A DNA stretch of 64,000 nt from Chitinispirillaceae bacterium (GCA_016929595.1 JAFGIN010000017.1:1-64000), one strand, 5' to 3'; shown: positions 1 to 64,000, counted from the first letter of the stretch. Translations and numbers: made by a program. Notes: generated from the letters alone by a model not told the origin.

Positions 1-2
1 AT

Positions 3-26
3 CCTTCCCCCGTTAACGGGGGAAGG
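3..26. repeat. 24-bp perfect palindrome, dispersed-repeat type
   Basis: A perfect 24-bp inverted repeat centred on GTTAAC, with arms CCTTCCCCCGTT and AACGGGGGAAGG. It is followed by GTGCCGAAGGCGGATGGGGG, so the whole unit (about 3-46) is C/G-rich against an AT-rich background. From memory, similar CCTTCCCCC/GCCGAAGGCGG units occur as dispersed intergenic repeats in unrelated bacteria. It lies downstream of rsgA and has no T-run, so an intrinsic terminator role is possible but unproven. Only one copy is visible here. Confidence 0.6.
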
Positions 27-187
27 TGCCGAAGGCGGATGGGGGAAAATCAGATCTATTCGCGATATACTATGTCGCTATGTATATCTAATTACATAAT
101 CTTTCTATAAATATATTGTCCTTATGGGACAAAAAACAATACTTTAAAACATGAAACTTTCTTCTTGAGTGATTGAAGCGTTCACAA

Positions 188-1255
188 TCATTGCTTATTT
201 TTGTTTATCACTTTTTTATAGTTTTTTATCATTTTGCCAAAAGTCTTCTCTTTTTTCCGGCGTTCAGCAACCGATGCCTCAAAATGCTTTTTCTCTTTTT
301 CCATTTTAAGATAACTTTCATAGGCGCTTCTATCGATATCTCCCTTTTCGACAGCTTCAAGGACAGCGCATCCGCTTTCTGTTGTATGTGTACAATCGTT
401 AAATCTGCAGTCGCGGGAAATGGTGATTAGTGAGTCGAATGTCGTACGCAGTCCATCGGTGGTGTCTATAATTCCAACTTCTCTCATCCCGGGGTTGTCG
501 ATTAGTATGCCACCGGTGTCAAGAAGCACCAGTTCCCTGTGGCTGGTAATGTGTTTTCCCTTATTGGTACTGCTGCTTATAGTACCAGTTTTCATGAGAG
601 ATTTACCGGAGAGGTTGTTTAACAACGTTGACTTTCCTACCCCTGAAGATCCCATCATGCAGTAGGTTTTTCCTTTTTCGATAACCGCTTTCAGTGCGTT
701 GTACCCCTGATACGTTTCATTGCTTATTGCAATAACCGGTACCTGTGGAAGGCGTTGATGTATGGATTCTGTTATCTCTGAAGCAGCCGGTTCTGAGATA
801 AGGTCTGTTTTTGTCAGTACAATAATCGGTTTGACCTTTGATGAATAGCAGATTGTCAGATATCGTTCAAGTCTGTTGATATTATAATCCCGGTCGACAG
901 CCTGGACTAAAAATGCGTAATCAATGTTGGTAGCTATTATCTGCATGTCACCAAATTGGCCGACAGCCTGTCTTGAAATGACTGTTTGTCTTGGCAGAAT
1001 ATGATGGATGATACAAAAATCAGTATCGTATATTGTCAAACAAACCCAATCTCCGGTCGCAGGAAAATCTTCACGGCATTTTGCTGAGAACCGCATGTTA
1101 CCGGTAATTTCGGCTTCTCGTTCTCCCTTTTCTGTTGCGACAATATATCGCTCTTTATGTTCTGAAATGATTCGTCCGATTGCAAAGGTGTTCCAGTTGT
1201 TTTCGATCCTTGACATTTCAAGATCACCATTATAACCAAGGTCTTCCAGGTTCAT
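188..1255 (-). CDS. rsgA: Ribosome small-subunit-dependent GTPase RsgA (YjeQ family)
   Basis: A 355-residue circularly permuted GTPase that acts in late 30S subunit maturation. After an N-terminal OB-fold-like region (about 20-100), the G motifs come in the permuted order typical of RsgA: TKTD (G4, 148-151), then P-loop GSSGVGKST (202-210), then DNPGM (G3, 253-257). The C-terminal zinc site has Cys283, Cys288, His290 and Cys296 in the pattern CxxxxCxH..C. Length is usual for the family. The ATG at 1255 overlaps the stop codon of the upstream MerR-methyltransferase gene (ATGA), so the two are probably co-transcribed and translationally coupled. The last about 40 residues are very Lys-rich, as often seen in RsgA. 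Confidence 0.96.
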   Translation of the reverse strand: MNLEDLGYNGDLEMSRIENNWNTFAIGRIISEHKERYIVATEKGEREAEITGNMRFSAKCREDFPATGDWVCLTIYDTDFCIIHHILPRQTVISRQAVGQFGDMQIIATNIDYAFLVQAVDRDYNINRLERYLTICYSSKVKPIIVLTKTDLISEPAASEITESIHQRLPQVPVIAISNETYQGYNALKAVIEKGKTYCMMGSSGVGKSTLLNNLSGKSLMKTGTISSSTNKGKHITSHRELVLLDTGGILIDNPGMREVGIIDTTDGLRTTFDSLITISRDCRFNDCTHTTESGCAVLEAVEKGDIDRSAYESYLKMEKEKKHFEASVAERRKKEKTFGKMIKNYKKVINKNKQ

Positions 1256-2532
1256 GTCAATTCCTTTTGAAGAACAAAAAAGGTGTAGCCATAACTCTTA
1301 GAGTATCTCCTGTAAATGCCAGCTTCAAATTCGGCTTCAGAATATACAGCTTCAGCTTCGGGTATTCCCGCGTTTTTCACTCTGAGCATCCTGATCCGTT
1401 CCAGCATCGGGGTATAGTAATCATCCCACCATGCGTTTTCTGGAAGGTTAAAATATTCCAGAACCTGGTATCCATTGTCGGATGCCTTTTTGCATATGTC
1501 ATCGGTGTAGCAGATGTCAGGATAGACGTTATTGAAAAAAGTTCTGACCTCTGATGGTGGGTCTTTTACAAATAAGCACATTTCAGTGAATGCCAGATAG
1601 CCGCCCGGTTTAAGATAGTTCCTGAACTCTTTGATACCGCGATCAAGTCCGATAATAAAAATCGAACCCTCTGACCAGAGCAGATCAAACCGTTCTCTTT
1701 CAAAGGGCATGTTGAACATCGAGCACTCAAAGGTTTTGATTGCGAGCCCTTTTTTTTCTGAAGCTTTATTTAGATTATTCAGTATCGGTCGATGGTTATC
1801 GATTGCGATGATCGATGTTTTCAGCTCCTGAGCGAGGATCTGCGTTTGTAAGCCGTTCCCACACCCTATATCGAGAACTTCAGGTCTGGGCGGAAGGTTT
1901 TTGAGAAGCTTAAGTGCCCGGAGTGTTGCATCACGGCAACCTGGCCCCTGTCGGGGGAGTTCTTCAAAAAGTTCATAAAAGTAGTTCATTTTCAAAGTAT
2001 TTACCTCCACATTTCTTGTAAGCATTCTGACCTGGATAGCTTCTTTTTCACTGAGCCCCAGGTTTAAGAGAAAAGTATGATGTCCTCCTGGTGATCTTCG
2101 TTCAAACTCTGTATGCCATTGTTTAAGTGCTGAATCATCCAGACCACAAGCTTTCTGCAGACTTATCCAGAGTTTGCGGTCCAGTCCTGATGCTTCATAG
2201 CCAGCAGCTACTGTTTTTAATACTCCGGCAATAAGCTGCTGTTGAGCTTTGAGTGCTGTAATTTCCTGTCCGATTTCACGTAAGCGTTTCTCAAGGATTG
2301 AGCAGTCATCAGTGTTGCAGTCCAATATATCTGTAATATCTTCAAGACATAGACCAGCATTTCGATAAAAACAGATACGTTCGAGTCGACCAAAGTCTTC
2401 ATGTGTATAAATCCGGTAATCTGCATCGGTTCGTGCATTGGGATGCAGTAGCCCGATACGGTCATAATAGAGAAGCGTTGAACGTGAAAGCCCGAAATGC
2501 CTTGCAAGTTCAGTTATCTGATATGTTTTCAT
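1252..2532 (-). CDS. MerR-family regulator fused to a SAM-dependent methyltransferase
   Basis: A 426-residue two-domain protein. Residues 1-70 are a MerR winged helix (start YQITELARHFGLSRSTLLYYD, with a 'GLLHP...DYRIY' wing), followed by a dimerisation helix at about 75-110. After a middle region (110-210) that may sense a ligand, residues about 211-320 form a class I methyltransferase fold: VLDIGCGNG (219-227) is the SAM-binding motif I, IIAIDN is motif II-like, and FDLLWSEGSIF is the motif IV region. A DNA-binding domain fused to a catalytic domain suggests that the substrate or SAM state controls transcription, but the substrate cannot be read from sequence. It is the first gene of a two-gene unit with rsgA. 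Confidence 0.88.
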   Translation of the reverse strand: MKTYQITELARHFGLSRSTLLYYDRIGLLHPNARTDADYRIYTHEDFGRLERICFYRNAGLCLEDITDILDCNTDDCSILEKRLREIGQEITALKAQQQLIAGVLKTVAAGYEASGLDRKLWISLQKACGLDDSALKQWHTEFERRSPGGHHTFLLNLGLSEKEAIQVRMLTRNVEVNTLKMNYFYELFEELPRQGPGCRDATLRALKLLKNLPPRPEVLDIGCGNGLQTQILAQELKTSIIAIDNHRPILNNLNKASEKKGLAIKTFECSMFNMPFERERFDLLWSEGSIFIIGLDRGIKEFRNYLKPGGYLAFTEMCLFVKDPPSEVRTFFNNVYPDICYTDDICKKASDNGYQVLEYFNLPENAWWDDYYTPMLERIRMLRVKNAGIPEAEAVYSEAEFEAGIYRRYSKSYGYTFFVLQKELT

Positions 2533-2539
2533 CTACTAA

Positions 2540-2569
2540 ATATAAGGTGTGAAGCTATAGTCAGGTCAA
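2540..2569 (-). promoter_or_regulatory. Putative promoter of the MerR-methyltransferase/rsgA unit
   Basis: Reading the minus strand, TTGACC (2569-2564) is followed after 18 bp by TTATAT (2545-2540), just upstream of the ATG at 2532. The long spacer holds an imperfect palindrome around CTATAG. Over-long spacers with a dyad are usual for MerR-controlled promoters, so self-regulation is plausible. This is pattern matching only. Confidence 0.45.
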
Positions 2570-3259
2570 ATTAAAAGTGCACCTTCTTTCCTGATTTTAC
2601 ATTTATCCTGGTTTATTGAGTCATACAGGGTTGATAGCAAGTGGCAGCTTATTGATTTGATTGAAGCTCTACAGCGAAATGGTTCTGTACTTACTGTGCT
2701 TGACCTTCAGAAGTGGTTAATATACACTTCAAAATGAAAACGACATGGTTATCCATACTCAGCAGATCACGTCGAGTATAATGGTAATAACCTGTCTCTT
2801 GCATCAGGATCCGGAGGTAATGTGCATCACCTGGCGAAAAAAAAATAGATATCTCAAGTTAAGGAGCTCCTGGAAAACATCACAAGACATCTGTACTTGT
2901 TAACTACATATCCAATTGCAATGCAGCAACTTACTTAGTTTAAAAACATTTGTAATTACAGTAATGTGCAACCCGCAGGACTTCAAACCGCGAAAGCATA
3001 TACAGATAGAAGAAACTAATACCTGGAGCATAATAATTGTCTGCGAATGGATTGTGGCCGTTTTTCTATGTTAACGTACTATCTGAAAAGGAAATTGATG
3101 CACAGGACGTGTACAGGTGTTTTTGAGGACGATATGTGGTTTTGAAATGCATCTTTCATGGATAGCTTCTACGGACAATAATAATGATAACCAACTAAAC
3201 GGTTGCACTAGGGCATATCAGGATTTTATATTACTGCTGAAACAAATTGTCGATTATTA
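2570..3259. other. Gene-poor stretch with possible decayed coding sequence
   Basis: About 690 bases without a convincing gene. On the plus strand, roughly 2600-2738 reads as an uninterrupted 45-codon segment ending in TGA (containing SYRVDSKWQLIDLIEALQ) that looks protein-like but has no start codon or ribosome-binding site. It may be the 3' end of a decayed gene. The rest (2740-3259) is broken by stops in every frame I followed. Confidence 0.3.
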
Positions 3260-3367
3260 GAGGTAATTGTAAAAGTTCTGTCAAAAAGTTCGAAAAACTG
3301 AGTATATCTCAAAAAACGCTCATTCTGGTTTTTCGAAGAGTGGTTGTGGTAGTCATATAATTGCCTC
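3260..3367. repeat. Diverged copy of a MITE-like inverted-repeat element
   Basis: Starts with GAGGTAATTGTAAAAGTT (one mismatch to the left arm of the element at 23583-23698) and ends with ATAATTGCCTC, a degenerate version of the right arm. Inside is a 10-bp hairpin stem, TTCGAAAAAC (3289-3298) with GTTTTTCGAA (3328-3337), and the string CTCAAAAAACGC that also occurs, inverted, in the 23.6-kb copy. Size is 108 bp against 116 bp. Confidence 0.55.
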
Positions 3368-3379
3368 ACTATTTTCTTT

Positions 3380-3409
3380 TTGAAAATATACAAATAGACT
3401 ATGTACACT
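3380..3409 (+). promoter_or_regulatory. Possible promoter of the biosynthesis/export cluster
   Basis: TTGAAA (3380-3385), an 18-bp spacer, then TACACT (3404-3409), about 50 bp before the first gene of the cluster at 3461. It begins just outside the right end of the repeat element. A weak match, called from position and pattern. Confidence 0.3.
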
Positions 3410-3460
3410 CTCAAGTCTGTACTATGTCGTGTCTATTGAATGAAAAATTATCCAAATTGA

Positions 3461-4597
3461 ATGGCCGTTTTAAAAATGAATATTTCAACTAGTTCTACGG
3501 ACAAAAAAAGTCTCGAATTCTCCACATTGGACCCTATAAAAGCGTATACACACCACACTGTGCCACTATCGGTTGCTCTTACCGACCCGCGATGTATGCC
3601 GTGGCTATATGAACATTATACCCAGATTTTCAGTTTTGTAAAGAAAGGGATACTTCAGATCGACTATACTGAACAGCTTCGGCAGTATCGTGAAATTCTG
3701 GATGTCGTTCAGGTCCCGATTTACAAGTCATCAGTAATAAACGATATTACCTCTTTTCTGATAAATTCGATCAACAATAATCTTTTTATCACAATCTATG
3801 TTGATGAATTTTATCTCCCAAATCGTTATGCGACCAATAAACTTCACTATATGCGACAGATTGTTATTAACGGCTATGATGCTGACGATAAAATATTCTA
3901 CTGTAAGGGATTCACACGGTACAATGATTCATCATTCAAGGATTCCGGTTATGACCAATACGGTGCTGAAACTATCTCATTTGATGTTCTTTCTCTGGCC
4001 TATACCGAGGGGCACGATCGTTACGATGATCCTCCGGACAATTACATTGTTCTATGGGGTAGAAAAAAGGATTTTCCCGGATATGAATTTAACATCCAAT
4101 TGTATATCACCCGTCTCAATCAGTATATAAACAGTAGTGGTCAGATGCTTTCTCAAACTGCTATTGGTCAGAATGTCTTTAAAATTCTTGAAGAGGCGGT
4201 CTACTGGATGATTTACGAAAGAAAAACAACCGTTGATTCGCGCGCTTTTTACGTCGTGTATGAACATAAAAAAAGACTTCACGATTCTCTGATGTTCGTA
4301 CGAAATTTGATCAATCCACCATCGGAATTATTCGATCGCTTACTATCAGAATATGCATCTTCGGTGGTAGTAAAAGCACAGAAACTGTTCTACCAGTATC
4401 TCCATTTTGAATACAAAGCCCGGATAAAAGGGCTGGTTGTTGACCAGGTATTCAGTCCTTATGATGAAGATACTCCGGAACGTCAATTGGTGGTACGAAC
4501 ACTTGAGAGTATAATAAGTAGTATTCAGGAGTTGAAAATGATAGATATGACTATTACAACTAACATGTGCCATGAGTTAATGCACAAGTTCCACTGA
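3461..4597 (+). CDS. BtrH/C39-like papain-fold protein of the biosynthesis cluster
   Basis: A 378-residue protein without signal peptide or membrane segment. The block at about residues 105-150, IYVDEFYLPNR......H...IVINGYDADDKIFY, resembles the D-x-Y-x-L-P...H...I-x-GYD core of the butirosin BtrH N-terminal domain and of peptidase-C39-like proteins found in NRPS/PKS clusters. Known BtrH transfers an acyl group from a carrier protein to the acceptor. An upstream Cys (in DPRCMPWLYEHY, about 45) could be the nucleophile, but its alignment is uncertain. It opens the cluster, 37 bp before an ABC exporter, and an ACP and ATP-grasp ligase follow in the same direction, which supports an acyltransferase or processing role. 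The ATG at 3461 lacks a clear Shine-Dalgarno sequence. An alternative ATG lies at 3476. Confidence 0.6.
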   Translation: MAVLKMNISTSSTDKKSLEFSTLDPIKAYTHHTVPLSVALTDPRCMPWLYEHYTQIFSFVKKGILQIDYTEQLRQYREILDVVQVPIYKSSVINDITSFLINSINNNLFITIYVDEFYLPNRYATNKLHYMRQIVINGYDADDKIFYCKGFTRYNDSSFKDSGYDQYGAETISFDVLSLAYTEGHDRYDDPPDNYIVLWGRKKDFPGYEFNIQLYITRLNQYINSSGQMLSQTAIGQNVFKILEEAVYWMIYERKTTVDSRAFYVVYEHKKRLHDSLMFVRNLINPPSELFDRLLSEYASSVVVKAQKLFYQYLHFEYKARIKGLVVDQVFSPYDEDTPERQLVVRTLESIISSIQELKMIDMTITTNMCHELMHKFH

Positions 4598-4634
4598 CAC
4601 CGATGATTAGATCTTTATCCAATAAAGTAGTAAC

Positions 4635-6320
4635 GTGAGTAATTTGTTGTATTATTACAGAAAGCTGGGACCACTGATCTTTCCGATCATGTTGTTGTTT
4701 GGCGTTTCAATTTTTTATGCGATACTCTCATTTGGACATCCATGGATATATAAGGTTGTTTATGAAAATGTAATTCCCACCCATGATAAGGATCTGCTGA
4801 TTCAGGTTATTATGTGCCTTTTCAGTATTGGTGTTCTCAACGTAATCTCGAATATTTTGATCGAAACGTTATCTTTATACATACAGCAGGAAACTACTAA
4901 TGCGATCAGAATAGAAAAGACGAAGGAACTGCTTACTTATACATACTCCTATTTTTTAAGGAATCAACCTGGTGAACTGATTGAAAGAATTATCCCTGAG
5001 GTAGACGGATTGGGCGCACTACTTGCAGAATCGGTGAAGGTTGTTTCCTATTTTATTCAGATTGTATTGCTACTTTTTCTTATCGCCATAATAAATCTTT
5101 CCATGTTCGGGATCTGTGCAGTGCTTCTTGTCTGTTATGCTGTCTGGTATCGGCTCTGCCGCAAACCTGTAGCGATTTGTGATAACAGACTGAAAAAATG
5201 TGGAAGTGAATTTTACGGTGTGCTGGAAGAACTCTTTGATAATATAAAAAATATCAAGTTGTTCAATCTGCACGACCAAAAAATCCGGTATGTTAGTGAA
5301 AAACTATACATAATAGAGAAAGAATCGATAAAAAACAGCGTCGTCCAGACCTTCTTTGGTTACGGAAGTCTTCTTCATACTGTTGCGAATATTATCATTA
5401 TCACCTTTTGTTTCCAGGCGATTCTTCGTGATCAGATGCAGGTGGGGTTCTATCTTGTTTTTGCTGCAATGATCCAGACACTTATTCGTCCAATGGATGT
5501 AATGCTGGGCTTCGGTGTTGTTTTCCAAACCGGAGTTGTTTCGGCGAAGCGTATCGAAGAGGTTATGAGCCGCGAACGTGAAGGTTCGGGAAACAAGCAG
5601 TTTACAACATTTTCAACGTCAATCTGTTTTGACAGGGTCTCGTTTTCATATGGGAAGCAATCTGTATTAAAAGACTTCTCATTGGAAATAAAAAAGGGTC
5701 AGAGTGTGGCTATTGTTGGCGGATCAGGATCGGGAAAAACGACGTTGGCTCATTTACTCATCCGTCTCTATGAGCCGGACAGTGGAAGAATAAGTATCGA
5801 TTCTGTTCCACTTCAAACGTTTAATTTATCAGATTTGAGAGAAAAAGTAGGTCTCCTTTCACAGGATGTTTTTCTTTTCAATGACACCGTTCTTGAGAAT
5901 ATCAACCCATCAGGGAAATTGGGCGCTGATAGTGTTAAAAACGCTCTAGTACAATCACAGTTGCCACATTTCACTAATAAGCTGAATTACATTGTTGGTG
6001 AACAGGGACAGAAATTATCAGGGGGAGAGCGTCAGCGCGTTTCGATCGCCCGGTTGCTTGGGAGGAATTGTAAAATAATCATTCTTGATGAAGCAACTGC
6101 GAATCTGGATCCTCGCACCGCAGGTGATCTGCTCTCTACATTTGAAACTATTCGGAAGGAAAATACTCATCTCACGTTTATTACGATAACACATAATCTG
6201 GAAACACTTTATACGATGGACATGATTTATGTGCTGGAAAATGGATCTGTTGCTTCCAGTGGCAGGTATGATGATCTGGTTGAAAATGACCAGACTTTCA
6301 AAAAACTTTTCAACCGGTGA
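4635..6320 (+). CDS. ABC exporter, fused membrane and ATPase domains (first of two)
   Basis: A 561-residue half-transporter of the MsbA/LapB type. The N-terminal membrane domain (about 10-310) has five to six hydrophobic segments. The nucleotide-binding domain has Walker A GGSGSGKT (362-369), Q-loop around 410, signature LSGGE (461-465), Walker B IIILDEA (481-487) and the switch His at about 520. All catalytic residues are present. There is no N-terminal C39 peptidase domain. It starts at a GTG 37 bp after the BtrH-like gene. With the membrane-fusion and TolC-like genes next door, it probably exports the cluster product, perhaps as a heterodimer with the second exporter at 8533-10230. Confidence 0.92.
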   Translation: MSNLLYYYRKLGPLIFPIMLLFGVSIFYAILSFGHPWIYKVVYENVIPTHDKDLLIQVIMCLFSIGVLNVISNILIETLSLYIQQETTNAIRIEKTKELLTYTYSYFLRNQPGELIERIIPEVDGLGALLAESVKVVSYFIQIVLLLFLIAIINLSMFGICAVLLVCYAVWYRLCRKPVAICDNRLKKCGSEFYGVLEELFDNIKNIKLFNLHDQKIRYVSEKLYIIEKESIKNSVVQTFFGYGSLLHTVANIIIITFCFQAILRDQMQVGFYLVFAAMIQTLIRPMDVMLGFGVVFQTGVVSAKRIEEVMSREREGSGNKQFTTFSTSICFDRVSFSYGKQSVLKDFSLEIKKGQSVAIVGGSGSGKTTLAHLLIRLYEPDSGRISIDSVPLQTFNLSDLREKVGLLSQDVFLFNDTVLENINPSGKLGADSVKNALVQSQLPHFTNKLNYIVGEQGQKLSGGERQRVSIARLLGRNCKIIILDEATANLDPRTAGDLLSTFETIRKENTHLTFITITHNLETLYTMDMIYVLENGSVASSGRYDDLVENDQTFKKLFNR

Positions 6321-6352
6321 TAAGGATTACCGACAGGCGATGAAGGTGTGCT

Positions 6353-7246
6353 GTGAAAAAATTCAATAAAAATAAATTCTTTTTTGAGCTGGTCCTGGCG
6401 ATGGTCACCTTGTTCATGTTTTTGAGTATGGTAGCTTTTATTATAATTATCATGATTCTTCCAATCAATAATTATCATCATGCAGATGGCTATGTGGAAT
6501 TTAAACGGCAGTACACACTGGTCTCTCAGGTTGAAGGCGTGATAGAAGTTATTTACAAAGAAAATAACAGCACGATAGATAAAAAAGAACCGTTGTTCAG
6601 ATATTCATCAGAAAAAAACGAGCAGGAAATCGCTGCGCTGGAATTTCGGGAATCTTTTCTTGCCAATGAACTGAAAACGATGGCCCGTTTATTTGAGCTT
6701 GGAGTTATACAAAGTACCGAGATCGACAAAAAAAATCTGGAAATGAATGAATTGCGTGTTCGTAAAGAATATCTGCAGCGGAATGTCATTGCCGCTCCTA
6801 CTGCAGGCAAAGTGTATTACAAAATCCTTCCGAAATATTTGAAGGGTTCCTTTATTAATAAGGGTCAGGAGCTAGCCATTATTTATACGGAAGAAAATAA
6901 GCATATAAAGGTTTCATTTCCAAATGCCTATGCTGACCGTTTCAAAATCGGCAGTGATGTGTTTATCAAATATAAGGATCCCCGGACCTTCAAAATTCAA
7001 AAAATGCAGGGGACTGTCTATATGTCTTTTCTCAATCAGAAAACCAACATGATCGACTTGTTCATTGAGGTTACCAGAGGCAGGGAATTCCTTGAACTCT
7101 TCAATCCTTCAACTATTGTCAGTACTGCGATTGTCATTAACAACACCAGTATTTACGAAGAACTGTTCGGAATTCCTGTGAGTCCTTCTATTCAAAATTT
7201 GATACTTAAGAATCGGTGGTATGAAAACATCAAGCGTTATCTTTAG
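6353..7246 (+). CDS. HlyD-like periplasmic membrane-fusion protein
   Basis: A 297-residue adaptor expected to bridge an inner-membrane ABC exporter and an outer-membrane channel. One membrane anchor spans about 11-38. The first lipoyl half is at 52-90 (QYTLVSQVEGVIEVIYKEN), followed by a short coiled coil (90-142) and the second lipoyl half (VIAAPTAGKVYYKI, 146-159). A beta-barrel domain follows. It is shorter than classical HlyD (about 480), mainly in the hairpin. The start is GTG at 6353. The 3' end overlaps the start of the TolC-like gene by 26 bp. Confidence 0.82.
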   Translation: MKKFNKNKFFFELVLAMVTLFMFLSMVAFIIIIMILPINNYHHADGYVEFKRQYTLVSQVEGVIEVIYKENNSTIDKKEPLFRYSSEKNEQEIAALEFRESFLANELKTMARLFELGVIQSTEIDKKNLEMNELRVRKEYLQRNVIAAPTAGKVYYKILPKYLKGSFINKGQELAIIYTEENKHIKVSFPNAYADRFKIGSDVFIKYKDPRTFKIQKMQGTVYMSFLNQKTNMIDLFIEVTRGREFLELFNPSTIVSTAIVINNTSIYEELFGIPVSPSIQNLILKNRWYENIKRYL

Positions 7247-8528
7247 TGTGCTGGTTGTCTTGCTGGTGGTCATTTGTCCGTGTAATGGGCAAGCAGATGA
7301 TATTTATCCGGATCCGGTTGTGGCGGACGGGTTCGACCAGATGCTTTTGATTGTTAAACGCAAGAACAATGAGCAGTTGCAGTATCTGGGCTCACAGCAG
7401 GTACTTCTTGAGATCAACAAATCGAAGCTTCAATCCAGTCGTTATATTTCAATCAGTCCGTCTGTTACCCGTTCAGGTGAAGGTAAGCTTTTCCCGGTTG
7501 TGACAGGATATGTTAATGTCAATGATTACATTGGAGAATTCAGTGTTGTTCCGTTTGAAAGCGAGTATAACAATTATTTCAAATTCATGATACCCTTTTT
7601 TAATAACCGTAAAAAGAAGATCGCGCTTATTGCGGATATGATAGATCTTACTATTAAAAAATCGAATTACGAGATTGAGATGTCACTTTTTTATGGAATT
7701 CAAAATCTGCTTACCAGCTGTATCCAACTGAAAAAAATCAGAGATGAGATACAGCTGCGGGATACGCTTTCCAAAAAATCGGAATCAATAATTGCGTTAC
7801 TCAAAAACTTGCAGGAGTGCGGTATAATCCCGCATCGGGCTTTAAGAGGTATTGAGTATCTTAAGGCGGACAATAATCTTTCAATAGATGTACTTTACAG
7901 GCGCATTGCAGTGAACGAGAACAGGCTGATGGATGAAAATATAATGAGTAAGATTGAAATTGAGCAACTCGAAAAAATATTGCCAAAAGTATTTAGTCAT
8001 ATTTTAGAACTCCAAAGTAAGGAAACGGTAGACAATATTTCATATTCAGAGCAATTGAGTAGAATCGACCGTGAAATACTGGATATAAATATTCGTTTAA
8101 ATTCAATGCAGAATGTGATGGTTTCTGCCGGGCCGACAATTAATAGCGATGGTGGCTTTACAAAAATTGCTCCGGGTCTGGCTGCCGGACTTACAATGGA
8201 GTTATCACCAAAAAAGTCTGTGTTGATTGAAAAATCTCATAATAATATGGAGTTGATACGAAGAAGAGATATTCCCCGTTCAACTATCGATAGTACTGCA
8301 CAGCTACAAATTGTCACCGCTGAAAAGATTATTGGAAACTGCATAGAAGAGATGAGTCTTGGGAATATCAATTCGATGTATTCGTTGACTGAATTGCTCA
8401 ATGATGTGCTCAATCAGCAACTGAATCTACTATCGCTACACTATGAAGAGATTGAATCCAGGATATTATCATTTAAAAAAATAGCTGATTTTGGAATTAC
8501 ATCACATTTTCAACAGGTACAACAATAA
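7221..8528 (+). CDS. TolC-like outer-membrane export protein
   Basis: A 435-residue protein with a clear signal peptide (MKTSSVIFSVLVVLLVVICPCNGQA). The rest is mostly long amphipathic helices with short beta segments (SRYISISPSVT near 75; NVMVSAGPTI near 310), and the second half repeats the helix-strand-helix plan of the first, as in outer-membrane efflux proteins. No diagnostic motif is present, so the call rests on architecture and on its place between the membrane-fusion gene (26-bp overlap) and the second ABC exporter (4-bp gap). Confidence 0.62.
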   Translation: MKTSSVIFSVLVVLLVVICPCNGQADDIYPDPVVADGFDQMLLIVKRKNNEQLQYLGSQQVLLEINKSKLQSSRYISISPSVTRSGEGKLFPVVTGYVNVNDYIGEFSVVPFESEYNNYFKFMIPFFNNRKKKIALIADMIDLTIKKSNYEIEMSLFYGIQNLLTSCIQLKKIRDEIQLRDTLSKKSESIIALLKNLQECGIIPHRALRGIEYLKADNNLSIDVLYRRIAVNENRLMDENIMSKIEIEQLEKILPKVFSHILELQSKETVDNISYSEQLSRIDREILDINIRLNSMQNVMVSAGPTINSDGGFTKIAPGLAAGLTMELSPKKSVLIEKSHNNMELIRRRDIPRSTIDSTAQLQIVTAEKIIGNCIEEMSLGNINSMYSLTELLNDVLNQQLNLLSLHYEEIESRILSFKKIADFGITSHFQQVQQ

Positions 8529-8532
8529 CTGC

Positions 8533-10230
8533 ATGTTCAAACTTCTAAGGTATCTAACCTATTTTCGATTTGCTTTTCCATCAGTATTCTTTATTGGTTT
8601 GATATCACTTACACTGCCGCTAAGTATAGGACTTGAACCAAGCCTGGGGAAAATGCTGTTTGAAAAAATTTTTGTTACTTTTGATCCGTATCTGCTTTAT
8701 AAATATTTAGGCATTCAGGTGGTGCTTATAGGCTTTACCATCATTTTCAATATGCTCTCTTCGATTCATGGAATAAAGGTGTTTATTTCTGTTGCGAATG
8801 CCATAAAAGAAAAGATGCTTAAGAGATTGTTTCATACGCGGATGAAGTTTTTTCACGAGCACGATTCCGGATTTCTCATTAAGCGAATTACTGAGGATTC
8901 AGATGCTATCTCCGGTGGAATTTCTGCGATATTAACTGTTGTGTGTAATGCTGTGAATATCGTGTGTATTGGTTACCTTCTTTATTTGATATCTGACTGG
9001 GTCTGCTACAGCTACTGTCTGTACCTGGTTGTCTCTATGGTCTGGATTCCAGTGTGGTTGAAGCCGATTCATTGCTACAATCTAAAGTTAGGAAATCTGT
9101 ATTCAGATTTATATAGTTACTTTTTTCAGATAATGCATGGAATAAAAGAGGTGAAAACCAATAATCTTTATCAATCAGTTGATAAAAAAATCATGGTTAT
9201 CTCAAACAAGATAAAAAGGACACATCTGATTGTACTTGTTTTTTACAGTTTGTTATATCAACTTTCGTTTTTCTTCCCTATGGCACTATATGTGACACTG
9301 CTTGTTATTGGATTGGATAAAATTGACTCTGGAGTATTCAGTATCGGAATGTTGCTCGGTCTCTTCAGTGTTCTATGGGGTATTTACCAACCTGTACAGA
9401 ATATTTTCTCTACGATTGATACTATACAGCAGGGCATTACCGCAGCAGAAAGAATGAAGGTTATAAGAAAAGCTTCTCTGGAAAAATCCGGAAAAAAGAA
9501 GTTAGAACAGTTTCAGAACACTATAGAGTTTAAGAATCTATCATTCAGCTATGATGCTGACAACATAGTTTTAAATAACATAGACGTGAGCATTAAAAAA
9601 GGGGAGAAGGTAGCTATTGTCGGCGCAACAGGATCTGGGAAGTCAACATTTGCACAGCTGCTGGTCGGACTCATTGATGCAGATAAGGGTGACATTCTTA
9701 TTGATGGCGTTAAAATGTCAGACTTTACAATAAAGTCTCTCCGGGATGCGATCGTGTACACAACACAGGATGTACATCTTTTCAGAGATACGATAAAGAA
9801 TAATATCGATTTGAAGGGTTGTCTGGCGGAGGAGGATGTTTTTGACATTGTCAAAAAGGTTCAGCTTTATGATCTCATTAACTCTTTGCCTGAAGGGATA
9901 CATTCAAAAATCGGGGATGATGGGTTATCTCTTTCGGGTGGAGAAAAACAACGAATTGCCATCGCCCGCAGTTTTGCTGCTGGTGCTCAAATCATGCTTT
10001 TTGATGAAGTGACTGCTTCTCTTGATCCGGAAATCGAGAAACTAGTTGTGGGTGAAATTGAAAAATTTACTGTTGACAAAACAGTCGTTTTTATCTCTCA
10101 TCGTCTGGAGGCTATTAAGAGGTATGATAAAATTATTGTTTTAAAAGATGGGAAAATTGACGAGATCGGAACTCATGAGGAATTGTCATCACGAAATGGA
10201 GAGTACTATTCTCTGTTTAATCTCGTTTAG
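8533..10230 (+). CDS. ABC exporter, fused membrane and ATPase domains (second of two)
   Basis: A 565-residue half-transporter from the ATG at 8533, four bases after the TolC-like stop. An in-frame TTG at 8491 would lie inside the upstream gene and is less likely. The membrane domain (about 10-300) is followed by Walker A GATGSGKS (364-371), signature LSGGE (467-471), Walker B IMLFDEV (487-493) and a switch His in FISHRLEA. It differs strongly from the first exporter in the membrane domain, so it is not a recent duplicate. Two complete exporters around one MFP/TolC pair suggest either a heterodimer or two export steps. It is the last gene before a 690-bp gap. Confidence 0.92.
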   Translation: MFKLLRYLTYFRFAFPSVFFIGLISLTLPLSIGLEPSLGKMLFEKIFVTFDPYLLYKYLGIQVVLIGFTIIFNMLSSIHGIKVFISVANAIKEKMLKRLFHTRMKFFHEHDSGFLIKRITEDSDAISGGISAILTVVCNAVNIVCIGYLLYLISDWVCYSYCLYLVVSMVWIPVWLKPIHCYNLKLGNLYSDLYSYFFQIMHGIKEVKTNNLYQSVDKKIMVISNKIKRTHLIVLVFYSLLYQLSFFFPMALYVTLLVIGLDKIDSGVFSIGMLLGLFSVLWGIYQPVQNIFSTIDTIQQGITAAERMKVIRKASLEKSGKKKLEQFQNTIEFKNLSFSYDADNIVLNNIDVSIKKGEKVAIVGATGSGKSTFAQLLVGLIDADKGDILIDGVKMSDFTIKSLRDAIVYTTQDVHLFRDTIKNNIDLKGCLAEEDVFDIVKKVQLYDLINSLPEGIHSKIGDDGLSLSGGEKQRIAIARSFAAGAQIMLFDEVTASLDPEIEKLVVGEIEKFTVDKTVVFISHRLEAIKRYDKIIVLKDGKIDEIGTHEELSSRNGEYYSLFNLV

Positions 10231-10270
10231 CCTGAAAAGGTACTTCGCTCATAAAATCCTAACTATGTGA

Positions 10271-10427
10271 AACTATTCAGGTACTTGCAATCGCGATTCC
10301 GCTCATCCTGGGCCCCGAGTTCGGGATCGAAGAGTGGTCGGAGTCCGAAAAACACTCATGATTTTCCTGAGCACGGGATCGATACGAGCGGTCCCGTAAA
10401 CATTGATGTCAATTTACCTGAATAGTT
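10271..10427. repeat. Short inverted-repeat element downstream of the exporter genes
   Basis: Thirteen-bp perfect inverted ends, AACTATTCAGGTA (10271-10283) and TACCTGAATAGTT (10415-10427), bound a 157-bp unit. Its interior is G/C-richer than the surroundings and contains further small dyads (GGCCCCGAGTTCGGGATC, CACGGGATCGATACGAGCGGTCCCG). No coding content was seen. It may be a MITE-like element or a large stem-loop acting as terminator or mRNA stabiliser for the exporter operon. Confidence 0.5.
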
Positions 10428-10920
10428 ATCTGTTCTTTTAAAAAAAAGACTTGACTTTTAAATTTGGTAGTAATTATATTGAAATAGTTCAGAACTTGTG
10501 AATAGATGTATGCGAAAAAACATACTTTATTGATAAGTTTTTTCAGGAAAGGTGGTTGTACTGAATTTGTTTCTGTACAAATAGCTGCTTTTGCAAGTAC
10601 CTTATTGTAGCACTTAATTAATGTGTTGTTTGTCATGAATGAGAACTGTGTTCTCAGGTAACGGTTATAGTGTTGTTGATTTTATAAGTCAGACAACTTA
10701 ATGGTATGTAAATAAAGCAAATGATTGTTGCGGAATTTGCTGCAGTCTGAAGATGTTTTTGTAAAAAAGCATTTGTGGGTGCATTGTACATGCTTATGCT
10801 GTAATTGAGCATAGACAGGTAATTGATAACAGCTTTTAACCTTTTATTGTATTGATATGTTGCTGATTTTATTTAAAAAAGAAACCAAATTGTTAACCAA
10901 ATGTAAGGAGCGGGTGTAAA
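10428..10920 (+). other. Long AT-rich leader region before the ACP gene
   Basis: About 490 bases without a credible gene on either strand. It holds the promoter-like sequence at 10451-10479 and a perfect GAGAAC-TGT-GTTCTC dyad at 10641-10655. If the promoter is used, the ACP mRNA has a 5' leader of over 400 nt, long enough for a regulatory RNA or an operator site. No known riboswitch was recognised. Confidence 0.4.
10451..10479 (+). promoter_or_regulatory. Putative sigma70 promoter for the ACP/ATP-grasp/radical-SAM genes
   Basis: TTGACT (10451-10456) and TTATAT (10474-10479) with an ideal 17-bp spacer, in AT-rich DNA just past the inverted-repeat element. It would drive the genes from 10921 onward. 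Confidence 0.45.
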
Positions 10921-11232
10921 ATGGAACGTGAAATGATTGCAGACAAATTAAAAAATATCATTGTCGAAGTTAAAAATCAGGAAGTGTCGGGTGATTCGAT
11001 TGCTGATTCAACGAATCTGGTAACAGATGTTGGTATTGATTCGCTTCAGTTGATCAACTTTATATTATCCATAGAAGATGAGTTCGAGATAGAACTTGAC
11101 TTTGATAGCTTTGATCTGGATCATCTAAACCGGTTTGGTTCACTTGTAGAATTTGTCGAAGGATGTATTAGTAAAAAAACCGGTACATCACAGGCAACCG
11201 ATGATCTGCTTTTAAAATTAACTGGTATATGA
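10921..11232 (+). CDS. Acyl/peptidyl carrier protein
   Basis: A 103-residue carrier protein. VGIDSLQLI (38-46) has the phosphopantetheine attachment Ser at 41, inside the usual acidic four-helix fold. It starts at an ATG with a strong ribosome-binding site (AAGGAG at 10903). It lies 25 bp before an ATP-grasp ligase, the arrangement expected when an amino acid is loaded on a dedicated carrier, as BtrJ loads BtrI in butirosin synthesis. The 20-residue C-terminal tail after the ACP fold is unusual. No phosphopantetheinyl transferase is present in the window. Confidence 0.93.
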   Translation: MEREMIADKLKNIIVEVKNQEVSGDSIADSTNLVTDVGIDSLQLINFILSIEDEFEIELDFDSFDLDHLNRFGSLVEFVEGCISKKTGTSQATDDLLLKLTGI

Positions 11233-11257
11233 ACAGTTTTACAGGGCTGAAGAACAA

Positions 11258-12592
11258 TTGAGTAAAACTGTTTATTTCGGGGCATTCAACGCAGAAGCGC
11301 ATTTAGACGATAGGGAACGTTATGTGCAGCTACCGGCAATTGCTGATAATGATGCAGATAAAATAATCCATTCGATGGATGAACTTCTTTTCCCATTGTG
11401 TGCACCGGATGATTTTTTAATAACGCGTTACGCAATAAAAACAGTTCAGAAGCAATATCTGGAATCGATAGGTATCCGGTTTAATAACAATAAAGAATCC
11501 ATCGATACGGACTTTTCCCGAATTCCTACTGTCATGGAACTATTGATTGATAACAGGTGGAAGGAGAAATACCGCTCGGTATTTACAAGTGAAGCACTTT
11601 TGTCACCTTATGCGCAAATATCACAAATAAAGCCATTGTGTGAATTCTTTGAAGTTCCTTTTCAAGGTCCTCCTGTCGAGGTAGTGAAAGGGGTAAATTC
11701 AAAGATTTATTCTCATGAAATGCATGAAATTCTCGGGATTGCCCGGTACAGCGAAAAAGTGAGAAATGTCAATGATTTGCGGAAAGCTGTTGCAAACCTG
11801 TCAGGAAGCGTACTGTTGAAATATCCTAATGGGGTTTCTGGAAAAGGTAATTTGTTGATCCAATCTGATACAATGTTTGAAAGAATGGTAAGATTTTTTG
11901 AAGCTCAGATTAAAAACGGGAAAGAACTGGAACTGCTTGTCGAGCCATTACTCGATAAGATGATAGATTTTTCTTGCCAGATGAAAATTGAGCTGAATGG
12001 TCATTGTCGGATTTTGTCGGTTCAGCAGATGGAAAACAACAACTTTGCTTATTGGGGATCCAATTGTGCAGAAGATGATTTGTGTGGTCTTCTGGAAACA
12101 AAACAATATTTCCAGCTTATGCAAAGAGTCGGTTCTCAATTGTATGCTGATGGTTATTTCGGTAATGTTTGTGTAGATTCCATGTTTTTAAAAGATAAGA
12201 CTCTTGTGCCGATCGTTGAAATTAATGCAAGAAAATCAATGGGATTGATCAATTATTCCATGAATGAGCATCTGCGGAAAGAATCAATGAAAAGCCACCT
12301 TCGGTTTTTATCTGTTGGCATAAATTCATCATTCTCCTACGAACGGTTACTTGAAACCATGGATAGTTGCGGTCTACTTTACAAGAAAACCGGGAAATCA
12401 GGGATTCTACCATTGGCTTCAAATGCACTGACGGTGAACCGTGATGCAGATGTTTCAAAATCCAGGGTAGGTAAAATTTACAAAGGTCGGTTATATTTTT
12501 CAGCTGCAGCTTCCGATATGGCTAGTGCAAGTATTCTTTCTAACAGTTTTCGTGATTGTCTGAAAAAGATGGGTTTGGCTATTTATAATTGA
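11258..12592 (+). CDS. ATP-grasp carboxylate-amine/thiol ligase, likely carrier-protein loading
   Basis: A 444-residue ATP-grasp enzyme. LLKYPNGVSGKGN (186-198) supplies the ATP-binding Lys and flexible loop, LLVEPLLD (226-233) is the hinge region, and VEINARKSMG (320-329) gives the Mg-binding Glu/Asn pair. Such enzymes activate a carboxylate as acyl phosphate and pass it to an amine or thiol. Next to an ACP the likely acceptor is the phosphopantetheine thiol (BtrJ-like), which is inference. The probable start is TTG at 11258, giving MSKTVYFGAF. No better start with a ribosome-binding site was seen. Confidence 0.82.
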   Translation: MSKTVYFGAFNAEAHLDDRERYVQLPAIADNDADKIIHSMDELLFPLCAPDDFLITRYAIKTVQKQYLESIGIRFNNNKESIDTDFSRIPTVMELLIDNRWKEKYRSVFTSEALLSPYAQISQIKPLCEFFEVPFQGPPVEVVKGVNSKIYSHEMHEILGIARYSEKVRNVNDLRKAVANLSGSVLLKYPNGVSGKGNLLIQSDTMFERMVRFFEAQIKNGKELELLVEPLLDKMIDFSCQMKIELNGHCRILSVQQMENNNFAYWGSNCAEDDLCGLLETKQYFQLMQRVGSQLYADGYFGNVCVDSMFLKDKTLVPIVEINARKSMGLINYSMNEHLRKESMKSHLRFLSVGINSSFSYERLLETMDSCGLLYKKTGKSGILPLASNALTVNRDADVSKSRVGKIYKGRLYFSAAASDMASASILSNSFRDCLKKMGLAIYN

Positions 12593-12664
12593 AAATTAAT
12601 CACGACGAATGTTTAGTGATAAGAGAGAACAAAATAATCTTTCCATTTAATCTGAGCTTTAATT

Positions 12665-13669
12665 ATGACATATAGTGATAAACTGAAAGTGGGAATACTG
12701 GGGTGTGCAAGTATCGTTGAACATGCTTTAGTCAATCCTGCACGATTTCTGCCTGAACTGGAATTGTACGCAATTGCAAGCAGGCAATACGATAAGGCCA
12801 TGGTATATTCAAAAAAATATAACATTATAAAAGCATTATCTTCCTATAATGATATTCTTTCCGATCCTGAAGTTGATTTTGTGTATATTGCACTTCCCAA
12901 TGATGCACATGTGGAATGGGCCATTAAAGCTGCAAAGGCAAAGAAACATATACTGGTTGAGAAACCACTCTGTCTTGATGTCAAATCACTATATAGTCTT
13001 AAAGAGATATGTGAAAAAGAGGGAGTGTTCATTCTTGAAGCTCTAATGGTACAGCATCATGCATGGCAAACCGAATTGAAAAAAATTATCGGGTCGAACA
13101 TTTTCGGGGCTTTGAAAGAGATAAAAACAGCTATTACTTTCATTCCAAAATACGATTTAGCAGCTAACTATCGAGGCGATCCTGAAAAAGGGGGGGGGTG
13201 CTTTTTCGACTTGTCACCCTATTGGCTGCAGTTTGTACAGTCGATTCGACCGCTGGCTGATGTTCATTATGATGGTAAGTCGTTGTTCAACGGTCCAAAG
13301 GGTATCGATATGACCTTTACTGCATCACTTGAGTACATTGATAACTTTAAATGTTACTTTGAAGCTTCTTTCGAAAAGCCATATCGTGCAGCGCACTCGC
13401 TTTTTTTCGAAAAGGCAATACTGACTGTTGATGATATTTTCAGAGCAAATACAGGCAGATTTAAAATTAGTTTTACCATCGAAGATCTTAAGGAAAAAAC
13501 GTCCAGAAAACTCTTTTTCCCGCCTTCGAATTATTACGAAAACCAGTTACGCTTTTTTATCGATGTTATCCGTGGAACACGAAAAAACATTATGATTGAA
13601 AATTCGATTGAGCGGATAGATTTAATGAATAAAATATATTGCAAGTCAATTAATAGCGTGAATAAATGA
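12665..13669 (+). CDS. Gfo/Idh/MocA-family NAD(P)-dependent oxidoreductase
   Basis: A 334-residue protein with an N-terminal Rossmann fold (LKVGILGCASIVEHAL, 7-22) and the family's EKP motif (99-101), whose Lys is catalytic. The GGGCFFDLSPYWLQ segment (about 176-189) matches the usual G-G-G-x-x-x-D-x-x-x-Y/H block, with Tyr in place of His. Family members oxidise or reduce sugars, cyclitols and aminosugars. Here it could provide a keto-sugar or keto-cyclitol to the neighbouring radical-SAM and glycosyltransferase genes. Substrate unknown. Confidence 0.86.
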   Translation: MTYSDKLKVGILGCASIVEHALVNPARFLPELELYAIASRQYDKAMVYSKKYNIIKALSSYNDILSDPEVDFVYIALPNDAHVEWAIKAAKAKKHILVEKPLCLDVKSLYSLKEICEKEGVFILEALMVQHHAWQTELKKIIGSNIFGALKEIKTAITFIPKYDLAANYRGDPEKGGGCFFDLSPYWLQFVQSIRPLADVHYDGKSLFNGPKGIDMTFTASLEYIDNFKCYFEASFEKPYRAAHSLFFEKAILTVDDIFRANTGRFKISFTIEDLKEKTSRKLFFPPSNYYENQLRFFIDVIRGTRKNIMIENSIERIDLMNKIYCKSINSVNK

Positions 13670-13738
13670 GTATGGAACAATTTGATAATTCATTCCAGGG
13701 GGACATAGAATTCTTCCTGGTAAGGGGAGATTTAACCT

Positions 13739-14854
13739 GTGTCAGAAAAGAACGAAATGGATCAATCATTGGATAAAAAAAGAGCAAATCTATTTTCATA
13801 TCCACGTTGGGTGGTACTTCAGTTACTTGAGCAATGCAATCTTCGGTGTAAGATGTGTTATGAGTGGGGAGAAGAAGGCGCTTATCATGAAAAAAAAGCG
13901 ATGCATCAGCTCGATTTTGAGGTGGTAAAAAAAGTCATAGAAGATTGTGCTCCGGTAAAACCGATGTATGATTTTTTTGGTGGAGAGCCTTTGCTCTACA
14001 AAAGAGTTGATGAAGTCATATCATTAATCAAACAATACGGTAGTGAACTTGTTATCCCGACTAATGGGACTCTGGTGGAAAAAAATGCCGAAATGTTAGT
14101 TGAGACCGGGCCAGACAAGGTATGGATATCTCTGGATGGACCGGAGGAGATCAATGATGCTCAGAGAGGAAAAGGGGTTTTCAAAAAAAGCATTGATGGA
14201 ATAAATAAGGTGCTTGAATTGAGAAACCGTGCAGGAAAAAAGTATCCCAAAATCGGGATTACCTGTATTGTTACTCCTGATAATCACCTCAATATAGAAG
14301 AGTTCTTTTTAAGATGCATTGATCTCAAAAAACTTGATCATATCAGTATTGAAATGCAACTCTTTCTAAGCCAGCAGCAATGCAAAAACTATGGCGATGT
14401 ATTGTCAAATGAATTTAATATTCCTCATGCGCCGTCAGCCTATGCACGTGGCATGGTCTGGGATAAGCAAAAATTTGAATTGATGAATTTTCCGGAGATG
14501 GTTCGTCAGATAAATGCAGTTGCACAATTCTGTAAATCAAACGACATTTTTTTCTTTAATTATCCAAAAACAATTACTGAACAGAATCTTGCTGATTATT
14601 TTTCAGGCAATTATACAAAAATGGTTGATTACAAAAGTAACTGCAGGTTACCATGGATGTATACGGAAATTACTGCGAAGGGTGATGTCGCATCATGTCA
14701 CACCTACTATGATCTGACATTTGGGAATGTTAACGAAACGGGGATTGTTGATATCTGGAATAGTGAGAACTATGGTAAATTCAGAAAATATATGAAAAAC
14801 AACCTGCTGCCAATCTGTACAGCATGTTCCCGATACTATGATTATACGATATGA
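13739..14854 (+). CDS. Radical SAM/SPASM-domain enzyme (first of three)
   Basis: A 371-residue enzyme. The radical-SAM cluster motif CNLRCKMC uses Cys33, Cys37 and Cys40. 'FFGGEPLLY' is the SAM-binding GGE motif. The C-terminal SPASM region (from CRLPWMYTEIT, about 300, to CTACSRYYDY) carries Cys residues for auxiliary Fe-S clusters, with the typical 'GNVNETGIVDIWNSE' stretch. SPASM enzymes modify peptides, or in the twitch subclass oxidise aminocyclitols (BtrN). The start is GTG at 13739, behind AAGGGGAGA. Its stop overlaps the next gene by 4 bp. Confidence 0.92.
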   Translation: MSEKNEMDQSLDKKRANLFSYPRWVVLQLLEQCNLRCKMCYEWGEEGAYHEKKAMHQLDFEVVKKVIEDCAPVKPMYDFFGGEPLLYKRVDEVISLIKQYGSELVIPTNGTLVEKNAEMLVETGPDKVWISLDGPEEINDAQRGKGVFKKSIDGINKVLELRNRAGKKYPKIGITCIVTPDNHLNIEEFFLRCIDLKKLDHISIEMQLFLSQQQCKNYGDVLSNEFNIPHAPSAYARGMVWDKQKFELMNFPEMVRQINAVAQFCKSNDIFFFNYPKTITEQNLADYFSGNYTKMVDYKSNCRLPWMYTEITAKGDVASCHTYYDLTFGNVNETGIVDIWNSENYGKFRKYMKNNLLPICTACSRYYDYTI

Positions 14855-15969
14855 TAAATACCACTTTTAATAAAATAAAAATATTATGTTCAGGTGTTGC
14901 ACTTGGTGTCTATATTCCAGGAGTATCCCTCTGTTATCAGCTGAGAAAACTCGGTTATGAAGCTGAAGTCGTTGTTCTGGAAAATTTACTCCCTGATGCA
15001 GTGCGGGATAAAATACCCGAAACAAAAAATGTGTTCCATTCAAACTTCAGACTAGCACAAATGGGACAAAAGATTGCACGTGACATTACACCAAGTCTGG
15101 ATAAAGAAAAGACAGAACAGCTGTTTTTTCAATGGGAAAATGATCATACTACTCTCTATGTTCTTTTGTCAGGTTTCTGGTTGCCGCTTTTTGAAAATTA
15201 CGGAGTACAACATCTTCTCGATTCACGAGTTATGATACTGCATGTGGACTCGGTGCCATCGCCCTCCTGGAAATTTCTGCAGAAGAAAGAATCCGGAGCT
15301 TACCCGGTTTTTCTTTTTGATTATCAATCTCACAAGTTGAATTTCAAATTGAAGGTTACTGAACAGTCGCCACTTCCATTCGAACAAAGGGAAAACAGGT
15401 TTCTGATACATGGTGGAGGATGGGGAATGGGGACGTATAGAAATGCAGTTTCCACTCTCGAGCATCGGGGAGCTGGACTTGATATCGTGGCTTACAGCGA
15501 AAATGAAGCATTTCCCGATAAAGCGGGGGAGCGTTATTATCTGGTTGATCCAGATTGGCATCCATGGGTAAAAAACCATGAAAATGAACATACGTTTCCC
15601 CCAGTCTCCAGTATTGAATATAAAGTTAAACCGCAATTTTACAGCAGAGCGGAATATCACGAGTTGTACTATGTTGGAGCGTGCAACAAGGCAATTATAA
15701 GCAAGCCGGGCGGATCAACCCTGGTTGATTCCCTCGCATCGGCGACACCTTTTGTATTTCTGGATTCTTGGGGTCAGCATGAAGACTTTAATGCCGCTTT
15801 GTGGATTGAGATGGGGCTCGGGATCACGTTTCAAACATGGGAAAAATCAGACTTTTCTGATGAACTCCTTAAAGCTTGTCATTCTAATTTAGTAAAGATA
15901 TGGGAATCTACTCCCGATTTTGTAACGGCATTAACAAATAAAAAAGCAACAATGAGGATCTTAAAGTAA
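14851..15969 (+). CDS. GT-B-fold glycosyltransferase (MurG/UGT-like)
   Basis: A 372-residue protein with an N-terminal glycine-containing Rossmann start (ILCSGVALGVYIPGVSLCYQL) and a C-terminal donor-binding half. GGGWGMG (about 190) and ISKPGGSTLVDSLASATPFV (about 288-307) resemble the S-x-x-G-G-x-T-x-x-E/D-x-x nucleotide-sugar site of family 28/1 transferases. The ATGATAA overlap with the radical-SAM gene upstream implies coupled translation. Donor and acceptor are unknown. Confidence 0.72.
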   Translation: MINTTFNKIKILCSGVALGVYIPGVSLCYQLRKLGYEAEVVVLENLLPDAVRDKIPETKNVFHSNFRLAQMGQKIARDITPSLDKEKTEQLFFQWENDHTTLYVLLSGFWLPLFENYGVQHLLDSRVMILHVDSVPSPSWKFLQKKESGAYPVFLFDYQSHKLNFKLKVTEQSPLPFEQRENRFLIHGGGWGMGTYRNAVSTLEHRGAGLDIVAYSENEAFPDKAGERYYLVDPDWHPWVKNHENEHTFPPVSSIEYKVKPQFYSRAEYHELYYVGACNKAIISKPGGSTLVDSLASATPFVFLDSWGQHEDFNAALWIEMGLGITFQTWEKSDFSDELLKACHSNLVKIWESTPDFVTALTNKKATMRILK

Positions 15970-16002
15970 CCCGGTTGGTGATCGGGATACAGGAACAAGA
16001 GG

Positions 16003-17181
16003 ATGTGTATGCAACCAAAGACATCAGTGACATTTGATAAGGACCATTTTAACAGAATCAAGCGTACGATACGGAACATGGCTGTTTCTAAAAGAGCGTC
16101 GGCTTTGAACAATTTTGCGGTGTTTTATACTCCCGACGAAGTAGGTATTCAGCTTACAAATAAGTGTAATCTACGCTGTGCGACCTGTTTTCAATGGAAC
16201 GAGGATGGCTTTTTCAACGGTTATTCATTGGATGAGAAAAAAGAGGAGATATCGCTTGAGCTCATAAAGAAAATCCTGGACGAAACACACGAGCAGAAAT
16301 CTAATCTTTACCTGTGGGGCGGTGAACCGTTTTCATATGGCCAGTGGGACAAACTGACCGATCTGCTTTGTGATGATCCCCGATGGACTGTGTTATGTAC
16401 TAATGGCGTAGCAATCAGGAAAAATATTGATTCGATTCTCCGGATTTCAAAGTCACTTGCACTCCTGGTAAGTCTCGATGGTTTCGAGGAAGAGAATGAT
16501 TCTATTCGCGGTAAAGGGGTCTATAAAAAAGTAATCGATGCCATTGATCTTATTGTCGGGCTTAAGAAAGAAGGAAAATACCTGGGAGAAATATCTGTAA
16601 ACTGTGTCATTACAGAACCGATGATCGGAAAATTGCACGATTTTGCCCTGATGATGGAACAGAAAGGAATTAACACACTATACATCTGTTTTCCGTGGTA
16701 TCTTCCAGCTGAAACATCATTACGGATGGATGAATTTTACAGAGAAAATTTTTCATGGATAAAGTCAATAGATGATGGGGCTCCGCCAAGCTGGCACTCG
16801 TATAAATTCAGAATTGACCGCACCAGGTATGAGGAGTTAAAAAAGGACGTTGAAGCGATCAATGCCAGGGAATGGAAGATGCGTTTAAGGTTTCAGCCGG
16901 CGTTAGAAAATGACGAGATTGAAGACTTTCTTGATGGTAAAGAAATGGCCGCGCAGCATCGGACAAAATGTGCCAGCCTGTTTAACCGTATGAATGTGGT
17001 TCCAGACGGGAAAGTTACTGTATGTAAAATGTATCCTGAGTTTGAGGTGGGTGATTTATCTGTGGACAGCGTGGTAGACATCTGGAACGGAGAAAAAATA
17101 AACAAGGTGCGAAGTATTTTGAATAATCAGTTAATGCCAGTGTGTTCAAAATGTATCCTGCTTTACCTTCATGGGGTTTGA
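16003..17181 (+). CDS. Radical SAM/SPASM-domain enzyme (second of three)
   Basis: A 392-residue enzyme. CNLRCATC supplies Cys55, Cys59 and Cys62. LWGGEPFSYG is the SAM-binding block. The SPASM end (CASLFNRMNVVPDGKVTVC...GDLSVDSVVDIWNGE...CSKC) is complete. AGGA at 15991 fits the ATG at 16003, while AAGAGG at 15997 fits better an ATG at 16009 that would remove two residues. The sequence is clearly different from the other two, so the three probably act on different positions or intermediates. Confidence 0.92.
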   Translation: MCMQPKTSVTFDKDHFNRIKRTIRNMAVSKRASALNNFAVFYTPDEVGIQLTNKCNLRCATCFQWNEDGFFNGYSLDEKKEEISLELIKKILDETHEQKSNLYLWGGEPFSYGQWDKLTDLLCDDPRWTVLCTNGVAIRKNIDSILRISKSLALLVSLDGFEEENDSIRGKGVYKKVIDAIDLIVGLKKEGKYLGEISVNCVITEPMIGKLHDFALMMEQKGINTLYICFPWYLPAETSLRMDEFYRENFSWIKSIDDGAPPSWHSYKFRIDRTRYEELKKDVEAINAREWKMRLRFQPALENDEIEDFLDGKEMAAQHRTKCASLFNRMNVVPDGKVTVCKMYPEFEVGDLSVDSVVDIWNGEKINKVRSILNNQLMPVCSKCILLYLHGV

Positions 17182-17198
17182 AAAAGGAGATGGAATAG

Positions 17199-18356
17199 AT
17201 GCGATTCAGTATTGTAATACCAACATATAACAGCAGGCGGTCCCTCAGGAATACATTAGAATCCCTCAATTATCAATCGGGATACAAGAGTGGAGATTAT
17301 GAAGTTGTTGTTGCTGATGATGGCTCGACTGATGACACGTACGATTTTATAAAAAGCACTCCCAGAAACTACCAGATGCGTTATCTGTATCTTGAACGTA
17401 CTGCGCAATCGTGTCGTTCACGGACGAGAAATGAGGGGCGAAAAGCAGCACTGGGAGAAATAGTTGCTTACATGGATTCCGATATGATTGTTAAAAACAA
17501 TTTTCTGTCCGAAGTAGATCGTTATTTCAGACATGATGATCGTTTTGTTCTTTTGGGGACCCGTCTCATGATAGATGATCCTGTATGCTTTGACGAGATA
17601 AAAACCGGAAAGGTTTTCGAGCGGTATCAATTTAATCCCAAAAACTTCGATATTCTTGAATATCGTCATTACCTGTTCGAAAAATATTCTTATAATGCAA
17701 CAAAGATTTTGTTCCCATGGATGCAGGTTTATAGTTGCAATATTATTGTCGCGAAAAAATGGCTCGACCAAACGGGTGGCTTTGATGAAAATCTTAAAAA
17801 GTGGGGAATGGAAGATGTCGAGTTCGGCTATTCGCTCTATAAACTGGGACTTCGGATTGCTGTCAATGCCAGACTTGAGGCCATTCATCAGAACCATGGT
17901 GCACGTAACGATCTGATTATCGAAGAGAGTAAAAAAGTGGGCTATGATGAAAATATTGATTATTTCCTGAAAAAACATCCTGAAGCACTAGGATTCAGGC
18001 CATCAATCGGGCGTAAATGTCTCAGGGGAGATATTCCATTGCACAAATTTGATCTGTTCTTTCCGAAAAAAACAGTTTGTCTGAGATGCAATCATGAAAA
18101 AAATATTGACGAATTAAAAAATGAGATCACTCATTATATGAATCGTGAAGGATTTGATATTATTGTAGAAGATTACCGGGAGGATGTTGATCTGGATTTA
18201 TGGATACAAAATCTGGAAAATACAAAAAGTGTAGTTCGTTATTATCCTCAATCGAAGCGAATCAGTATGAAGGAATTCGAGGAATTCCTTGCAGAAGAAC
18301 GGCAGCGGCAACTTGATAGAGATGCTACACGGCATAGCCTGGCTGCAGCATCGTAA
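17199..18356 (+). CDS. Family 2 glycosyltransferase with C-terminal extension
   Basis: A 385-residue protein. Residues 1-270 are a GT-A fold: FSIVIPTYNS at the start, VVADDGSTDDT (Asp40/Asp41), the metal-binding DSD (93-95), and GGFDENLKKWGMEDVEFGYSL, the acceptor/catalytic block of galactosyltransferase-like GT2 enzymes. About 110 further residues, from KKTVCLRCNHEKN on, are not part of the catalytic fold. They contain a CxxC and an acidic region and may bind partners. It starts 17 bp after the second radical-SAM gene. Confidence 0.88.
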   Translation: MRFSIVIPTYNSRRSLRNTLESLNYQSGYKSGDYEVVVADDGSTDDTYDFIKSTPRNYQMRYLYLERTAQSCRSRTRNEGRKAALGEIVAYMDSDMIVKNNFLSEVDRYFRHDDRFVLLGTRLMIDDPVCFDEIKTGKVFERYQFNPKNFDILEYRHYLFEKYSYNATKILFPWMQVYSCNIIVAKKWLDQTGGFDENLKKWGMEDVEFGYSLYKLGLRIAVNARLEAIHQNHGARNDLIIEESKKVGYDENIDYFLKKHPEALGFRPSIGRKCLRGDIPLHKFDLFFPKKTVCLRCNHEKNIDELKNEITHYMNREGFDIIVEDYREDVDLDLWIQNLENTKSVVRYYPQSKRISMKEFEEFLAEERQRQLDRDATRHSLAAAS

Positions 18357-18384
18357 GTAACTATGGCAAAAAAGCAGGCGATTC

Positions 18385-19353
18385 ATGACAAATAGACTTC
18401 CATTACCTACAGCGGCGGTTATCGATCCGGTAAATATGTGCAATTTAAGTTGCCATCTTTGCCCTACAGGACAAAAAAATCTCAAGTATCCGCAATCGCA
18501 CATGAGTTTAGAGAATTTTAAAAAAATCATCTGTAGATTTCCGGAATTGAAAACACTTGAACTGTATAATTGGGGTGAGCCGTTCCTGAACCCCTCTATA
18601 TTTGACATGATAAGTTATGCTAAGGAAAAAAGGATATTTACACAGATACATACGAATCTGTCTTTTAACAGGGACGATGCTTTTTTCAAGTCACTTGCGC
18701 TTAACAGTCCACACAAGCTGATCATATCTCTGGATGGTGCTTCCCGGGAAAGTTATTCGAGTTTCAGGGTACGCGGTAATTTTGATCTGGTAATAAATAA
18801 TTTGATCAAAGTCAAACGTTTGCAGAAAGAATATGGAGCGAGTTCGTTTATTCAGTGGAAATATATAGTCAATGCATTCAACGAACATGAAATTCCACAG
18901 GCCAGGCAGATGGCTGGAGAAATGGGTATCCGCATTCAATTCGTACCTATGTCAATTGGTGATGAAATGGTAGACTTGCAGCATCGTGACAGTCTGGATG
19001 CCCGAAAGAAACAGTGGCTACCTTCTGATAGTGCATACCTTTTACCTCAGTATAAGAATCCAGCATCAAAACCTTTTAAGGGAATATGTACTTATCTATT
19101 CAAGACTATCGTAATCAATCCTGATGGAGGCGTTTTTCCCTGCTGCTACATTACTGATGAAAAGAACCTTTTTGGAAATCTTCTTCATGAAGATCTCGAA
19201 ACTATCTGGTACAATGAAAAATATGAACATTCAAGAAGCTTGTTTGTAGAGAATTGTAAAGCTGGTAACGCATGCAGGACAATCTGTGATGTATGTGCGA
19301 ATTTTGAAAAAAATTTCGGAACAATAGAAGATTTTTCTCCAAATATTACCTGA
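18385..19353 (+). CDS. Radical SAM/SPASM-domain enzyme (third of three)
   Basis: A 322-residue enzyme of the shorter SPASM type. CNLSCHLC uses Cys19, Cys23 and Cys26. ELYNWGEPFLNP is the GGE-equivalent motif, with Trp-Gly-Glu. The C-terminal CTYLFKTIVINPDGGVFPCCY...FGNLLHEDLETIWYN...CRTICDVC is the SPASM cluster region. This subtype is common beside surface-polysaccharide and secondary-metabolite genes. Substrate unknown. Confidence 0.92.
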   Translation: MTNRLPLPTAAVIDPVNMCNLSCHLCPTGQKNLKYPQSHMSLENFKKIICRFPELKTLELYNWGEPFLNPSIFDMISYAKEKRIFTQIHTNLSFNRDDAFFKSLALNSPHKLIISLDGASRESYSSFRVRGNFDLVINNLIKVKRLQKEYGASSFIQWKYIVNAFNEHEIPQARQMAGEMGIRIQFVPMSIGDEMVDLQHRDSLDARKKQWLPSDSAYLLPQYKNPASKPFKGICTYLFKTIVINPDGGVFPCCYITDEKNLFGNLLHEDLETIWYNEKYEHSRSLFVENCKAGNACRTICDVCANFEKNFGTIEDFSPNIT

Positions 19354-19367
19354 CGCGGATCTCTCTT

Positions 19368-20543
19368 ATGAAGAAAAAAATGCTGCTTGCATCACTGTTT
19401 AATGTGACGGCTGGATCGTATTATACAGAAGTTCTCCGGAAATGCATTTCATTTCTGAACCTGTTCAAGGACACCTACGATTTCTATGTACTTGATTTTG
19501 AGATGTTTTCCGATATGGACATCGCCAGTAATTATCTTTCACTGAATGGAAATACTGAAATAAGGAGTTTCGTGAATGATATTGCTAAAATTATCCCTGT
19601 CAAAGGCATTGTACAGGAGTCGATTTACGACCATTTCAATGTAGTTAAAGAACATAAAAATTTTGATGAAATTCCCTTTTTGAAATTTGCTGAAAAGGAA
19701 GCTTTTGATGTCATATATACCTTCAATAATTATGTCGATCCAGCGTTTAATAGAATCGCATCTCAGAAAAAATTACGATTCAAGGATATTCAACTTTTAT
19801 CGATGTATAGGAATCCAAAGTATTTCGATTATATGGCATATCGATATTGTACGTATCTTTTTCTAAATGAAAGCTTTAAAAAAATCAATGCAGCTAAATA
19901 TGAACTGATTGCAGATCCTCTTGACTTGCGTTATGTTGATTTTACCTATCTGTTACCAGATATTCCAGCAGCTGCAGAGCTGAATGGTGTGCATTTTGAG
20001 TGTTTCCCTTTTTATCAATATTATTATTTCCTGCATACAAAACCGGTTAAAAGAGAAAAAGAGCATCTCCTGATAACCGGATGTACCTTGTATGACAAAT
20101 GGCGTCAGGAACTTTTTGAGAGATATCTTACTGATATCTTTCGTAGCGAGTCGAATAATCCTGCATATCGCTGGTACCTTGCAGGTGATGCGTTTGGCAA
20201 AAGTCAAAATAGTTTTATTGAGCCTGAAGAGTTTAATAAGGAGATTGAAAAAAGCAGGTTTGGGGTTATTCTCAACACCTATGCTAAAGATATTATTTCG
20301 ACAAATAAAGTTTCTAATTTTATCAGTCGGAATTGCGTTCCTGTTATCTGTAAGGGGGCGGATGAGAAAAGCGGATTTTTTCCGGAAAAACTACTTGCTC
20401 AGCTTGAGGTTAAGGATGGCGATGAATTGAGAAGTTTTCTTATGAAATCAAATTATGATGAGTTGAATACTACCATCCAGAGGGAATTTGCCTATTATTA
20501 CACCATTGAATACTACAGATCTGTTTTTTCAAAGTTTTTCTGA
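19368..20543 (+). CDS. Putative GT-B-like glycosyltransferase, last gene of the cluster
   Basis: A 391-residue protein without signal peptide. No strong motif is visible. The N-terminal strand-turn-helix start, the central 'LLITGCTLYDKWRQELFERY' and the C-terminal 'SRFGVILNTYAKDIISTNKVSNFISRNCVPVICKG' resemble the second Rossmann half of spore-coat/CgeB-like glycosyltransferases, where the acceptor protein or glycan varies. The call is tentative. It follows the third radical-SAM gene by 14 bp and ends the run of co-directional biosynthetic genes. Confidence 0.45.
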   Translation: MKKKMLLASLFNVTAGSYYTEVLRKCISFLNLFKDTYDFYVLDFEMFSDMDIASNYLSLNGNTEIRSFVNDIAKIIPVKGIVQESIYDHFNVVKEHKNFDEIPFLKFAEKEAFDVIYTFNNYVDPAFNRIASQKKLRFKDIQLLSMYRNPKYFDYMAYRYCTYLFLNESFKKINAAKYELIADPLDLRYVDFTYLLPDIPAAAELNGVHFECFPFYQYYYFLHTKPVKREKEHLLITGCTLYDKWRQELFERYLTDIFRSESNNPAYRWYLAGDAFGKSQNSFIEPEEFNKEIEKSRFGVILNTYAKDIISTNKVSNFISRNCVPVICKGADEKSGFFPEKLLAQLEVKDGDELRSFLMKSNYDELNTTIQREFAYYYTIEYYRSVFSKFF

Positions 20544-20627
20544 TGAATATATATTCTAATGTATATTTATCAAATATCTGCATCTGTTTGACTATAGTTC
20601 TCAACTGTCAGAACGGAACGGTTTAAT

Positions 20628-21896
20628 ATGAAATTAAAGTTGTTTACCATTTCAGTGTGTTTGTCTTATTTTCTGAGTTTCGGAGCAAATTATCCATTTC
20701 CCAGAAACAAAGTCTTATTTGGAATCAAAACGACACAGGATGTTTCATCCATTGTTCAATCTACCTATGAAACCTGGCTTGCAACCTATTATGTAGAACA
20801 GGATACACTAGCCAGGATTACCTGGGATAACCGGGGGCAAACTGCAAGTGAAGGTATTGCTTATGGCATGTTAATAATGGTTTGCATGGACAATGCCATA
20901 AACAATACCAGGGATAAATTTGATAAATTATGGCGCTATTATAAAAAGTTCAGAGGTAGTAGTGGTGTTATGCATTGGAAGATCGATGAATTTTCTAACG
21001 TTGCCAGTGGTGGCCAGACTGGTGCTACCGATGCGGAACTTGATGCTGCAGCAGCACTGATCTTAGCGTATCGTCAATGGGGTGATGAAAAATACCGGAC
21101 TGATGCACAAGAGTTGATCGGAGCTATCTGGCGGACGGAAATAAATGCAGATGGCTTTATAAAGCCTGGCGATGCATGGGATGACAGAAAAAATCCATCC
21201 TATTTCAATATCGGAGCTATGGAGCTGTTTAAAAGTGTTGATACTAATAACTGGTCAAAGGTCATTAGTAACTCTTTTGACCTTCTCAACAAAGTCTGTG
21301 ATACCGCTACCGGACTGCCGCCGGACTGGTGTTCACAAGATGGATATACGGTAGATGGATTCGGATGGGAAGCGATCAGGGTACCCTGGCGTATGGCATG
21401 GGCATACTCCTGGTTTGGCACAAATGAAGCCAGTGTAATCAATAAGAAAATAGTGCACTGGGTACGTGGGGCTACCAATGATGATCCAACGGAGATTCAA
21501 TGTCTTTATACGTTATCTGGTGTCCCCACTGACACAACCAGAAATGCAGCTTATGTCGGTGGGCTTACATGTGCTGGTATGGTTGACGCGAGTAATCAAG
21601 CCTGGGTTGATGATGGTTTTTCGGCAACTCAGAATTCACTGTCTAATACCTACTACAAAAAAACACTTCAGGTGCTTTATTCACTTCTACTTTCAGGTAA
21701 CTTTTCACTGATGGTCGGAACTGAATCCGTTAGCAGATTCTCTCCTGTGGAGAAAACTATGCCACAAGTCCGTGCTAAACAGATGATAATAAGAACCGGA
21801 CACAACAAAATTTCAGGCCAGCATTTTTCGCTTACCGGAAAAAAAATGATTGATTGCGGTTCGACGACAGTTCAGCCGCTAATACAATTATGGTGA
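20628..21896 (+). CDS. Secreted family 8 glycoside hydrolase (endoglucanase type)
   Basis: A 422-residue enzyme with signal peptide (about 1-20). Family 8 signatures: TASEGIAYGMLI with the proton-donor Glu75, GATDAELDAA with Asp135 (equivalent of the conserved ATD), NPSYFNIGAM and EAIRVPWRMAWAY. The catalytic domain fills about 22-370. The C-terminal part (SGQHFSLTGKKMIDCGSTT...) begins like the sorting tails of other secreted proteins here but stops early, so the tail may be truncated. Substrate is probably cellulose, mixed-linkage glucan or xylan. It sits 84 bp after the biosynthetic cluster and probably has its own promoter. Confidence 0.93.
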   Translation: MKLKLFTISVCLSYFLSFGANYPFPRNKVLFGIKTTQDVSSIVQSTYETWLATYYVEQDTLARITWDNRGQTASEGIAYGMLIMVCMDNAINNTRDKFDKLWRYYKKFRGSSGVMHWKIDEFSNVASGGQTGATDAELDAAAALILAYRQWGDEKYRTDAQELIGAIWRTEINADGFIKPGDAWDDRKNPSYFNIGAMELFKSVDTNNWSKVISNSFDLLNKVCDTATGLPPDWCSQDGYTVDGFGWEAIRVPWRMAWAYSWFGTNEASVINKKIVHWVRGATNDDPTEIQCLYTLSGVPTDTTRNAAYVGGLTCAGMVDASNQAWVDDGFSATQNSLSNTYYKKTLQVLYSLLLSGNFSLMVGTESVSRFSPVEKTMPQVRAKQMIIRTGHNKISGQHFSLTGKKMIDCGSTTVQPLIQLW

Positions 21897-21899
21897 GTA

Positions 21900-21922
21900 C
21901 CGTAACCCGGGTTTGGTTACGG
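21900..21922. terminator. Hairpin between convergent GH8 and esterase genes
   Basis: CCGTAACC (21900-21907), a 7-nt loop CGGGTTT, and GGTTACGG (21915-21922) form a perfect 8-bp stem, followed by TTGTGTTTGC on the plus strand. Its position right after the GH8 stop and before the convergent esterase end fits a terminator. Confidence 0.65.
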
Positions 21923-21954
21923 TTGTGTTTGCATTTCACTCTGGAGTTGATCTG

Positions 21955-23001
21955 TCACTTCTGACAAAGTGAAGTTTTTCCTGAAACGGAAAACTCAGCA
22001 TTTGACACATTCCATAATACAACACGGCTGATAGTTCGGGCTGGGAGTCTGACTGATGTATTTCGTGTATCAGTTTTGAAAAGAACTTGTCCATTGAAGT
22101 CAAATAGTGTGACGACCGATCCACTTGGGAGTCGTGGAGAGATTTGAAGGTTACCGTGACTGAATTCAAATAGAGAATTCTCTCTTAAGGCATCATTTCG
22201 CATTCCAGTCCGTTTAATAACTGCTGTTGAGCGTTTTTGGGAAAGTAACCACTCAAGCAAACCAGATTCTTCACGTGCCTGCTCAATTCCGCCTGCGTGG
22301 GAGAGACCGGGATATTCGGTATATTTTACCATGGTTCCTCCTGCATTTTGAATCGAATTGTAAATAGCTTTGTTGCTATCAACCGGGCTGACTTCATCGC
22401 TGGCACCGGTTATAATCCATAGGGGAGTCTTTGCCATTTTCGCAGCGCCTTTATTTAACGTATATCCTGCTACATTGACAGCTCCGGCGAATCGCGACGG
22501 AAAATCAGAAAGTAATCGATAAATTCCTTCTCCTCCCATCGATTCTCCGTACAGGTACTGGCGTTGGGTATCAAAATTATGAGTAGTTATTAAACTGTCC
22601 AGTACAGTGAGTGCGTTCGTCATTTGCGGTCGAAGGCCGTTATCATACGTGCCTCCCCAGTCTGCGCAGGGATATTGTGTATTCTTTGTTTCGGGGGCGG
22701 TTGGTAAAAAGACAGCGCATGGTTCTATTGCGTTAAGTGCAGATATAATCCAGTGGTAACGGCTGACAGGGTCATTGTGGCATCCATGCAAAAACATGAC
22801 AATTGGTAACGGCTTGTCTGTTTTGGCCGGAAGATATAAACCCATTGGAGTTTCTTTGTATGTCCAGGAAACAAATTGCTCTGAGGTCTCTGCTGCAACC
22901 GTACGGACTGGCTTTTCATATGCACTACTCTGGTTACACAGCATAATTGCAAAAAGTTGAAAAAGTACCATGTTCAGTCGGGTTTTTAATCGAAAAACCA
23001 T
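21955..23001 (-). CDS. Secreted CE1-like esterase with C-terminal sorting-like tail
   Basis: A 348-residue alpha/beta hydrolase of the PHB-depolymerase/feruloyl-esterase group. It has a signal peptide (about 1-27), the oxyanion segment FLHGCHNDP (70-78), nucleophile Ser154 in GESMGG, probable Asp208 in DEVSPVDS and His235 in LSHAGG. Residues about 285-335 (GSVVTLFDFNGQVLFKTDTRN...RVVLWNV) resemble the C-terminal tails of secreted glycanases in Fibrobacterota and T9SS bacteria. The ATG at 23001 has AAGGAG seven bases upstream. It probably removes acyl groups from plant polysaccharides, fitting the GH8 neighbour. Confidence 0.85.
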   Translation of the reverse strand: MVFRLKTRLNMVLFQLFAIMLCNQSSAYEKPVRTVAAETSEQFVSWTYKETPMGLYLPAKTDKPLPIVMFLHGCHNDPVSRYHWIISALNAIEPCAVFLPTAPETKNTQYPCADWGGTYDNGLRPQMTNALTVLDSLITTHNFDTQRQYLYGESMGGEGIYRLLSDFPSRFAGAVNVAGYTLNKGAAKMAKTPLWIITGASDEVSPVDSNKAIYNSIQNAGGTMVKYTEYPGLSHAGGIEQAREESGLLEWLLSQKRSTAVIKRTGMRNDALRENSLFEFSHGNLQISPRLPSGSVVTLFDFNGQVLFKTDTRNTSVRLPARTISRVVLWNVSNAEFSVSGKTSLCQK

Positions 23002-23318
23002 TTAGAATCTCCTTCATAAAAATTTTTTTTGATAAATTCATATTCATTATTATATGTATGCCGTTATTTTTTTCAGAGTTCAGGTTGAAAAGCTTGAAAT
23101 AATGTCAATGCTCTGAAGTTATGACAGTTTAAACGTTTAAAAAACGAACGAAGCCTATCAAATTAAAAGAATCCTAACAATTATCAAGATCTACAATGTA
23201 ATCGAATAATACATGCTGTGTACGATAGAAATCAAGTAGTTCCGCTTATATATAAGAATGCTCTTGTAAGGATCAGGTTCCTGATCAATAAATCAAACAA
23301 TTTGTGTTTCACTGATGC
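23002..23318. other. Non-coding region upstream of the esterase
   Basis: About 320 AT-rich bases. It should contain the minus-strand promoter of the esterase, but no clear -35/-10 pair stands out. No coding sequence, RNA gene or repeat was seen. Confidence 0.4.
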
Positions 23319-23525
23319 TTACCAGTCAGCCTCAATAATCCCACCCTTGAATTGAAAATCCTCCATAGTTTTACATGGCAGGGTATACCTCCCTTTTCCC
23401 ATGGTGATAACGAGCTGGTTGCCGGTAATCCCAGAACTTTTAAAAAGTCGTGTCTGCGGAATTTCTGATATAAGCCCGGAAATCTGGCCTGATTGTCCTG
23501 TTACCCTTGAAAGTTTGGGGTGAAA
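23319..23525 (-). pseudogene. 3' remnant of a secreted-protein gene
   Basis: On the minus strand an open frame of about 68 codons ends at TAA (23321-23319) and reads, in part, KSSGITGNQLVITMGKGRYT followed by a Cys-Lys-Thr and a final G-G-I-I-E-A-D-W. The pattern is like a beta-rich C-terminal sorting tail. Upstream the frame is closed by TGA with no start codon. It is best explained as the end of a decayed gene, cut near the repeat element at 23583. Confidence 0.4.
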
Positions 23526-23582
23526 AAGGATTCAAGCTCCAACGTTTTTTTCCCTTATGTAGCTGGATAAATTATTTTAAAA

Positions 23583-23698
23583 GAGGTAATTGCAAAAGTT
23601 TGCCTCAACCCTCCTTCGTGTCGAGCTTGGGATCAGGGTGCGTTTTTTGAGCGTTTGTTGAGCGGAGTCGAACAAACGGGGACTTTTGCAATTACCTC
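23583..23698. repeat. 116-bp MITE-like element with 17-bp inverted ends
   Basis: Perfect 17-bp inverted ends: GAGGTAATTGCAAAAGT (23583-23599) and its complement at 23682-23698. Inside, CGTTTGTT (23652-23659) and AACAAACG (23671-23678) form a second hairpin with loop GAGCGGAGTCG. That inner unit resembles the 'GAGCGxAGTCGAA' palindromes dispersed in many bacterial genomes (from memory). A diverged second copy lies at 3260-3367. No coding content. Confidence 0.75.
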
Positions 23699-23758
23699 AG
23701 GAATATAACTGTAATAGTACATCTAAACTGCTCAATACCATTTTCAAGGAACTCATCA

Positions 23759-24628
23759 ATGCACCATAGTATCAATTTCTTCTCTGAAGGCTCAAAAATC
23801 GCTGCACATCTCTATCTCCCATCACCAATTTCAGCCCCACTCCCTGCGGTTATATTTTGTCATGGTTTTGCAGGAGTAAAAGAGCTACTTCTTCCAGATT
23901 TTGCACGTTATTTTAGCGAACGCGGCTATGCTGCACTATGCTTTGATTACCGGGGATTTGGTGAAAGTGAAGGTGAGCGTGGACGACTGGTGCCAGAATA
24001 TCAGATCAGAGATATACAAAATGCTATTACGTACCTGCAAAGTCGTGAAGATATCGATGGCGATAAAATCGGTCTGTGGGGATCATCGTTCGGAGGCGCA
24101 AACGCAATTGTAACTGCTGCGAGAGATAAGCGTGTCAAATGTCTCTGTGTGCAGCTCACATTTGGTGATGGTGAACGGGTTATCACAGGTGCGATGTCTC
24201 CGGAAGAAAAATCGAAGTTTCTCGATACTATCCGTAAAATGCAGCAGAAAAAAGTGACATCCAATAAGGAACACATGGTTCCGATCCATAAAGTTCTTTC
24301 TGATGAACAATCAAAAACGTTTTACAATGAAAATGTTGTGTTATTTCCCGCATTGGAGAATAAAATTCCATTTTTGACTGTTGCCGAAACTTTGGGGCAT
24401 AAACCCGAATTGTTTCTTGATGATCTAGCTATACCGATTCATATCGTTTCTGCAGCTGATGATAGTGTTAATCCCCCACAGGAATCCCAAATCTTATATG
24501 AAAAGGCTCATGAACCAAAAACACATCTTGTTGTTGAAGGTGCAAGCCATTATAAGGTGTATGAGGGTGAATTTTTTAACCTTGTTGCGAATGCTCAGAT
24601 GGAGTGGTTTCGTAAGTATCTTGGGTGA
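23759..24628 (+). CDS. Alpha/beta hydrolase (serine aminopeptidase/S33-like)
   Basis: A 289-residue cytoplasmic hydrolase without signal peptide. VIFCHGFAGVKE (31-42) is the oxyanion segment, LWGSSFGG (107-114) gives nucleophile Ser110, HIVSAADDSVNP the acid, and EGASHYKVYEG the catalytic His. An insertion of about 60 residues between the nucleophile and acid blocks (FGDGERVITGAMSPEEKSKF...) forms a cap domain. Related proteins hydrolyse esters or small amides. The substrate cannot be stated. It stands alone between two non-coding regions. Confidence 0.85.
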   Translation: MHHSINFFSEGSKIAAHLYLPSPISAPLPAVIFCHGFAGVKELLLPDFARYFSERGYAALCFDYRGFGESEGERGRLVPEYQIRDIQNAITYLQSREDIDGDKIGLWGSSFGGANAIVTAARDKRVKCLCVQLTFGDGERVITGAMSPEEKSKFLDTIRKMQQKKVTSNKEHMVPIHKVLSDEQSKTFYNENVVLFPALENKIPFLTVAETLGHKPELFLDDLAIPIHIVSAADDSVNPPQESQILYEKAHEPKTHLVVEGASHYKVYEGEFFNLVANAQMEWFRKYLG

Positions 24629-25229
24629 GATGAATATCATGGTGCTACAATTTTGGAAATCTGTAATGGGGCACATTAGAGGACGCACCTCATGCATTGT
24701 AAATGTTAAGTTGAAAAAAGACTGTACAGATTACAAAACCGTTTAGTCTTGTCTTCTATCGCTGCATTTGCTATTCCGTGAATTGAGAATTACGCTTCGC
24801 ATCCAGTTGCGCGCCCTTTCAGTAAAAACCGGGATTGAATGCGTCGTCGATCGCATTTGCTATTTTCGGGGTTGCATACAGGTTCATGGTTGCGTCCATG
24901 GCAATTACCCTTCGGGATGTTCTCCGGCCGTCAGGCCCCTGTGAGTCAGGTCCATCAACATCTGTGTCGATGATCATTGTGTAAGTGTCGTCAAACTAAC
25001 CAAGACGATCCAACTGGATGCGTAACCTCTAAAAACAGATTTTGATTCGCTATGATCCAGCTATCAAGTGGTGTCTTTTGACATCACTCATAATTCATGC
25101 CGTAATTCATTGATTACAAATGAATTACACGGAACGCTGCAGTCAGGTGGGGTGAAATGACCACAAAAAAGATCTATGCTGTTTTTTGGCTAATCTATGT
25201 AACTCTTTTAAATTCAATGAAATATCGTT
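24629..25229. other. Gene-poor region with remnant and inverted repeats
   Basis: About 600 bases with no complete gene. It contains the minus-strand remnant at 24819-24995. A 12-bp inverted repeat, CGCATCCAGTTG (24798-24809) and CAACTGGATGCG (25011-25022), flanks that remnant and may mark an insertion or rearrangement. The remainder is AT-rich upstream DNA of the next gene. Confidence 0.4.
24819..24995 (-). pseudogene. Minus-strand coding remnant, C-terminal fragment
   Basis: A 58-codon minus-strand open segment ending in TGA (24821-24819) reads as convincing protein: DDTYTMIIDTDVDGPDSQGP, then a basic stretch, then MNLYATPKIANAIDDAFNPG. The frame is cut by TAG just upstream and there is no ribosome-binding site, so it is probably the 3' end of a lost gene. 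The 'IDTDVDGPDSQGPDG' pattern recalls the C-termini of prepilin-like proteins, but this is not certain. Confidence 0.4.
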
Positions 25230-25246
25230 TTGGCACACAGTTTGAT
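25230..25246 (+). promoter_or_regulatory. Sigma54-like -24/-12 element
   Basis: TTGGCACACAGTTTGAT has the -24 block TTGGCAC and correct spacing to a -12 block TTGAT. The usual GC of the -12 element is GA here. It lies 64 bp before the ATG at 25310. A sigma54 activator gene occurs 5.7 kb downstream, so a functional link is possible but unproven. Confidence 0.35.
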
Positions 25247-25309
25247 TAATTTCTCTCACAACAAACGAAGGACTGGGAAACAATAAAACATTTATAACGG
25301 GAGGCTTCC

Positions 25310-25810
25310 ATGAAACGTTTACTTACAATCCTTATCGCCGGTGCAGCTATCGTATCAGCTCAGGCAGCAGACTCAACAGCTCAGACAAAAAGGACTATGG
25401 CTGGAAAAGACATGGCTCAGATCACTGCTCAGCTTCGTCATCACCTTGATTCCGCTTTGGGTTCAGCAGAAATCGATGTAGCAAAAGCACGTAAGGCTGC
25501 TGAGGAATTCCAGAAACAGATGAGAGGTAAATCAGCTGATGAGGTCAAGGTTGCTCTGGAACAGAGACGAAAAGAAGCAAATGTGCAACTCCAGAACGCT
25601 ATCACAAAACTTGAAAATGCATCAGCTGATGTAAAAGCTCAGGTTGAAGAAGTTTCTGTAAAGATTCAGGCCAGACTGCAGGAGAAAACTCAAGAACTGA
25701 AAGCAATCCAGGCTAGAATTGAAGCTCATCGTGCTGAAATTGATGCGCATGTTGCTGAAATGAAGGGTAAAAACGCGGAAAAAACCACAGAGACGGAAAC
25801 AGAAAATTAA
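25310..25810 (+). CDS. Secreted coiled-coil protein, apolipoprotein-like
   Basis: A 166-residue protein with signal peptide cleaved near Ala18-Gln-Ala (MKRLLTILIAGAAIVSAQAA). The mature part is almost entirely Ala/Glu/Lys/Gln-rich amphipathic helix (about 35-160), forming a long coiled coil without other motifs. It has a good ribosome-binding site (GGGAGG). Probably periplasmic, with a structural or chaperone-like role. It could be mistaken for apolipoprotein or OmpH/Skp-like proteins on composition alone. High Ala content and regular codon use suggest strong expression. Confidence 0.75.
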   Translation: MKRLLTILIAGAAIVSAQAADSTAQTKRTMAGKDMAQITAQLRHHLDSALGSAEIDVAKARKAAEEFQKQMRGKSADEVKVALEQRRKEANVQLQNAITKLENASADVKAQVEEVSVKIQARLQEKTQELKAIQARIEAHRAEIDAHVAEMKGKNAEKTTETETEN

Positions 25811-25822
25811 TTTGAATACCTG

Positions 25823-25845
25823 CCCGGATGACTATATTATCCGGG
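25823..25845 (+). terminator. Probable terminator hairpin
   Basis: CCCGGAT (25823-25829), a 9-nt AT loop and ATCCGGG (25839-25845) form a perfect 7-bp G/C-rich stem, followed by TATTATCTCATT. It lies 13 bases after the coiled-coil gene stop. Confidence 0.65.
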
Positions 25846-25963
25846 TATTATCTCATTAGAGGACTGGAATAAAAATGTTTTGCGGTGCCCCAAGAGAAAT
25901 ACAAAAAAACCAGTCCTTGTGTGATCAAAGGGTGCCGCATTTATTAACACGGAAATAACTATT

Positions 25964-26344
25964 ATGAAACAAGCTCTTTACCTTCTCATATCTCTTCTGA
26001 TTCCGGTAGTCAGTATCTATGCCCAGAGTGGTTCAACCGATTCTGAGTTGAAACAGAATGGTGTATCAAACCGGAAGTTTGACCAGTTGTTTAACCAGAT
26101 CGTGCAGACAATACCCGAAAAGGGGACAGGTCTTCATGATTCAGTTAGCCAGCATTCACGGTCAGAGCGACAAAGGCCAGATGTTGTTGTTTCACCGGAA
26201 AAGATGAGAAATCGTCGTGATCAGATGACACGGGAGTTGCCGGAAGATCTTCGTAAACAGGTAGAGCGTGCCATTGAACAGATTGATTTGAAAAAAGTTG
26301 AGCATGTGCCATCATTTATTGAAAATCGTTCCACCAGCAAATAG
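25964..26344 (+). CDS. Small secreted protein of unknown function
   Basis: A 126-residue protein with signal peptide (MKQALYLLISLLIPVVSIYA, then QSGSTD). The mature part is polar and charged, with 'RNRRDQMTRELPEDLRKQVERAIEQIDLKK' predicted as helix near the end. No family recognised. It follows the coiled-coil gene by 153 bp, past the hairpin, so it may have its own promoter or be reached by read-through. Confidence 0.62.
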   Translation: MKQALYLLISLLIPVVSIYAQSGSTDSELKQNGVSNRKFDQLFNQIVQTIPEKGTGLHDSVSQHSRSERQRPDVVVSPEKMRNRRDQMTRELPEDLRKQVERAIEQIDLKKVEHVPSFIENRSTSK

Positions 26345-26416
26345 TTGCTATTTACGATAACCGGTGTACATACTTTATTGTGGAATCTTTATTCACATAA
26401 TAGAGAGGTAGAAATT

Positions 26417-27184
26417 ATGCATCTTTTTTTTAAGCGTTTAATAACGCTTTCTGTTTTTACATTCTTTCCAATGACACTGTTCAGTGAGACGGTCAGCGAT
26501 TCCTATATGGGGTATAGTGTGGATCTTCCGCAAAACTGGGTTTGCGATAAAGACTCCATAAATCAGCATTTTTTTTATGATACGAGCGGTATGTATCAAT
26601 CGATTGTTGGAATTACAATGACTAATTTTTCATCAGACAGCACCTATAAAACATCTTTAGAGTGGACAAGAGCGCATTTCCTTGCATATTTGATAACGGT
26701 ACGAAGTACTGTCAGTTTATTTGGTGAACCTTTATCAGATCCATACGGTTCAGTTGTGTTTTATGACTCGTCATCATCAACCCAAAGCGGGTATAAATCA
26801 ATGGAACTCTATGCAAAATTTAACTCTTTGCTTTCAGATACCATGAACTGGGATGAGTATATTAAGTATGTTGCGGTTAATAAAAAGGGGTATGAGATCT
26901 ACGTATTTGGGGATACTTCGGACATCGTCAAAAATCTTAGTTATTATGGGGATCTTATAAATATGATTAAAATTGATTCTTCATCACAGGCTTCGGTTTT
27001 TCGACCCTTAATTTACTCGGATGATAAACTGAAATCTTCTATAAATACAGCTGATCTACCAGAAGTGTTTGATTTACTGGGCAGGGGTTACAGAGTATCA
27101 AGAGGAGGTAACACAAACACTCCAAAAAAAGCTGCTGGAATTGTACTCATGAAGAATTTAAAATATCTTAATGTGCTGCATTAA
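26417..27184 (+). CDS. Secreted protein with PsbP/DUF1795-like domain and sorting-like tail
   Basis: A 255-residue protein from the ATG at 26417, chosen because AGAGAGG precedes it and a signal peptide (MHLFFKRLITLSVFTFFPMTLFS) begins there. The opening 'YMGYSVDLPQNWVC' is the start pattern of PsbP/DcrB-like domains, continuing to about residue 195. The C-terminus 'EVFDLLGRGYRV...KAAGIVLMKNLK' matches the 'D-L-x-G-R...G-x-x-L-x-K' tails of exported proteins in this window. The function is unknown. Confidence 0.65.
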   Translation: MHLFFKRLITLSVFTFFPMTLFSETVSDSYMGYSVDLPQNWVCDKDSINQHFFYDTSGMYQSIVGITMTNFSSDSTYKTSLEWTRAHFLAYLITVRSTVSLFGEPLSDPYGSVVFYDSSSSTQSGYKSMELYAKFNSLLSDTMNWDEYIKYVAVNKKGYEIYVFGDTSDIVKNLSYYGDLINMIKIDSSSQASVFRPLIYSDDKLKSSINTADLPEVFDLLGRGYRVSRGGNTNTPKKAAGIVLMKNLKYLNVLH

Positions 27185-27319
27185 TGTTTTAATGGTAAAA
27201 TGGTAACATACTGGCTGGGATTAAGAGCACATCTGGAGTGTTCTCCTTAATTCCGGCCTTATATTTTTTAGACTGAACCAGGTGTTGAAGCTGTGGTACC
27301 ATTTTGATAGAATTATAAT

Positions 27320-28900
27320 ATGAAGTGTTATATACTGCTTTTCTTATTTATTATATCTTCATTCTCAACTCATGCAGGAATAACAGGACCAGAACTCGTT
27401 GATTCGGCCGGACTTTTATATGCAAAAACATTGAAACAAGCCAGCAGAAGTGAATTTGATTCTGCTCTGCTTACAATACGTGAAGCGTATGCTTTCGGTC
27501 TTTCTGATGATAGTCTGTATTATGCATGGGCAGAGATTTACAGTGCTAAAGGGGCACTGGATACAGCTATCGCGTTATCACTTGCAGTTAAGACAAAACC
27601 CGGGCACCCATTATATTATTCTGTCCTTAAACAACGTTATCTCCTGTTCACACTGACGAATCAGACAAAACGGGCAGAGTCTGTTTTTGATATACTGAAT
27701 AAACTTTCAGCTTATCGTGTAAGATATTTGATTCCTGAAATATCATTTTCTGTCAGGGGTGGGGTTCAACAGAATTCTATAAAAGAAGCAGAAATATTGC
27801 CATCCTATCTCTATTATGCTTATCCTGAAGATGAACCAGCACGGACTGCCGCATCGGGTGGCTTAAATTTGTTATGGAAGTATCCAATCAGGAAAACGGT
27901 GGGATTAGAACTGACTGCGGGTGCAAACCTCTATCAGTATAGCCCTCCACACCCGTTTCAATTGAAAAATGCATTAGACTCCAGTTATTCAGAAAAACAT
28001 GTACAACTCAGATATTATATCTTGTCAGGAATGATCTCCTGCTCATATGAGTTCAGTAGTATAAGGGAGTACTCCGGATCAGTATCGTTTAACCATAAGG
28101 CTGATTTGAGTGCTCTGACGTTTATTAAAGAGTTTTTTGTGTTTGGTAATACCGGTTATTCATATGATGCTGGTGGAAAAGTACACAACTGGAACGGAAT
28201 ACTATTTGGAAGCAGGGAATGGTCTAAAAGACGATCAAATTCAATATCGATCTCTGTATCTGGTGTATTCGATAAAAATGATTCTATACGTGTGCACGAT
28301 ACCTACCGGAAATTATATACGGATGGTAATGTATTGTACCTTGATTCTATGGCACCGCAACCTGTAACGCAATTTTATATGATCAGTAATTATAGTATCA
28401 CAGACACTCTTTTTACAATCTTTCCAAGAAGTTATATAAATGCAAAATTGAGTTTGACACAGCAGTTCAAACTGAAACACAATTTCAGTCTGGGGGTAAC
28501 CATTGATGGCGCATCAAACTGGTTTATTGACAGTTACTCCTGGGTTGAATCGCTATATTCAAATATGAATATTCCCAAACCTAATGGTATGAATACTCTG
28601 GTCCAGAACCGTATTGATGGCAGCAAAAACTGGGCTGCGAATTTGTTTCCTTTACAACTCGATTCGCTTTTAAAAAGTGAAAGAACTGTTCATAAGAAAA
28701 AAAGAGTTGATCAAATTATAACGGCAAATGTTAGTTTTAAAAAGAGTTTTAAAAATAGTGTAACGATTGGTGTAAACAGCACTGTCAGCAGAACGTTTTC
28801 CAATCTCAGATCGTACGCACTGGTTGATATTCCCGATTGGTCGTATAGCGTGATGGCATTTTCCACGTTCAGATTTAATCCGGCAGGAAGATTACGTTGA
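27320..28900 (+). CDS. TPR-like N-terminus joined to an outer-membrane beta-barrel
   Basis: A 526-residue exported protein. Signal peptide 1-19; a helical TPR-like region (about 20-135: SALLTIREAYAFGLSDDSLYYAWAEIYSAKGALDTAIALS); then about 380 residues of alternating aromatic/polar strands (ISFSVRGGVQQN, LNLLWKYPI, VGLELTAGANLYQY, ...) ending in F-R-F-N-P-A-G-R-L-R, the style of an outer-membrane barrel. It is the first gene of a five-gene signalling operon, with its stop overlapping the next start (TTGA). Probably the surface or outer-membrane arm of the pathway. Ligand unknown. Confidence 0.65.
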   Translation: MKCYILLFLFIISSFSTHAGITGPELVDSAGLLYAKTLKQASRSEFDSALLTIREAYAFGLSDDSLYYAWAEIYSAKGALDTAIALSLAVKTKPGHPLYYSVLKQRYLLFTLTNQTKRAESVFDILNKLSAYRVRYLIPEISFSVRGGVQQNSIKEAEILPSYLYYAYPEDEPARTAASGGLNLLWKYPIRKTVGLELTAGANLYQYSPPHPFQLKNALDSSYSEKHVQLRYYILSGMISCSYEFSSIREYSGSVSFNHKADLSALTFIKEFFVFGNTGYSYDAGGKVHNWNGILFGSREWSKRRSNSISISVSGVFDKNDSIRVHDTYRKLYTDGNVLYLDSMAPQPVTQFYMISNYSITDTLFTIFPRSYINAKLSLTQQFKLKHNFSLGVTIDGASNWFIDSYSWVESLYSNMNIPKPNGMNTLVQNRIDGSKNWAANLFPLQLDSLLKSERTVHKKKRVDQIITANVSFKKSFKNSVTIGVNSTVSRTFSNLRSYALVDIPDWSYSVMAFSTFRFNPAGRLR

Positions 28901-29592
28901 AGAATACTATTCTGTTTATAGCAATGATACTATCACTTTCAATTGTGGGGTGTAATAAACCTGAAATTGAAAAAGGGGCAATTTCGCTAAATGTAGGAGA
29001 TTATAACAGGGCAATCAGGTTTTATGATCGTGCTCTCAACCGTGATCCTGCAAATGGTATTGCACACCTCGGGCTGGGAAAAGCCCTCTTTCAGAAAGCA
29101 AAAGCTCAACAGAGTGATACAGTTTCGTTGCAACAGGCAATCGTCCATATCGAAGCGGCCAGAACTCTTGGTGTTACCGGTGAAGTAAACGGACTTCTCA
29201 GCAGTGTGCTTACCGAAAATGCACGTATCCATCTGAATAAAGAGGACACTGTCGGTGCACTTGAAAGTCTGACCCGGGCAATCGAATATGATCAGTCAAG
29301 TTCTGGTGCACTAAACCTCACGGGAATAATCTATTTCCGTACCGGTCGTGCTGAAAAAGCAGCTGTGTTATTTGATTATGCGATAAGAATCGATACCAAT
29401 GATGTATCTCCACTTTTCAATCGGGGAATGGTGGCATGGAATCAGAACCAGATGGAAATTGCTCATGAATTCTGGTTCAAGGCGTTGTGTAAATCACCGC
29501 AGGATGAAGAGATACTATACTGGTTTGCGCGGGCAGAGAAGCTGCTTCGTGATCGGCAGAAAAAAGATACAAGCGGGAATGGTAATCAATGA
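28897..29592 (+). CDS. TPR-repeat lipoprotein
   Basis: A 231-residue lipoprotein: signal peptide with lipobox LSIVGC (lipidated Cys19), then tetratricopeptide repeats from about 30 to 220 (for example GDYNRAIRFYDRALNRDPANGIAHLGLGKALF and GALNLTGIIYFRTGRAEKAAVLFDYAIRIDTND). It starts at TTG overlapping the barrel gene by 4 bp and overlaps the kinase gene by 4 bp, so all three are coupled. Probably a periplasmic scaffold between the barrel protein and the membrane kinase. Confidence 0.85.
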   Translation: MKNTILFIAMILSLSIVGCNKPEIEKGAISLNVGDYNRAIRFYDRALNRDPANGIAHLGLGKALFQKAKAQQSDTVSLQQAIVHIEAARTLGVTGEVNGLLSSVLTENARIHLNKEDTVGALESLTRAIEYDQSSSGALNLTGIIYFRTGRAEKAAVLFDYAIRIDTNDVSPLFNRGMVAWNQNQMEIAHEFWFKALCKSPQDEEILYWFARAEKLLRDRQKKDTSGNGNQ

Positions 29593-30935
29593 ATCCAAAG
29601 ATTCCAGATGGATATTCGCATCCGGTCGCTGCTGGTGAAGGAGCTTTCGGGTCTGTGTATCGTGTCAAGCAGAAGTCTCTGGGGCGTTGGGTTGCACTTA
29701 AAATCATCTTTGAGAAAAACGGCTTGAAACGCAAAGAGTACTGTCGGGAAGCGCGCGTACTTGCACAAATAGAATCGCCCTTTGTCCCGCAGATTTATGA
29801 TGTGTTCGAGTGGCATCATAATGTATGTATTGCAATGCAATGGATCAGGGGTGTTTCGCTGAACGTTCTTTTCGAGGATGAACTTACTAAAAGGGAACGT
29901 ATCCTAATCGCATCAGGGCTGATCGGGGCCATAGCGGATTTACACGGACAGGGTGTTGCCCATCGGGATCTCAAGCCGGCAAATATTTTCTGGGAACCCG
30001 GCAAAGGGGTAGTGCTTGTTGACTTTGGTTTTTCAAGAAATGTGAATGACTCACAGAACTCAAAAAGTATCATTCAGGGGACACCTGCATTTATGGCACC
30101 AGAGCTTCGGGAGGGTAATCCCGGTGCAAATATGGTGTGTGCTGATGTGTATTCTGCAGGTATGGTGCTCAAAGATATTCTTGAGGGTTGTGATGCGGAT
30201 AAGTTTACTGAAAGGTTGCTTGTCCGTGATCCCGCGAAGCGGTTGACATCTGGTATGGAAGTAAAAAAGGTCTGGAATGACTATTCATCAGATCTGATTG
30301 GCTACGATGATTCGTTTAGTAAAGCCGAGCTTAAAACAGCTGAGAAAATATCGAGAAGATTGTCTGATGCTGCCCGGCTCCTTATCGGTTCAAAAAAGTT
30401 TAATGAGGGGTATGACTTGCTGCTGGAAGCACTGGATGAAAATCCCGACAACAATGATGCTGTTGAACAGATAAGCAGGTTCGGGGCTCTTTCAAAGCGT
30501 CCTTATAAATCAATACCGGTTTATGGAATGGTATCTATCGTCCTTGGGCTGTCAGTAGTTGTGTCATATAAAATCGGAATGGATTCAGGAAAAAAAAGCA
30601 TCATTAAATCCGTAACTGATCAGGAAGTGAAGGTGTATCTTAAAGGTGATGATAAAATTGAACCGATTCAATCAATCCCTGTCCGTCAAAATGATGACAG
30701 ATCAGGAAATCTCGACGGGTGGATTATCATTGATATTCCAGTTAAGAAAGGGTTTGTGTTTATCGATACTGTGCGGTATGAGACAACTTCAACAATTGAT
30801 GTAAAGCTGAAATCGGGACTTCATGAGATACGGTGGATTGACACAGATGAAACTGTGCTGTACAGGGAATCGGTCACACTCCTTCCATTTCAGACGAAAC
30901 GCATTCCATTACCGGTACAGAAGAAAACGGAATAA
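29589..30935 (+). CDS. Membrane-anchored Ser/Thr protein kinase
   Basis: A 448-residue Hanks-type kinase. G-loop GEGAFGS (16-22), ATP-anchoring Lys38, catalytic HRDLKPAN (Asp127), DFG (145-147) and APE (170-172) are all intact. The kinase domain ends near 245. A TPR-like helical pair follows, then one membrane segment (about 305-322, YGMVSIVLGLSVVVSYKI) and a 120-residue periplasmic beta-rich domain resembling PEGA. So the sensor faces the periplasm and the kinase the cytoplasm. Likely target: the FHA-domain activator encoded five bases downstream. Confidence 0.93.
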   Translation: MNPKIPDGYSHPVAAGEGAFGSVYRVKQKSLGRWVALKIIFEKNGLKRKEYCREARVLAQIESPFVPQIYDVFEWHHNVCIAMQWIRGVSLNVLFEDELTKRERILIASGLIGAIADLHGQGVAHRDLKPANIFWEPGKGVVLVDFGFSRNVNDSQNSKSIIQGTPAFMAPELREGNPGANMVCADVYSAGMVLKDILEGCDADKFTERLLVRDPAKRLTSGMEVKKVWNDYSSDLIGYDDSFSKAELKTAEKISRRLSDAARLLIGSKKFNEGYDLLLEALDENPDNNDAVEQISRFGALSKRPYKSIPVYGMVSIVLGLSVVVSYKIGMDSGKKSIIKSVTDQEVKVYLKGDDKIEPIQSIPVRQNDDRSGNLDGWIIIDIPVKKGFVFIDTVRYETTSTIDVKLKSGLHEIRWIDTDETVLYRESVTLLPFQTKRIPLPVQKKTE

Positions 30936-30940
30936 ATCAG

Positions 30941-32740
30941 ATGAGTTCTTCAACTATACTATATCAGAAAGATCGGAACAAGCGCTATACTCTTCAGGGA
31001 CGAATAATAACTATCGGTTCCTCAGTGGATAGTCATATCCGTCTGGAGGGAGAAGGGATACCTGAACGTGCCGCTCACCTTCTGTACACATCAGGTAGTT
31101 ATGAACTGCAGAAACTTCATAACAGCCTTGCTTTGTATGTAAATGACAAAAAGGTGATCAGTAAAATCATGCTTAAACATGGTGATGTGATTTACATTGA
31201 AAAAAATGAGTTTGTTTATAGAGAAAATGATATAGATGGAAATGAAACGGTTGATATATCCCGGCGATCGCCAATGTCGGAACTGATCTCTGTTATCGTT
31301 GATCTGCTCCATAGCAAAGATAATGCTCTTTACGATTCACTCGTTGTCAGTGTTGCAAGGCTTTTAAGAGCGGACGCTGCGCGGATTGTTGTTGAAAACC
31401 CGCAGACACACGAGCGTTCAACGTTGACACGGCATCCTCTATCCAGTGGTCTGGACCGTTTTTCCAACAGTGCCGTTGATTGGGCTGCAGAATCCAGCGG
31501 GAGCGTTATTGTGCATGCAGACCAGTGGCGGGAGAGCGAACTGTCGATGCGTTCACTTGAGAGAAACATGGTGGGGTCGGTTCTCTGTGCACCACTCAAA
31601 GACAGTGGCAATGTATTTGGGTACCTGTATCTTGATAGAGTCTGTTCCGGTGAAGCATTTTCCCCTGAAGACAAGGAATTCCTTGATGCACTGCTGCCTT
31701 TGTTATCAGAAATACTTTCCACATTCAGTGAAAAAATGCGACAGAAAGAAACGATAGAACGACTTCAGGAGGTCACCAACGATCAGGGATGCGGAATTAT
31801 TTTTGAAAGCGAAGTAATGAATGATGTCCTTGGGCGTGCGAAGCGCTTTTCGCGTACAGAATCACCAGTACTGATTACTGGCGAGACTGGTACAGGTAAG
31901 GAGCTGATGGCACGATTTATTCATGATAACTCTTCACGACGTTCAAATGCTTTTAAAGCTATCAACTGTGGAGCAATTCCCGAAAATCTGATAGAATCGG
32001 AATTGTTCGGGCATGAAAAGGGTGCATTCACCGGTGCGGTACAGAGAAAACAGGGACTGTTCGAGTCTGCTGAAGGTGGAACTGTCTTTCTTGATGAGAT
32101 TGGAGAACTGCCGTTACAGCTGCAGGTACGTCTGCTCCGTGTGTTACAGGAATCGGAAGTGACCAGGGTAGGTGGTACCGAAACTATCAAAATCAATGTC
32201 AGGATTGTGGCTGCAACAAACAGAAACCTCGAGCGGGAGATTGTCAATGGGACATTTCGTCAGGACCTCTATTTCAGGCTTCATGTTCTCACGTTGAATT
32301 TACCTCCGCTACGAGACCGTGGCGCTGATATTCATCTGCTCCTTGAATTCTTTACAAAAAAGTATTGTCAACAGTTCGGGCTTCCACAGAAAACCTTTTC
32401 TGCCGCAGCAAAAAAGACATTTCTTCTGCACAGCTGGCCTGGAAATATCAGGGAACTGGAGAATGCTGTTCAGAAAGCAATTCTGATGTCCGATCAGGTG
32501 GTTATGAGTTCTGATGAATTCAACATCGACACTACAGGTGTCATGTTTAAACCCTCAGCAGATTCTGAACCAGTTACGCTTCACGATGCACGTGATAGAG
32601 CGGAAAAAGCTGCAATCGTTAATGCTCTTGTAAAGACTAAGGGAAATGTGTCACTCAGCTCAAAGGTTCTGGAAATTGACAGAAAGTGGTTAATGAAAAA
32701 GATGGATGAGTTCGGGATACGTGCAGATCGGTATCGGTGA
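30941..32740 (+). CDS. FHA-GAF sigma54-dependent transcriptional activator
   Basis: A 599-residue regulator. An FHA domain (about 1-95, phosphothreonine-binding, with ITIGSSVDSHIRL) replaces the usual receiver. A GAF domain spans about 115-265. The AAA+ domain has Walker A GETGTGKE (314-321), GAFTGA (361-366, the sigma54 contact), Walker B VFLDEI and an R-finger region. A Fis-type HTH ends the protein (EKAAIVNALVKTKGNVSLSSKVL). FHA-linked activators are switched by Ser/Thr kinases, matching the upstream kinase gene. Targets unknown; a sigma54-like site lies at 25230. Confidence 0.95.
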   Translation: MSSSTILYQKDRNKRYTLQGRIITIGSSVDSHIRLEGEGIPERAAHLLYTSGSYELQKLHNSLALYVNDKKVISKIMLKHGDVIYIEKNEFVYRENDIDGNETVDISRRSPMSELISVIVDLLHSKDNALYDSLVVSVARLLRADAARIVVENPQTHERSTLTRHPLSSGLDRFSNSAVDWAAESSGSVIVHADQWRESELSMRSLERNMVGSVLCAPLKDSGNVFGYLYLDRVCSGEAFSPEDKEFLDALLPLLSEILSTFSEKMRQKETIERLQEVTNDQGCGIIFESEVMNDVLGRAKRFSRTESPVLITGETGTGKELMARFIHDNSSRRSNAFKAINCGAIPENLIESELFGHEKGAFTGAVQRKQGLFESAEGGTVFLDEIGELPLQLQVRLLRVLQESEVTRVGGTETIKINVRIVAATNRNLEREIVNGTFRQDLYFRLHVLTLNLPPLRDRGADIHLLLEFFTKKYCQQFGLPQKTFSAAAKKTFLLHSWPGNIRELENAVQKAILMSDQVVMSSDEFNIDTTGVMFKPSADSEPVTLHDARDRAEKAAIVNALVKTKGNVSLSSKVLEIDRKWLMKKMDEFGIRADRYR

Positions 32741-32769
32741 AAAATTAACAAGTAAGGAAAATGTAATTT

Positions 32770-34182
32770 ATGGCTGGGGACAACCATCAAAAGAGGATTC
32801 TTATCGCTGATGATAGCAGTTCCGTGATACTCCTTTATAAGCAGCTTTTATGCACCCCCGGTATTGAAATTGAAACGGTATCAAATGGAGTGGATGCGTT
32901 GAAGCGTATGTCTGAAGCTGCTTTTGACCTGATCATTACAGATGTTCATATGCCACACATGGATGGCATTACACTCTGCAGAGAGCTTCAGAAAGAGGAG
33001 GTCACTCAAAAAGTACCAATAATAATTGTGAGTGATTTCGATTCTGAAACTGATGTGGAGACCGGGTTTGAAGTAGGAGCATCGGCTTATCTGGGGAAAA
33101 AGGAGGTCCGTGATACTCTCTGCAGAACCGTATCTGATCTTCTCTGGAAATATGATCATGTGAGACAAAAACTTATTCTTGTTGTGGACGATTCAAAAGC
33201 GACAATTAGTGTAATAGAGAAGGGATTGAAAGAGAATTCTTTCAATGTTGTAACTGCGTCGGATGGTTTGGTTGCAAAAGATCTGGTAATTTCCATGAAT
33301 CCGGATCTTATTCTGTGCGACCTCAGAATGCCAAACCTTGATGGATATGGCTTATGTAAGTGGCTGAAAATGAATGCGCCTGTAGCTCACATACCTTTTG
33401 TGGCAATGTCCTCCGGTGAAGAACAATATGTGATAAGGCGGATCATTCAATATGGTGCGGCCGGATACCTTTCCAAGCCATTTTCGACAAGCCAGCTGAT
33501 CGTATTACTTGATCGAATACTCTCGGACCATTTCAGATTTTTACTGCAGGAGAGTGAACGCCTCAGAATTGAACGTGGTGCGTTAGTTAACTCTATTTCA
33601 AGTCTGGTGACAGCGCTGGAAGCAAGGGACCCTTATACAAAGGGACACTCGGAATCTGTTTCAATAATTGTGACAGGAATGGCTTCACTCATGGGGGCAG
33701 AAAGGGATGATATCGATCTTCTTGCAATCGGAGGTCGATTGCATGATATAGGAAAGATCGGTATCCGGGACCATGTTTTGTTAAAGCCCGGTCGTCTTAC
33801 CGAGGAAGAGTTCTCACAAATTAAAGAACATCCAACGATTGGGAAAAGAATTCTTGAACCGATACCCAGTTTGACGAAAATTATTCCTGTTGCCAACTCT
33901 CATCATGAGCGTTGGGATGGCAATGGGTATCCGGATAAATTACGCGGAGAAAAAATTCCGATCTGGGCAAGAATTACAGCCGTAGCAGATACCTACGATG
34001 CGCTCACAAGTGATCGTCCGTATCGTGCCGGTATGACAGATGCCAAAGCGTTTGAGATTATTCGGGAAGTGCGTGGTACCCAGTTATGTCCGGATTGTGT
34101 TGACCTGTTTTTTCGTTATGTTGAAACTCCCGGATTTATTAATGGCTATCGCAAGAGAAAGGATGAAGCTATTCGCATGTAG
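32770..34182 (+). CDS. Dual-receiver HD-GYP phosphodiesterase
   Basis: A 470-residue response regulator. Receiver 1 (about 8-122) has phospho-acceptor Asp58 in ITDVHMP. Receiver 2 (about 134-250) has Asp184 in ILCDLRMPNLDG. The HD-GYP domain follows (about 270-460), with GGRLHDIGKIGI (His325-Asp326), HHERWDGNGYP (378-388) and ADTYDAL, all required metal-site residues being present. It should hydrolyse cyclic di-GMP. It follows the FHA activator by 29 bp, linking kinase signalling to c-di-GMP level. No histidine kinase is in the window. Confidence 0.94.
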   Translation: MAGDNHQKRILIADDSSSVILLYKQLLCTPGIEIETVSNGVDALKRMSEAAFDLIITDVHMPHMDGITLCRELQKEEVTQKVPIIIVSDFDSETDVETGFEVGASAYLGKKEVRDTLCRTVSDLLWKYDHVRQKLILVVDDSKATISVIEKGLKENSFNVVTASDGLVAKDLVISMNPDLILCDLRMPNLDGYGLCKWLKMNAPVAHIPFVAMSSGEEQYVIRRIIQYGAAGYLSKPFSTSQLIVLLDRILSDHFRFLLQESERLRIERGALVNSISSLVTALEARDPYTKGHSESVSIIVTGMASLMGAERDDIDLLAIGGRLHDIGKIGIRDHVLLKPGRLTEEEFSQIKEHPTIGKRILEPIPSLTKIIPVANSHHERWDGNGYPDKLRGEKIPIWARITAVADTYDALTSDRPYRAGMTDAKAFEIIREVRGTQLCPDCVDLFFRYVETPGFINGYRKRKDEAIRM

Positions 34183-34189
34183 CTGTTGG

Positions 34190-34573
34190 CTATTGGAAAA
34201 GAGAACAGCATCTTTTGCTAATGGCCAACTGCCAATCTCTTCTTTCAGTAAGAGATATAGTATTATTCGTATATTCTTTACCGTATACTGAATACTGGTA
34301 CTGCAGATGCAGAGATGCATTAGTTTTCGATTTGTGGACTACATACTCGTTCTCAATGATTATCCCATCAACTGAGGGCCATCGGACAATTTTCGCTCCG
34401 AAGTACATCGATTGACAGACAAATAAAAGAATCAGGAATATAAAAAAGAAGACTGCCCCAGTACCATCAGTTCCTGTAATCCAGGCAAGGGCAACAGGTA
34501 TTACTAAGAAAGAAGCCATAACGAAAAGTAGTATCACTATTGCAGATAGTAGCCCAAAGACTTCCGTTTTCAT
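34190..34573 (-). CDS. Small two-TM protein, DUF3592-like
   Basis: A 127-residue protein from the ATG at 34573, which has GGGAG five bases upstream; an in-frame ATG at 34612 would overlap the previous gene. Two membrane segments (about 7-30 and 39-58) precede a beta-rich part (GIIIENEYVVHKSKTNASLHLQYQYSVYGKEY), the layout of DUF3592 proteins, though it ends earlier than usual. Last gene of the Hcp-fusion unit. A membrane immunity role is possible but unproven. Confidence 0.55.
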   Translation of the reverse strand: MKTEVFGLLSAIVILLFVMASFLVIPVALAWITGTDGTGAVFFFIFLILLFVCQSMYFGAKIVRWPSVDGIIIENEYVVHKSKTNASLHLQYQYSVYGKEYTNNTISLTERRDWQLAISKRCCSLFQ

Positions 34574-34593
34574 TTGTGCTCCCATGCTTCGTA

Positions 34594-35376
34594 TTACCTG
34601 CAGAGGATCCACTGGTTGTTTTTATGACAGAGGAATAATTGCAAACTGAATGTACATCCATCCATAGAATTTGATCGTAAGAGTGACTTTCCGTTTTTTG
34701 CCAGAACTTCAACCAACCTGTTTTCTGCATGGAAACGAAATAACATTCCATTGAAATCTAATGATTGCATACCCCAATCTGGATTGTGAAAAAGTTCTTT
34801 TGTAAAAAAGGTTTCCTGATCGAGTAATCTCTCATGTTCGTCAATATAGAATGACTTACCTAATTCGAGTGCTTTAGTTTTAAGAAATGGTTCGAGACTT
34901 TCGAAATCTCTGTTTCTGAGGTGCAGATGAAGTGTAGAGATATAATCTTTTAAAGAGTGCATATCTAATGTTTCAACAGACAATTGATCTGCACTTAACC
35001 ATTCCCATTTACCATAAGGGATCTGCAACGAAAAGTTTCCCTCAAAAGTAACTGGAAATTGTGTTCCCTGATGATATTCCCAATGCTCACTTACCACCTC
35101 CCTTTGTGTAAATTCTCTTTCAGCACCAGTATTCTCAAAGATTTTGAAACGAAAATTGTTTTCAATCAGCTCTTCATCCCATTTGGGGTTTACAAATAGT
35201 GTTATATGATACTTGTTGTTACCATTATATAGCCATTGATTAATTGGAAGACTTCCAGAAGGTAGATTGTAAGAGTCATTTGTAACAACAAGAGTGTCAT
35301 TAATTTTTATTGCAAATGCAATTTGTAAACTGTTAAAATCTACTGTATAGTGGTATTCAAGCAAAGTTAGCTCCAT
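34594..35376 (-). CDS. Unknown protein in the Hcp-fusion operon
   Basis: A 260-residue soluble protein with no signal peptide, no membrane segment and no motif I recognise. Its start codon overlaps the stop of the upstream membrane protein (TAATG), so the two are coupled. The N-terminal half is beta-rich (LLEYHYTVDFNSLQIAFAIKIND) and the C-terminal half mixed. Position right after a candidate effector suggests immunity or chaperone function. Inference only. Confidence 0.55.
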   Translation of the reverse strand: MELTLLEYHYTVDFNSLQIAFAIKINDTLVVTNDSYNLPSGSLPINQWLYNGNNKYHITLFVNPKWDEELIENNFRFKIFENTGAEREFTQREVVSEHWEYHQGTQFPVTFEGNFSLQIPYGKWEWLSADQLSVETLDMHSLKDYISTLHLHLRNRDFESLEPFLKTKALELGKSFYIDEHERLLDQETFFTKELFHNPDWGMQSLDFNGMLFRFHAENRLVEVLAKNGKSLLRSNSMDGCTFSLQLFLCHKNNQWILCR

Positions 35377-36158
35377 TAATTATTTATCTTTGATAGTTGC
35401 ATTTTTGTTTCTTTAACACCCAATTCTATATTGTGGTATAGTTTTGTAAAATCATTTTCGGTAATATTTGGATTGTAAGTTAAACTTTTGATTATAAAAA
35501 AAAGAATTGCAGGGACAACACAGAACAGTAATGGAATAAATCTGATAGTTCCAATTTTAGCGATCGAAAGTTGGCAAAATAACAAAAAAAGAAGAGAAAA
35601 AATAAATGCTCCAGCATAAAAAAACAATGCACTTCCATAGGAAGTACGTTCAATAGTAGTCAATTGATTAAGCTGGGGAGTGTCGGGTAAAAATTTAATT
35701 GTAAAGGCAGAACTTTCAGAAACGCTTTTTTTTTCAAAACTTTCTAACAGATTCAGAAAATCATCGCGTAGAAAGCCTTGCTTTTGTTGATAAAAAATCG
35801 GAGGTGAACCGGGTATTGTTTTATATGTATCAAGAGCGGCAGCAAGCGATTTGACCACAGCTAACCGACCGAAGGAGTTATACTCATTTGAATTGACAGT
35901 GTAATTAACATCAACAAGAATGTTATATAAATACTTGGGTTTGCTTAGTGATTCATTTGCGCCACCGCGTCTTAAGTAGTATTTTTCCTGAATGATATAT
36001 TTGTTTACATGTGCAGTTACATCCTGAAATTCAGCGTATCTTAAATCGAGAGCACTATTATTTCTAAATGCTTTTACATTAAAATGAATCCCTAACAGCA
36101 GTAATAATGCAATCAGGGGACAGAAAATAATTGAAATGACAATTAGCGTATTATTCAT
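35376..36158 (-). CDS. Membrane protein of the Hcp-fusion operon
   Basis: A 260-residue protein with three hydrophobic segments: 4-27, about 177-198 and 206-225. Between the first and second lies an about 140-residue extracytoplasmic domain (VNKYIIQEKYYLRR...VDVNYTVNSNEYNSFGRLAVV) with a DUF3592-like flavour. It begins 12 bp after the Hcp-OmpA fusion gene. A membrane-anchored periplasmic domain beside a peptidoglycan-directed effector is what an immunity protein would look like, but no family match is claimed. Confidence 0.55.
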   Translation of the reverse strand: MNNTLIVISIIFCPLIALLLLLGIHFNVKAFRNNSALDLRYAEFQDVTAHVNKYIIQEKYYLRRGGANESLSKPKYLYNILVDVNYTVNSNEYNSFGRLAVVKSLAAALDTYKTIPGSPPIFYQQKQGFLRDDFLNLLESFEKKSVSESSAFTIKFLPDTPQLNQLTTIERTSYGSALFFYAGAFIFSLLFLLFCQLSIAKIGTIRFIPLLFCVVPAILFFIIKSLTYNPNITENDFTKLYHNIELGVKETKMQLSKINN

Positions 36159-36170
36159 CTGTTTTATCCT

Positions 36171-38891
36171 TTAATAGAGAACAAGTTCAGTTTCACCAAG
36201 TTTTTCCGGTTCCAGAATTGTAATTGCTAAATCTTTTTCCCAGGTTCCATTCAAAATACTCCAGGAGATCTCACCTTTTAAACCGTTCCATTTAGCACCT
36301 GCAACTGCTTTGATATTCCATTTTTCATTTTGCTGTGAGACATTTTTTTCTGCAAAAACTTTACCTTCACCAGTAATACCTGATCCAATTTTGAGCCAGA
36401 CAAAAAGGAGTTTCTTGTTTCCCAGATTAGCTCGAAGTCCTAATTTGACTACAATTTCTCCAGAAAGATTTCCGCCAGTTTCAACTTTCGATGGTTCGCT
36501 TCTTTCTACAAAAATTGTGAATGAAAGATTACCTTCCAATTCAATAGTAGCCTCAATTTCGGCAATATACTTTTTAATCTGTGAAGGAATCCATGCAACT
36601 CCATCCAATGGAAACTTTATAAGAGTATGTGCACCGAATAATGGTTTAAAACCACCTTCAACTCCAAAATTAAAAAAAACATCCTTCTGGCCCGGGACTT
36701 CCTTATATTGCCCATAGGCAGTTATCTTTCCTTCCAAATATTTAAATTTAATTTCCTGCCCTACAAAATTGCATGCTTTATTAAATCGATCGGTAAATTT
36801 TTTAATACTTGAAAGATACTTCTTAAGATCAAAATCGTACTCTTTTTTTGTAATTGGAAAGAGTTCCACCATTACCTGTTTTTTGTCTTTAGATATACTG
36901 TCAATAGATAAAATCTTCATTGTACTATCAGGTATAAAAGGCGGAGTGCCGCTTATTAAATTAACAAACCAATTTTTCAACTCACTTGTAATTCCTGAAT
37001 ATCTATGTGTAATGGAATAACCAGTCTGAGTTTTCGACAGGCTTGGCCCACTCCAGCTGATATTTTCTGGCGGGCTGTCTGATTCTATAGTAAAGGTTAC
37101 ATTATCACCGACAGCATCAGGAACAATTTGGAGCTTCTCTCCCCAGTGTGCGATTCTCTTCCCTTGATTAGTATGCTCGCAATAAGCCGTAATCGATTTA
37201 ATTTTCGTTGCAGGTTGTTGAGGTACTGTCGCTTTAATATCAATCGGCTCCATAACAATCGTATCAACATATGGAGTATCTTCAATGGGCTCTGATGGAT
37301 CGCTGAACACAATCTCAACCCGTCTGTCTTCCTTTGACTTGCGGCCTTTTCTGGCGTATGCGTCTTTCGCAAATTTTTCTCCACACGCAGTGATTCCGCT
37401 TCCTTCTTTTCCATATTTAAGGGTGGGAATAGTACCACGAGTCTCTTTTGAGGCGATGTTCCAGATTATATCACGTATCACTTTGAATAACGCACCCCAG
37501 GTCTGTTTTCCAATTTTTCCATCTTCATCGATTGATTGCTCAAAAAAGAGATTGTAATCAATCTGGAAATTTTTAAGGGCAGCTTCGGTTTTTGGACCAT
37601 TCTGATTATCAATTGCACCCGTGTCACAATCCCAGTTGTATGTTTTTGCCAACGCAGTCAGTATAGTCTGATAATCTTCAACTTTAAATTTACCGATACA
37701 AACGTTAACAAAATCATCAGGTTTATTATCAAGAAGCGCTTTAATCGATTTACATCGCAATTCCGATAGTTCCAGATTGTAGTCTGTCTCTCCTGAAGAA
37801 TCGGTGTGGCCGTAGATGACTATCTCCTTATCGGGATTATTGTATGCATAAACAATGATGGTTACTATTGCTCCGACAAGGGTTTCATTGGCATCGATAC
37901 AGGGTACCGCACTATTATGATTAAACAACACATCAGGTATCTCAATAAACTGAACTGTCTGCAGCTTCCTGAACGGTAACTTCAGCCGCTCACTCTCTAT
38001 TTCGTCTGCTTCAGGATGCGAAACCTTAACATAGTATTCAACAGTTGCCTCTGAAGGTTTTGTCGTATCAGAATAGTACTCATCGTTGTAGTGAAGCGTC
38101 ATTTTTGCATCAGCTTTTCCTCCGGATTCGAACGCTTCCATTTCATACTGCATATCCTGAGTAGTATTATTGTAAATCGAAAAGAGCTTGAACAGTACCT
38201 TTTTTTTATTAGTTTCGCAAAGATATTCAACATTGACAGTTACATTGCATTCCTTGTTGAAATCTGTTTTTCCCTCTTCAGGAAGGAATTTAGCATCTGA
38301 TAGTTTTACTTCTGAGGCATTTTCTTCGACAATCTGCTCCGGAGTATTTTCAGCGAGCTCTTCAGAAGTTTCAGGCTCAACCTCCTCCTCAATTTCACCT
38401 TCTTCACTAAACGGAGACTGCCATTCATCACTGACAATCAGATTGCCATGCATATAGGTCCACACAGCCCGTTTATAACGGAATGACAGTTCTAATGCAT
38501 GATCATAGTGAGTGAAAAGTGGATCTTTAACATCGGGAAGGACCAGACGAAATTGTTCAAATGCAACAGTCTCAAACAGATGTCTGAAATATTCTGTATC
38601 ACTTTTTGTTTTTTCCTGATACTGAAACCACCTGAGCATTACTTTTTCAACGGTAGCCCCCTGAACCACAAGCTGGATCAATTGAGGCGTTATTTTATCG
38701 ACCGGGACAAGGAGTCTAACCGGTTTATGTACCCGTATCGGTGATCGGTCAAAAAAAAGTTTATCGCCAAGGTAAAGGACCTGATGTTCAAATTCATGAA
38801 CCCATGATGCCGGGTCGCCTCTATCAAAAACAACCGGGTGCTCAAATGCATTGCCCTGATCATACACTGTGAGAAATACTTGACCTGCCAT
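36171..38891 (-). CDS. Hcp-OmpA-peptidoglycan-binding fusion protein, candidate T6SS-type effector
   Basis: A 906-residue protein. Residues 1-160 resemble Hcp, the type VI secretion tube protein: FEHQVLYLGD...VHKPVRLLVPVDKITPQLIQLVVQGATVEKVMLRWFQYQ...ELSFRYKRAVWTYMHGN. A Glu-rich linker (161-200) and an Ig-like stretch (205-310) follow. An OmpA-like domain runs 315-530 (VIYGHTDSSGETDYNLELSE, DRRVEIVF), interrupted at about 402-470 by a PG_binding_1-like insert (GPKTEAALKNFQ...GKIGKQTWGAL). The last 350 residues are beta-rich and unknown. No other T6SS gene is in the window, so secretion by a T6SS or related injector encoded elsewhere is inferred. The three genes downstream are coupled or closely spaced. 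Confidence 0.75.
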   Translation of the reverse strand: MAGQVFLTVYDQGNAFEHPVVFDRGDPASWVHEFEHQVLYLGDKLFFDRSPIRVHKPVRLLVPVDKITPQLIQLVVQGATVEKVMLRWFQYQEKTKSDTEYFRHLFETVAFEQFRLVLPDVKDPLFTHYDHALELSFRYKRAVWTYMHGNLIVSDEWQSPFSEEGEIEEEVEPETSEELAENTPEQIVEENASEVKLSDAKFLPEEGKTDFNKECNVTVNVEYLCETNKKKVLFKLFSIYNNTTQDMQYEMEAFESGGKADAKMTLHYNDEYYSDTTKPSEATVEYYVKVSHPEADEIESERLKLPFRKLQTVQFIEIPDVLFNHNSAVPCIDANETLVGAIVTIIVYAYNNPDKEIVIYGHTDSSGETDYNLELSELRCKSIKALLDNKPDDFVNVCIGKFKVEDYQTILTALAKTYNWDCDTGAIDNQNGPKTEAALKNFQIDYNLFFEQSIDEDGKIGKQTWGALFKVIRDIIWNIASKETRGTIPTLKYGKEGSGITACGEKFAKDAYARKGRKSKEDRRVEIVFSDPSEPIEDTPYVDTIVMEPIDIKATVPQQPATKIKSITAYCEHTNQGKRIAHWGEKLQIVPDAVGDNVTFTIESDSPPENISWSGPSLSKTQTGYSITHRYSGITSELKNWFVNLISGTPPFIPDSTMKILSIDSISKDKKQVMVELFPITKKEYDFDLKKYLSSIKKFTDRFNKACNFVGQEIKFKYLEGKITAYGQYKEVPGQKDVFFNFGVEGGFKPLFGAHTLIKFPLDGVAWIPSQIKKYIAEIEATIELEGNLSFTIFVERSEPSKVETGGNLSGEIVVKLGLRANLGNKKLLFVWLKIGSGITGEGKVFAEKNVSQQNEKWNIKAVAGAKWNGLKGEISWSILNGTWEKDLAITILEPEKLGETELVLY

Positions 38892-39055
38892 AACTTTCCT
38901 GCTTTAGGGTCCTGTTATACCGATATAAAAACGGCTCGCAAGGCTCGCAATTTGCCTATGGAAACCAGATATCATAACAGATGAATATTTTATACTACAA
39001 TTTCTATTAATATAATTCCGGGAGTGAAAAAGTACACAAAAAGCATATTTATTTT

Positions 39056-39486
39056 TTGTACATGTATGGCGACAGCATGAACAGAGATCCGCGTAAAGCA
39101 CTTGATATGTTTATTGAACTGAACCAGCCAGACCATCAAAACGGCTGGATTGCATCAGGTATTCTTATAATATTCCGGAAATTCTCAGGAAGAAAAAATC
39201 AGCACCGTTTTACTACATGGAAAAAGCCGAGAACAGAAAAAATCATTAGTGAGAGTCAGAATACGAGTATGTGGGTAATGTACTGATGGTGCGGTGTGCG
39301 ACTGGGATCAAAAATAAGGTTATAAATAAAATCAAAATCGGGAAATATGTCACCTATCACCCCTGCAGTTATAAAACAAAGACAGCAGGTAATCCTGAAT
39401 ATAAGGTGTGTGCTACTTTTTATGATAATAACGGAAATGTTGTAAAGCAATTTTTCCGAAGAGATGCGAAACTCTCTACAATTTAA
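39056..39486 (+). pseudogene. Frameshifted Sel1-repeat gene remnant
   Basis: Plus-strand fragments of a Sel1-like repeat protein in two frames. LYMYGDSMNRDPRKALDMF (from 39056) is a good Sel1 half-repeat, and in a second frame near 39210 'FYYMEKAENRKNH' continues it before two stop codons. A further open stretch to 39486 (IGKYVTYHPCSYKTKTAGNP) may be its last part. There is no ribosome-binding site or intact start. It fills much of the gap between two minus-strand genes. Confidence 0.45.
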
Positions 39487-39515
39487 TGCATATACAGCAG
39501 ATCAGTTGCCTCAAA

Positions 39516-40382
39516 TTATTGTTCAAAATTTCGCCAGAGCAACATTTTGTTCGTTCCACCAGTTTCCTGTAAGCTTCCGGCTAACAGTTCCTCATCCAGA
39601 AGCATCGTGATTTCCTCGAGCATCTTACTGTACGATTCGATTTTCCTGTATTCTTCGTTAAAAGCTGTTTGTACTGCCTGGCTGAATGTCATTCCGCCGG
39701 TCCAGTTTTGTAGAAAATAGATTGGTGAAAACATGACTAACGAGTTTGCATCAGACGCACCATTTACCGCAGTTATGCCCGCGCGTTCCCATGCCTCAAT
39801 CATCGAAGAACCATAACAGCAGGTCTGGTACAGCGTGCGGGGGCAGGCCGAGCGGTTTTTAATGCTGTTGGTGAATGCATCGAGGTTGTATGAGCTGTCG
39901 GCGAAAAGTATCGATGTTTCCCCACTGAAAAAATTCAAACTTCCGTGAAGGTTGAGGATCATATCTACTGTATAGCCACTCGTACACATCGTGGTAAGGG
40001 AATCGAGTACTGCCCTTCCGGTTGCGGCTTCATCGGTGAGAACGACAATTTTCGTATAGAAAGGCTGAGCCGCTTCGGTCAATGCACGAATCTGCCAATC
40101 CTCTCCGAATTGATCGATGACTTCATCAAGGGAGAGGCTGTCGGGAATATCATCCGGTTTGATTTCAAAAACATCGGCGAAAATGGTTTTCATCTCCTTT
40201 TGGTAATATGTATATCCGGTCGACATCGAGGAGTCAAGAAGGTTATTGTTTTCGACAACGATAAGAAGTGCTTCCTGGCCGGTCCTGATATAGGGCGGAG
40301 ATAGCGGGTTTTCTGTGCTGCAAAAGAAAAATAGAGCAATGATCTGTACCACTGCCAGTAGCAACAAAGTTTTTCGTCTCAT
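39516..40382 (-). CDS. Lipoprotein with caspase-like (clan CD) peptidase signature
   Basis: A 288-residue protein from the ATG at 40382 (GGAG six bases upstream, followed by a signal peptide MRRKTLLLLAVVQIIALFFFC). The lipidated Cys is probably residue 21. The core contains VDMILNLHGSLNFF with His146-Gly147 and, 40 residues on, TLYQTCCYGSSMIEAW with Cys188/Cys189. This His-Gly then Cys order at strand ends is the clan CD (gingipain/clostripain/caspase-like) dyad. Other blocks (GITAVNGASDAN, FLQNWTGGMTFSQAV) agree with that fold. Substrate unknown. Confidence 0.55.
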   Translation of the reverse strand: MRRKTLLLLAVVQIIALFFFCSTENPLSPPYIRTGQEALLIVVENNNLLDSSMSTGYTYYQKEMKTIFADVFEIKPDDIPDSLSLDEVIDQFGEDWQIRALTEAAQPFYTKIVVLTDEAATGRAVLDSLTTMCTSGYTVDMILNLHGSLNFFSGETSILFADSSYNLDAFTNSIKNRSACPRTLYQTCCYGSSMIEAWERAGITAVNGASDANSLVMFSPIYFLQNWTGGMTFSQAVQTAFNEEYRKIESYSKMLEEITMLLDEELLAGSLQETGGTNKMLLWRNFEQ

Positions 40383-40729
40383 ACCGGGCTCCATTATAGT
40401 TATTGTATAGGAGGAAATGACAATAAAATAAATCATGGCGATAAAAAGGCAAGCTAGAGTCTTTACCGGCAGTAGTTTGCCCAATACTTTTGCTTTGAGC
40501 GCAGAAGTGCCCAGCATAAAACCATCTTACAAAGTTTACAATCATATCTGCACAAATATTGACTTATATGGCGATGGATGTAATAATCTCATTTTATGAA
40601 GAACCAATAAAAAATTCTATTTGCGATTCTATAATGGAAATACTTGTAATAATTTCATCCTGTAATTAATTTAAATATTAAGAGTTGTGAAAAAATGAAT
40701 TTATTGAATTGAGATGAATACGTTTGAAT
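40383..40729. other. AT-rich divergent intergenic region
   Basis: About 350 bases between the divergent lipoprotein gene and the five-gene operon. It should hold both promoters. Several T/A-rich stretches are present. No RNA gene, repeat or coding remnant was recognised. Confidence 0.4.
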
Positions 40730-40757
40730 TTGATTATCTGTTGGAAAAAAGTATAGA
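40730..40757 (+). promoter_or_regulatory. Possible promoter of the five-gene operon
   Basis: TTGATT (40730-40735), a 16-bp spacer and TATAGA (40752-40757), 65 bp before the PLD-gene ATG at 40823. A moderate consensus match. Confidence 0.35.
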
Positions 40758-40822
40758 TTAACTGCAAACTTTACGAATAAACAATCAATTTGTGTAAAGA
40801 ATATTTGCAGAGGGGGGGCAGT

Positions 40823-42697
40823 ATGTCACAAGCAGCAGTGACTGGATGTATCACGGACATGGCCGGAAGAGGCATTGGAGATCTGAATGTTGTATTATTT
40901 GATGAAGAACTCTTTGGAAAAGATGTCCGGATGGGAGCTTGTATCACAAATGCAAGTGGTAATTTTAAAATCAGTTATTCCAAATGGGGTATTGGTCATG
41001 CTAATGAATGGTATCCAGATTTCAGGTTAAGAGTATTTAATGCTTTTGGTAGAATGCTATTCGAAACAAAAACTCATTCGGGAGTCAATACTGACAACTA
41101 CAGTTTCGGAATTATAAAAGTTGAGGATATTGTCAGATCCGGATATAAGGTAACCAATAATAAAATAGTTGAAATTAACAGTACTTCCAATACGATTTCC
41201 AATCCGATGGTATCATCCGGAAACAGGGTTACGCCACTCATCGATAATGAAGAAGGCTGGTCCCAGCTTGCACAGGCTATTGAAAACGCAACAACATCAA
41301 TTAATTCAATGCAGCTCTACTTCGATGTGGGTGAACTTTACGTCCGTTTTACCAATAGCCCTCTTAACGTCAGTGATACTGACCGCCTGGAAAAACTGCT
41401 TGAGGCAAGGGCAAATTCGAATGTTAAAGTCCGTATATTGATGAATGATTTTATTCTGATGCCCTATCCTATCGATACTGCAGGAGTAACATGGTTTCGT
41501 TTCACCGGGACAAAAGTGGAAACCGAAAATTTTGAAGTATGGGTTAATACACCGATGCATGCAAAAGCTACAGTTATCGATGGACAGACAACCATTTTCA
41601 ATGCATCACCTCTTCTGCAAGAGTATTATGATGACACAAATCACCATCTCAGAAATCAGAAACGGGGTAAAATGTCCTGGAAACCATTTAACTGGTTCCC
41701 GACAAAAAATGCAATCCGTGTTCCGATTCATGATGTGAACGTCAAAATTGAAGGTGCGGCATCCGTTGATGTCGAGACAACTTTCAAATTACTTTGGGAA
41801 CATGAAGGACAAGAGTTTACTGATTCTGCTCAGCCAACAAACATTGGAAATGAACATGTTCAAATAGTTCGTACACTTCCCGGTAATACTTTCAACAATA
41901 TGTATTATGGAGAAACGGGAATTCTGCAGGCGTATCAACGCGCATTTGAGAACGCACAATCTCTGATCTATATCGAAAATCAATATTTAACAAATAAAAG
42001 AATTGCACAATCATTGTTTAGTGCACTGAAACGGAATGCGACACTTGAACTTATCGTTTTGATGAATAATGCGGTGGATATACCGGGTTATTTTGAAAGT
42101 CAGAACAAGCTGGTTGGCGATTTTATTAAAAATGCACGTAGTGAAGGATTCGGGAACAGAATCGGATTTTTTACAAGATGGACGTACGAACCGGATGGAC
42201 AGACTTTTGCCGTGGTCAGAAATTATGTTCATGCCAAAGTCGGGATAGTTGATGATGTATGGGCAACGATAGGCAGTGCTAATCTTGATGGAACATCACT
42301 GGATTTGAGTGAACATCTGTTATGGGTATCCAGGGATGATCAATATGAGGAGCGTGCGGTAGAGATGAATGCTGTTTTTATAAATGGTATCGAAGGTTTT
42401 AACCGTTCAACGGTTCCATTAAACTTAAGAAACAGTTTATTTACCGAGCACCTTGGCATGACTTCAAATCAGCCTCCAGCAGGCGGCTGGCTGCGACAAT
42501 GGAAGAATAAAGCGGACGAAACACTACAGAATATAAAAACCAGAAATCCAGGGTCACCGAGGATACTGGAATGGAACAACATGGAGGATCCTGTTGAGTA
42601 TCTGAAAAAAGCAGGGGTGACAAGTACCGAGCTGAAGCAGATACGTGTGTATAAAGAAGTGCCATCATTTGACTTTTCAAAAAAGGAATGGGTTTAA
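40823..42697 (+). CDS. Phospholipase D-type protein with N-terminal Ig/transthyretin-like domain
   Basis: A 624-residue protein from the ATG at 40823, preceded by GAGGGGGGG. Residues 1-95 look like a transthyretin-related beta domain (VTGCITDMAGRGIGDLNVVLFDEE...GNFKISY). Two HKD motifs follow: HAKATVID (His246, Lys248, Asp253) and HAKVGIVD (His470, Lys472, Asp477, then GSANLDGTS). So it is a complete PLD-superfamily enzyme with both half sites, likely a phospholipase or phosphodiesterase. There is no signal peptide, so export, if any, would need a dedicated system. It is the first gene of a tightly coupled five-gene operon of otherwise unknown proteins. Confidence 0.85.
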   Translation: MSQAAVTGCITDMAGRGIGDLNVVLFDEELFGKDVRMGACITNASGNFKISYSKWGIGHANEWYPDFRLRVFNAFGRMLFETKTHSGVNTDNYSFGIIKVEDIVRSGYKVTNNKIVEINSTSNTISNPMVSSGNRVTPLIDNEEGWSQLAQAIENATTSINSMQLYFDVGELYVRFTNSPLNVSDTDRLEKLLEARANSNVKVRILMNDFILMPYPIDTAGVTWFRFTGTKVETENFEVWVNTPMHAKATVIDGQTTIFNASPLLQEYYDDTNHHLRNQKRGKMSWKPFNWFPTKNAIRVPIHDVNVKIEGAASVDVETTFKLLWEHEGQEFTDSAQPTNIGNEHVQIVRTLPGNTFNNMYYGETGILQAYQRAFENAQSLIYIENQYLTNKRIAQSLFSALKRNATLELIVLMNNAVDIPGYFESQNKLVGDFIKNARSEGFGNRIGFFTRWTYEPDGQTFAVVRNYVHAKVGIVDDVWATIGSANLDGTSLDLSEHLLWVSRDDQYEERAVEMNAVFINGIEGFNRSTVPLNLRNSLFTEHLGMTSNQPPAGGWLRQWKNKADETLQNIKTRNPGSPRILEWNNMEDPVEYLKKAGVTSTELKQIRVYKEVPSFDFSKKEWV

Positions 42698-45600
42698 TGC
42701 AAAGGACAGGCAGCACATTGTACGATATTATTCTCTTTACCGGAGATGGGCTCGATAAGCTGGGGTTATGTCTCTGTGAAGCCTCCCAGCTTTCGGAGCT
42801 GTACGCCAGATTGGGTTGGAAGCTCGATCTGGATGAATCGACTGTTAAAAATATTGTAAAGTTAGGTGAAAGCCCGTTTGCTGAGGTCAGTGAGGACCTT
42901 ATCGCTTTAATAGAAACGCTCAGAGCTGATGATATTGACTGGAAGCAGACAGGCAAAGATGCAATCGCTTTAGGAAAGGCGATCGTACCGGTATACGAGA
43001 GTATCAAAGGTTTTATTGACGCATTAAACTCAGCATCAGATCTTGCAGATAACCCTAATTGGGACAGAGATATATTCTTTAGAGAATTGCTTGATCTTCT
43101 TACCATGCAGCTTATCAGGTCACTTAATCAGCGGGTGTATTATTCACTGATGCTGCTAGGTGTCTTTGATATTGAATCTATCGATTTTTCATCTGAGCCC
43201 CAAGAACTTAGAAACGTAAGAATCAATTATGAGCGATGTACGGTATCCTATGAACGCATAGGTCTGCTATTCAGTGATCCACGACAACTTTTTACAGACG
43301 CTTATGGATGGGGGACAACACAATTTCGAGGTGAAAAACTACTTAATAATTTCGGACAGTTCCTGAAATCTTTTGGTTGCAAAGCATCATCAGGAATGCT
43401 TTCTGAGGCTTTTGAGACAAGAGTACTCGGAACAGCTTACGATGTAAACAATACGATGCCGCAGTTGATTATTGATCTGTGCGATTCATTTTTAGAGACC
43501 GGAATATCAGCTGGTCTTTCTCTCTTTGAATTACGGAGTGATAATGCAGTAAACAACAATAGCGGTATAGGATTTTCGCCTATTATTGATGGTAAATTCA
43601 GCAACGAGCTCGCAGTCGCTGAAAACTGGCTTTTTAATGTAGCAGCAAACTTCAATATGGAAGGAATGCTGGTTGTAACAAAACGCCCTGCACAACGATG
43701 GAATATAGCCGGTAATGCTATTCCGTCGGGAAGTCTTGTTTTTACTCTTAAACATCGAAATGATGATGATCGTGATATTCCACTTATCTCTTTAACCGAA
43801 AAAAACGGCTTGTTCTGCAAGGAAATTGCATTCTCCGCAGGAGTGGAATTTAACGGAACCGACTTTTTACCCCTGTTTGAAGCTGCGATAAAAGGCGGGG
43901 TGGTCCGCCTGAAGATAAACTCTGATAGTGACGGATTGATCGGATCGCTTCTTGCATCCGTTCCTGAGATTGAGATGCTTTTTGATCTGACAATAGGATA
44001 CAGCGAATCAAAGGGGATCTATTTTGATGGTGGTGTCGGTCTTTCCAAAACATTTACAATTCGAAAACAGCTCGGACCGTTTTTTCTTGATTCATTTACT
44101 TCAGCAGTTAAAGCCGAAGCCACAAACGTTTCTCTGACTGCAGCGGCAACAGGTGGACTTGAACTTGGACCTGTAAAGATGGTAATTCATAACGTTGGTA
44201 TTGCCATCAAGGTAGATTGGAGTGCGGATGCGGAAAAATCATTCCTTGGCGCGGCAAATATTGATATTGCATTTAAGAGGCCCGATGGTTTCGGTATTTC
44301 AATCGATGTCGGCGTGTTCAAGGCTTCAGGGTTCCTCTTAATTGAAGAGAACCGTTATATTGGTATGATTGAGATAACGGTTGCAGATTCATTCAGTTTG
44401 ATGGCACTTGGTATTCTGACGGAAGATAAGGGCACCTACTCGTTTCTGATACTGATTAATTGTCATTTTCCCAGTCCCATTGCGCTCGGAATGAATTTTT
44501 ATCTATCTGCAGTAGGTGGAATGGTTGGATATAACCGGGGGATGGATCCGGAAGCGATGAGAGCAGGTGTGCGCGCAGGAACGATCGAAAATGTTATGTT
44601 TCCGAAAGACCCGCTGAAGAATCTTCCAAAAATTATTGAAACGCTGGAATCCTATTATCCGTTCAGTAAAGATCAGTTTATCTTCGGGCCATTCTGTCAG
44701 ATAACCTGGAGTGTCCCGACGCTAATCAAGCTCAATATCGGCCTTCTGATTGAACTCCCCGATCCGGTGAGAATCGCAATTATCGGTACTCTCCATGCAA
44801 AACTACCCAAAGAAGATGCTGCAATTATCAGTCTAAACGCGGCTTTTCTGGGTTTGATTGATTTCAATGCAAAAATGCTTTCATTCGATGCCTCGATTTA
44901 TGATTCATATCTGGGATATGGCAAGCTGAAATTTTCTATCGAGGGTGATATCATATTCAGATTATCATGGGGGAAAAGAAAGGCATTTGTATATTCCATG
45001 GGTGGATTCCATCCTGCCTATAAAGTCCCGACAGATCTGGCAATACCCTCTAAAATAAAACGAATGACGATTACTATCTGGAAAGATAACCCAAAACTGG
45101 TGTTGACACATTATTTTGCCATAACTTCCAATACCGTTCAGTTTGGAGGAGCCCTTGATTTTCTCTATAAGAAATGGGGTTTCTCTGTTGAAGGCGGTTT
45201 ATGGCTTGATACGCTGTTCCAGTTCAGTCCATTCATGTTCATTGTCGATATCGGTGCAAAACTCGCGGTAAAACGCGGAAGTACCAACATCTGTTCTGTC
45301 GGTTTGGGCATGACACTCTCCGGACCGAATCCATGGCATGCGAAAGGATATGCGAAATTCAGTATCTGGATCGTCTCGTTTAAAGTTACATTTGACAAGA
45401 CATTCGGTGACAAACATGAGATACCATTGGAAGAGTCTACTGTACTCCCGCAATTTTTCGATGCTCTTGAAGATAGAGCCAACTGGAAAGGAACATCACT
45501 TGAGAAGTCAACCGGGGGTATACTGATATCCATTTATTCCAGTGACGCAGAGATCCCAGTTGTTGACAGCTGTGGCTATGTTGAGGTAAATCAGGAGGTG

Positions 45601-46155
45601 ATACCACTTGACTATGGTATCAACCGGTTTGGTACCACGATCCCCAGGGATGTTCAGAAAGTCAGAGTTACCGATGTCTGGATCGGAGAGAGAAAGACCG
45701 TAGCGTCTCCAACTCTTGTATCCGAAAATTTTGATGATTCAATGACTTATTTAATGACCGATTTTGCCAAAAGTCAGTTTACAGCGATGGCAGAAGATGA
45801 GAAATTGACGGCACCATCATATGAGCCGTTCAAAAGCGGTGTGAAAATACGAGATAATGACCAGCGTGATGAATACAGGGGAGTAGAGACTTCCTACACA
45901 CTTAATTACGAGCAGATTATCTGCGATGATCCAGATGTTTCAGGTGTTGCTGAAGGGCGGGGGTTGAGACAGTTTTCGCAGAATCTCTCAAAATTGACTG
46001 CAGCAGGATCGGTCAGCCGAAGCTCAGCTTCCCTGAAAAGAAAAAAACTCAGAACCACAAAGGCGACATCACGATCTTCAATGTTACCAGATAACGGAAA
46101 ACGGGTTTCCTGGGAAAAGAACATGATGGAAGCAGTTGCCAGAGGAGTTAAATAA
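42697..46155 (+). CDS. DUF6603-type large protein
   Basis: A 1152-residue protein. The ATG at 42697 overlaps the PLD stop by one base (TAATG) and has AAGGA nine bases upstream; an ATG at 42688 sits directly on the AAGGA and is less likely. The N-terminal about 230 residues are helical. From about 330 on, long amphipathic beta-rich segments follow with Gly-rich turns (VGVFKASGFLLIEENRYIG; GKRKAFVYSMGGFHPAYKVP), a pattern I associate with the uncharacterised DUF6603 family (from memory). No signal peptide or catalytic motif. The C-terminal 60 residues are basic and Ser-rich. Confidence 0.6.
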   Translation: MQRTGSTLYDIILFTGDGLDKLGLCLCEASQLSELYARLGWKLDLDESTVKNIVKLGESPFAEVSEDLIALIETLRADDIDWKQTGKDAIALGKAIVPVYESIKGFIDALNSASDLADNPNWDRDIFFRELLDLLTMQLIRSLNQRVYYSLMLLGVFDIESIDFSSEPQELRNVRINYERCTVSYERIGLLFSDPRQLFTDAYGWGTTQFRGEKLLNNFGQFLKSFGCKASSGMLSEAFETRVLGTAYDVNNTMPQLIIDLCDSFLETGISAGLSLFELRSDNAVNNNSGIGFSPIIDGKFSNELAVAENWLFNVAANFNMEGMLVVTKRPAQRWNIAGNAIPSGSLVFTLKHRNDDDRDIPLISLTEKNGLFCKEIAFSAGVEFNGTDFLPLFEAAIKGGVVRLKINSDSDGLIGSLLASVPEIEMLFDLTIGYSESKGIYFDGGVGLSKTFTIRKQLGPFFLDSFTSAVKAEATNVSLTAAATGGLELGPVKMVIHNVGIAIKVDWSADAEKSFLGAANIDIAFKRPDGFGISIDVGVFKASGFLLIEENRYIGMIEITVADSFSLMALGILTEDKGTYSFLILINCHFPSPIALGMNFYLSAVGGMVGYNRGMDPEAMRAGVRAGTIENVMFPKDPLKNLPKIIETLESYYPFSKDQFIFGPFCQITWSVPTLIKLNIGLLIELPDPVRIAIIGTLHAKLPKEDAAIISLNAAFLGLIDFNAKMLSFDASIYDSYLGYGKLKFSIEGDIIFRLSWGKRKAFVYSMGGFHPAYKVPTDLAIPSKIKRMTITIWKDNPKLVLTHYFAITSNTVQFGGALDFLYKKWGFSVEGGLWLDTLFQFSPFMFIVDIGAKLAVKRGSTNICSVGLGMTLSGPNPWHAKGYAKFSIWIVSFKVTFDKTFGDKHEIPLEESTVLPQFFDALEDRANWKGTSLEKSTGGILISIYSSDAEIPVVDSCGYVEVNQEVIPLDYGINRFGTTIPRDVQKVRVTDVWIGERKTVASPTLVSENFDDSMTYLMTDFAKSQFTAMAEDEKLTAPSYEPFKSGVKIRDNDQRDEYRGVETSYTLNYEQIICDDPDVSGVAEGRGLRQFSQNLSKLTAAGSVSRSSASLKRKKLRTTKATSRSSMLPDNGKRVSWEKNMMEAVARGVK

Positions 46156-49100
46156 TGGGTGTCCAACTTAATGACCTTGCGGAATATAAATTCTATCCCT
46201 TCGTAAGAAGGGGATTGACTCTCAGTTATGAAACTGAAGATAATTTTGGAACTGGACCTGTCCAAGGTACTGCTCTCAATCCGATTGTACCAGCTGGGTT
46301 GGAGCTTGGAGTACTTGCACCCGGTGATGATGCTGTTGAACAACCGGTTCAAATAGAGAAAAATATTGGCATTGCAGCCCCTGTAGATGTTATCGGTATA
46401 GAAGCTGGTGCAATCATACGGACAATTCCCCGGGCTGGAATAACAAACTTTTGCGCAGACTTTCTGGCGGGAATTGAATTTTTTGATGAAGATTTTCCAT
46501 GGAGGTTTACTCCTGTCAAACATGATGAGCAGACACTGCGGTTGCGACCGTGGATTACACTGTTAGTTCTTAGTGATAATGAATACACGTTAAAAACGGG
46601 AAAAGATGGTAAAGTTCTATCGATCATTGATAGTGAAACCTATCTAAAGGTGATGCCGGATATCAAAGAATCATGGGCGTTTGCACACACACAGTTCGCA
46701 CCAGATGCAAACGGTAATTATGACACCGATTCCGATCTCAGTCTGTCGCGATTGTTATCTTCACGCAAAATGAAACCGGATACAGCTTATACGGCATTTA
46801 TAATACCCTCATTCGAAGCTGGAAGAAGAAGACTTCTTAACCTTCCTATGGACGGTGTTGACATTACGACTCCTGCATGGAGTAAAACCACGTCAGAACC
46901 CAATCTCTTTATGCCGCTATCTTTTCCAGTGTATTATCAGTGGAGTTTCTCCACCTCCCATTATGGCGATTTTGAAACCTTATGTGAAATAATAAAGCCG
47001 GATGTTGCGACAGATACACTGGGTAAGCGAGAAATGGATATTGGTAATGCAGCAGCACAGCTTGAGCTGGACCGGGAGTTTGATACAGTTGGTTTTGAAG
47101 GCTCGCTAAAACCAGTCAATTTCGAACGTGCGCCGAGAGTCGGTGGTGCCTTTGAAAACAGCCTTGTTGCATTGCTTTCAAAATCAGCTGATTTTGCAAA
47201 AAAAGGCTACCTGACATCGGTTGACGAGGACATAATGATTGTGCCTCCGGTATATGGTGCAACGTACCAACCTGAAGGTATGGCGATGACTGGGTGGTGT
47301 TCAACGCTCAATAAGGACCCGCGTAATCGTGCAGCAGCTTCTATTGGTGCAAAAATTGTTCGAAAAAACCAGGATCGATTCGTTGAGGAAGCCTGGGATC
47401 AGGTTGACGAGATAAATAAAAAAAATGAAGCTCTGAGAAACGCTGCATTTGTTGGAAAAATTTCCAATCTGTTGATGTGCAGGCATATTCATTCTCAGGA
47501 TGAAAATCGTAGGATTTCATTATCAAAAGTGTATCACTCCAGAATTCCGGCAGGAATGAACAGCACACTTAGCGAAGAGCTTCATGAATCAAACTGTCCT
47601 GATGCGGTAGTATCTCTGGCATTCAGAAAGAGTACAAGACCGACAAAAAGAATGTTGCTTTGTACCGAAAAAGAAGGTTCCAACTATTTTGAAAAAGCGC
47701 GTAAGGGAGCATTGTCAACTGCACCGGCAACTGCGAAGGATCCTGTATCAATGGATATTGGAGCCGTAACAAAACAGTTCGACAAGTGGGCTGTTAATCA
47801 CCGGGTGGTGACACTTGCAGTTACCGCTCTTTTTGATAAACTAAAAGAAGTTCCCAGCACCAGTTGGGATAATTTTATAAATGTCAGAAAGTTTCTGTCC
47901 AGTGATACGAATCAACCTGCAAACACTTCGAAAACAACCTATATGGAGATGGTTTCAAATATTACCTGGTCCTGGAAAACTGAACTAAACGGTAAAATGC
48001 ATTATGGAATCAGAATTAAAAGTGCCACTTATAAAAAATTTCTGGGAAGGATCTACGACAGATTTGAATATGAGAATTTCGGTATTCAGTTATGCAAAAA
48101 CACAGACATTCCGCAAAATGTGCGTGTTATTGAACGACGTCTCACTGAGGCAGATATCAATGCAATGGAAACCCGGATGAAGACAATTAATGCAGTGTAT
48201 AAAAGACAGAGCGATGATCCTGCTACTGATTTCAATAAGGATAATCGTAACGATTTCACGGCAGACCAGGATAACATAACCGCTATGTTGAATCCCAGAA
48301 GAGCCATGATGTATCTGCTGGAAGCTCAGTTCGGAGGGCCTGTTACAGCTGAAATGGCATACCCTGAGCTGGATATTGCTTTCTATAGAGAGCTTATCAA
48401 AGAGTCAAAAGATCTTATTATACCAAATTTTAATACCATAAAACAAAACTCTCTTTTGCTGCTCGAGACCAATACGCAGTTTGTTGAATCGGTCCTTGCA
48501 GGTGCCAATACCGAGATGGGTAAAGAACTCTTATGGAGAGAGTATCCTACCGATCGTAGAGGAAGTTATTTCAGAAAATTCTGGGACAAGCATGATGCAC
48601 TCGATGTAAACGAAACATATGATATAAAAAAAATAACCGGATGGAATTCAGCTCTTGGAGAGAATTCCGCAGACTTTCAGGCAGCTGCATTTGTTGTTCT
48701 GGTAGTAAGAGCAGACTTGTTCAAAGCCTTTCCTGATACGATAGTTTTTGCACTTGAAGCAGAAAAATCGCAAGCACTTAGAACTCCTGACTGGGATAAA
48801 AAACCTGTTTTTCCGAAATTCACTGCTGAAATTGAAGACGTTAAATTGTTTGCATTTAATCTAAAAGCTGACCAGGCAAAAGGCGGTGGCACAGCCGGGG
48901 AAGGATACTTCTTTTTGTTTCAGCAAAGACCGGGGCAGATGGAGTTCGGTCTTGATGCTCCGCAGCGCGATAATCAAGACGCAATTGTAGTGAATACTTC
49001 GGAAACAGAACTCAACGAACTTACATGGGCACATTTGGTCAATAATATAGATGAGCTACCTTCTCTGGAACACCTCAGGCTGTTTCAGCCAGACGGTGCC

Positions 49101-49226
49101 GTTACACTCCACGCAGCAAATTCGCTCAGAACAATGTGGCAGAATGGTAATGGCGGATCATTTGCAACAATGCTCATACAGCAACCAATAATCTATGCCC
49201 GACATGCAACAGATATACTTCCGTAA
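46155..49226 (+). CDS. Large uncharacterised protein (1023 residues)
   Basis: Unknown function. Its ATG overlaps the upstream stop by one base. No signal peptide, membrane segment or enzymatic motif. Notable blocks: FYPFVRRGLTLSYE near the start, LRPWITLLVLSDNEY (about 130-145), FPVYYQWSFSTS (about 257-268), IVPPVYGATYQP (about 365-376) and GEGYFFLFQQRPGQMEFGLD (about 919-938). The 'RPW-x-x-L-L-V-L' block is a recurring feature, as I recall, of uncharacterised proteins encoded beside DUF6603-like genes in other phyla; I could not check this. Confidence 0.85.
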   Translation: MGVQLNDLAEYKFYPFVRRGLTLSYETEDNFGTGPVQGTALNPIVPAGLELGVLAPGDDAVEQPVQIEKNIGIAAPVDVIGIEAGAIIRTIPRAGITNFCADFLAGIEFFDEDFPWRFTPVKHDEQTLRLRPWITLLVLSDNEYTLKTGKDGKVLSIIDSETYLKVMPDIKESWAFAHTQFAPDANGNYDTDSDLSLSRLLSSRKMKPDTAYTAFIIPSFEAGRRRLLNLPMDGVDITTPAWSKTTSEPNLFMPLSFPVYYQWSFSTSHYGDFETLCEIIKPDVATDTLGKREMDIGNAAAQLELDREFDTVGFEGSLKPVNFERAPRVGGAFENSLVALLSKSADFAKKGYLTSVDEDIMIVPPVYGATYQPEGMAMTGWCSTLNKDPRNRAAASIGAKIVRKNQDRFVEEAWDQVDEINKKNEALRNAAFVGKISNLLMCRHIHSQDENRRISLSKVYHSRIPAGMNSTLSEELHESNCPDAVVSLAFRKSTRPTKRMLLCTEKEGSNYFEKARKGALSTAPATAKDPVSMDIGAVTKQFDKWAVNHRVVTLAVTALFDKLKEVPSTSWDNFINVRKFLSSDTNQPANTSKTTYMEMVSNITWSWKTELNGKMHYGIRIKSATYKKFLGRIYDRFEYENFGIQLCKNTDIPQNVRVIERRLTEADINAMETRMKTINAVYKRQSDDPATDFNKDNRNDFTADQDNITAMLNPRRAMMYLLEAQFGGPVTAEMAYPELDIAFYRELIKESKDLIIPNFNTIKQNSLLLLETNTQFVESVLAGANTEMGKELLWREYPTDRRGSYFRKFWDKHDALDVNETYDIKKITGWNSALGENSADFQAAAFVVLVVRADLFKAFPDTIVFALEAEKSQALRTPDWDKKPVFPKFTAEIEDVKLFAFNLKADQAKGGGTAGEGYFFLFQQRPGQMEFGLDAPQRDNQDAIVVNTSETELNELTWAHLVNNIDELPSLEHLRLFQPDGAVTLHAANSLRTMWQNGNGGSFATMLIQQPIIYARHATDILP

Positions 49227-49241
49227 CAATGGGGAACAGCA

Positions 49242-52200
49242 ATGAGTAACGAAATACAGTCAATTTATGTCGATCCTCAAATAGCCAGGATCTATGAAGA
49301 TTTCAGGAAAATAGGCAGTGACACACCGATTCTACTCCAACCAGTCCGGTTGGAAACACGTTTTAAATGTGTCGATGTTCCCATGAGCATGAAACAGGGC
49401 GACTGGTGTATGGAACTGCTGTTTTCAATATCTTTGCAACTTGAAAGGGCATGTCTGCTCAATGATAACGCATATATTAACCATATCATGGCTATTATCG
49501 CCAAGCTTAAAGAGGTTATTTCTCTTCTTGAACAACAGCCTGATGTTGAGCTCCGCGTAAAGAGATCTATCACAATCTGGTATGGTATTATAAACAGGAA
49601 GGTTACAGCAATTGACACAAGAACAAAAAAAATAGTCGATAGGCTTTCTAGGGCACCGATTCTTGCACCATATGTTTCCAGACTCAATGAACTACGCCAG
49701 CAGCTTGATACTCAGCCTTCGGCTGTGCAAAAAGCCACGAAACTTATCGAGGACATTAAAAAACGGGCAATAGATTTTTCTAATACGCGACTTACTTATG
49801 TTAACAAAGTCGATAAAAAACAGAACCATATCATTATACAACAATATGTTCAGAAGCTTGAAGAAGACCTTAAAAGATTTTCCCAGCTCAGTGCGCAATT
49901 GGCAACCGTATCTAAAGCTGAAATCACCGCGTTAAATAATGCCTGGGGAACCGTCGGGTCACAATCTGGAGTGGTTTTGCTCGTATCAAAGAGTATTAAA
50001 AGTATTGATACACTGAAACGTTCCAATATCAGAACGAAAAACAGTTACTCCTGTGATATATACAAAGGGAAACTTGAGCGTGCGTTTGATCAGTTAAAAC
50101 AGATTATGGCGGATTTTAATCTGAAACGCAACCATGTTGAAAATACGTTAAAGATATCGCAGAACATTCTGGCCCGTGACCGCATTCAGGTGTATCTGAG
50201 GCTGGCATTGCACAGTTTTTATACACTCAATATCACATTGCAGTCAAAAGAACGGTTGCTCAACAAATCGCTTCTGGATCAGCATCTAAAAACAGCTCAG
50301 AGCGGAGTGCTGACACTAATTCGCTATATGAACTATGTGCAGCTGGTGTCAATAAATGATGTACGGACGATGAGAAAAGAAGTTGAATTGTTTTCCGAAT
50401 TGTCAAAGGTCATTTTCTCTAATACTAATATGACTGCTTTTAAATCCAGCATATCTGACAAGGTTACCAGGATAATATCGGGGCTCAGGAATGCACTTGA
50501 AAAAGTCTCCGGTTCACCTGTGTATTTGCGTATGACAGCTTCTGATTCGAAAAAATTTCAGTTCGTCTATCTCCCGGAAAATTTCAAAGAGCTGTGGGTA
50601 AGAATATATCCTGACTCCTGCAATGTGTCAACTCATCCGAGTCGTCTTACGCAGATAGAACTTGACAGAGGAATGGAGTTTCTGGAGTCATGGTACGATC
50701 TCTATGGTGCCGAAACAGAGCAGCAGGAATTATGGACACAGTTTGCCAAAAGTTTCAGCATAAACCGGGCTGCTTTTATTGTTCGTGAAGTTAACAGCCT
50801 TATTACAAATACCAATGATTTTAAAACATCCTGGCATAAATTGGTTGATGCTTGTATTATTGTTTTACATGAGGATGACAGGGATGAACAGGATAAGGCA
50901 TTCCAATCTATCGGAGAACATCTCAAATCCATTCTCAGTTTCTCCCCGATACAGGTAAGACGACTGGATAACTTGCTGGCAGCAATCTCTATACATGCCA
51001 AAGGCAATAAAACGAGAAGTAGCGTAATCTCTGGATATAAACAGACGGTTAAGCAAAAACCCATTGATTCAAGACGTTCAACGCAACAGAATCTCGAATT
51101 CAGACCGTATGGTTCGATCAGGAAAGATGATACGGAAACGGATGCGATTGCGATAAATCTGCCGGAACAGTTTGTAATGGTAACACAGCGTGGAGATCAG
51201 TATTGTCATATTCATGTTGGTAATCCGGTTGATAAAAAAATGTATGTAGGTTTTACCGATGGTGTACTGGATCCGCTTACTGGCAAATCAGAAGCTGAAG
51301 GGGTAGTTGAACCAGACGGAAAAGGAAATCTTGTTGTTAATGAAAAACTGCTCTGGATTGTTGATTTTGAAGCTGCGGTAAGAAAAGGTATGGCGGCAGC
51401 TTTGCCTCTTACAGAGCAGGATTATCAAATAGGGTTTGACAGGATTATTGTAACCGGTGTTACCTGCCATGCAAATACATCAAAAGAACTGAATGCACTT
51501 TTTGACACATTTCAGTTCTCTCCTGACGGCTGCTCAATTATTCCAGTTGGAACTCCTACCAATAATACTGATGAGAGCGCTACACCCTATAAAAACGGTA
51601 TGGAAGATCCACTAGACTGCTATGAAGATCTGTTTCAGGACAACACTCTTCAACCAGATTGCGATCTGATACGTCTGATGAAAGCACTGGGTCTGCAGGA
51701 GTCTTCTGTTTTCAATATACGAAACAATACAAGTGCAGATGCTGTTGCAGTGCAGGCGGTAAATACAGTTCTGTTTTCTGCCACACTTGGTCGGCTCTGT
51801 GAAGATGGAATGCATGCTTTTTTTACTCCGGAAACAATCGAACGGTTACGTGCATTTTTCACATACTACATTTCCGCCAGAGGAGTGTTACCTGCCTTTA
51901 GAGTTGGTTCTCAGCCCTATGGAGTGCTTCCTGTAAGCTCACTGAAGGATTATACCGTTGATGGTGAAGAATTTGATGCGTTGAAATTATCTTCTAATGT
52001 GCCAAATACAGATCAGGAACATGATATCCGTTTCCTTAAACTCGCTACTGAACTGATTAAAATATTCGGAAGAGAATGGAAAGAACTTGCAGAAAATAAT
52101 GTGAAAAACCTTTCACAACTCAGCGTATTCGAAGAACCGCAAAAAACTTTTATGGAGATGCTTGGACTGCATGCGACTTCTCTGACAACTGCTATCAGGC

Positions 52201-55200
52201 TTGTACTCAACAGCGCAAACCGTTCTTCACTTATCGATCATACAATATCGAAAAAAGCTATTCTTTCCGAGCTCATCGATGTATACCGGGCAGGCAGAGG
52301 TTTCTCCGATAAAATAGAGGCATCAAATAAATTCTACAAAGATTTCGGAGAATCCAATCTCTCCCGTCAGCAGCCACTCACAGAAGTGCGCTCAGCAAGA
52401 ATGCTTGATGATATTGCGGCCGAAGATCTGGGTGAACTCAGAGAGCTCAAATCACCTCAGGAACTTGCCGATGCGTTAAAAACTTTAGCATCTGCGGATG
52501 AGAAAAAATCATTTATTCTTTGGCTTTTGTATAACGGTATGCTTCGTACCTATCGAATGGCTGCAACCGACATGCTCTATCATTACGGACTTATCAGTAA
52601 AACGGTATGGCAGCGCAGTTCATCTCCAAACCATATGTATGTTAAAGATAAAGACGGAATAACGGTAAAGCAAAGTAAATGGGAACTGCTTTGGGACAGT
52701 TTTTCAAAAACAGTTAAATTCCACGAAAATCAGTGGTCATATAAAGATGCGACTCCTGATTCAAAAATAGTTTACAAACTTGTTGAAAATATTCCACCGG
52801 CTGATATCCTTTACACTCTGCTCAAAGATCGCCTGAACGAAACTAATGAGTTTGATACGGTATACAAAAGTATTCTTGAAGCTATTTACCGTGAATTAAA
52901 AGGATACTACAGGACAAAATTAAAACCAGATGTTGTTGTTCCCGGGACCATTACCGGCGTAAATACAGCGGATCTGAATGCCTCTCATGTTGCAGTTAAT
53001 CCAGATCTTCTAACACCGCGAACAGCTGAATTTATCAGAGGAACCGACAGGGGCGCTTTAATCGGAGGTTTGTCCGTTCGTGATATTTTTACGTATCCTA
53101 CCCAGAAGAAAATGAACGATATTGTAAAATCAAAGTTAAAAACATTTGTAGATAAACTGGAAGAAATGGTTGTCAACTCTGTATATCTTTCAGATCTGCC
53201 TGATGAACAAGTAAGAGATCTGGTAATGGAGCATCTTGATACGCTTGCCTATCGTCAGGATGCATGGCAGACAGGCCTGTTTATGAAAAGACTTGATGAT
53301 ATCAGAAAGGCTGATACCACAAAAATAGCTGTCGGGTCATATGGATGGTTGCTTAATGTGAAACGAAATCCGAATAAAAGCAAAACTCATTCGCAGGTTC
53401 TTCCCGCTTCACTTCAAGATAAAGAAGAGGGGGTATATCTCAACACTGATAATGAGTCGGAAGCAAAGGGATATCTTCTTACACCGTCAATAAATCATGC
53501 TGTCACGGCAGCAATTCTTAGAAGCGGGTACAAATCAAATGCTGCCTATTATGGAACTGGTGATGATAACAGGTTTGCGGTAAATCTCTCTTCCGAACGG
53601 ATAAGAAAGGCACTAGTGCTTCATCAGGGAATGAAAGAAGGACAGGAACTGGATGCTCTGATCGGATATCAGATAGAACGGTATCTTCATGAGGAATATA
53701 AACGCTCCAAAACAGAGTGTGATGCTCTTATTTATACATTGAGAGAAGTGTTCAGAAAAGAGATACAAGTAAGTGGTGAACATGCATCTTACAGCAACCG
53801 GGTTGTTGACGGTGATGCAGCGCTTGAATATGTCACATCAAAACTGGATAAGTCAGAGGATAAGATCGAACTGGGTACATTGCTCGCCGAAGATTTCATT
53901 TTAAAAAGGCGGTTTACTAAAATTCTCAACATAACAGAAAGTAAGCAGCAGGCACAAGCAGTGGGTAATGCACTGCAGCAGGCACGGGAAACTCTTGATG
54001 CTTATGGGGATCTGATTGTTTCCGAAGCGGTTTTTCAGCATGTCAGGGGAAACCATGTCCGTGCTGCATCTGTAATGGACACCGTAGCAAACGGAAATAT
54101 TCCTGACCGTTTCGAAATTGTTGAGTCGATTCATGAAGGAGAGCATATTCATACAAAAACCATTGCAATATTGCCTGCTCCGACACTGAATACATCATCA
54201 ATTACCGCCTCTGTTTCACCGGCACTAAATAACTTTGCCTCGCAGAAATTCGCTTCACTGGGAACACTGTCAATATCATACAGTCACAATGAAAATAGTG
54301 GCACCCTTACTTTTGATCAACTTGCCATGGCAGCAACCGATATACTACTTGCTGCAAAAGATACATCTGTACAGTTTATTGAATTGATCAGACGTAGAGT
54401 CGCATTTTATCTTAGGAACAGAAATCAGCTTGTTGAAGATGCTGACGTCGTAGTTGCTATTATAAATGAAGATGGCGAATCAGCAGCGGAGGAAATGGTC
54501 TTAATTGCACGTCACATACTGGAAGTGTTTAGAAAAACAAGAAGCTTGAGAGCAGAAGATCTGGAACCCTACTGTACCGTCTCAGATACACTGCTGCAAC
54601 TTCATCATGTGATAAGTGAAACAGCTGAAGCTATTAAAAACAGTGCTGTCGAGGTTCTTGATATATTAAATGATACATTACAGAATAATGACAGAGAAGT
54701 TCTTGATCAGGCGCTTCCGCTTCTATTTACACTCGGTTGTGCATCGGTAATTATCATGCCAATGCCTTCGGTGGAGAAACTCAGCAGAAACACCGTTGTT
54801 GCAGAGATTGAAAAGGTTGTAGCTTCATATGATGCAGTTAAGAAAAAACTTGATTCCATCGGAAGTATACTCAATAGTGATGCGTATGACGATGCTGCTG
54901 TACTGTCTGATCTGCAGAGTGTGGCAGACCACTTTTTTGGAGGTGATCTGAAGCTGATTCCCCAATACACCGTTTCTTTAACAGATGTAGAACTTTATGA
55001 AAAAAGCAATGATCTGCTGCAACACAGTGCAGCACAGACGATAGATATCAGCACTGTACTTGAACAGATTGCACAGGTAAAAGATTCGGTAAATTCCTAT
55101 TCGAAACTGCAGTTTTATACCGAAGATGTATTTTCGGAACCCGTAACTGCCGTCTTACAGACCCCCTACAGTAAAGGCGACTGCTGGGTTGGTCTTGAAA

Positions 55201-55613
55201 TGCCTGAATCATTTGATTATTCAGGGGTCGAAAGAAATATTGTTATTTGTAACAGCGAAAACTGGAGCAGCACCATTGCCGGACTGATGTTGGATGAGTG
55301 GTATGATTTCATTCCGAATAGAACCAAAACGGCCGGCATATCATTTCAGTATGATGCACCAGACTCTGAACCGCCTCAGGCCATGCTTTTGGCGGTATCA
55401 CCGAAACCGACAGGCGCCTGGGAGTTTCGCTATCTGCTCAATACACTTGAAGAAACACTGGAAATGGCAAAAACGCGTGCGGTCGAACCGGATCATGTGA
55501 TACGTAGTCCTTTGCAGACACTGCTGCAGCCAATGCTCTTTGATGCGATTGACAGCGATGTAACCGGTGACAGAAATGTTGAAACTATTGACCTGGTAGG
55601 AGGTGTTCTGTGA
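49242..55613 (+). CDS. Giant uncharacterised protein (2123 residues)
   Basis: Unknown function; the largest gene in the window. The first about 640 residues, after ILLQPVRLETRFKC (about 25-38), are mostly helical and coiled-coil-like (49.3-51.1 kb) and look like an insertion. The remainder is mixed, with recognisable blocks FRVGSQPYGVLPVSSL (about 887-902), NPDLLTPRTAEFIRGTDRG (about 1252-1270) and, near the C-terminus, WYDFIPNRTKTAGISFQYDAP (about 2020-2040). No signal peptide, transmembrane segment, nuclease or protease motif was found. It begins 15 bp after the previous gene and ends in a GTGA overlap with the next. Size and context suggest a structural or scaffold role. Confidence 0.85.
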   Translation: MSNEIQSIYVDPQIARIYEDFRKIGSDTPILLQPVRLETRFKCVDVPMSMKQGDWCMELLFSISLQLERACLLNDNAYINHIMAIIAKLKEVISLLEQQPDVELRVKRSITIWYGIINRKVTAIDTRTKKIVDRLSRAPILAPYVSRLNELRQQLDTQPSAVQKATKLIEDIKKRAIDFSNTRLTYVNKVDKKQNHIIIQQYVQKLEEDLKRFSQLSAQLATVSKAEITALNNAWGTVGSQSGVVLLVSKSIKSIDTLKRSNIRTKNSYSCDIYKGKLERAFDQLKQIMADFNLKRNHVENTLKISQNILARDRIQVYLRLALHSFYTLNITLQSKERLLNKSLLDQHLKTAQSGVLTLIRYMNYVQLVSINDVRTMRKEVELFSELSKVIFSNTNMTAFKSSISDKVTRIISGLRNALEKVSGSPVYLRMTASDSKKFQFVYLPENFKELWVRIYPDSCNVSTHPSRLTQIELDRGMEFLESWYDLYGAETEQQELWTQFAKSFSINRAAFIVREVNSLITNTNDFKTSWHKLVDACIIVLHEDDRDEQDKAFQSIGEHLKSILSFSPIQVRRLDNLLAAISIHAKGNKTRSSVISGYKQTVKQKPIDSRRSTQQNLEFRPYGSIRKDDTETDAIAINLPEQFVMVTQRGDQYCHIHVGNPVDKKMYVGFTDGVLDPLTGKSEAEGVVEPDGKGNLVVNEKLLWIVDFEAAVRKGMAAALPLTEQDYQIGFDRIIVTGVTCHANTSKELNALFDTFQFSPDGCSIIPVGTPTNNTDESATPYKNGMEDPLDCYEDLFQDNTLQPDCDLIRLMKALGLQESSVFNIRNNTSADAVAVQAVNTVLFSATLGRLCEDGMHAFFTPETIERLRAFFTYYISARGVLPAFRVGSQPYGVLPVSSLKDYTVDGEEFDALKLSSNVPNTDQEHDIRFLKLATELIKIFGREWKELAENNVKNLSQLSVFEEPQKTFMEMLGLHATSLTTAIRLVLNSANRSSLIDHTISKKAILSELIDVYRAGRGFSDKIEASNKFYKDFGESNLSRQQPLTEVRSARMLDDIAAEDLGELRELKSPQELADALKTLASADEKKSFILWLLYNGMLRTYRMAATDMLYHYGLISKTVWQRSSSPNHMYVKDKDGITVKQSKWELLWDSFSKTVKFHENQWSYKDATPDSKIVYKLVENIPPADILYTLLKDRLNETNEFDTVYKSILEAIYRELKGYYRTKLKPDVVVPGTITGVNTADLNASHVAVNPDLLTPRTAEFIRGTDRGALIGGLSVRDIFTYPTQKKMNDIVKSKLKTFVDKLEEMVVNSVYLSDLPDEQVRDLVMEHLDTLAYRQDAWQTGLFMKRLDDIRKADTTKIAVGSYGWLLNVKRNPNKSKTHSQVLPASLQDKEEGVYLNTDNESEAKGYLLTPSINHAVTAAILRSGYKSNAAYYGTGDDNRFAVNLSSERIRKALVLHQGMKEGQELDALIGYQIERYLHEEYKRSKTECDALIYTLREVFRKEIQVSGEHASYSNRVVDGDAALEYVTSKLDKSEDKIELGTLLAEDFILKRRFTKILNITESKQQAQAVGNALQQARETLDAYGDLIVSEAVFQHVRGNHVRAASVMDTVANGNIPDRFEIVESIHEGEHIHTKTIAILPAPTLNTSSITASVSPALNNFASQKFASLGTLSISYSHNENSGTLTFDQLAMAATDILLAAKDTSVQFIELIRRRVAFYLRNRNQLVEDADVVVAIINEDGESAAEEMVLIARHILEVFRKTRSLRAEDLEPYCTVSDTLLQLHHVISETAEAIKNSAVEVLDILNDTLQNNDREVLDQALPLLFTLGCASVIIMPMPSVEKLSRNTVVAEIEKVVASYDAVKKKLDSIGSILNSDAYDDAAVLSDLQSVADHFFGGDLKLIPQYTVSLTDVELYEKSNDLLQHSAAQTIDISTVLEQIAQVKDSVNSYSKLQFYTEDVFSEPVTAVLQTPYSKGDCWVGLEMPESFDYSGVERNIVICNSENWSSTIAGLMLDEWYDFIPNRTKTAGISFQYDAPDSEPPQAMLLAVSPKPTGAWEFRYLLNTLEETLEMAKTRAVEPDHVIRSPLQTLLQPMLFDAIDSDVTGDRNVETIDLVGGVL

Positions 55614-57397
55614 GTAATTATACCTGTCAACCGATAAATTATATACAGCGTTTAACCTGTCGCCCACGCGTGAAAGAGTTCGGGCGGGTACTTAAAAATG
55701 AAGTGTATGATCCGTTATGGATGTTGTCGCGGCAGTGGCAGTTTGGTGAATTCAAAGCTGATGATGCCGGTTCTCCTGTACTGGTAAAAACAGAAATATG
55801 TTCCAGTCCCATTACAGATACGAACAGCATTGATGGTCTTAGCGGCCTTGAGTACAGTGCTGAGACTGAGCCGCTTAATACTCGTATTGAAGCTCTGGAG
55901 ATTCGGTTTGATCTCAGGTCTCGCATTGCTCTTGCCAGACAATTTATGAAATTATATGCAATTGAATCATCTGAAGGCAAAACGCAGCTCTTTGAACAGC
56001 TGAAGGTATTATTTCCTTTTGCAGTCAGGCTGGACGATGGTTCGTACCGTTACGAAATAAAAAATCCCAATAGTAAACATGAAAAAGAATCATTCAGTGC
56101 TGCTGTTGCATTATCACTTAAAATAGTAACCAGAAAATCATTTGATGGAAAAAAGTTTTATGATGCTGCAAAACAAGACCCTGACCTGGAGTTTATGACA
56201 CCTAACGCAGCAACCGATACGTACCGGCGGGAAATTAAGCGGGCAACTGAGAAGTTTGTTATGTGGGTGGAGCAAACATATACTCTTCCCAAAAGTGATA
56301 CCTGGAATAACAGTAGAATGGAATACAGTACAAAACAGCTGATTGAAGACGAAAGTAGTATTATTGTACTGAATTCCGAAGAGTATGATGGCAATCATCT
56401 TGACTGGCACAATTTTGATATTACAGGACGTCAGCAGAAAAATACCGCAAAAAATCCTACAACTATTATTACGACTATTCCCGATAGAGTTGCCTATACT
56501 GGTATGCCGGCAAAGCGCTGGTGGGAAATGGAGGATGGATCGGTTAATTTCTGCAATCTTAAAACAGATCTGACTAATACCGCAAAGGTGTTGTTAACCG
56601 AATTTGCACTGATGTTCTCCAATGACTGGTTTAACATACCTTTTGATATTGCATCAGGTGCTGTAACCGAAGTTAAGGGAATGGTTGTTACAGATGTCTT
56701 CGGGGACAAAACCATGATCAGATCCGCACTGGACAAAAAAGTTCCATGGTATGGCTGGACAATGTTTTCATTGCGCGATCAAACTGTAGAGGATGATTAT
56801 TGTGATCAACGGATGTTAGTGCTTCCCGTTACCCATCGTTATCAGGAGAGTGCACCCATAGAAGAGGTATATATGGGTCGTGATGAGATGACCAATATGG
56901 TTTGGGGAGTTGAAAAAACTTTTTTCCATCCAGTGTACGGTAAAGTGAGTGTTGAAGATTCATTGAATCTTGATGGTCATCTTAATTCTGATATACTATC
57001 TGATGCTCCACTTACTTATGATCTGTTCAATGGGGTTGCTAAAAACTGGATACCGTTTGCTCCTGTGCGCCTGGATGGAGACAGTAATTTCAGGGAGATA
57101 ATTCTGCAGCGTGCTGCAATGCCGCAATTGGATGGTTCCGGGTATACACATATCCGTCCCAATACGCAACTACTTCGAGCAGGCATTGATGACACTAATA
57201 ATCAACAGAAAAAACTATCTATTTACGAAGAAGAAGTTCCCCGAAGCGGCATAAAGATCACTTCGTGTTTACGTATGACACGATGGTATAACGGGAAGCG
57301 AATTTTATGGTGCAGCAACAAAAAGAAGGTTGGAAGAGGTGAATCGGCCAGCAGTCTTGAATTTGATAAAATAACTGAAAATAAACTTGCTACGTAA
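55610..57397 (+). CDS. Uncharacterised protein of the five-gene operon (595 residues)
   Basis: Unknown function. GTG start at 55610 with an ideal AGGAGG (55598-55603) and a 4-bp overlap with the giant gene. The N-terminal block VYDPLWMLSRQWQFGEFKADDAGSPV (about 32-57) is highly characteristic and, as I recall, conserved in uncharacterised proteins from several phyla. Other blocks: PAKRWWEMEDGSVNF (about 300-314), LTEFALMFSNDWFNIPFDI, and RDEMTNMVWGVEKTFF (about 424-439). No signal peptide or catalytic motif. Last gene of the coupled operon. Confidence 0.85.
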   Translation: MSNYTCQPINYIQRLTCRPRVKEFGRVLKNEVYDPLWMLSRQWQFGEFKADDAGSPVLVKTEICSSPITDTNSIDGLSGLEYSAETEPLNTRIEALEIRFDLRSRIALARQFMKLYAIESSEGKTQLFEQLKVLFPFAVRLDDGSYRYEIKNPNSKHEKESFSAAVALSLKIVTRKSFDGKKFYDAAKQDPDLEFMTPNAATDTYRREIKRATEKFVMWVEQTYTLPKSDTWNNSRMEYSTKQLIEDESSIIVLNSEEYDGNHLDWHNFDITGRQQKNTAKNPTTIITTIPDRVAYTGMPAKRWWEMEDGSVNFCNLKTDLTNTAKVLLTEFALMFSNDWFNIPFDIASGAVTEVKGMVVTDVFGDKTMIRSALDKKVPWYGWTMFSLRDQTVEDDYCDQRMLVLPVTHRYQESAPIEEVYMGRDEMTNMVWGVEKTFFHPVYGKVSVEDSLNLDGHLNSDILSDAPLTYDLFNGVAKNWIPFAPVRLDGDSNFREIILQRAAMPQLDGSGYTHIRPNTQLLRAGIDDTNNQQKKLSIYEEEVPRSGIKITSCLRMTRWYNGKRILWCSNKKKVGRGESASSLEFDKITENKLAT

Positions 57398-57452
57398 CAT
57401 CTTACTTTGTATATTAATACTTTGATACTAAAGATAATTAGAAAAACTTCCC

Positions 57453-58400
57453 ATGACATTTGTTTTTGAAGCAAAAGGTGAAATAGCCAGCAGTCATGGG
57501 CCTCTCAAAGGAATAGGGCATGAGCCCTATTCCGGCGAGAGTGGTTTTACAGTCGCAACATTCAATCAAATACTCCAAAAACCTTTAAATTCGTTAACAC
57601 TTATAGATTGCAGACCCGTTAAAGCTTTTCGTAAATTGCATATTCCAGATTCTGTACATCGTTCTGAAATTCATCCGTGTAAGAATGATCTCTATAACGA
57701 ACCCGTTTTCATTGGTGATACTCTGAAACAACAGATGTTTTATGCAAAAGAATTGCGTTACACAAATTCGACATTCTGCAGTAACTGTTTCAGTGAAATC
57801 ACAGATAATCTTCTGTCATTTTATGACAAATTTTATACATTAAAAATTCTTGCAGGAAAAACTGGTTGTGGAAAGAGTGAAATTCTAAAAAAATTACAAC
57901 AACAGTCACAACAGATAATAGATATCGAGAAGATTGCAAACCATGCAGGATCTGTTTTCGGTAAATTGATTACTAACGATAAGCAACCATCGGTATTGCA
58001 GTTCAGGCTGAATGTAGCCTGGAAACTTGCCGGGTTTGATCGTAACAAACCAATATGGATGGAGCAGAAAGCCCGGGCTGTCGGATCAGTTTCACTAACT
58101 GATGGATTTCTTAAACAGATTGAATCTGCTCCTCATTATGTAATCGAAGCTGACGTCGAAAAACGGCTCGAACGTATTATTAAAATCTATGGCCATACAG
58201 ATTTTGATGTTCTGCTGACACTTTCAGAAAAGATTGTCCCAAGGCTGCGGGAAACAGAGAAAGCTATATATGAAAAAGCTGTAAGAAACAGGTCTGTTAA
58301 AGAACTCTTTATTGTTTTACTTTCCTATTACGATTCGGTATATGATTTCTATTTGAACAAGGTAAATTCCAGCAAATTTAATTTTTTCCGGACCCCATGA
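57453..58400 (+). CDS. MnmH/SelU-like protein with degenerate rhodanese domain
   Basis: A 315-residue relative of tRNA 2-selenouridine synthase. The P-loop half is good: LAGKTGCGKSEIL (133-145), IIDIEKIANHAGSVFG (155-170) and PIWMEQKARAVGSVSL (200-215) match the family's GKTGxGKT, DLEGLANHRGSxFG and ExESRxIG blocks. The rhodanese half starts normally (LTLIDCRPVKAFRKLHIPDSVH, 48-69), but the Cys-containing C-x-R-G-G-x-R-S active-site loop is absent, and the protein is about 50 residues shorter than usual. So sulfur/selenium transfer is unlikely by the known mechanism. It may be a decayed or repurposed enzyme. The gap to the previous operon is 55 bp. Confidence 0.7.
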   Translation: MTFVFEAKGEIASSHGPLKGIGHEPYSGESGFTVATFNQILQKPLNSLTLIDCRPVKAFRKLHIPDSVHRSEIHPCKNDLYNEPVFIGDTLKQQMFYAKELRYTNSTFCSNCFSEITDNLLSFYDKFYTLKILAGKTGCGKSEILKKLQQQSQQIIDIEKIANHAGSVFGKLITNDKQPSVLQFRLNVAWKLAGFDRNKPIWMEQKARAVGSVSLTDGFLKQIESAPHYVIEADVEKRLERIIKIYGHTDFDVLLTLSEKIVPRLRETEKAIYEKAVRNRSVKELFIVLLSYYDSVYDFYLNKVNSSKFNFFRTP

Positions 58401-58593
58401 TAATGAGGGTAAATGATAGTAGCCGCCTCACCTGTCCGTAAATATGAATTACCTATACATCTCAATTCAAATGTTGTTGAAAAAAGATTAATGGAATTTT
58501 GTATGACTGATATAGATGTCTTTGGTATGGCTATTCTCTTTACTGAGAGAAGTACCATTCGAAAGGGGAATCTTTCTCTTAGATCGAAAATTT

Positions 58594-58630
58594 GACTTTT
58601 TTTAACCGCTTTTGTTCAATTTAAAAAGTC
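58594..58630. terminator. Possible bidirectional terminator
   Basis: GACTTTTTTTAA (58594-58605) and TTAAAAAGTC (58621-58630) can pair into an AT-rich stem with T-runs on both strands, between convergent genes. It overlaps the last codons of the minus-strand lipoprotein gene. A weak call because the stem is AT-rich. Confidence 0.3.
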
Positions 58631-59845
58631 ACTTGCATTCAACCCCACGATAATAAGATCATCGAGCCATACATCAGCAGTGCTTTTCGCAAGGAAATTA
58701 ATGTTGCTCACTGCACTGTTTCCACTCTGCCACGAAATTATCTGAGCGGATGAAGTAAGCAGTGCATTTGGAATGTCAGAAGAGCGGATGGTACACTCAT
58801 TCCAGCCAGATGTGAGATTTACCGGGATTTCATACACAGGATACTCTGTTGATGAACCGAATGGTCTGCAGGTGAACTGTACATAAATAGTGCCTGAGCC
58901 TTTTGCCATAAATGTAAATGCAGTCATTTTTGACAAATCGAACCAGGACTTGCTGCTGTTACTATCTTTTGAATTACTGAAATCAACACCTATCAGAGCA
59001 AATGAAGCATTAAATGACTGATCAATCTGAAATTGGCAATGTAAACTCCCTCCTCTGTATGCATTCGACGTCGAATCAATTGCTTCAACCAGACCAGGTT
59101 CTGCTGTTGGCAGAATCCTGCTTTTACCTCCATTTACGGAATCGGTAAATGCCCACCAGCTTCCACCACCAAGCAGGGTAGTAAGTGCGTTAAGCCCATC
59201 CCTGTTTTCAAAATCCTCAAGTACAGTTACCGGCGTACTGTATGAATGAATAGTATCTCCGGAGTTATCGTTGCTGAACAATACATCTCTGGTGCTGTAC
59301 TGATCATTTATCATGACACGTAACAGCTGCTCTCCACGCGGTAGCCGCATTGAGAAAAAACCATCATTTTGAATAGTACCTTCGTTATCGATTCCCAGAA
59401 CAAGCAGACTTGCACCTGATGCCGGTGTACCATCCTTGAATACTCTTCCTGTAAACAGTGCCGGCGTATCGATCATACAATCTCCAACCATCACACCGGT
59501 GTCATTACCAGAAATATAGAACCGTTTAATTGCACAAAGCGAATCTCTGTTTATCAGCTCCAGGAGATAATATCCTTTTCCCGGCTGCGTTATAGCGAAG
59601 GATCCATTTTTCCCTGAAACTACTTTCTTTTGATCCTTTGGAGAAACACTGAAAGGTACATAATCCTGTTTCCTGAGAGTAACAGTCACATTTTCGGCAG
59701 CGATGCCTCCAGGCAACTTTACACAACCGGATACTTTCGCCTCCCCGATATCGGTGCCTGTACCATTACCCGCCAATGGTGCATCACTGCAGCGAAATAG
59801 TAACGTAATACAACAGAAAAGCAATACTGCTTTCACAATACTCAT
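58616..59845 (-). CDS. Carbohydrate-binding-like lipoprotein
   Basis: A 409-residue lipoprotein: hydrophobic signal, Cys19 in LLFRCSDAPLAGNGTGT. Residues about 35-110 and 120-195 are two carboxypeptidase-regulatory/transthyretin-like beta domains (VSGCVKLPGGIAAENVTVTLR; FTGRVFKDGTPASGASLLVLG). From about 220 to 400 (TVLEDFENRDGLNALTTLLGGGSWWAF...AFTFMAKGSGTIYVQFTCRP...VWLDDLIIVG) is a CBM11/CIA30-like jelly roll. The start overlaps the stop of the TIGR02147 regulator (ATGA). Such regulator-lipoprotein pairs recur in Fibrobacter relatives, so it may be a surface polysaccharide sensor or binder. Confidence 0.75.
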   Translation of the reverse strand: MSIVKAVLLFCCITLLFRCSDAPLAGNGTGTDIGEAKVSGCVKLPGGIAAENVTVTLRKQDYVPFSVSPKDQKKVVSGKNGSFAITQPGKGYYLLELINRDSLCAIKRFYISGNDTGVMVGDCMIDTPALFTGRVFKDGTPASGASLLVLGIDNEGTIQNDGFFSMRLPRGEQLLRVMINDQYSTRDVLFSNDNSGDTIHSYSTPVTVLEDFENRDGLNALTTLLGGGSWWAFTDSVNGGKSRILPTAEPGLVEAIDSTSNAYRGGSLHCQFQIDQSFNASFALIGVDFSNSKDSNSSKSWFDLSKMTAFTFMAKGSGTIYVQFTCRPFGSSTEYPVYEIPVNLTSGWNECTIRSSDIPNALLTSSAQIISWQSGNSAVSNINFLAKSTADVWLDDLIIVGLNASDFLN

Positions 59846-60687
59846 ACGTCCTTCTTTTTAACTTTTGCACGTGGCACCATCTGAAATCCCAACCGTACTA
59901 CAACATCCGGTTCAGAATCTTCTCTGGCAATAGCAATCAATCGTTTGCGAAACTCCTGAATCTCCAGACGCAGTTTATCAAATGTTTTGCTCGATATACT
60001 CATCACGACAGAGGAAATGCTTCGATCAGAAACAGAACAGTTCTCAAATGCTTCTATGTCAAGTTCGAGGTTTTTTTTATGAAACTGGCTCAAGATGGTT
60101 GAATTCACTGTCGGTGGTGTTGACAAGATCGGTTCTGATGGCTCATATCCGGCTCTGTTTTCGCGTTTTTTAATAAAACCGTTTTTATGTAAAAACCCAA
60201 TGGCATTTTCAACCTGTTCAGCTTTTACCGGGGGAATAAGCATTCTCCCCAATGCATTATAATCATTTCCGAAATCAACTATACCAACCAGGTCACGAAT
60301 TACCGGATAATACCACTTTTCAAAATAACGAAGCTTCTGATCTTCAAGTGAGTGTGAGGTTTTTTCTGACCTGATTTTCAGGAGTTCTTTAAGAAGCATC
60401 TCCTTACGGTCTACATTCTTTTCGTTTCCGAACTTTACGAGTAATTCAAAAAAAAATGCCTCGGATGGAGCATGCTTGATTGCACTGGAGAAGTTTGGAA
60501 TATAATTAGGTGATAATTTACGTTCGTTTCTCAAAACCCGTAAAAGGTAGGTAGATCCGGGTATATTTGCATCGGCGAGAAATTTTCTATGCGAAAATTC
60601 CGGATCAACTTTTTTAAAATAGCCGAAAACATCGTTTAAATATTCACGATAATCAAAATAATCATAAATGACAGGCTTGTTAACCAA
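59842..60687 (-). CDS. TIGR02147-family regulator (Fibrobacter-type)
   Basis: A 281-residue cytoplasmic protein typical of the TIGR02147/DUF4423 family: the N-terminal YDYFDYREYLNDVFGYFKK...FSHRKFLADANIPGSTYLLRVLRNERKLS contains an HTH-like region, then helices with 'FYFELLV'-like FFFELLVKFGN, and the C-terminal 'SSVVMSISSKTFDKLRLEIQEFRKRLIAIARED'. The family is abundant in Fibrobacterota and rare elsewhere, and is thought to regulate transcription. It is coupled to the lipoprotein gene by a 4-bp overlap and transcribed away from the GH5 gene. Confidence 0.88.
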   Translation of the reverse strand: MVNKPVIYDYFDYREYLNDVFGYFKKVDPEFSHRKFLADANIPGSTYLLRVLRNERKLSPNYIPNFSSAIKHAPSEAFFFELLVKFGNEKNVDRKEMLLKELLKIRSEKTSHSLEDQKLRYFEKWYYPVIRDLVGIVDFGNDYNALGRMLIPPVKAEQVENAIGFLHKNGFIKKRENRAGYEPSEPILSTPPTVNSTILSQFHKKNLELDIEAFENCSVSDRSISSVVMSISSKTFDKLRLEIQEFRKRLIAIAREDSEPDVVVRLGFQMVPRAKVKKKDV

Positions 60688-61142
60688 CTATCACTCCATT
60701 GAACTAACCTGATTCAAATAGTACCTGCTCTTATTTGTAGTTTCGATTCTCCTGAGATGGATCTTAATATACTACAGAAAAAACCTTGTTCATTGTTCTT
60801 TTTAACGAATCATGCATTGGCGTTTTTTGAAGATTCTCCATTCATCTATTCGACTTCATAGAATTTTTAAAAACTCCTCAAGTGCAGGTTTTAGCCAATA
60901 TCCAGTATATATAAAGAAATAAAAAATGGCAACAATTATTTATGCTTCGATCATCATACTTTCAGATGTATTCTTCTATTTATCTCCAATAAGGGGCATT
61001 TTTGTTCAATTTTCTGTAATTTTAAATAAAACCATAAAAAAAGTCATCAGGAAGTTCATTTTGATGCTATATTTATTGGCAACAGTTTTTAAATAATTAC
61101 TCTATACAGAATCGATAGAGCCATTAACCAGGGAGTCTTCTT
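60688..61142. other. Divergent intergenic region, AT-rich
   Basis: About 455 bases between the divergent TIGR02147 and GH5 genes, so both promoters must be here. A small dyad TTGAA-9-TTCAA (60699-60717) lies next to the TIGR02147 start. No strong consensus promoter, RNA gene or remnant was recognised. Confidence 0.4.
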
Positions 61143-63107
61143 ATGGGTTTGATTTCAATGAATAAAAACCTGTGTAATTATTTGATGTTTTTTTCAATCA
61201 TTCTATTTCCAGTTATCTCTGCCACCTGTGCAGATCTTCCCGGATTCAGAGTTGCCGGGAGACACCTCTACGATAAATGCGGTGAAAAAGTGATCCTTCG
61301 AGGTGTCAATAAAATGACCGTCTGGACTGATATTAATAGCGAAAGTTTTCCGGAAATTGCACAAACAGGCGCAAATTGTGTACGCATCACATGGATAACT
61401 ACCGGAGCAACAAATAAGTTTGATTCAGCTATCACTAAATGTTATCAGAATAAAATGATCCCGATGGTAGAACTGCACGATGCAACAGGCGAATGGTCTA
61501 AGCTTTCAATGTGCGTCGACTGGTGGACTAAGCCGGAAGTAGTCAGCATCATCCAGAAGCATGAGGAGTACCTGCTTATAAATATTGCAAATGAGTGCGG
61601 TCAGACCGTCTCTGATGCTGATTTTAAAACAGGATATCTAAGTGCAATCACGAAAATGAGAACCGCCGGCATTCATGTTCCACTTGTCATTGATGCAGCA
61701 AAATATGGACAGGACATCGATATTCTCCAATCGGTTGGACCGGACCTCATTACTGCAGATCCTGATCACAATCTGCTCTTATCGGTGCATATGTGGTGGC
61801 CGGTAGAATGGGGATACAGCGATCAGAAAATCACTGATGAAATATCGCAATCAGTCAAAATGAATCTGCCGTTTATTGTTGGTGAATTTGCCCATACAGG
61901 AGTTGGCTGTGAGACTACAATCAACTATAAACACATAATTGCTGAATGCCAGAAGAATGAAATCAGCTGGCTTGCCTGGGAGTGGGGACCTGGAAATAGC
62001 GATTGCACAGAGATGGATATGACTACCGATAGCAAATTTGAAACATTAAGAGACTGGGGGCTTGAAGTTGCCGTTACTGACCAGAACAGTATCAAAAATA
62101 CTTCTGTCCGACCGAAATTTATTCTCAATAAAGTGTGTGAGGGAAGTCAGGTAAGTAGATTCAGTGTATCTGTTATTGCAAAAGGCCGTGGCAGCGTTGC
62201 TATTACTCCCAGCAAATCAATGGTTGATTCCGGACAAACCATTACAATCACCGCCACCGCTGATGCAAACAACAGCTTTGTTAACTGGACCGGGAGCAGG
62301 GAAGGTACCCAGAGCCAATTAACTCTTACAGTCACGGAAAACCTCAGTATTACTGCAGTATTCACCGACAATGGACCAGCTGTCGGCGCTGAACTTGTTA
62401 GTAATGGTACCTTTACAGAAGATCTGACAGGATGGTATTTCGGTGCCTATGCCCCGTCTGAAGGAACAGCTTCTGTTGATAACGGCACACTTGTGGTGCA
62501 GATGACCACACCGGGAACTGAAGGCTGGAATGCACAACTTAAAGCTGGTAATCTCGATATTGTAAAAGGAAAATCGTATATCGTTTCGTTTAAAGCAAAA
62601 GCTGATGAACCTTTTGAACTTGCCACCAATGTCGGTTTGGATGAGGACCCATGGACAACCTACTCAGGCTATCAGAAACTGTCTATTGGAACGGAGATGG
62701 AAACGTTCAGCTTTGAGTTTACAATGGGACAAGAGGATGACCGTAAAGCCAGAATAGTTTTTGATCTGGGGTTATTATCAGGAAATATTTATTTTGATGA
62801 CGTAAGTATTAAATCTGTAGAGGGTAGTGCGGTTAAAGAAATTCAAAGAAAAAAAGCGCGAACATCGATCACCTTAAAAAGGGGCGCGGGTATCTGCACA
62901 ATTTCAGTCCCAGAAACAGTGACCGGCACTTTTGAACTAGTTGACATATCGGGAAAGAACGCAGCCCGCCTGAAAACTGCGACCTATGAAGCGGGTTTTC
63001 ATGACATATCGTTCCCTGAACATAGACTTCATTCAGGTACCTACATGGTACTTTTTGCCAGCCGGACAGATAGACATGTTGTATCTCCATTGATTATAAT
63101 TAAATAA
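61143..63107 (+). CDS. Multidomain secreted GH5 glycanase (mannanase/cellulase)
   Basis: A 654-residue enzyme; ATG at 61143 with GGGAG seven bases upstream. Signal peptide to about 30. GH5 catalytic domain (about 33-310): LRGVNKM, acid Glu151 in IANECG, HMWW near 216 and nucleophile Glu248 in IVGEFAHTG; closest in style to GH5_8 mannanases. Then a divergent InlB-type beta repeat (about 340-408: GRGSVAITPSKSMVDSGQTITITATA), a CBM4/9-like jelly roll (about 415-565) and a C-terminal sorting-like tail (about 590-654, FELVDISGKN...HSGTYMVLF). Followed by the SGNH esterase gene 20 bp on, so co-expressed polysaccharide degradation is likely. Confidence 0.93.
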   Translation: MGLISMNKNLCNYLMFFSIILFPVISATCADLPGFRVAGRHLYDKCGEKVILRGVNKMTVWTDINSESFPEIAQTGANCVRITWITTGATNKFDSAITKCYQNKMIPMVELHDATGEWSKLSMCVDWWTKPEVVSIIQKHEEYLLINIANECGQTVSDADFKTGYLSAITKMRTAGIHVPLVIDAAKYGQDIDILQSVGPDLITADPDHNLLLSVHMWWPVEWGYSDQKITDEISQSVKMNLPFIVGEFAHTGVGCETTINYKHIIAECQKNEISWLAWEWGPGNSDCTEMDMTTDSKFETLRDWGLEVAVTDQNSIKNTSVRPKFILNKVCEGSQVSRFSVSVIAKGRGSVAITPSKSMVDSGQTITITATADANNSFVNWTGSREGTQSQLTLTVTENLSITAVFTDNGPAVGAELVSNGTFTEDLTGWYFGAYAPSEGTASVDNGTLVVQMTTPGTEGWNAQLKAGNLDIVKGKSYIVSFKAKADEPFELATNVGLDEDPWTTYSGYQKLSIGTEMETFSFEFTMGQEDDRKARIVFDLGLLSGNIYFDDVSIKSVEGSAVKEIQRKKARTSITLKRGAGICTISVPETVTGTFELVDISGKNAARLKTATYEAGFHDISFPEHRLHSGTYMVLFASRTDRHVVSPLIIIK

Positions 63108-63127
63108 CACGTACAGGAGAATTAGAA

Positions 63128-64000
63128 ATGATTCTGAAAAAGTTCGGATGTGGTATTAGACTTTCATTCTTTCTTGCATGTATTACCATTACTTCGCATG
63201 CGTTAGTACCCAATCCAATTGTTTCCAGAAATAAACCAATTTACGGCTCACCATCTTCTAATATTGGAAAACTTATAAATGGTAAATTTGGGGATACCTG
63301 GAGTGTGAATAATGGTTCCTGGGTAGCAATTAAAGTGGGTGGAAACTATTCGAAGATTTTAATCAACTGGAATAATACCGGCGGTTCGTGGTCTGATTCG
63401 ATTGCTGCTGCAACATCGTGTAAGAGCGGATTAAGCATGCCGGTCGATTACGACATTCTTTCGTCTTCAAATTCAACAAACGGAACAGATGGCGACTGGA
63501 ATCCCTTACTGTCAATTAGAAGAAACACTGTTACAGCCAGGGCTCATTCTATAGATTTTAATAATGCACAATGGGTAAAAATGGCCATAATAAAAGGTGG
63601 CGGGCTCCTCGATGAAGTTGAGGTGTTTGATATTACAGACGGATATGATGACACATGGTTTTTTCCCGGCACAAGCATTACCGCTGTATCTTACAAGTCG
63701 ACTGTACCAGCAAAGAATTTTGCAGACCTTATCACCGAATCTCACCCTTCGTTCTCACCGGCGATTATTCGAGGTGGAATCGGCTGTATTAACAGTACTA
63801 CAATGGCAAACGATATCTCAAAATATCTTGACATGGCCAGAAATATGAAGTACTGGGCTATCGAAATGGGAACGAATGATGCCTGGGGGGGAAGTAACTC
63901 CAATGTTGCAACATACAGGAAAAATATACAATTAATAATCGATTCCTGTAAGGCGAACAATATCCATCCCATAATTGCCCGAATTATTGGTACCGATTCT
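63128..64000 (+). CDS. Secreted SGNH/GDSL esterase, partial (runs off the window)
   Basis: An ATG at 63128, behind ACAGGAG, opens a frame of 291 codons with no stop before the window edge. It encodes a signal peptide (LSFFLACITITSHA), an N-terminal beta-rich carbohydrate-binding-like domain (FGDTWSVNNGSWVAIKVGGNY, about 55-160) and the start of an SGNH hydrolase: WFFPGTSIT carries the nucleophile Ser in block I, but the usual GDS is GTS here; IRGGIGC is block II; and MGTNDAW is the GxND block III. Block V (DxxH) lies outside the window. Likely a deacetylase for plant polysaccharides, in operon with the GH5 gene. Confidence 0.82.
   Translation, partial: MILKKFGCGIRLSFFLACITITSHALVPNPIVSRNKPIYGSPSSNIGKLINGKFGDTWSVNNGSWVAIKVGGNYSKILINWNNTGGSWSDSIAAATSCKSGLSMPVDYDILSSSNSTNGTDGDWNPLLSIRRNTVTARAHSIDFNNAQWVKMAIIKGGGLLDEVEVFDITDGYDDTWFFPGTSITAVSYKSTVPAKNFADLITESHPSFSPAIIRGGIGCINSTTMANDISKYLDMARNMKYWAIEMGTNDAWGGSNSNVATYRKNIQLIIDSCKANNIHPIIARIIGTDS

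What the first reader, a model, noticed from the sequence alone, without database searches (positions are those of the whole stretch)
40823..57397. Five-gene, tightly coupled operon of PLD and giant unknown proteins
Seen: PLD (two HKD), 1152-aa DUF6603-type, 1023-aa, 2123-aa and 595-aa genes joined by 1-bp overlap, 1-bp overlap, 15-bp gap and 4-bp overlap, over 16.5 kb, all without signal peptides. Characteristic blocks (LRPWITLLVL, QPVRLETRF, DPLWMLSRQWQFGEF) look like conserved families. Inference: the products act together, perhaps as a large assembly that uses the PLD as effector or in membrane remodelling. No sheath, tube or baseplate motif was recognised, so it is not a standard contractile system.
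Basis: partly seen in the sequence, partly recalled or inferred. Interest (0 to 1): 0.82.

Follow-up and report, generated by a model that had tools for sequence, protein, structure and literature searches.

The report
Swappable-enzyme giant-protein gene cassette
Scattered bacteria and salt-loving archaea carry the same row of four genes for very large, uncharacterised proteins behind a fifth gene that is freely swapped between unrelated enzymes (lipid-cutting, phosphate-cutting, cell-wall-cutting or protein-cutting), which suggests an undescribed machine that carries interchangeable effector enzymes to a membrane.

Summary
The operon is real, with the stated junctions. The four large genes (B=DUF6603, C, D, E) form a cassette that recurs in many bacterial phyla and in haloarchaea, usually as A-B-C-D-E with gaps of a few bases. 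Except for DUF6603, which has no known function, they match no Pfam, NCBIfam, PHROG, PADLOC or PDB sequence family.

The main new result is that the first gene is a swappable slot. PLD is only one occupant; others are PhoD-like, trypsin-like (Nal1), subtilase, M64, M23, M15, Kelch/galactose-oxidase-like, a weak pre-toxin match and a partial match to a pore-forming T6SS effector family. In two syntenic Nitrospira loci, C, D, E and the DUF6603 domain are 76-84% identical, while the enzyme (PLD vs PhoD) and roughly the first 360 residues of B are replaced together. A second pair (M23 vs M15) shows the same. The DUF6603 domain is predicted to be ~25 strongly amphipathic beta strands.

Best reading: a modular effector-carrying complex, with enzyme A docked on B's N-terminal region, B's sheet meeting membranes, and C-E as scaffold. 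Architecture and swapping are shown; docking, membrane action, delivery and targets are inferred. eCIS/T6SS membership is not supported by linkage. No description was found in the papers searchable here.

The parts
40823..42697 (+). A: slot enzyme, here a two-HKD PLD-family protein with an N-terminal transthyretin-like (weak match) beta domain
   Evidence: PLDc_2 E 1.6e-20; both HKD motifs; homologous slot gene only in Nitrospira L053 (E 5.8e-69)
41558..41581 (+). HKD motif 1 (HAKATVID)
42230..42253 (+). HKD motif 2 (HAKVGIVD)
42688..46155 (+). B: DUF6603 protein, 1155 aa (1152 aa if it starts at 42697)
   Evidence: DUF6603 E 2.5e-113
42688..44052 (+). B N-terminal region (residues 1-455): the part that is exchanged together with A in close relatives; proposed docking region
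   Evidence: domain starts at residue 456
44053..45807 (+). B DUF6603 domain (residues 456-1040): predicted ~25-strand antiparallel, strongly amphipathic beta meander
   Evidence: AF2 model, amphipathicity, Foldseek
46155..49226 (+). C: 1023-aa LRPW family; its N-terminal module is also found in a second type of DUF6603 cluster
   Evidence: alignment A2; hhalign 95.5% over profile columns 72-152
46542..46571 (+). LRPWITLLVL block of C (P132, W133, L136 invariant)
49242..55613 (+). D: 2123-aa giant protein with a long N-terminal insertion rich in helical sequence
   Evidence: alignment A4; homologues in the other loci
49338..49364 (+). QPVRLETRF block of D (P34, E38, F41 invariant)
55610..57397 (+). 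E: 595-aa DPLW family, mixed alpha/beta, no fold match in the PDB
   Evidence: alignment A1, AF2 model pLDDT 72 / pTM 0.69, Foldseek best E 0.19
55709..55753 (+). DPLWMLSRQWQFGEF block of E

Best explanation
A conserved four-protein chassis (B, C, D, E) that carries one interchangeable enzyme (A). SHOWN: B-E form a conserved cassette across bacteria and archaea; the A slot is filled by unrelated hydrolases and toxin-like proteins; A and the N-terminal part of B are exchanged together onto an otherwise conserved chassis in close relatives; the DUF6603 half of B is a conserved amphipathic beta sheet in sequence and in prediction. INFERRED: A binds the N-terminal region of B (adaptor); the DUF6603 sheet binds lipid or inserts into a membrane; C, D and E form the body of a large particle; the complex acts outside the producing cytoplasm and brings A to a foreign or extracytoplasmic membrane or cell wall. 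In this window the cargo would be a PLD acting on phospholipid (or nucleic acid).
For: Cassette: 43-47 adjacent pairs for each junction, medians 5-9 bp, 39-46 of them within 60 bp (some loci overlap or share a genome); 32 of 35 genomes or records found with E also hold DUF6603; all 6 E-bearing genomes of the window's phylum lie among its 8 DUF6603 genomes. Slot occupants: PLD, PhoD, Nal1/trypsin-like, S8, M64, M23, M15, Kelch/galactose-oxidase-like, BTH_I2691-type, weak PT-TG. S8 and Nal1-type slot proteins share a C-terminal ~120-aa region, and the M23-type protein shares an N-terminal ~400-aa region with two others of different C-terminus, i.e. the catalytic part changes on a common part. 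Swap: Nitrospira L053/L023 vs L056/L030: C 84%, D 77%, E 82%, B from residue 362 76% identical, but A (PLD vs PhoD) unrelated and B 1-360 nearly so, with conserved genes upstream; L017 vs L021 likewise. The window's B N-terminus matches that of the distant Nitrospira PLD locus (E 8e-30), whereas that locus and its congener differ there; L017 and L040 share both A and B N-termini while their DUF6603 domains are only 27% alike. Membrane: alternation of hydrophobicity 3.23 vs 1.26 +/- 0.18 in shuffles, 0 of 2000, also in haloarchaea; Foldseek hits are outer-membrane barrels and ApoB100.
Against: No export signal and no linked secretion gene. The B model is of modest confidence overall (pLDDT 57; ~82 in the domain) and its Foldseek hits have TM-scores near 0.14, so they speak of local beta-meander only. 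Across all pairs the link between A type and B N-terminus is loose: for example L037 and L039 share B N-termini although A differs. Some loci have no separate A gene: B carries a ~1000-aa N-terminal extension instead, or nothing is adjacent. Galactose-oxidase-like and PhoD occupants are not typical toxins. No immunity gene was recognised.
Confidence: 0.5

Rival explanations
1. An intracellular defence (abortive-infection-like) system: giant proteins sense an invader and release the A enzyme, which kills or arrests the host cell.
For: Sporadic distribution (8 of 168 in the phylum, 21 clear hits of 246 in a Bacteroidota family). No signal peptides. Proteases and PLD are common effectors in conflict systems; one locus lies beside TIR, STAND, patatin and TPR-S genes. 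Weak DrmC resemblance of the PLD.
Against: No nucleotide-binding or nucleic-acid-binding domain recognised in B-E. M23 and M15 occupants would have no substrate in the cytoplasm. A ~25-strand amphipathic sheet is not explained. No PADLOC family hit of weight for B-E.
Confidence: 0.18
2. Cargo or accessory of a contractile injection system (eCIS or T6SS) encoded elsewhere in the genome.
For: Of 246 genomes of one Bacteroidota family, a sheath-family gene is in 18 of 21 with DUF6603 and 91 of 225 without (p 1e-4). One slot protein partly matches a T6SS effector family. The window's genome has a sheath-family gene and two VipB genes, and a fused Hcp-OmpA protein lies just upstream.
Against: No association in the window's own phylum (2 of 8 vs 45 of 160, p 1). 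None of 21 other cassette genomes has VipB. The sheath gene is normally on another contig or >100 kb away; the closest seen is 36 kb. Four conserved giants exceed the size of known cargo. The comparison is not corrected for phylogeny or genome size.
Confidence: 0.12
3. A lipid-handling or surface assembly (lipoprotein-like particle, storage or mineral body) in which A is a processing enzyme rather than a weapon.
For: ApoB100 and vitellogenin are among the structural hits of B. PhoD and PLD act on phosphodiesters; Kelch/galactose-oxidase-like occupant.
Against: Peptidoglycan peptidases, trypsin-like and subtilisin-like enzymes and a partial T6SS-effector match do not fit one metabolic role; the exchange of A points to antagonism.
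Confidence: 0.15

Closest known systems
Pfam DUF6603 (PF20248)
   Same: B is a clear member (E 2.5e-113).
   Different: The family has no known function; neither its cassette nor a role was found in the searched papers.
Polymorphic toxin / T6SS effector systems
   Same: Interchangeable enzymatic parts on common partner regions; effector-adaptor co-exchange; one slot protein partly matches BTH_I2691, a family of pore-forming T6SS effectors (PMC12909789).
   Different: No VgrG, PAAR, Hcp, MIX, Rhs or immunity gene recognised in the cassette; the chassis proteins B-E have no counterpart.
Extracellular contractile injection systems (eCIS)
   Same: Patchy distribution over environmental bacteria and archaea, many associated toxins (PMC8213781).
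   Different: No sheath, tube, baseplate, AAA ATPase or DUF4157 gene found in the cassette.
ABC (Tc) toxin complexes
   Same: Works like, at most: a large multi-protein complex with a variable enzyme and a membrane-active part (from general knowledge).
   Different: No sequence similarity found in the Pfam or PDB profile searches; no Rhs/YD-repeat cocoon; the enzyme is a separate gene.

Membership tests
DUF6603 (PF20248) | Match above the curated cut-off over the profile length | tested here: met
   379.7 bits vs cut-off 27, profile 2-495 of 502
PLD superfamily | Two HxK(x4)D motifs in PLD-like domains | tested here: met
eCIS / T6SS | Sheath, tube or baseplate gene in the cluster | tested here: not met
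   no such Pfam, NCBIfam or PHROG match in A-E; sheath hits lie elsewhere in the genomes
eCIS cargo | Consistent co-occurrence with a sheath gene | tested here: inconclusive
   yes in one Bacteroidota family (p 1e-4), no in the window's phylum
Polymorphic toxin system | Variable catalytic domains joined to conserved regions | tested here: met
Polymorphic toxin system | Adjacent cognate immunity gene | tested here: not met
   the Nitrospira swap interval holds only A and the 5' part of B; about 200 bp separate A from the conserved upstream gene
Tc toxin complex | TcA pore, TcB/TcC Rhs cocoon | tested here: not met
   no Pfam or PDB profile match for B-E to these
Membrane beta-barrel / amphipathic lipid-binding sheet | Alternating hydrophobic face along the strands | tested here: met
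Membrane beta-barrel | Closed barrel inserted in a membrane | not testable with these tools
   model confidence too low for closure
Known defence system (PADLOC) | Match to system genes | tested here: not met
   only weak DrmC similarity of the PLD; B-E none of weight

The most novel reading that the evidence does not exclude
A previously undescribed class of effector-delivery machine, shared by bacteria and archaea and unrelated to phage tails, in which a swappable enzyme docks on an exchangeable adaptor region of a giant amphipathic beta-sheet membrane protein (DUF6603) held by three giant scaffold proteins of new fold.
Probability: 0.4. Interest if true: 0.93.

Novelty: categorically new. 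Interest (0 to 1): 0.8.

Why it matters
Few large protein machines common to bacteria and archaea remain unnamed. If this one carries effectors, it adds a delivery principle independent of phage tails and of known secretion systems, with a natural plug-in site (A plus the N-terminal part of B) that evolution has used repeatedly. Even if the function differs, the cassette gives a testable role to DUF6603 and to three large orphan protein families, and it explains a set of 'hypothetical' giant genes in Bacteroidota, Nitrospira, Streptomyces plasmids and haloarchaeal plasmids.

Tried and rejected
Phage or prophage origin: no relative of E in IMG/VR by this tool and one unannotated 'Bacteriophage sp.' record of 50,697. 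Fold recognition of E: none (best E 0.19). B against predicted viral structures: only low-TM beta-rich tail-fibre and porin-like hits, not informative. PDB profile searches of A1 and A2: nothing; A3 and A4 gave only coiled-coil or chance hits. C, D and E as duplicates of each other: hhalign does not support it (best D-E, probability 23%). Systematic co-variation of A type with B N-terminus over all pairs is weak; the claim therefore rests on the close pairs plus the window/Nitrospira and L017/L040 pairs. DISARM DrmC identity of the PLD rejected (E 5e-5, far below cut-off). Promoter and terminator counts are not clearly above shuffles.

Full report
Observation. A is a two-HKD PLD protein, B a DUF6603 protein; C, D and E have no Pfam, NCBIfam, PHROG or PADLOC match of weight. 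The genome (6.6 Mb, 224 contigs) looks like Fibrobacterota or a relative (a TIGR02147-like gene was recognised by eye; this was not tested formally).

The cassette. One scan of bacterial and archaeal genomes with E gave 29 loci, from Bacteroidota, Acidobacteria, Nitrospira, Verrucomicrobia, an Anaerolineae, an alphaproteobacterium and a Williamsia MAG; plasmid searches added Streptomyces, Gemmatirosa, Rhizobium, Paraburkholderia, Nocardia and several haloarchaea. B, C, D and E lie together in nearly all with enough flanking sequence. Median gaps are 9 (B-C), 6 (C-D) and 5 bp (D-E) over 43-47 pairs; some loci overlap or share a genome, so these are not all independent. Order is A-B-C-D-E as a rule, permuted to D-E-X-B-C, D-E-C-X-B or C-D-E-X-X-B in a few, where the enzyme gene X still precedes B. 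In the window's phylum 6 of 168 genomes hold E and 8 hold DUF6603, the 6 being among the 8: an accessory, patchy trait. It is virtually absent from phage and viral collections.

The slot. The gene before B is tightly coupled but unrelated between loci. Occupants: PLD (window, Nitrospira L053), PhoD-like (L018, L032, L047-L049, L056, L073, L077, L078, L090), Nal1/trypsin-like (L037, L038, L045, L086, L087, L089), subtilase (L055), M64 (L054), M23 (L017), M15 (L021), Kelch/galactose-oxidase-like (L081), a partial match to the T6SS effector family BTH_I2691 (L036, E 2.7e-10, below the curated cut-off), a weak pre-toxin match (L019) and several unknowns. BTH_I2691-family effectors are reported to be pore-forming (PMC12909789). 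Slot proteins are themselves modular: subtilase and Nal1 types share a C-terminal region, and the M23 protein shares an N-terminal region with L040 and L039. On a tree of B, 16 slot types need 18 changes.

The swap. Two Nitrospira loci are syntenic, with conserved genes upstream. C is 84%, D 77%, E 82% and B from residue 362 76% identical; yet A is PLD in one and PhoD in the other with no similarity, and roughly the first 360 residues of B have almost none. In L017 vs L021, C, D, E and the B C-terminus are 67-76% identical while A (M23 vs M15) and the B N-terminus differ. Conversely the window's B N-terminus matches the far Nitrospira PLD locus (E 8e-30), and L017/L040, whose A proteins share an N-terminal region, also share the B N-terminus (E 4e-51) although their DUF6603 domains are only 27% alike. 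Over all pairs the correlation is loose, so co-exchange is shown for close pairs, not as a universal rule. No other ORF was seen between A and the conserved upstream gene in the Nitrospira swap interval, hence no adjacent immunity gene.

Structure. AF2 gives the DUF6603 domain as a long antiparallel meander (pLDDT ~82 there; 57 overall). Its strands alternate strongly between hydrophobic and polar faces (window 2.84 vs 1.41 +/- 0.20; 27 sequences 3.23 vs 1.26 +/- 0.18; 0 of 2000 shuffles), in haloarchaea too; E strands do not. Foldseek lists outer-membrane barrels, ushers, LptD and ApoB100 with low TM-scores: consistent with a membrane or lipid-binding sheet, no more. E (pLDDT 72) has no PDB fold match. 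C and D were not modelled.

A second type. Other DUF6603 clusters (L075, L076, L079, L080, L082, L083, L091-L094) combine DUF6603 with a shorter C relative (hhalign 95.5%, 79 columns) and an unrelated ~1140-1540-aa protein; neighbours include lipase class 3, an endonuclease/phosphatase-family protein and collar-domain proteins. DUF6603 plus the C N-terminal module may be the oldest core.

Contractile systems. A sheath-family gene is enriched in DUF6603 genomes of one Bacteroidota family but not in the window's phylum, and is not linked to the cassette. I therefore do not file it as eCIS or T6SS.

Mechanism. Best supported: a chassis (B-E) bearing an interchangeable enzyme docked on B's N-terminus, with a membrane-facing beta sheet. 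Delivery outside the cell is inferred from the kind of enzymes (peptidoglycan peptidases, PLD, PhoD, proteases) and from their turnover; export is unexplained, since no signal or secretion gene was found. Confidence 0.5; rivals are intracellular defence, contractile-system cargo and lipid handling.

Novelty. No paper in the searched library mentions DUF6603. The library is open-access only and no web search was possible, so a description elsewhere cannot be excluded.

Noticed in passing
window 36171-38891 (-): 906-aa protein with a weak Hcp/TssD-like N-terminus (E 1.6e-12, below cut-off) fused to OmpA-like and peptidoglycan-binding parts; looks like a T6SS tube-fused effector. The genome has two VipB genes on other contigs.
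   Followed up: partly
window 39516-40517 (-): 333-aa lipoprotein-like protein that by eye resembles a caspase-like (clan CD) peptidase (LNLHG ... TCCYGS); divergent from the operon.
   Followed up: no
window 57453-58400 (+): MnmH-like (tRNA 2-selenouridine synthase) P-loop domain with a truncated rhodanese part, only 55 bp after E; not seen next to the cassette in the other loci examined.
   Followed up: partly
window 3461-20543 (+): Cluster by eye of ABC transporters, an HlyD-like protein, an ATP-grasp-like protein, three radical SAM proteins and glycosyltransferases; may be a peptide natural-product cluster.
   Followed up: no
L075, L076, L079, L080, L082, L083, L091-L094: Second type of DUF6603 cluster with a C relative and a different ~1140-1540-aa giant, near collar-domain, lipase and endonuclease/phosphatase-family genes.
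   Followed up: partly
L087:13249-13662, L089:5025-5432: Stand-alone 136-138-aa genes homologous to part of the Nal1-type slot proteins, beside further Nal1-like paralogues.
   Followed up: no
L031:17938-19740 (Streptomyces anthocyanicus plasmid): Orphan E gene without B, C or D; IS5 transposases lie a few kb upstream.
   Followed up: no
phage record MT835531.1 30109-31227: The only phage-collection hit for E, in an unannotated 40-kb faecal 'Bacteriophage sp.' record; may be a misfiled bacterial contig.
   Followed up: no
L038:5116-12707: TIR, STAND, patatin and TPR-S conflict genes directly upstream of a Nal1-type cassette.
   Followed up: partly
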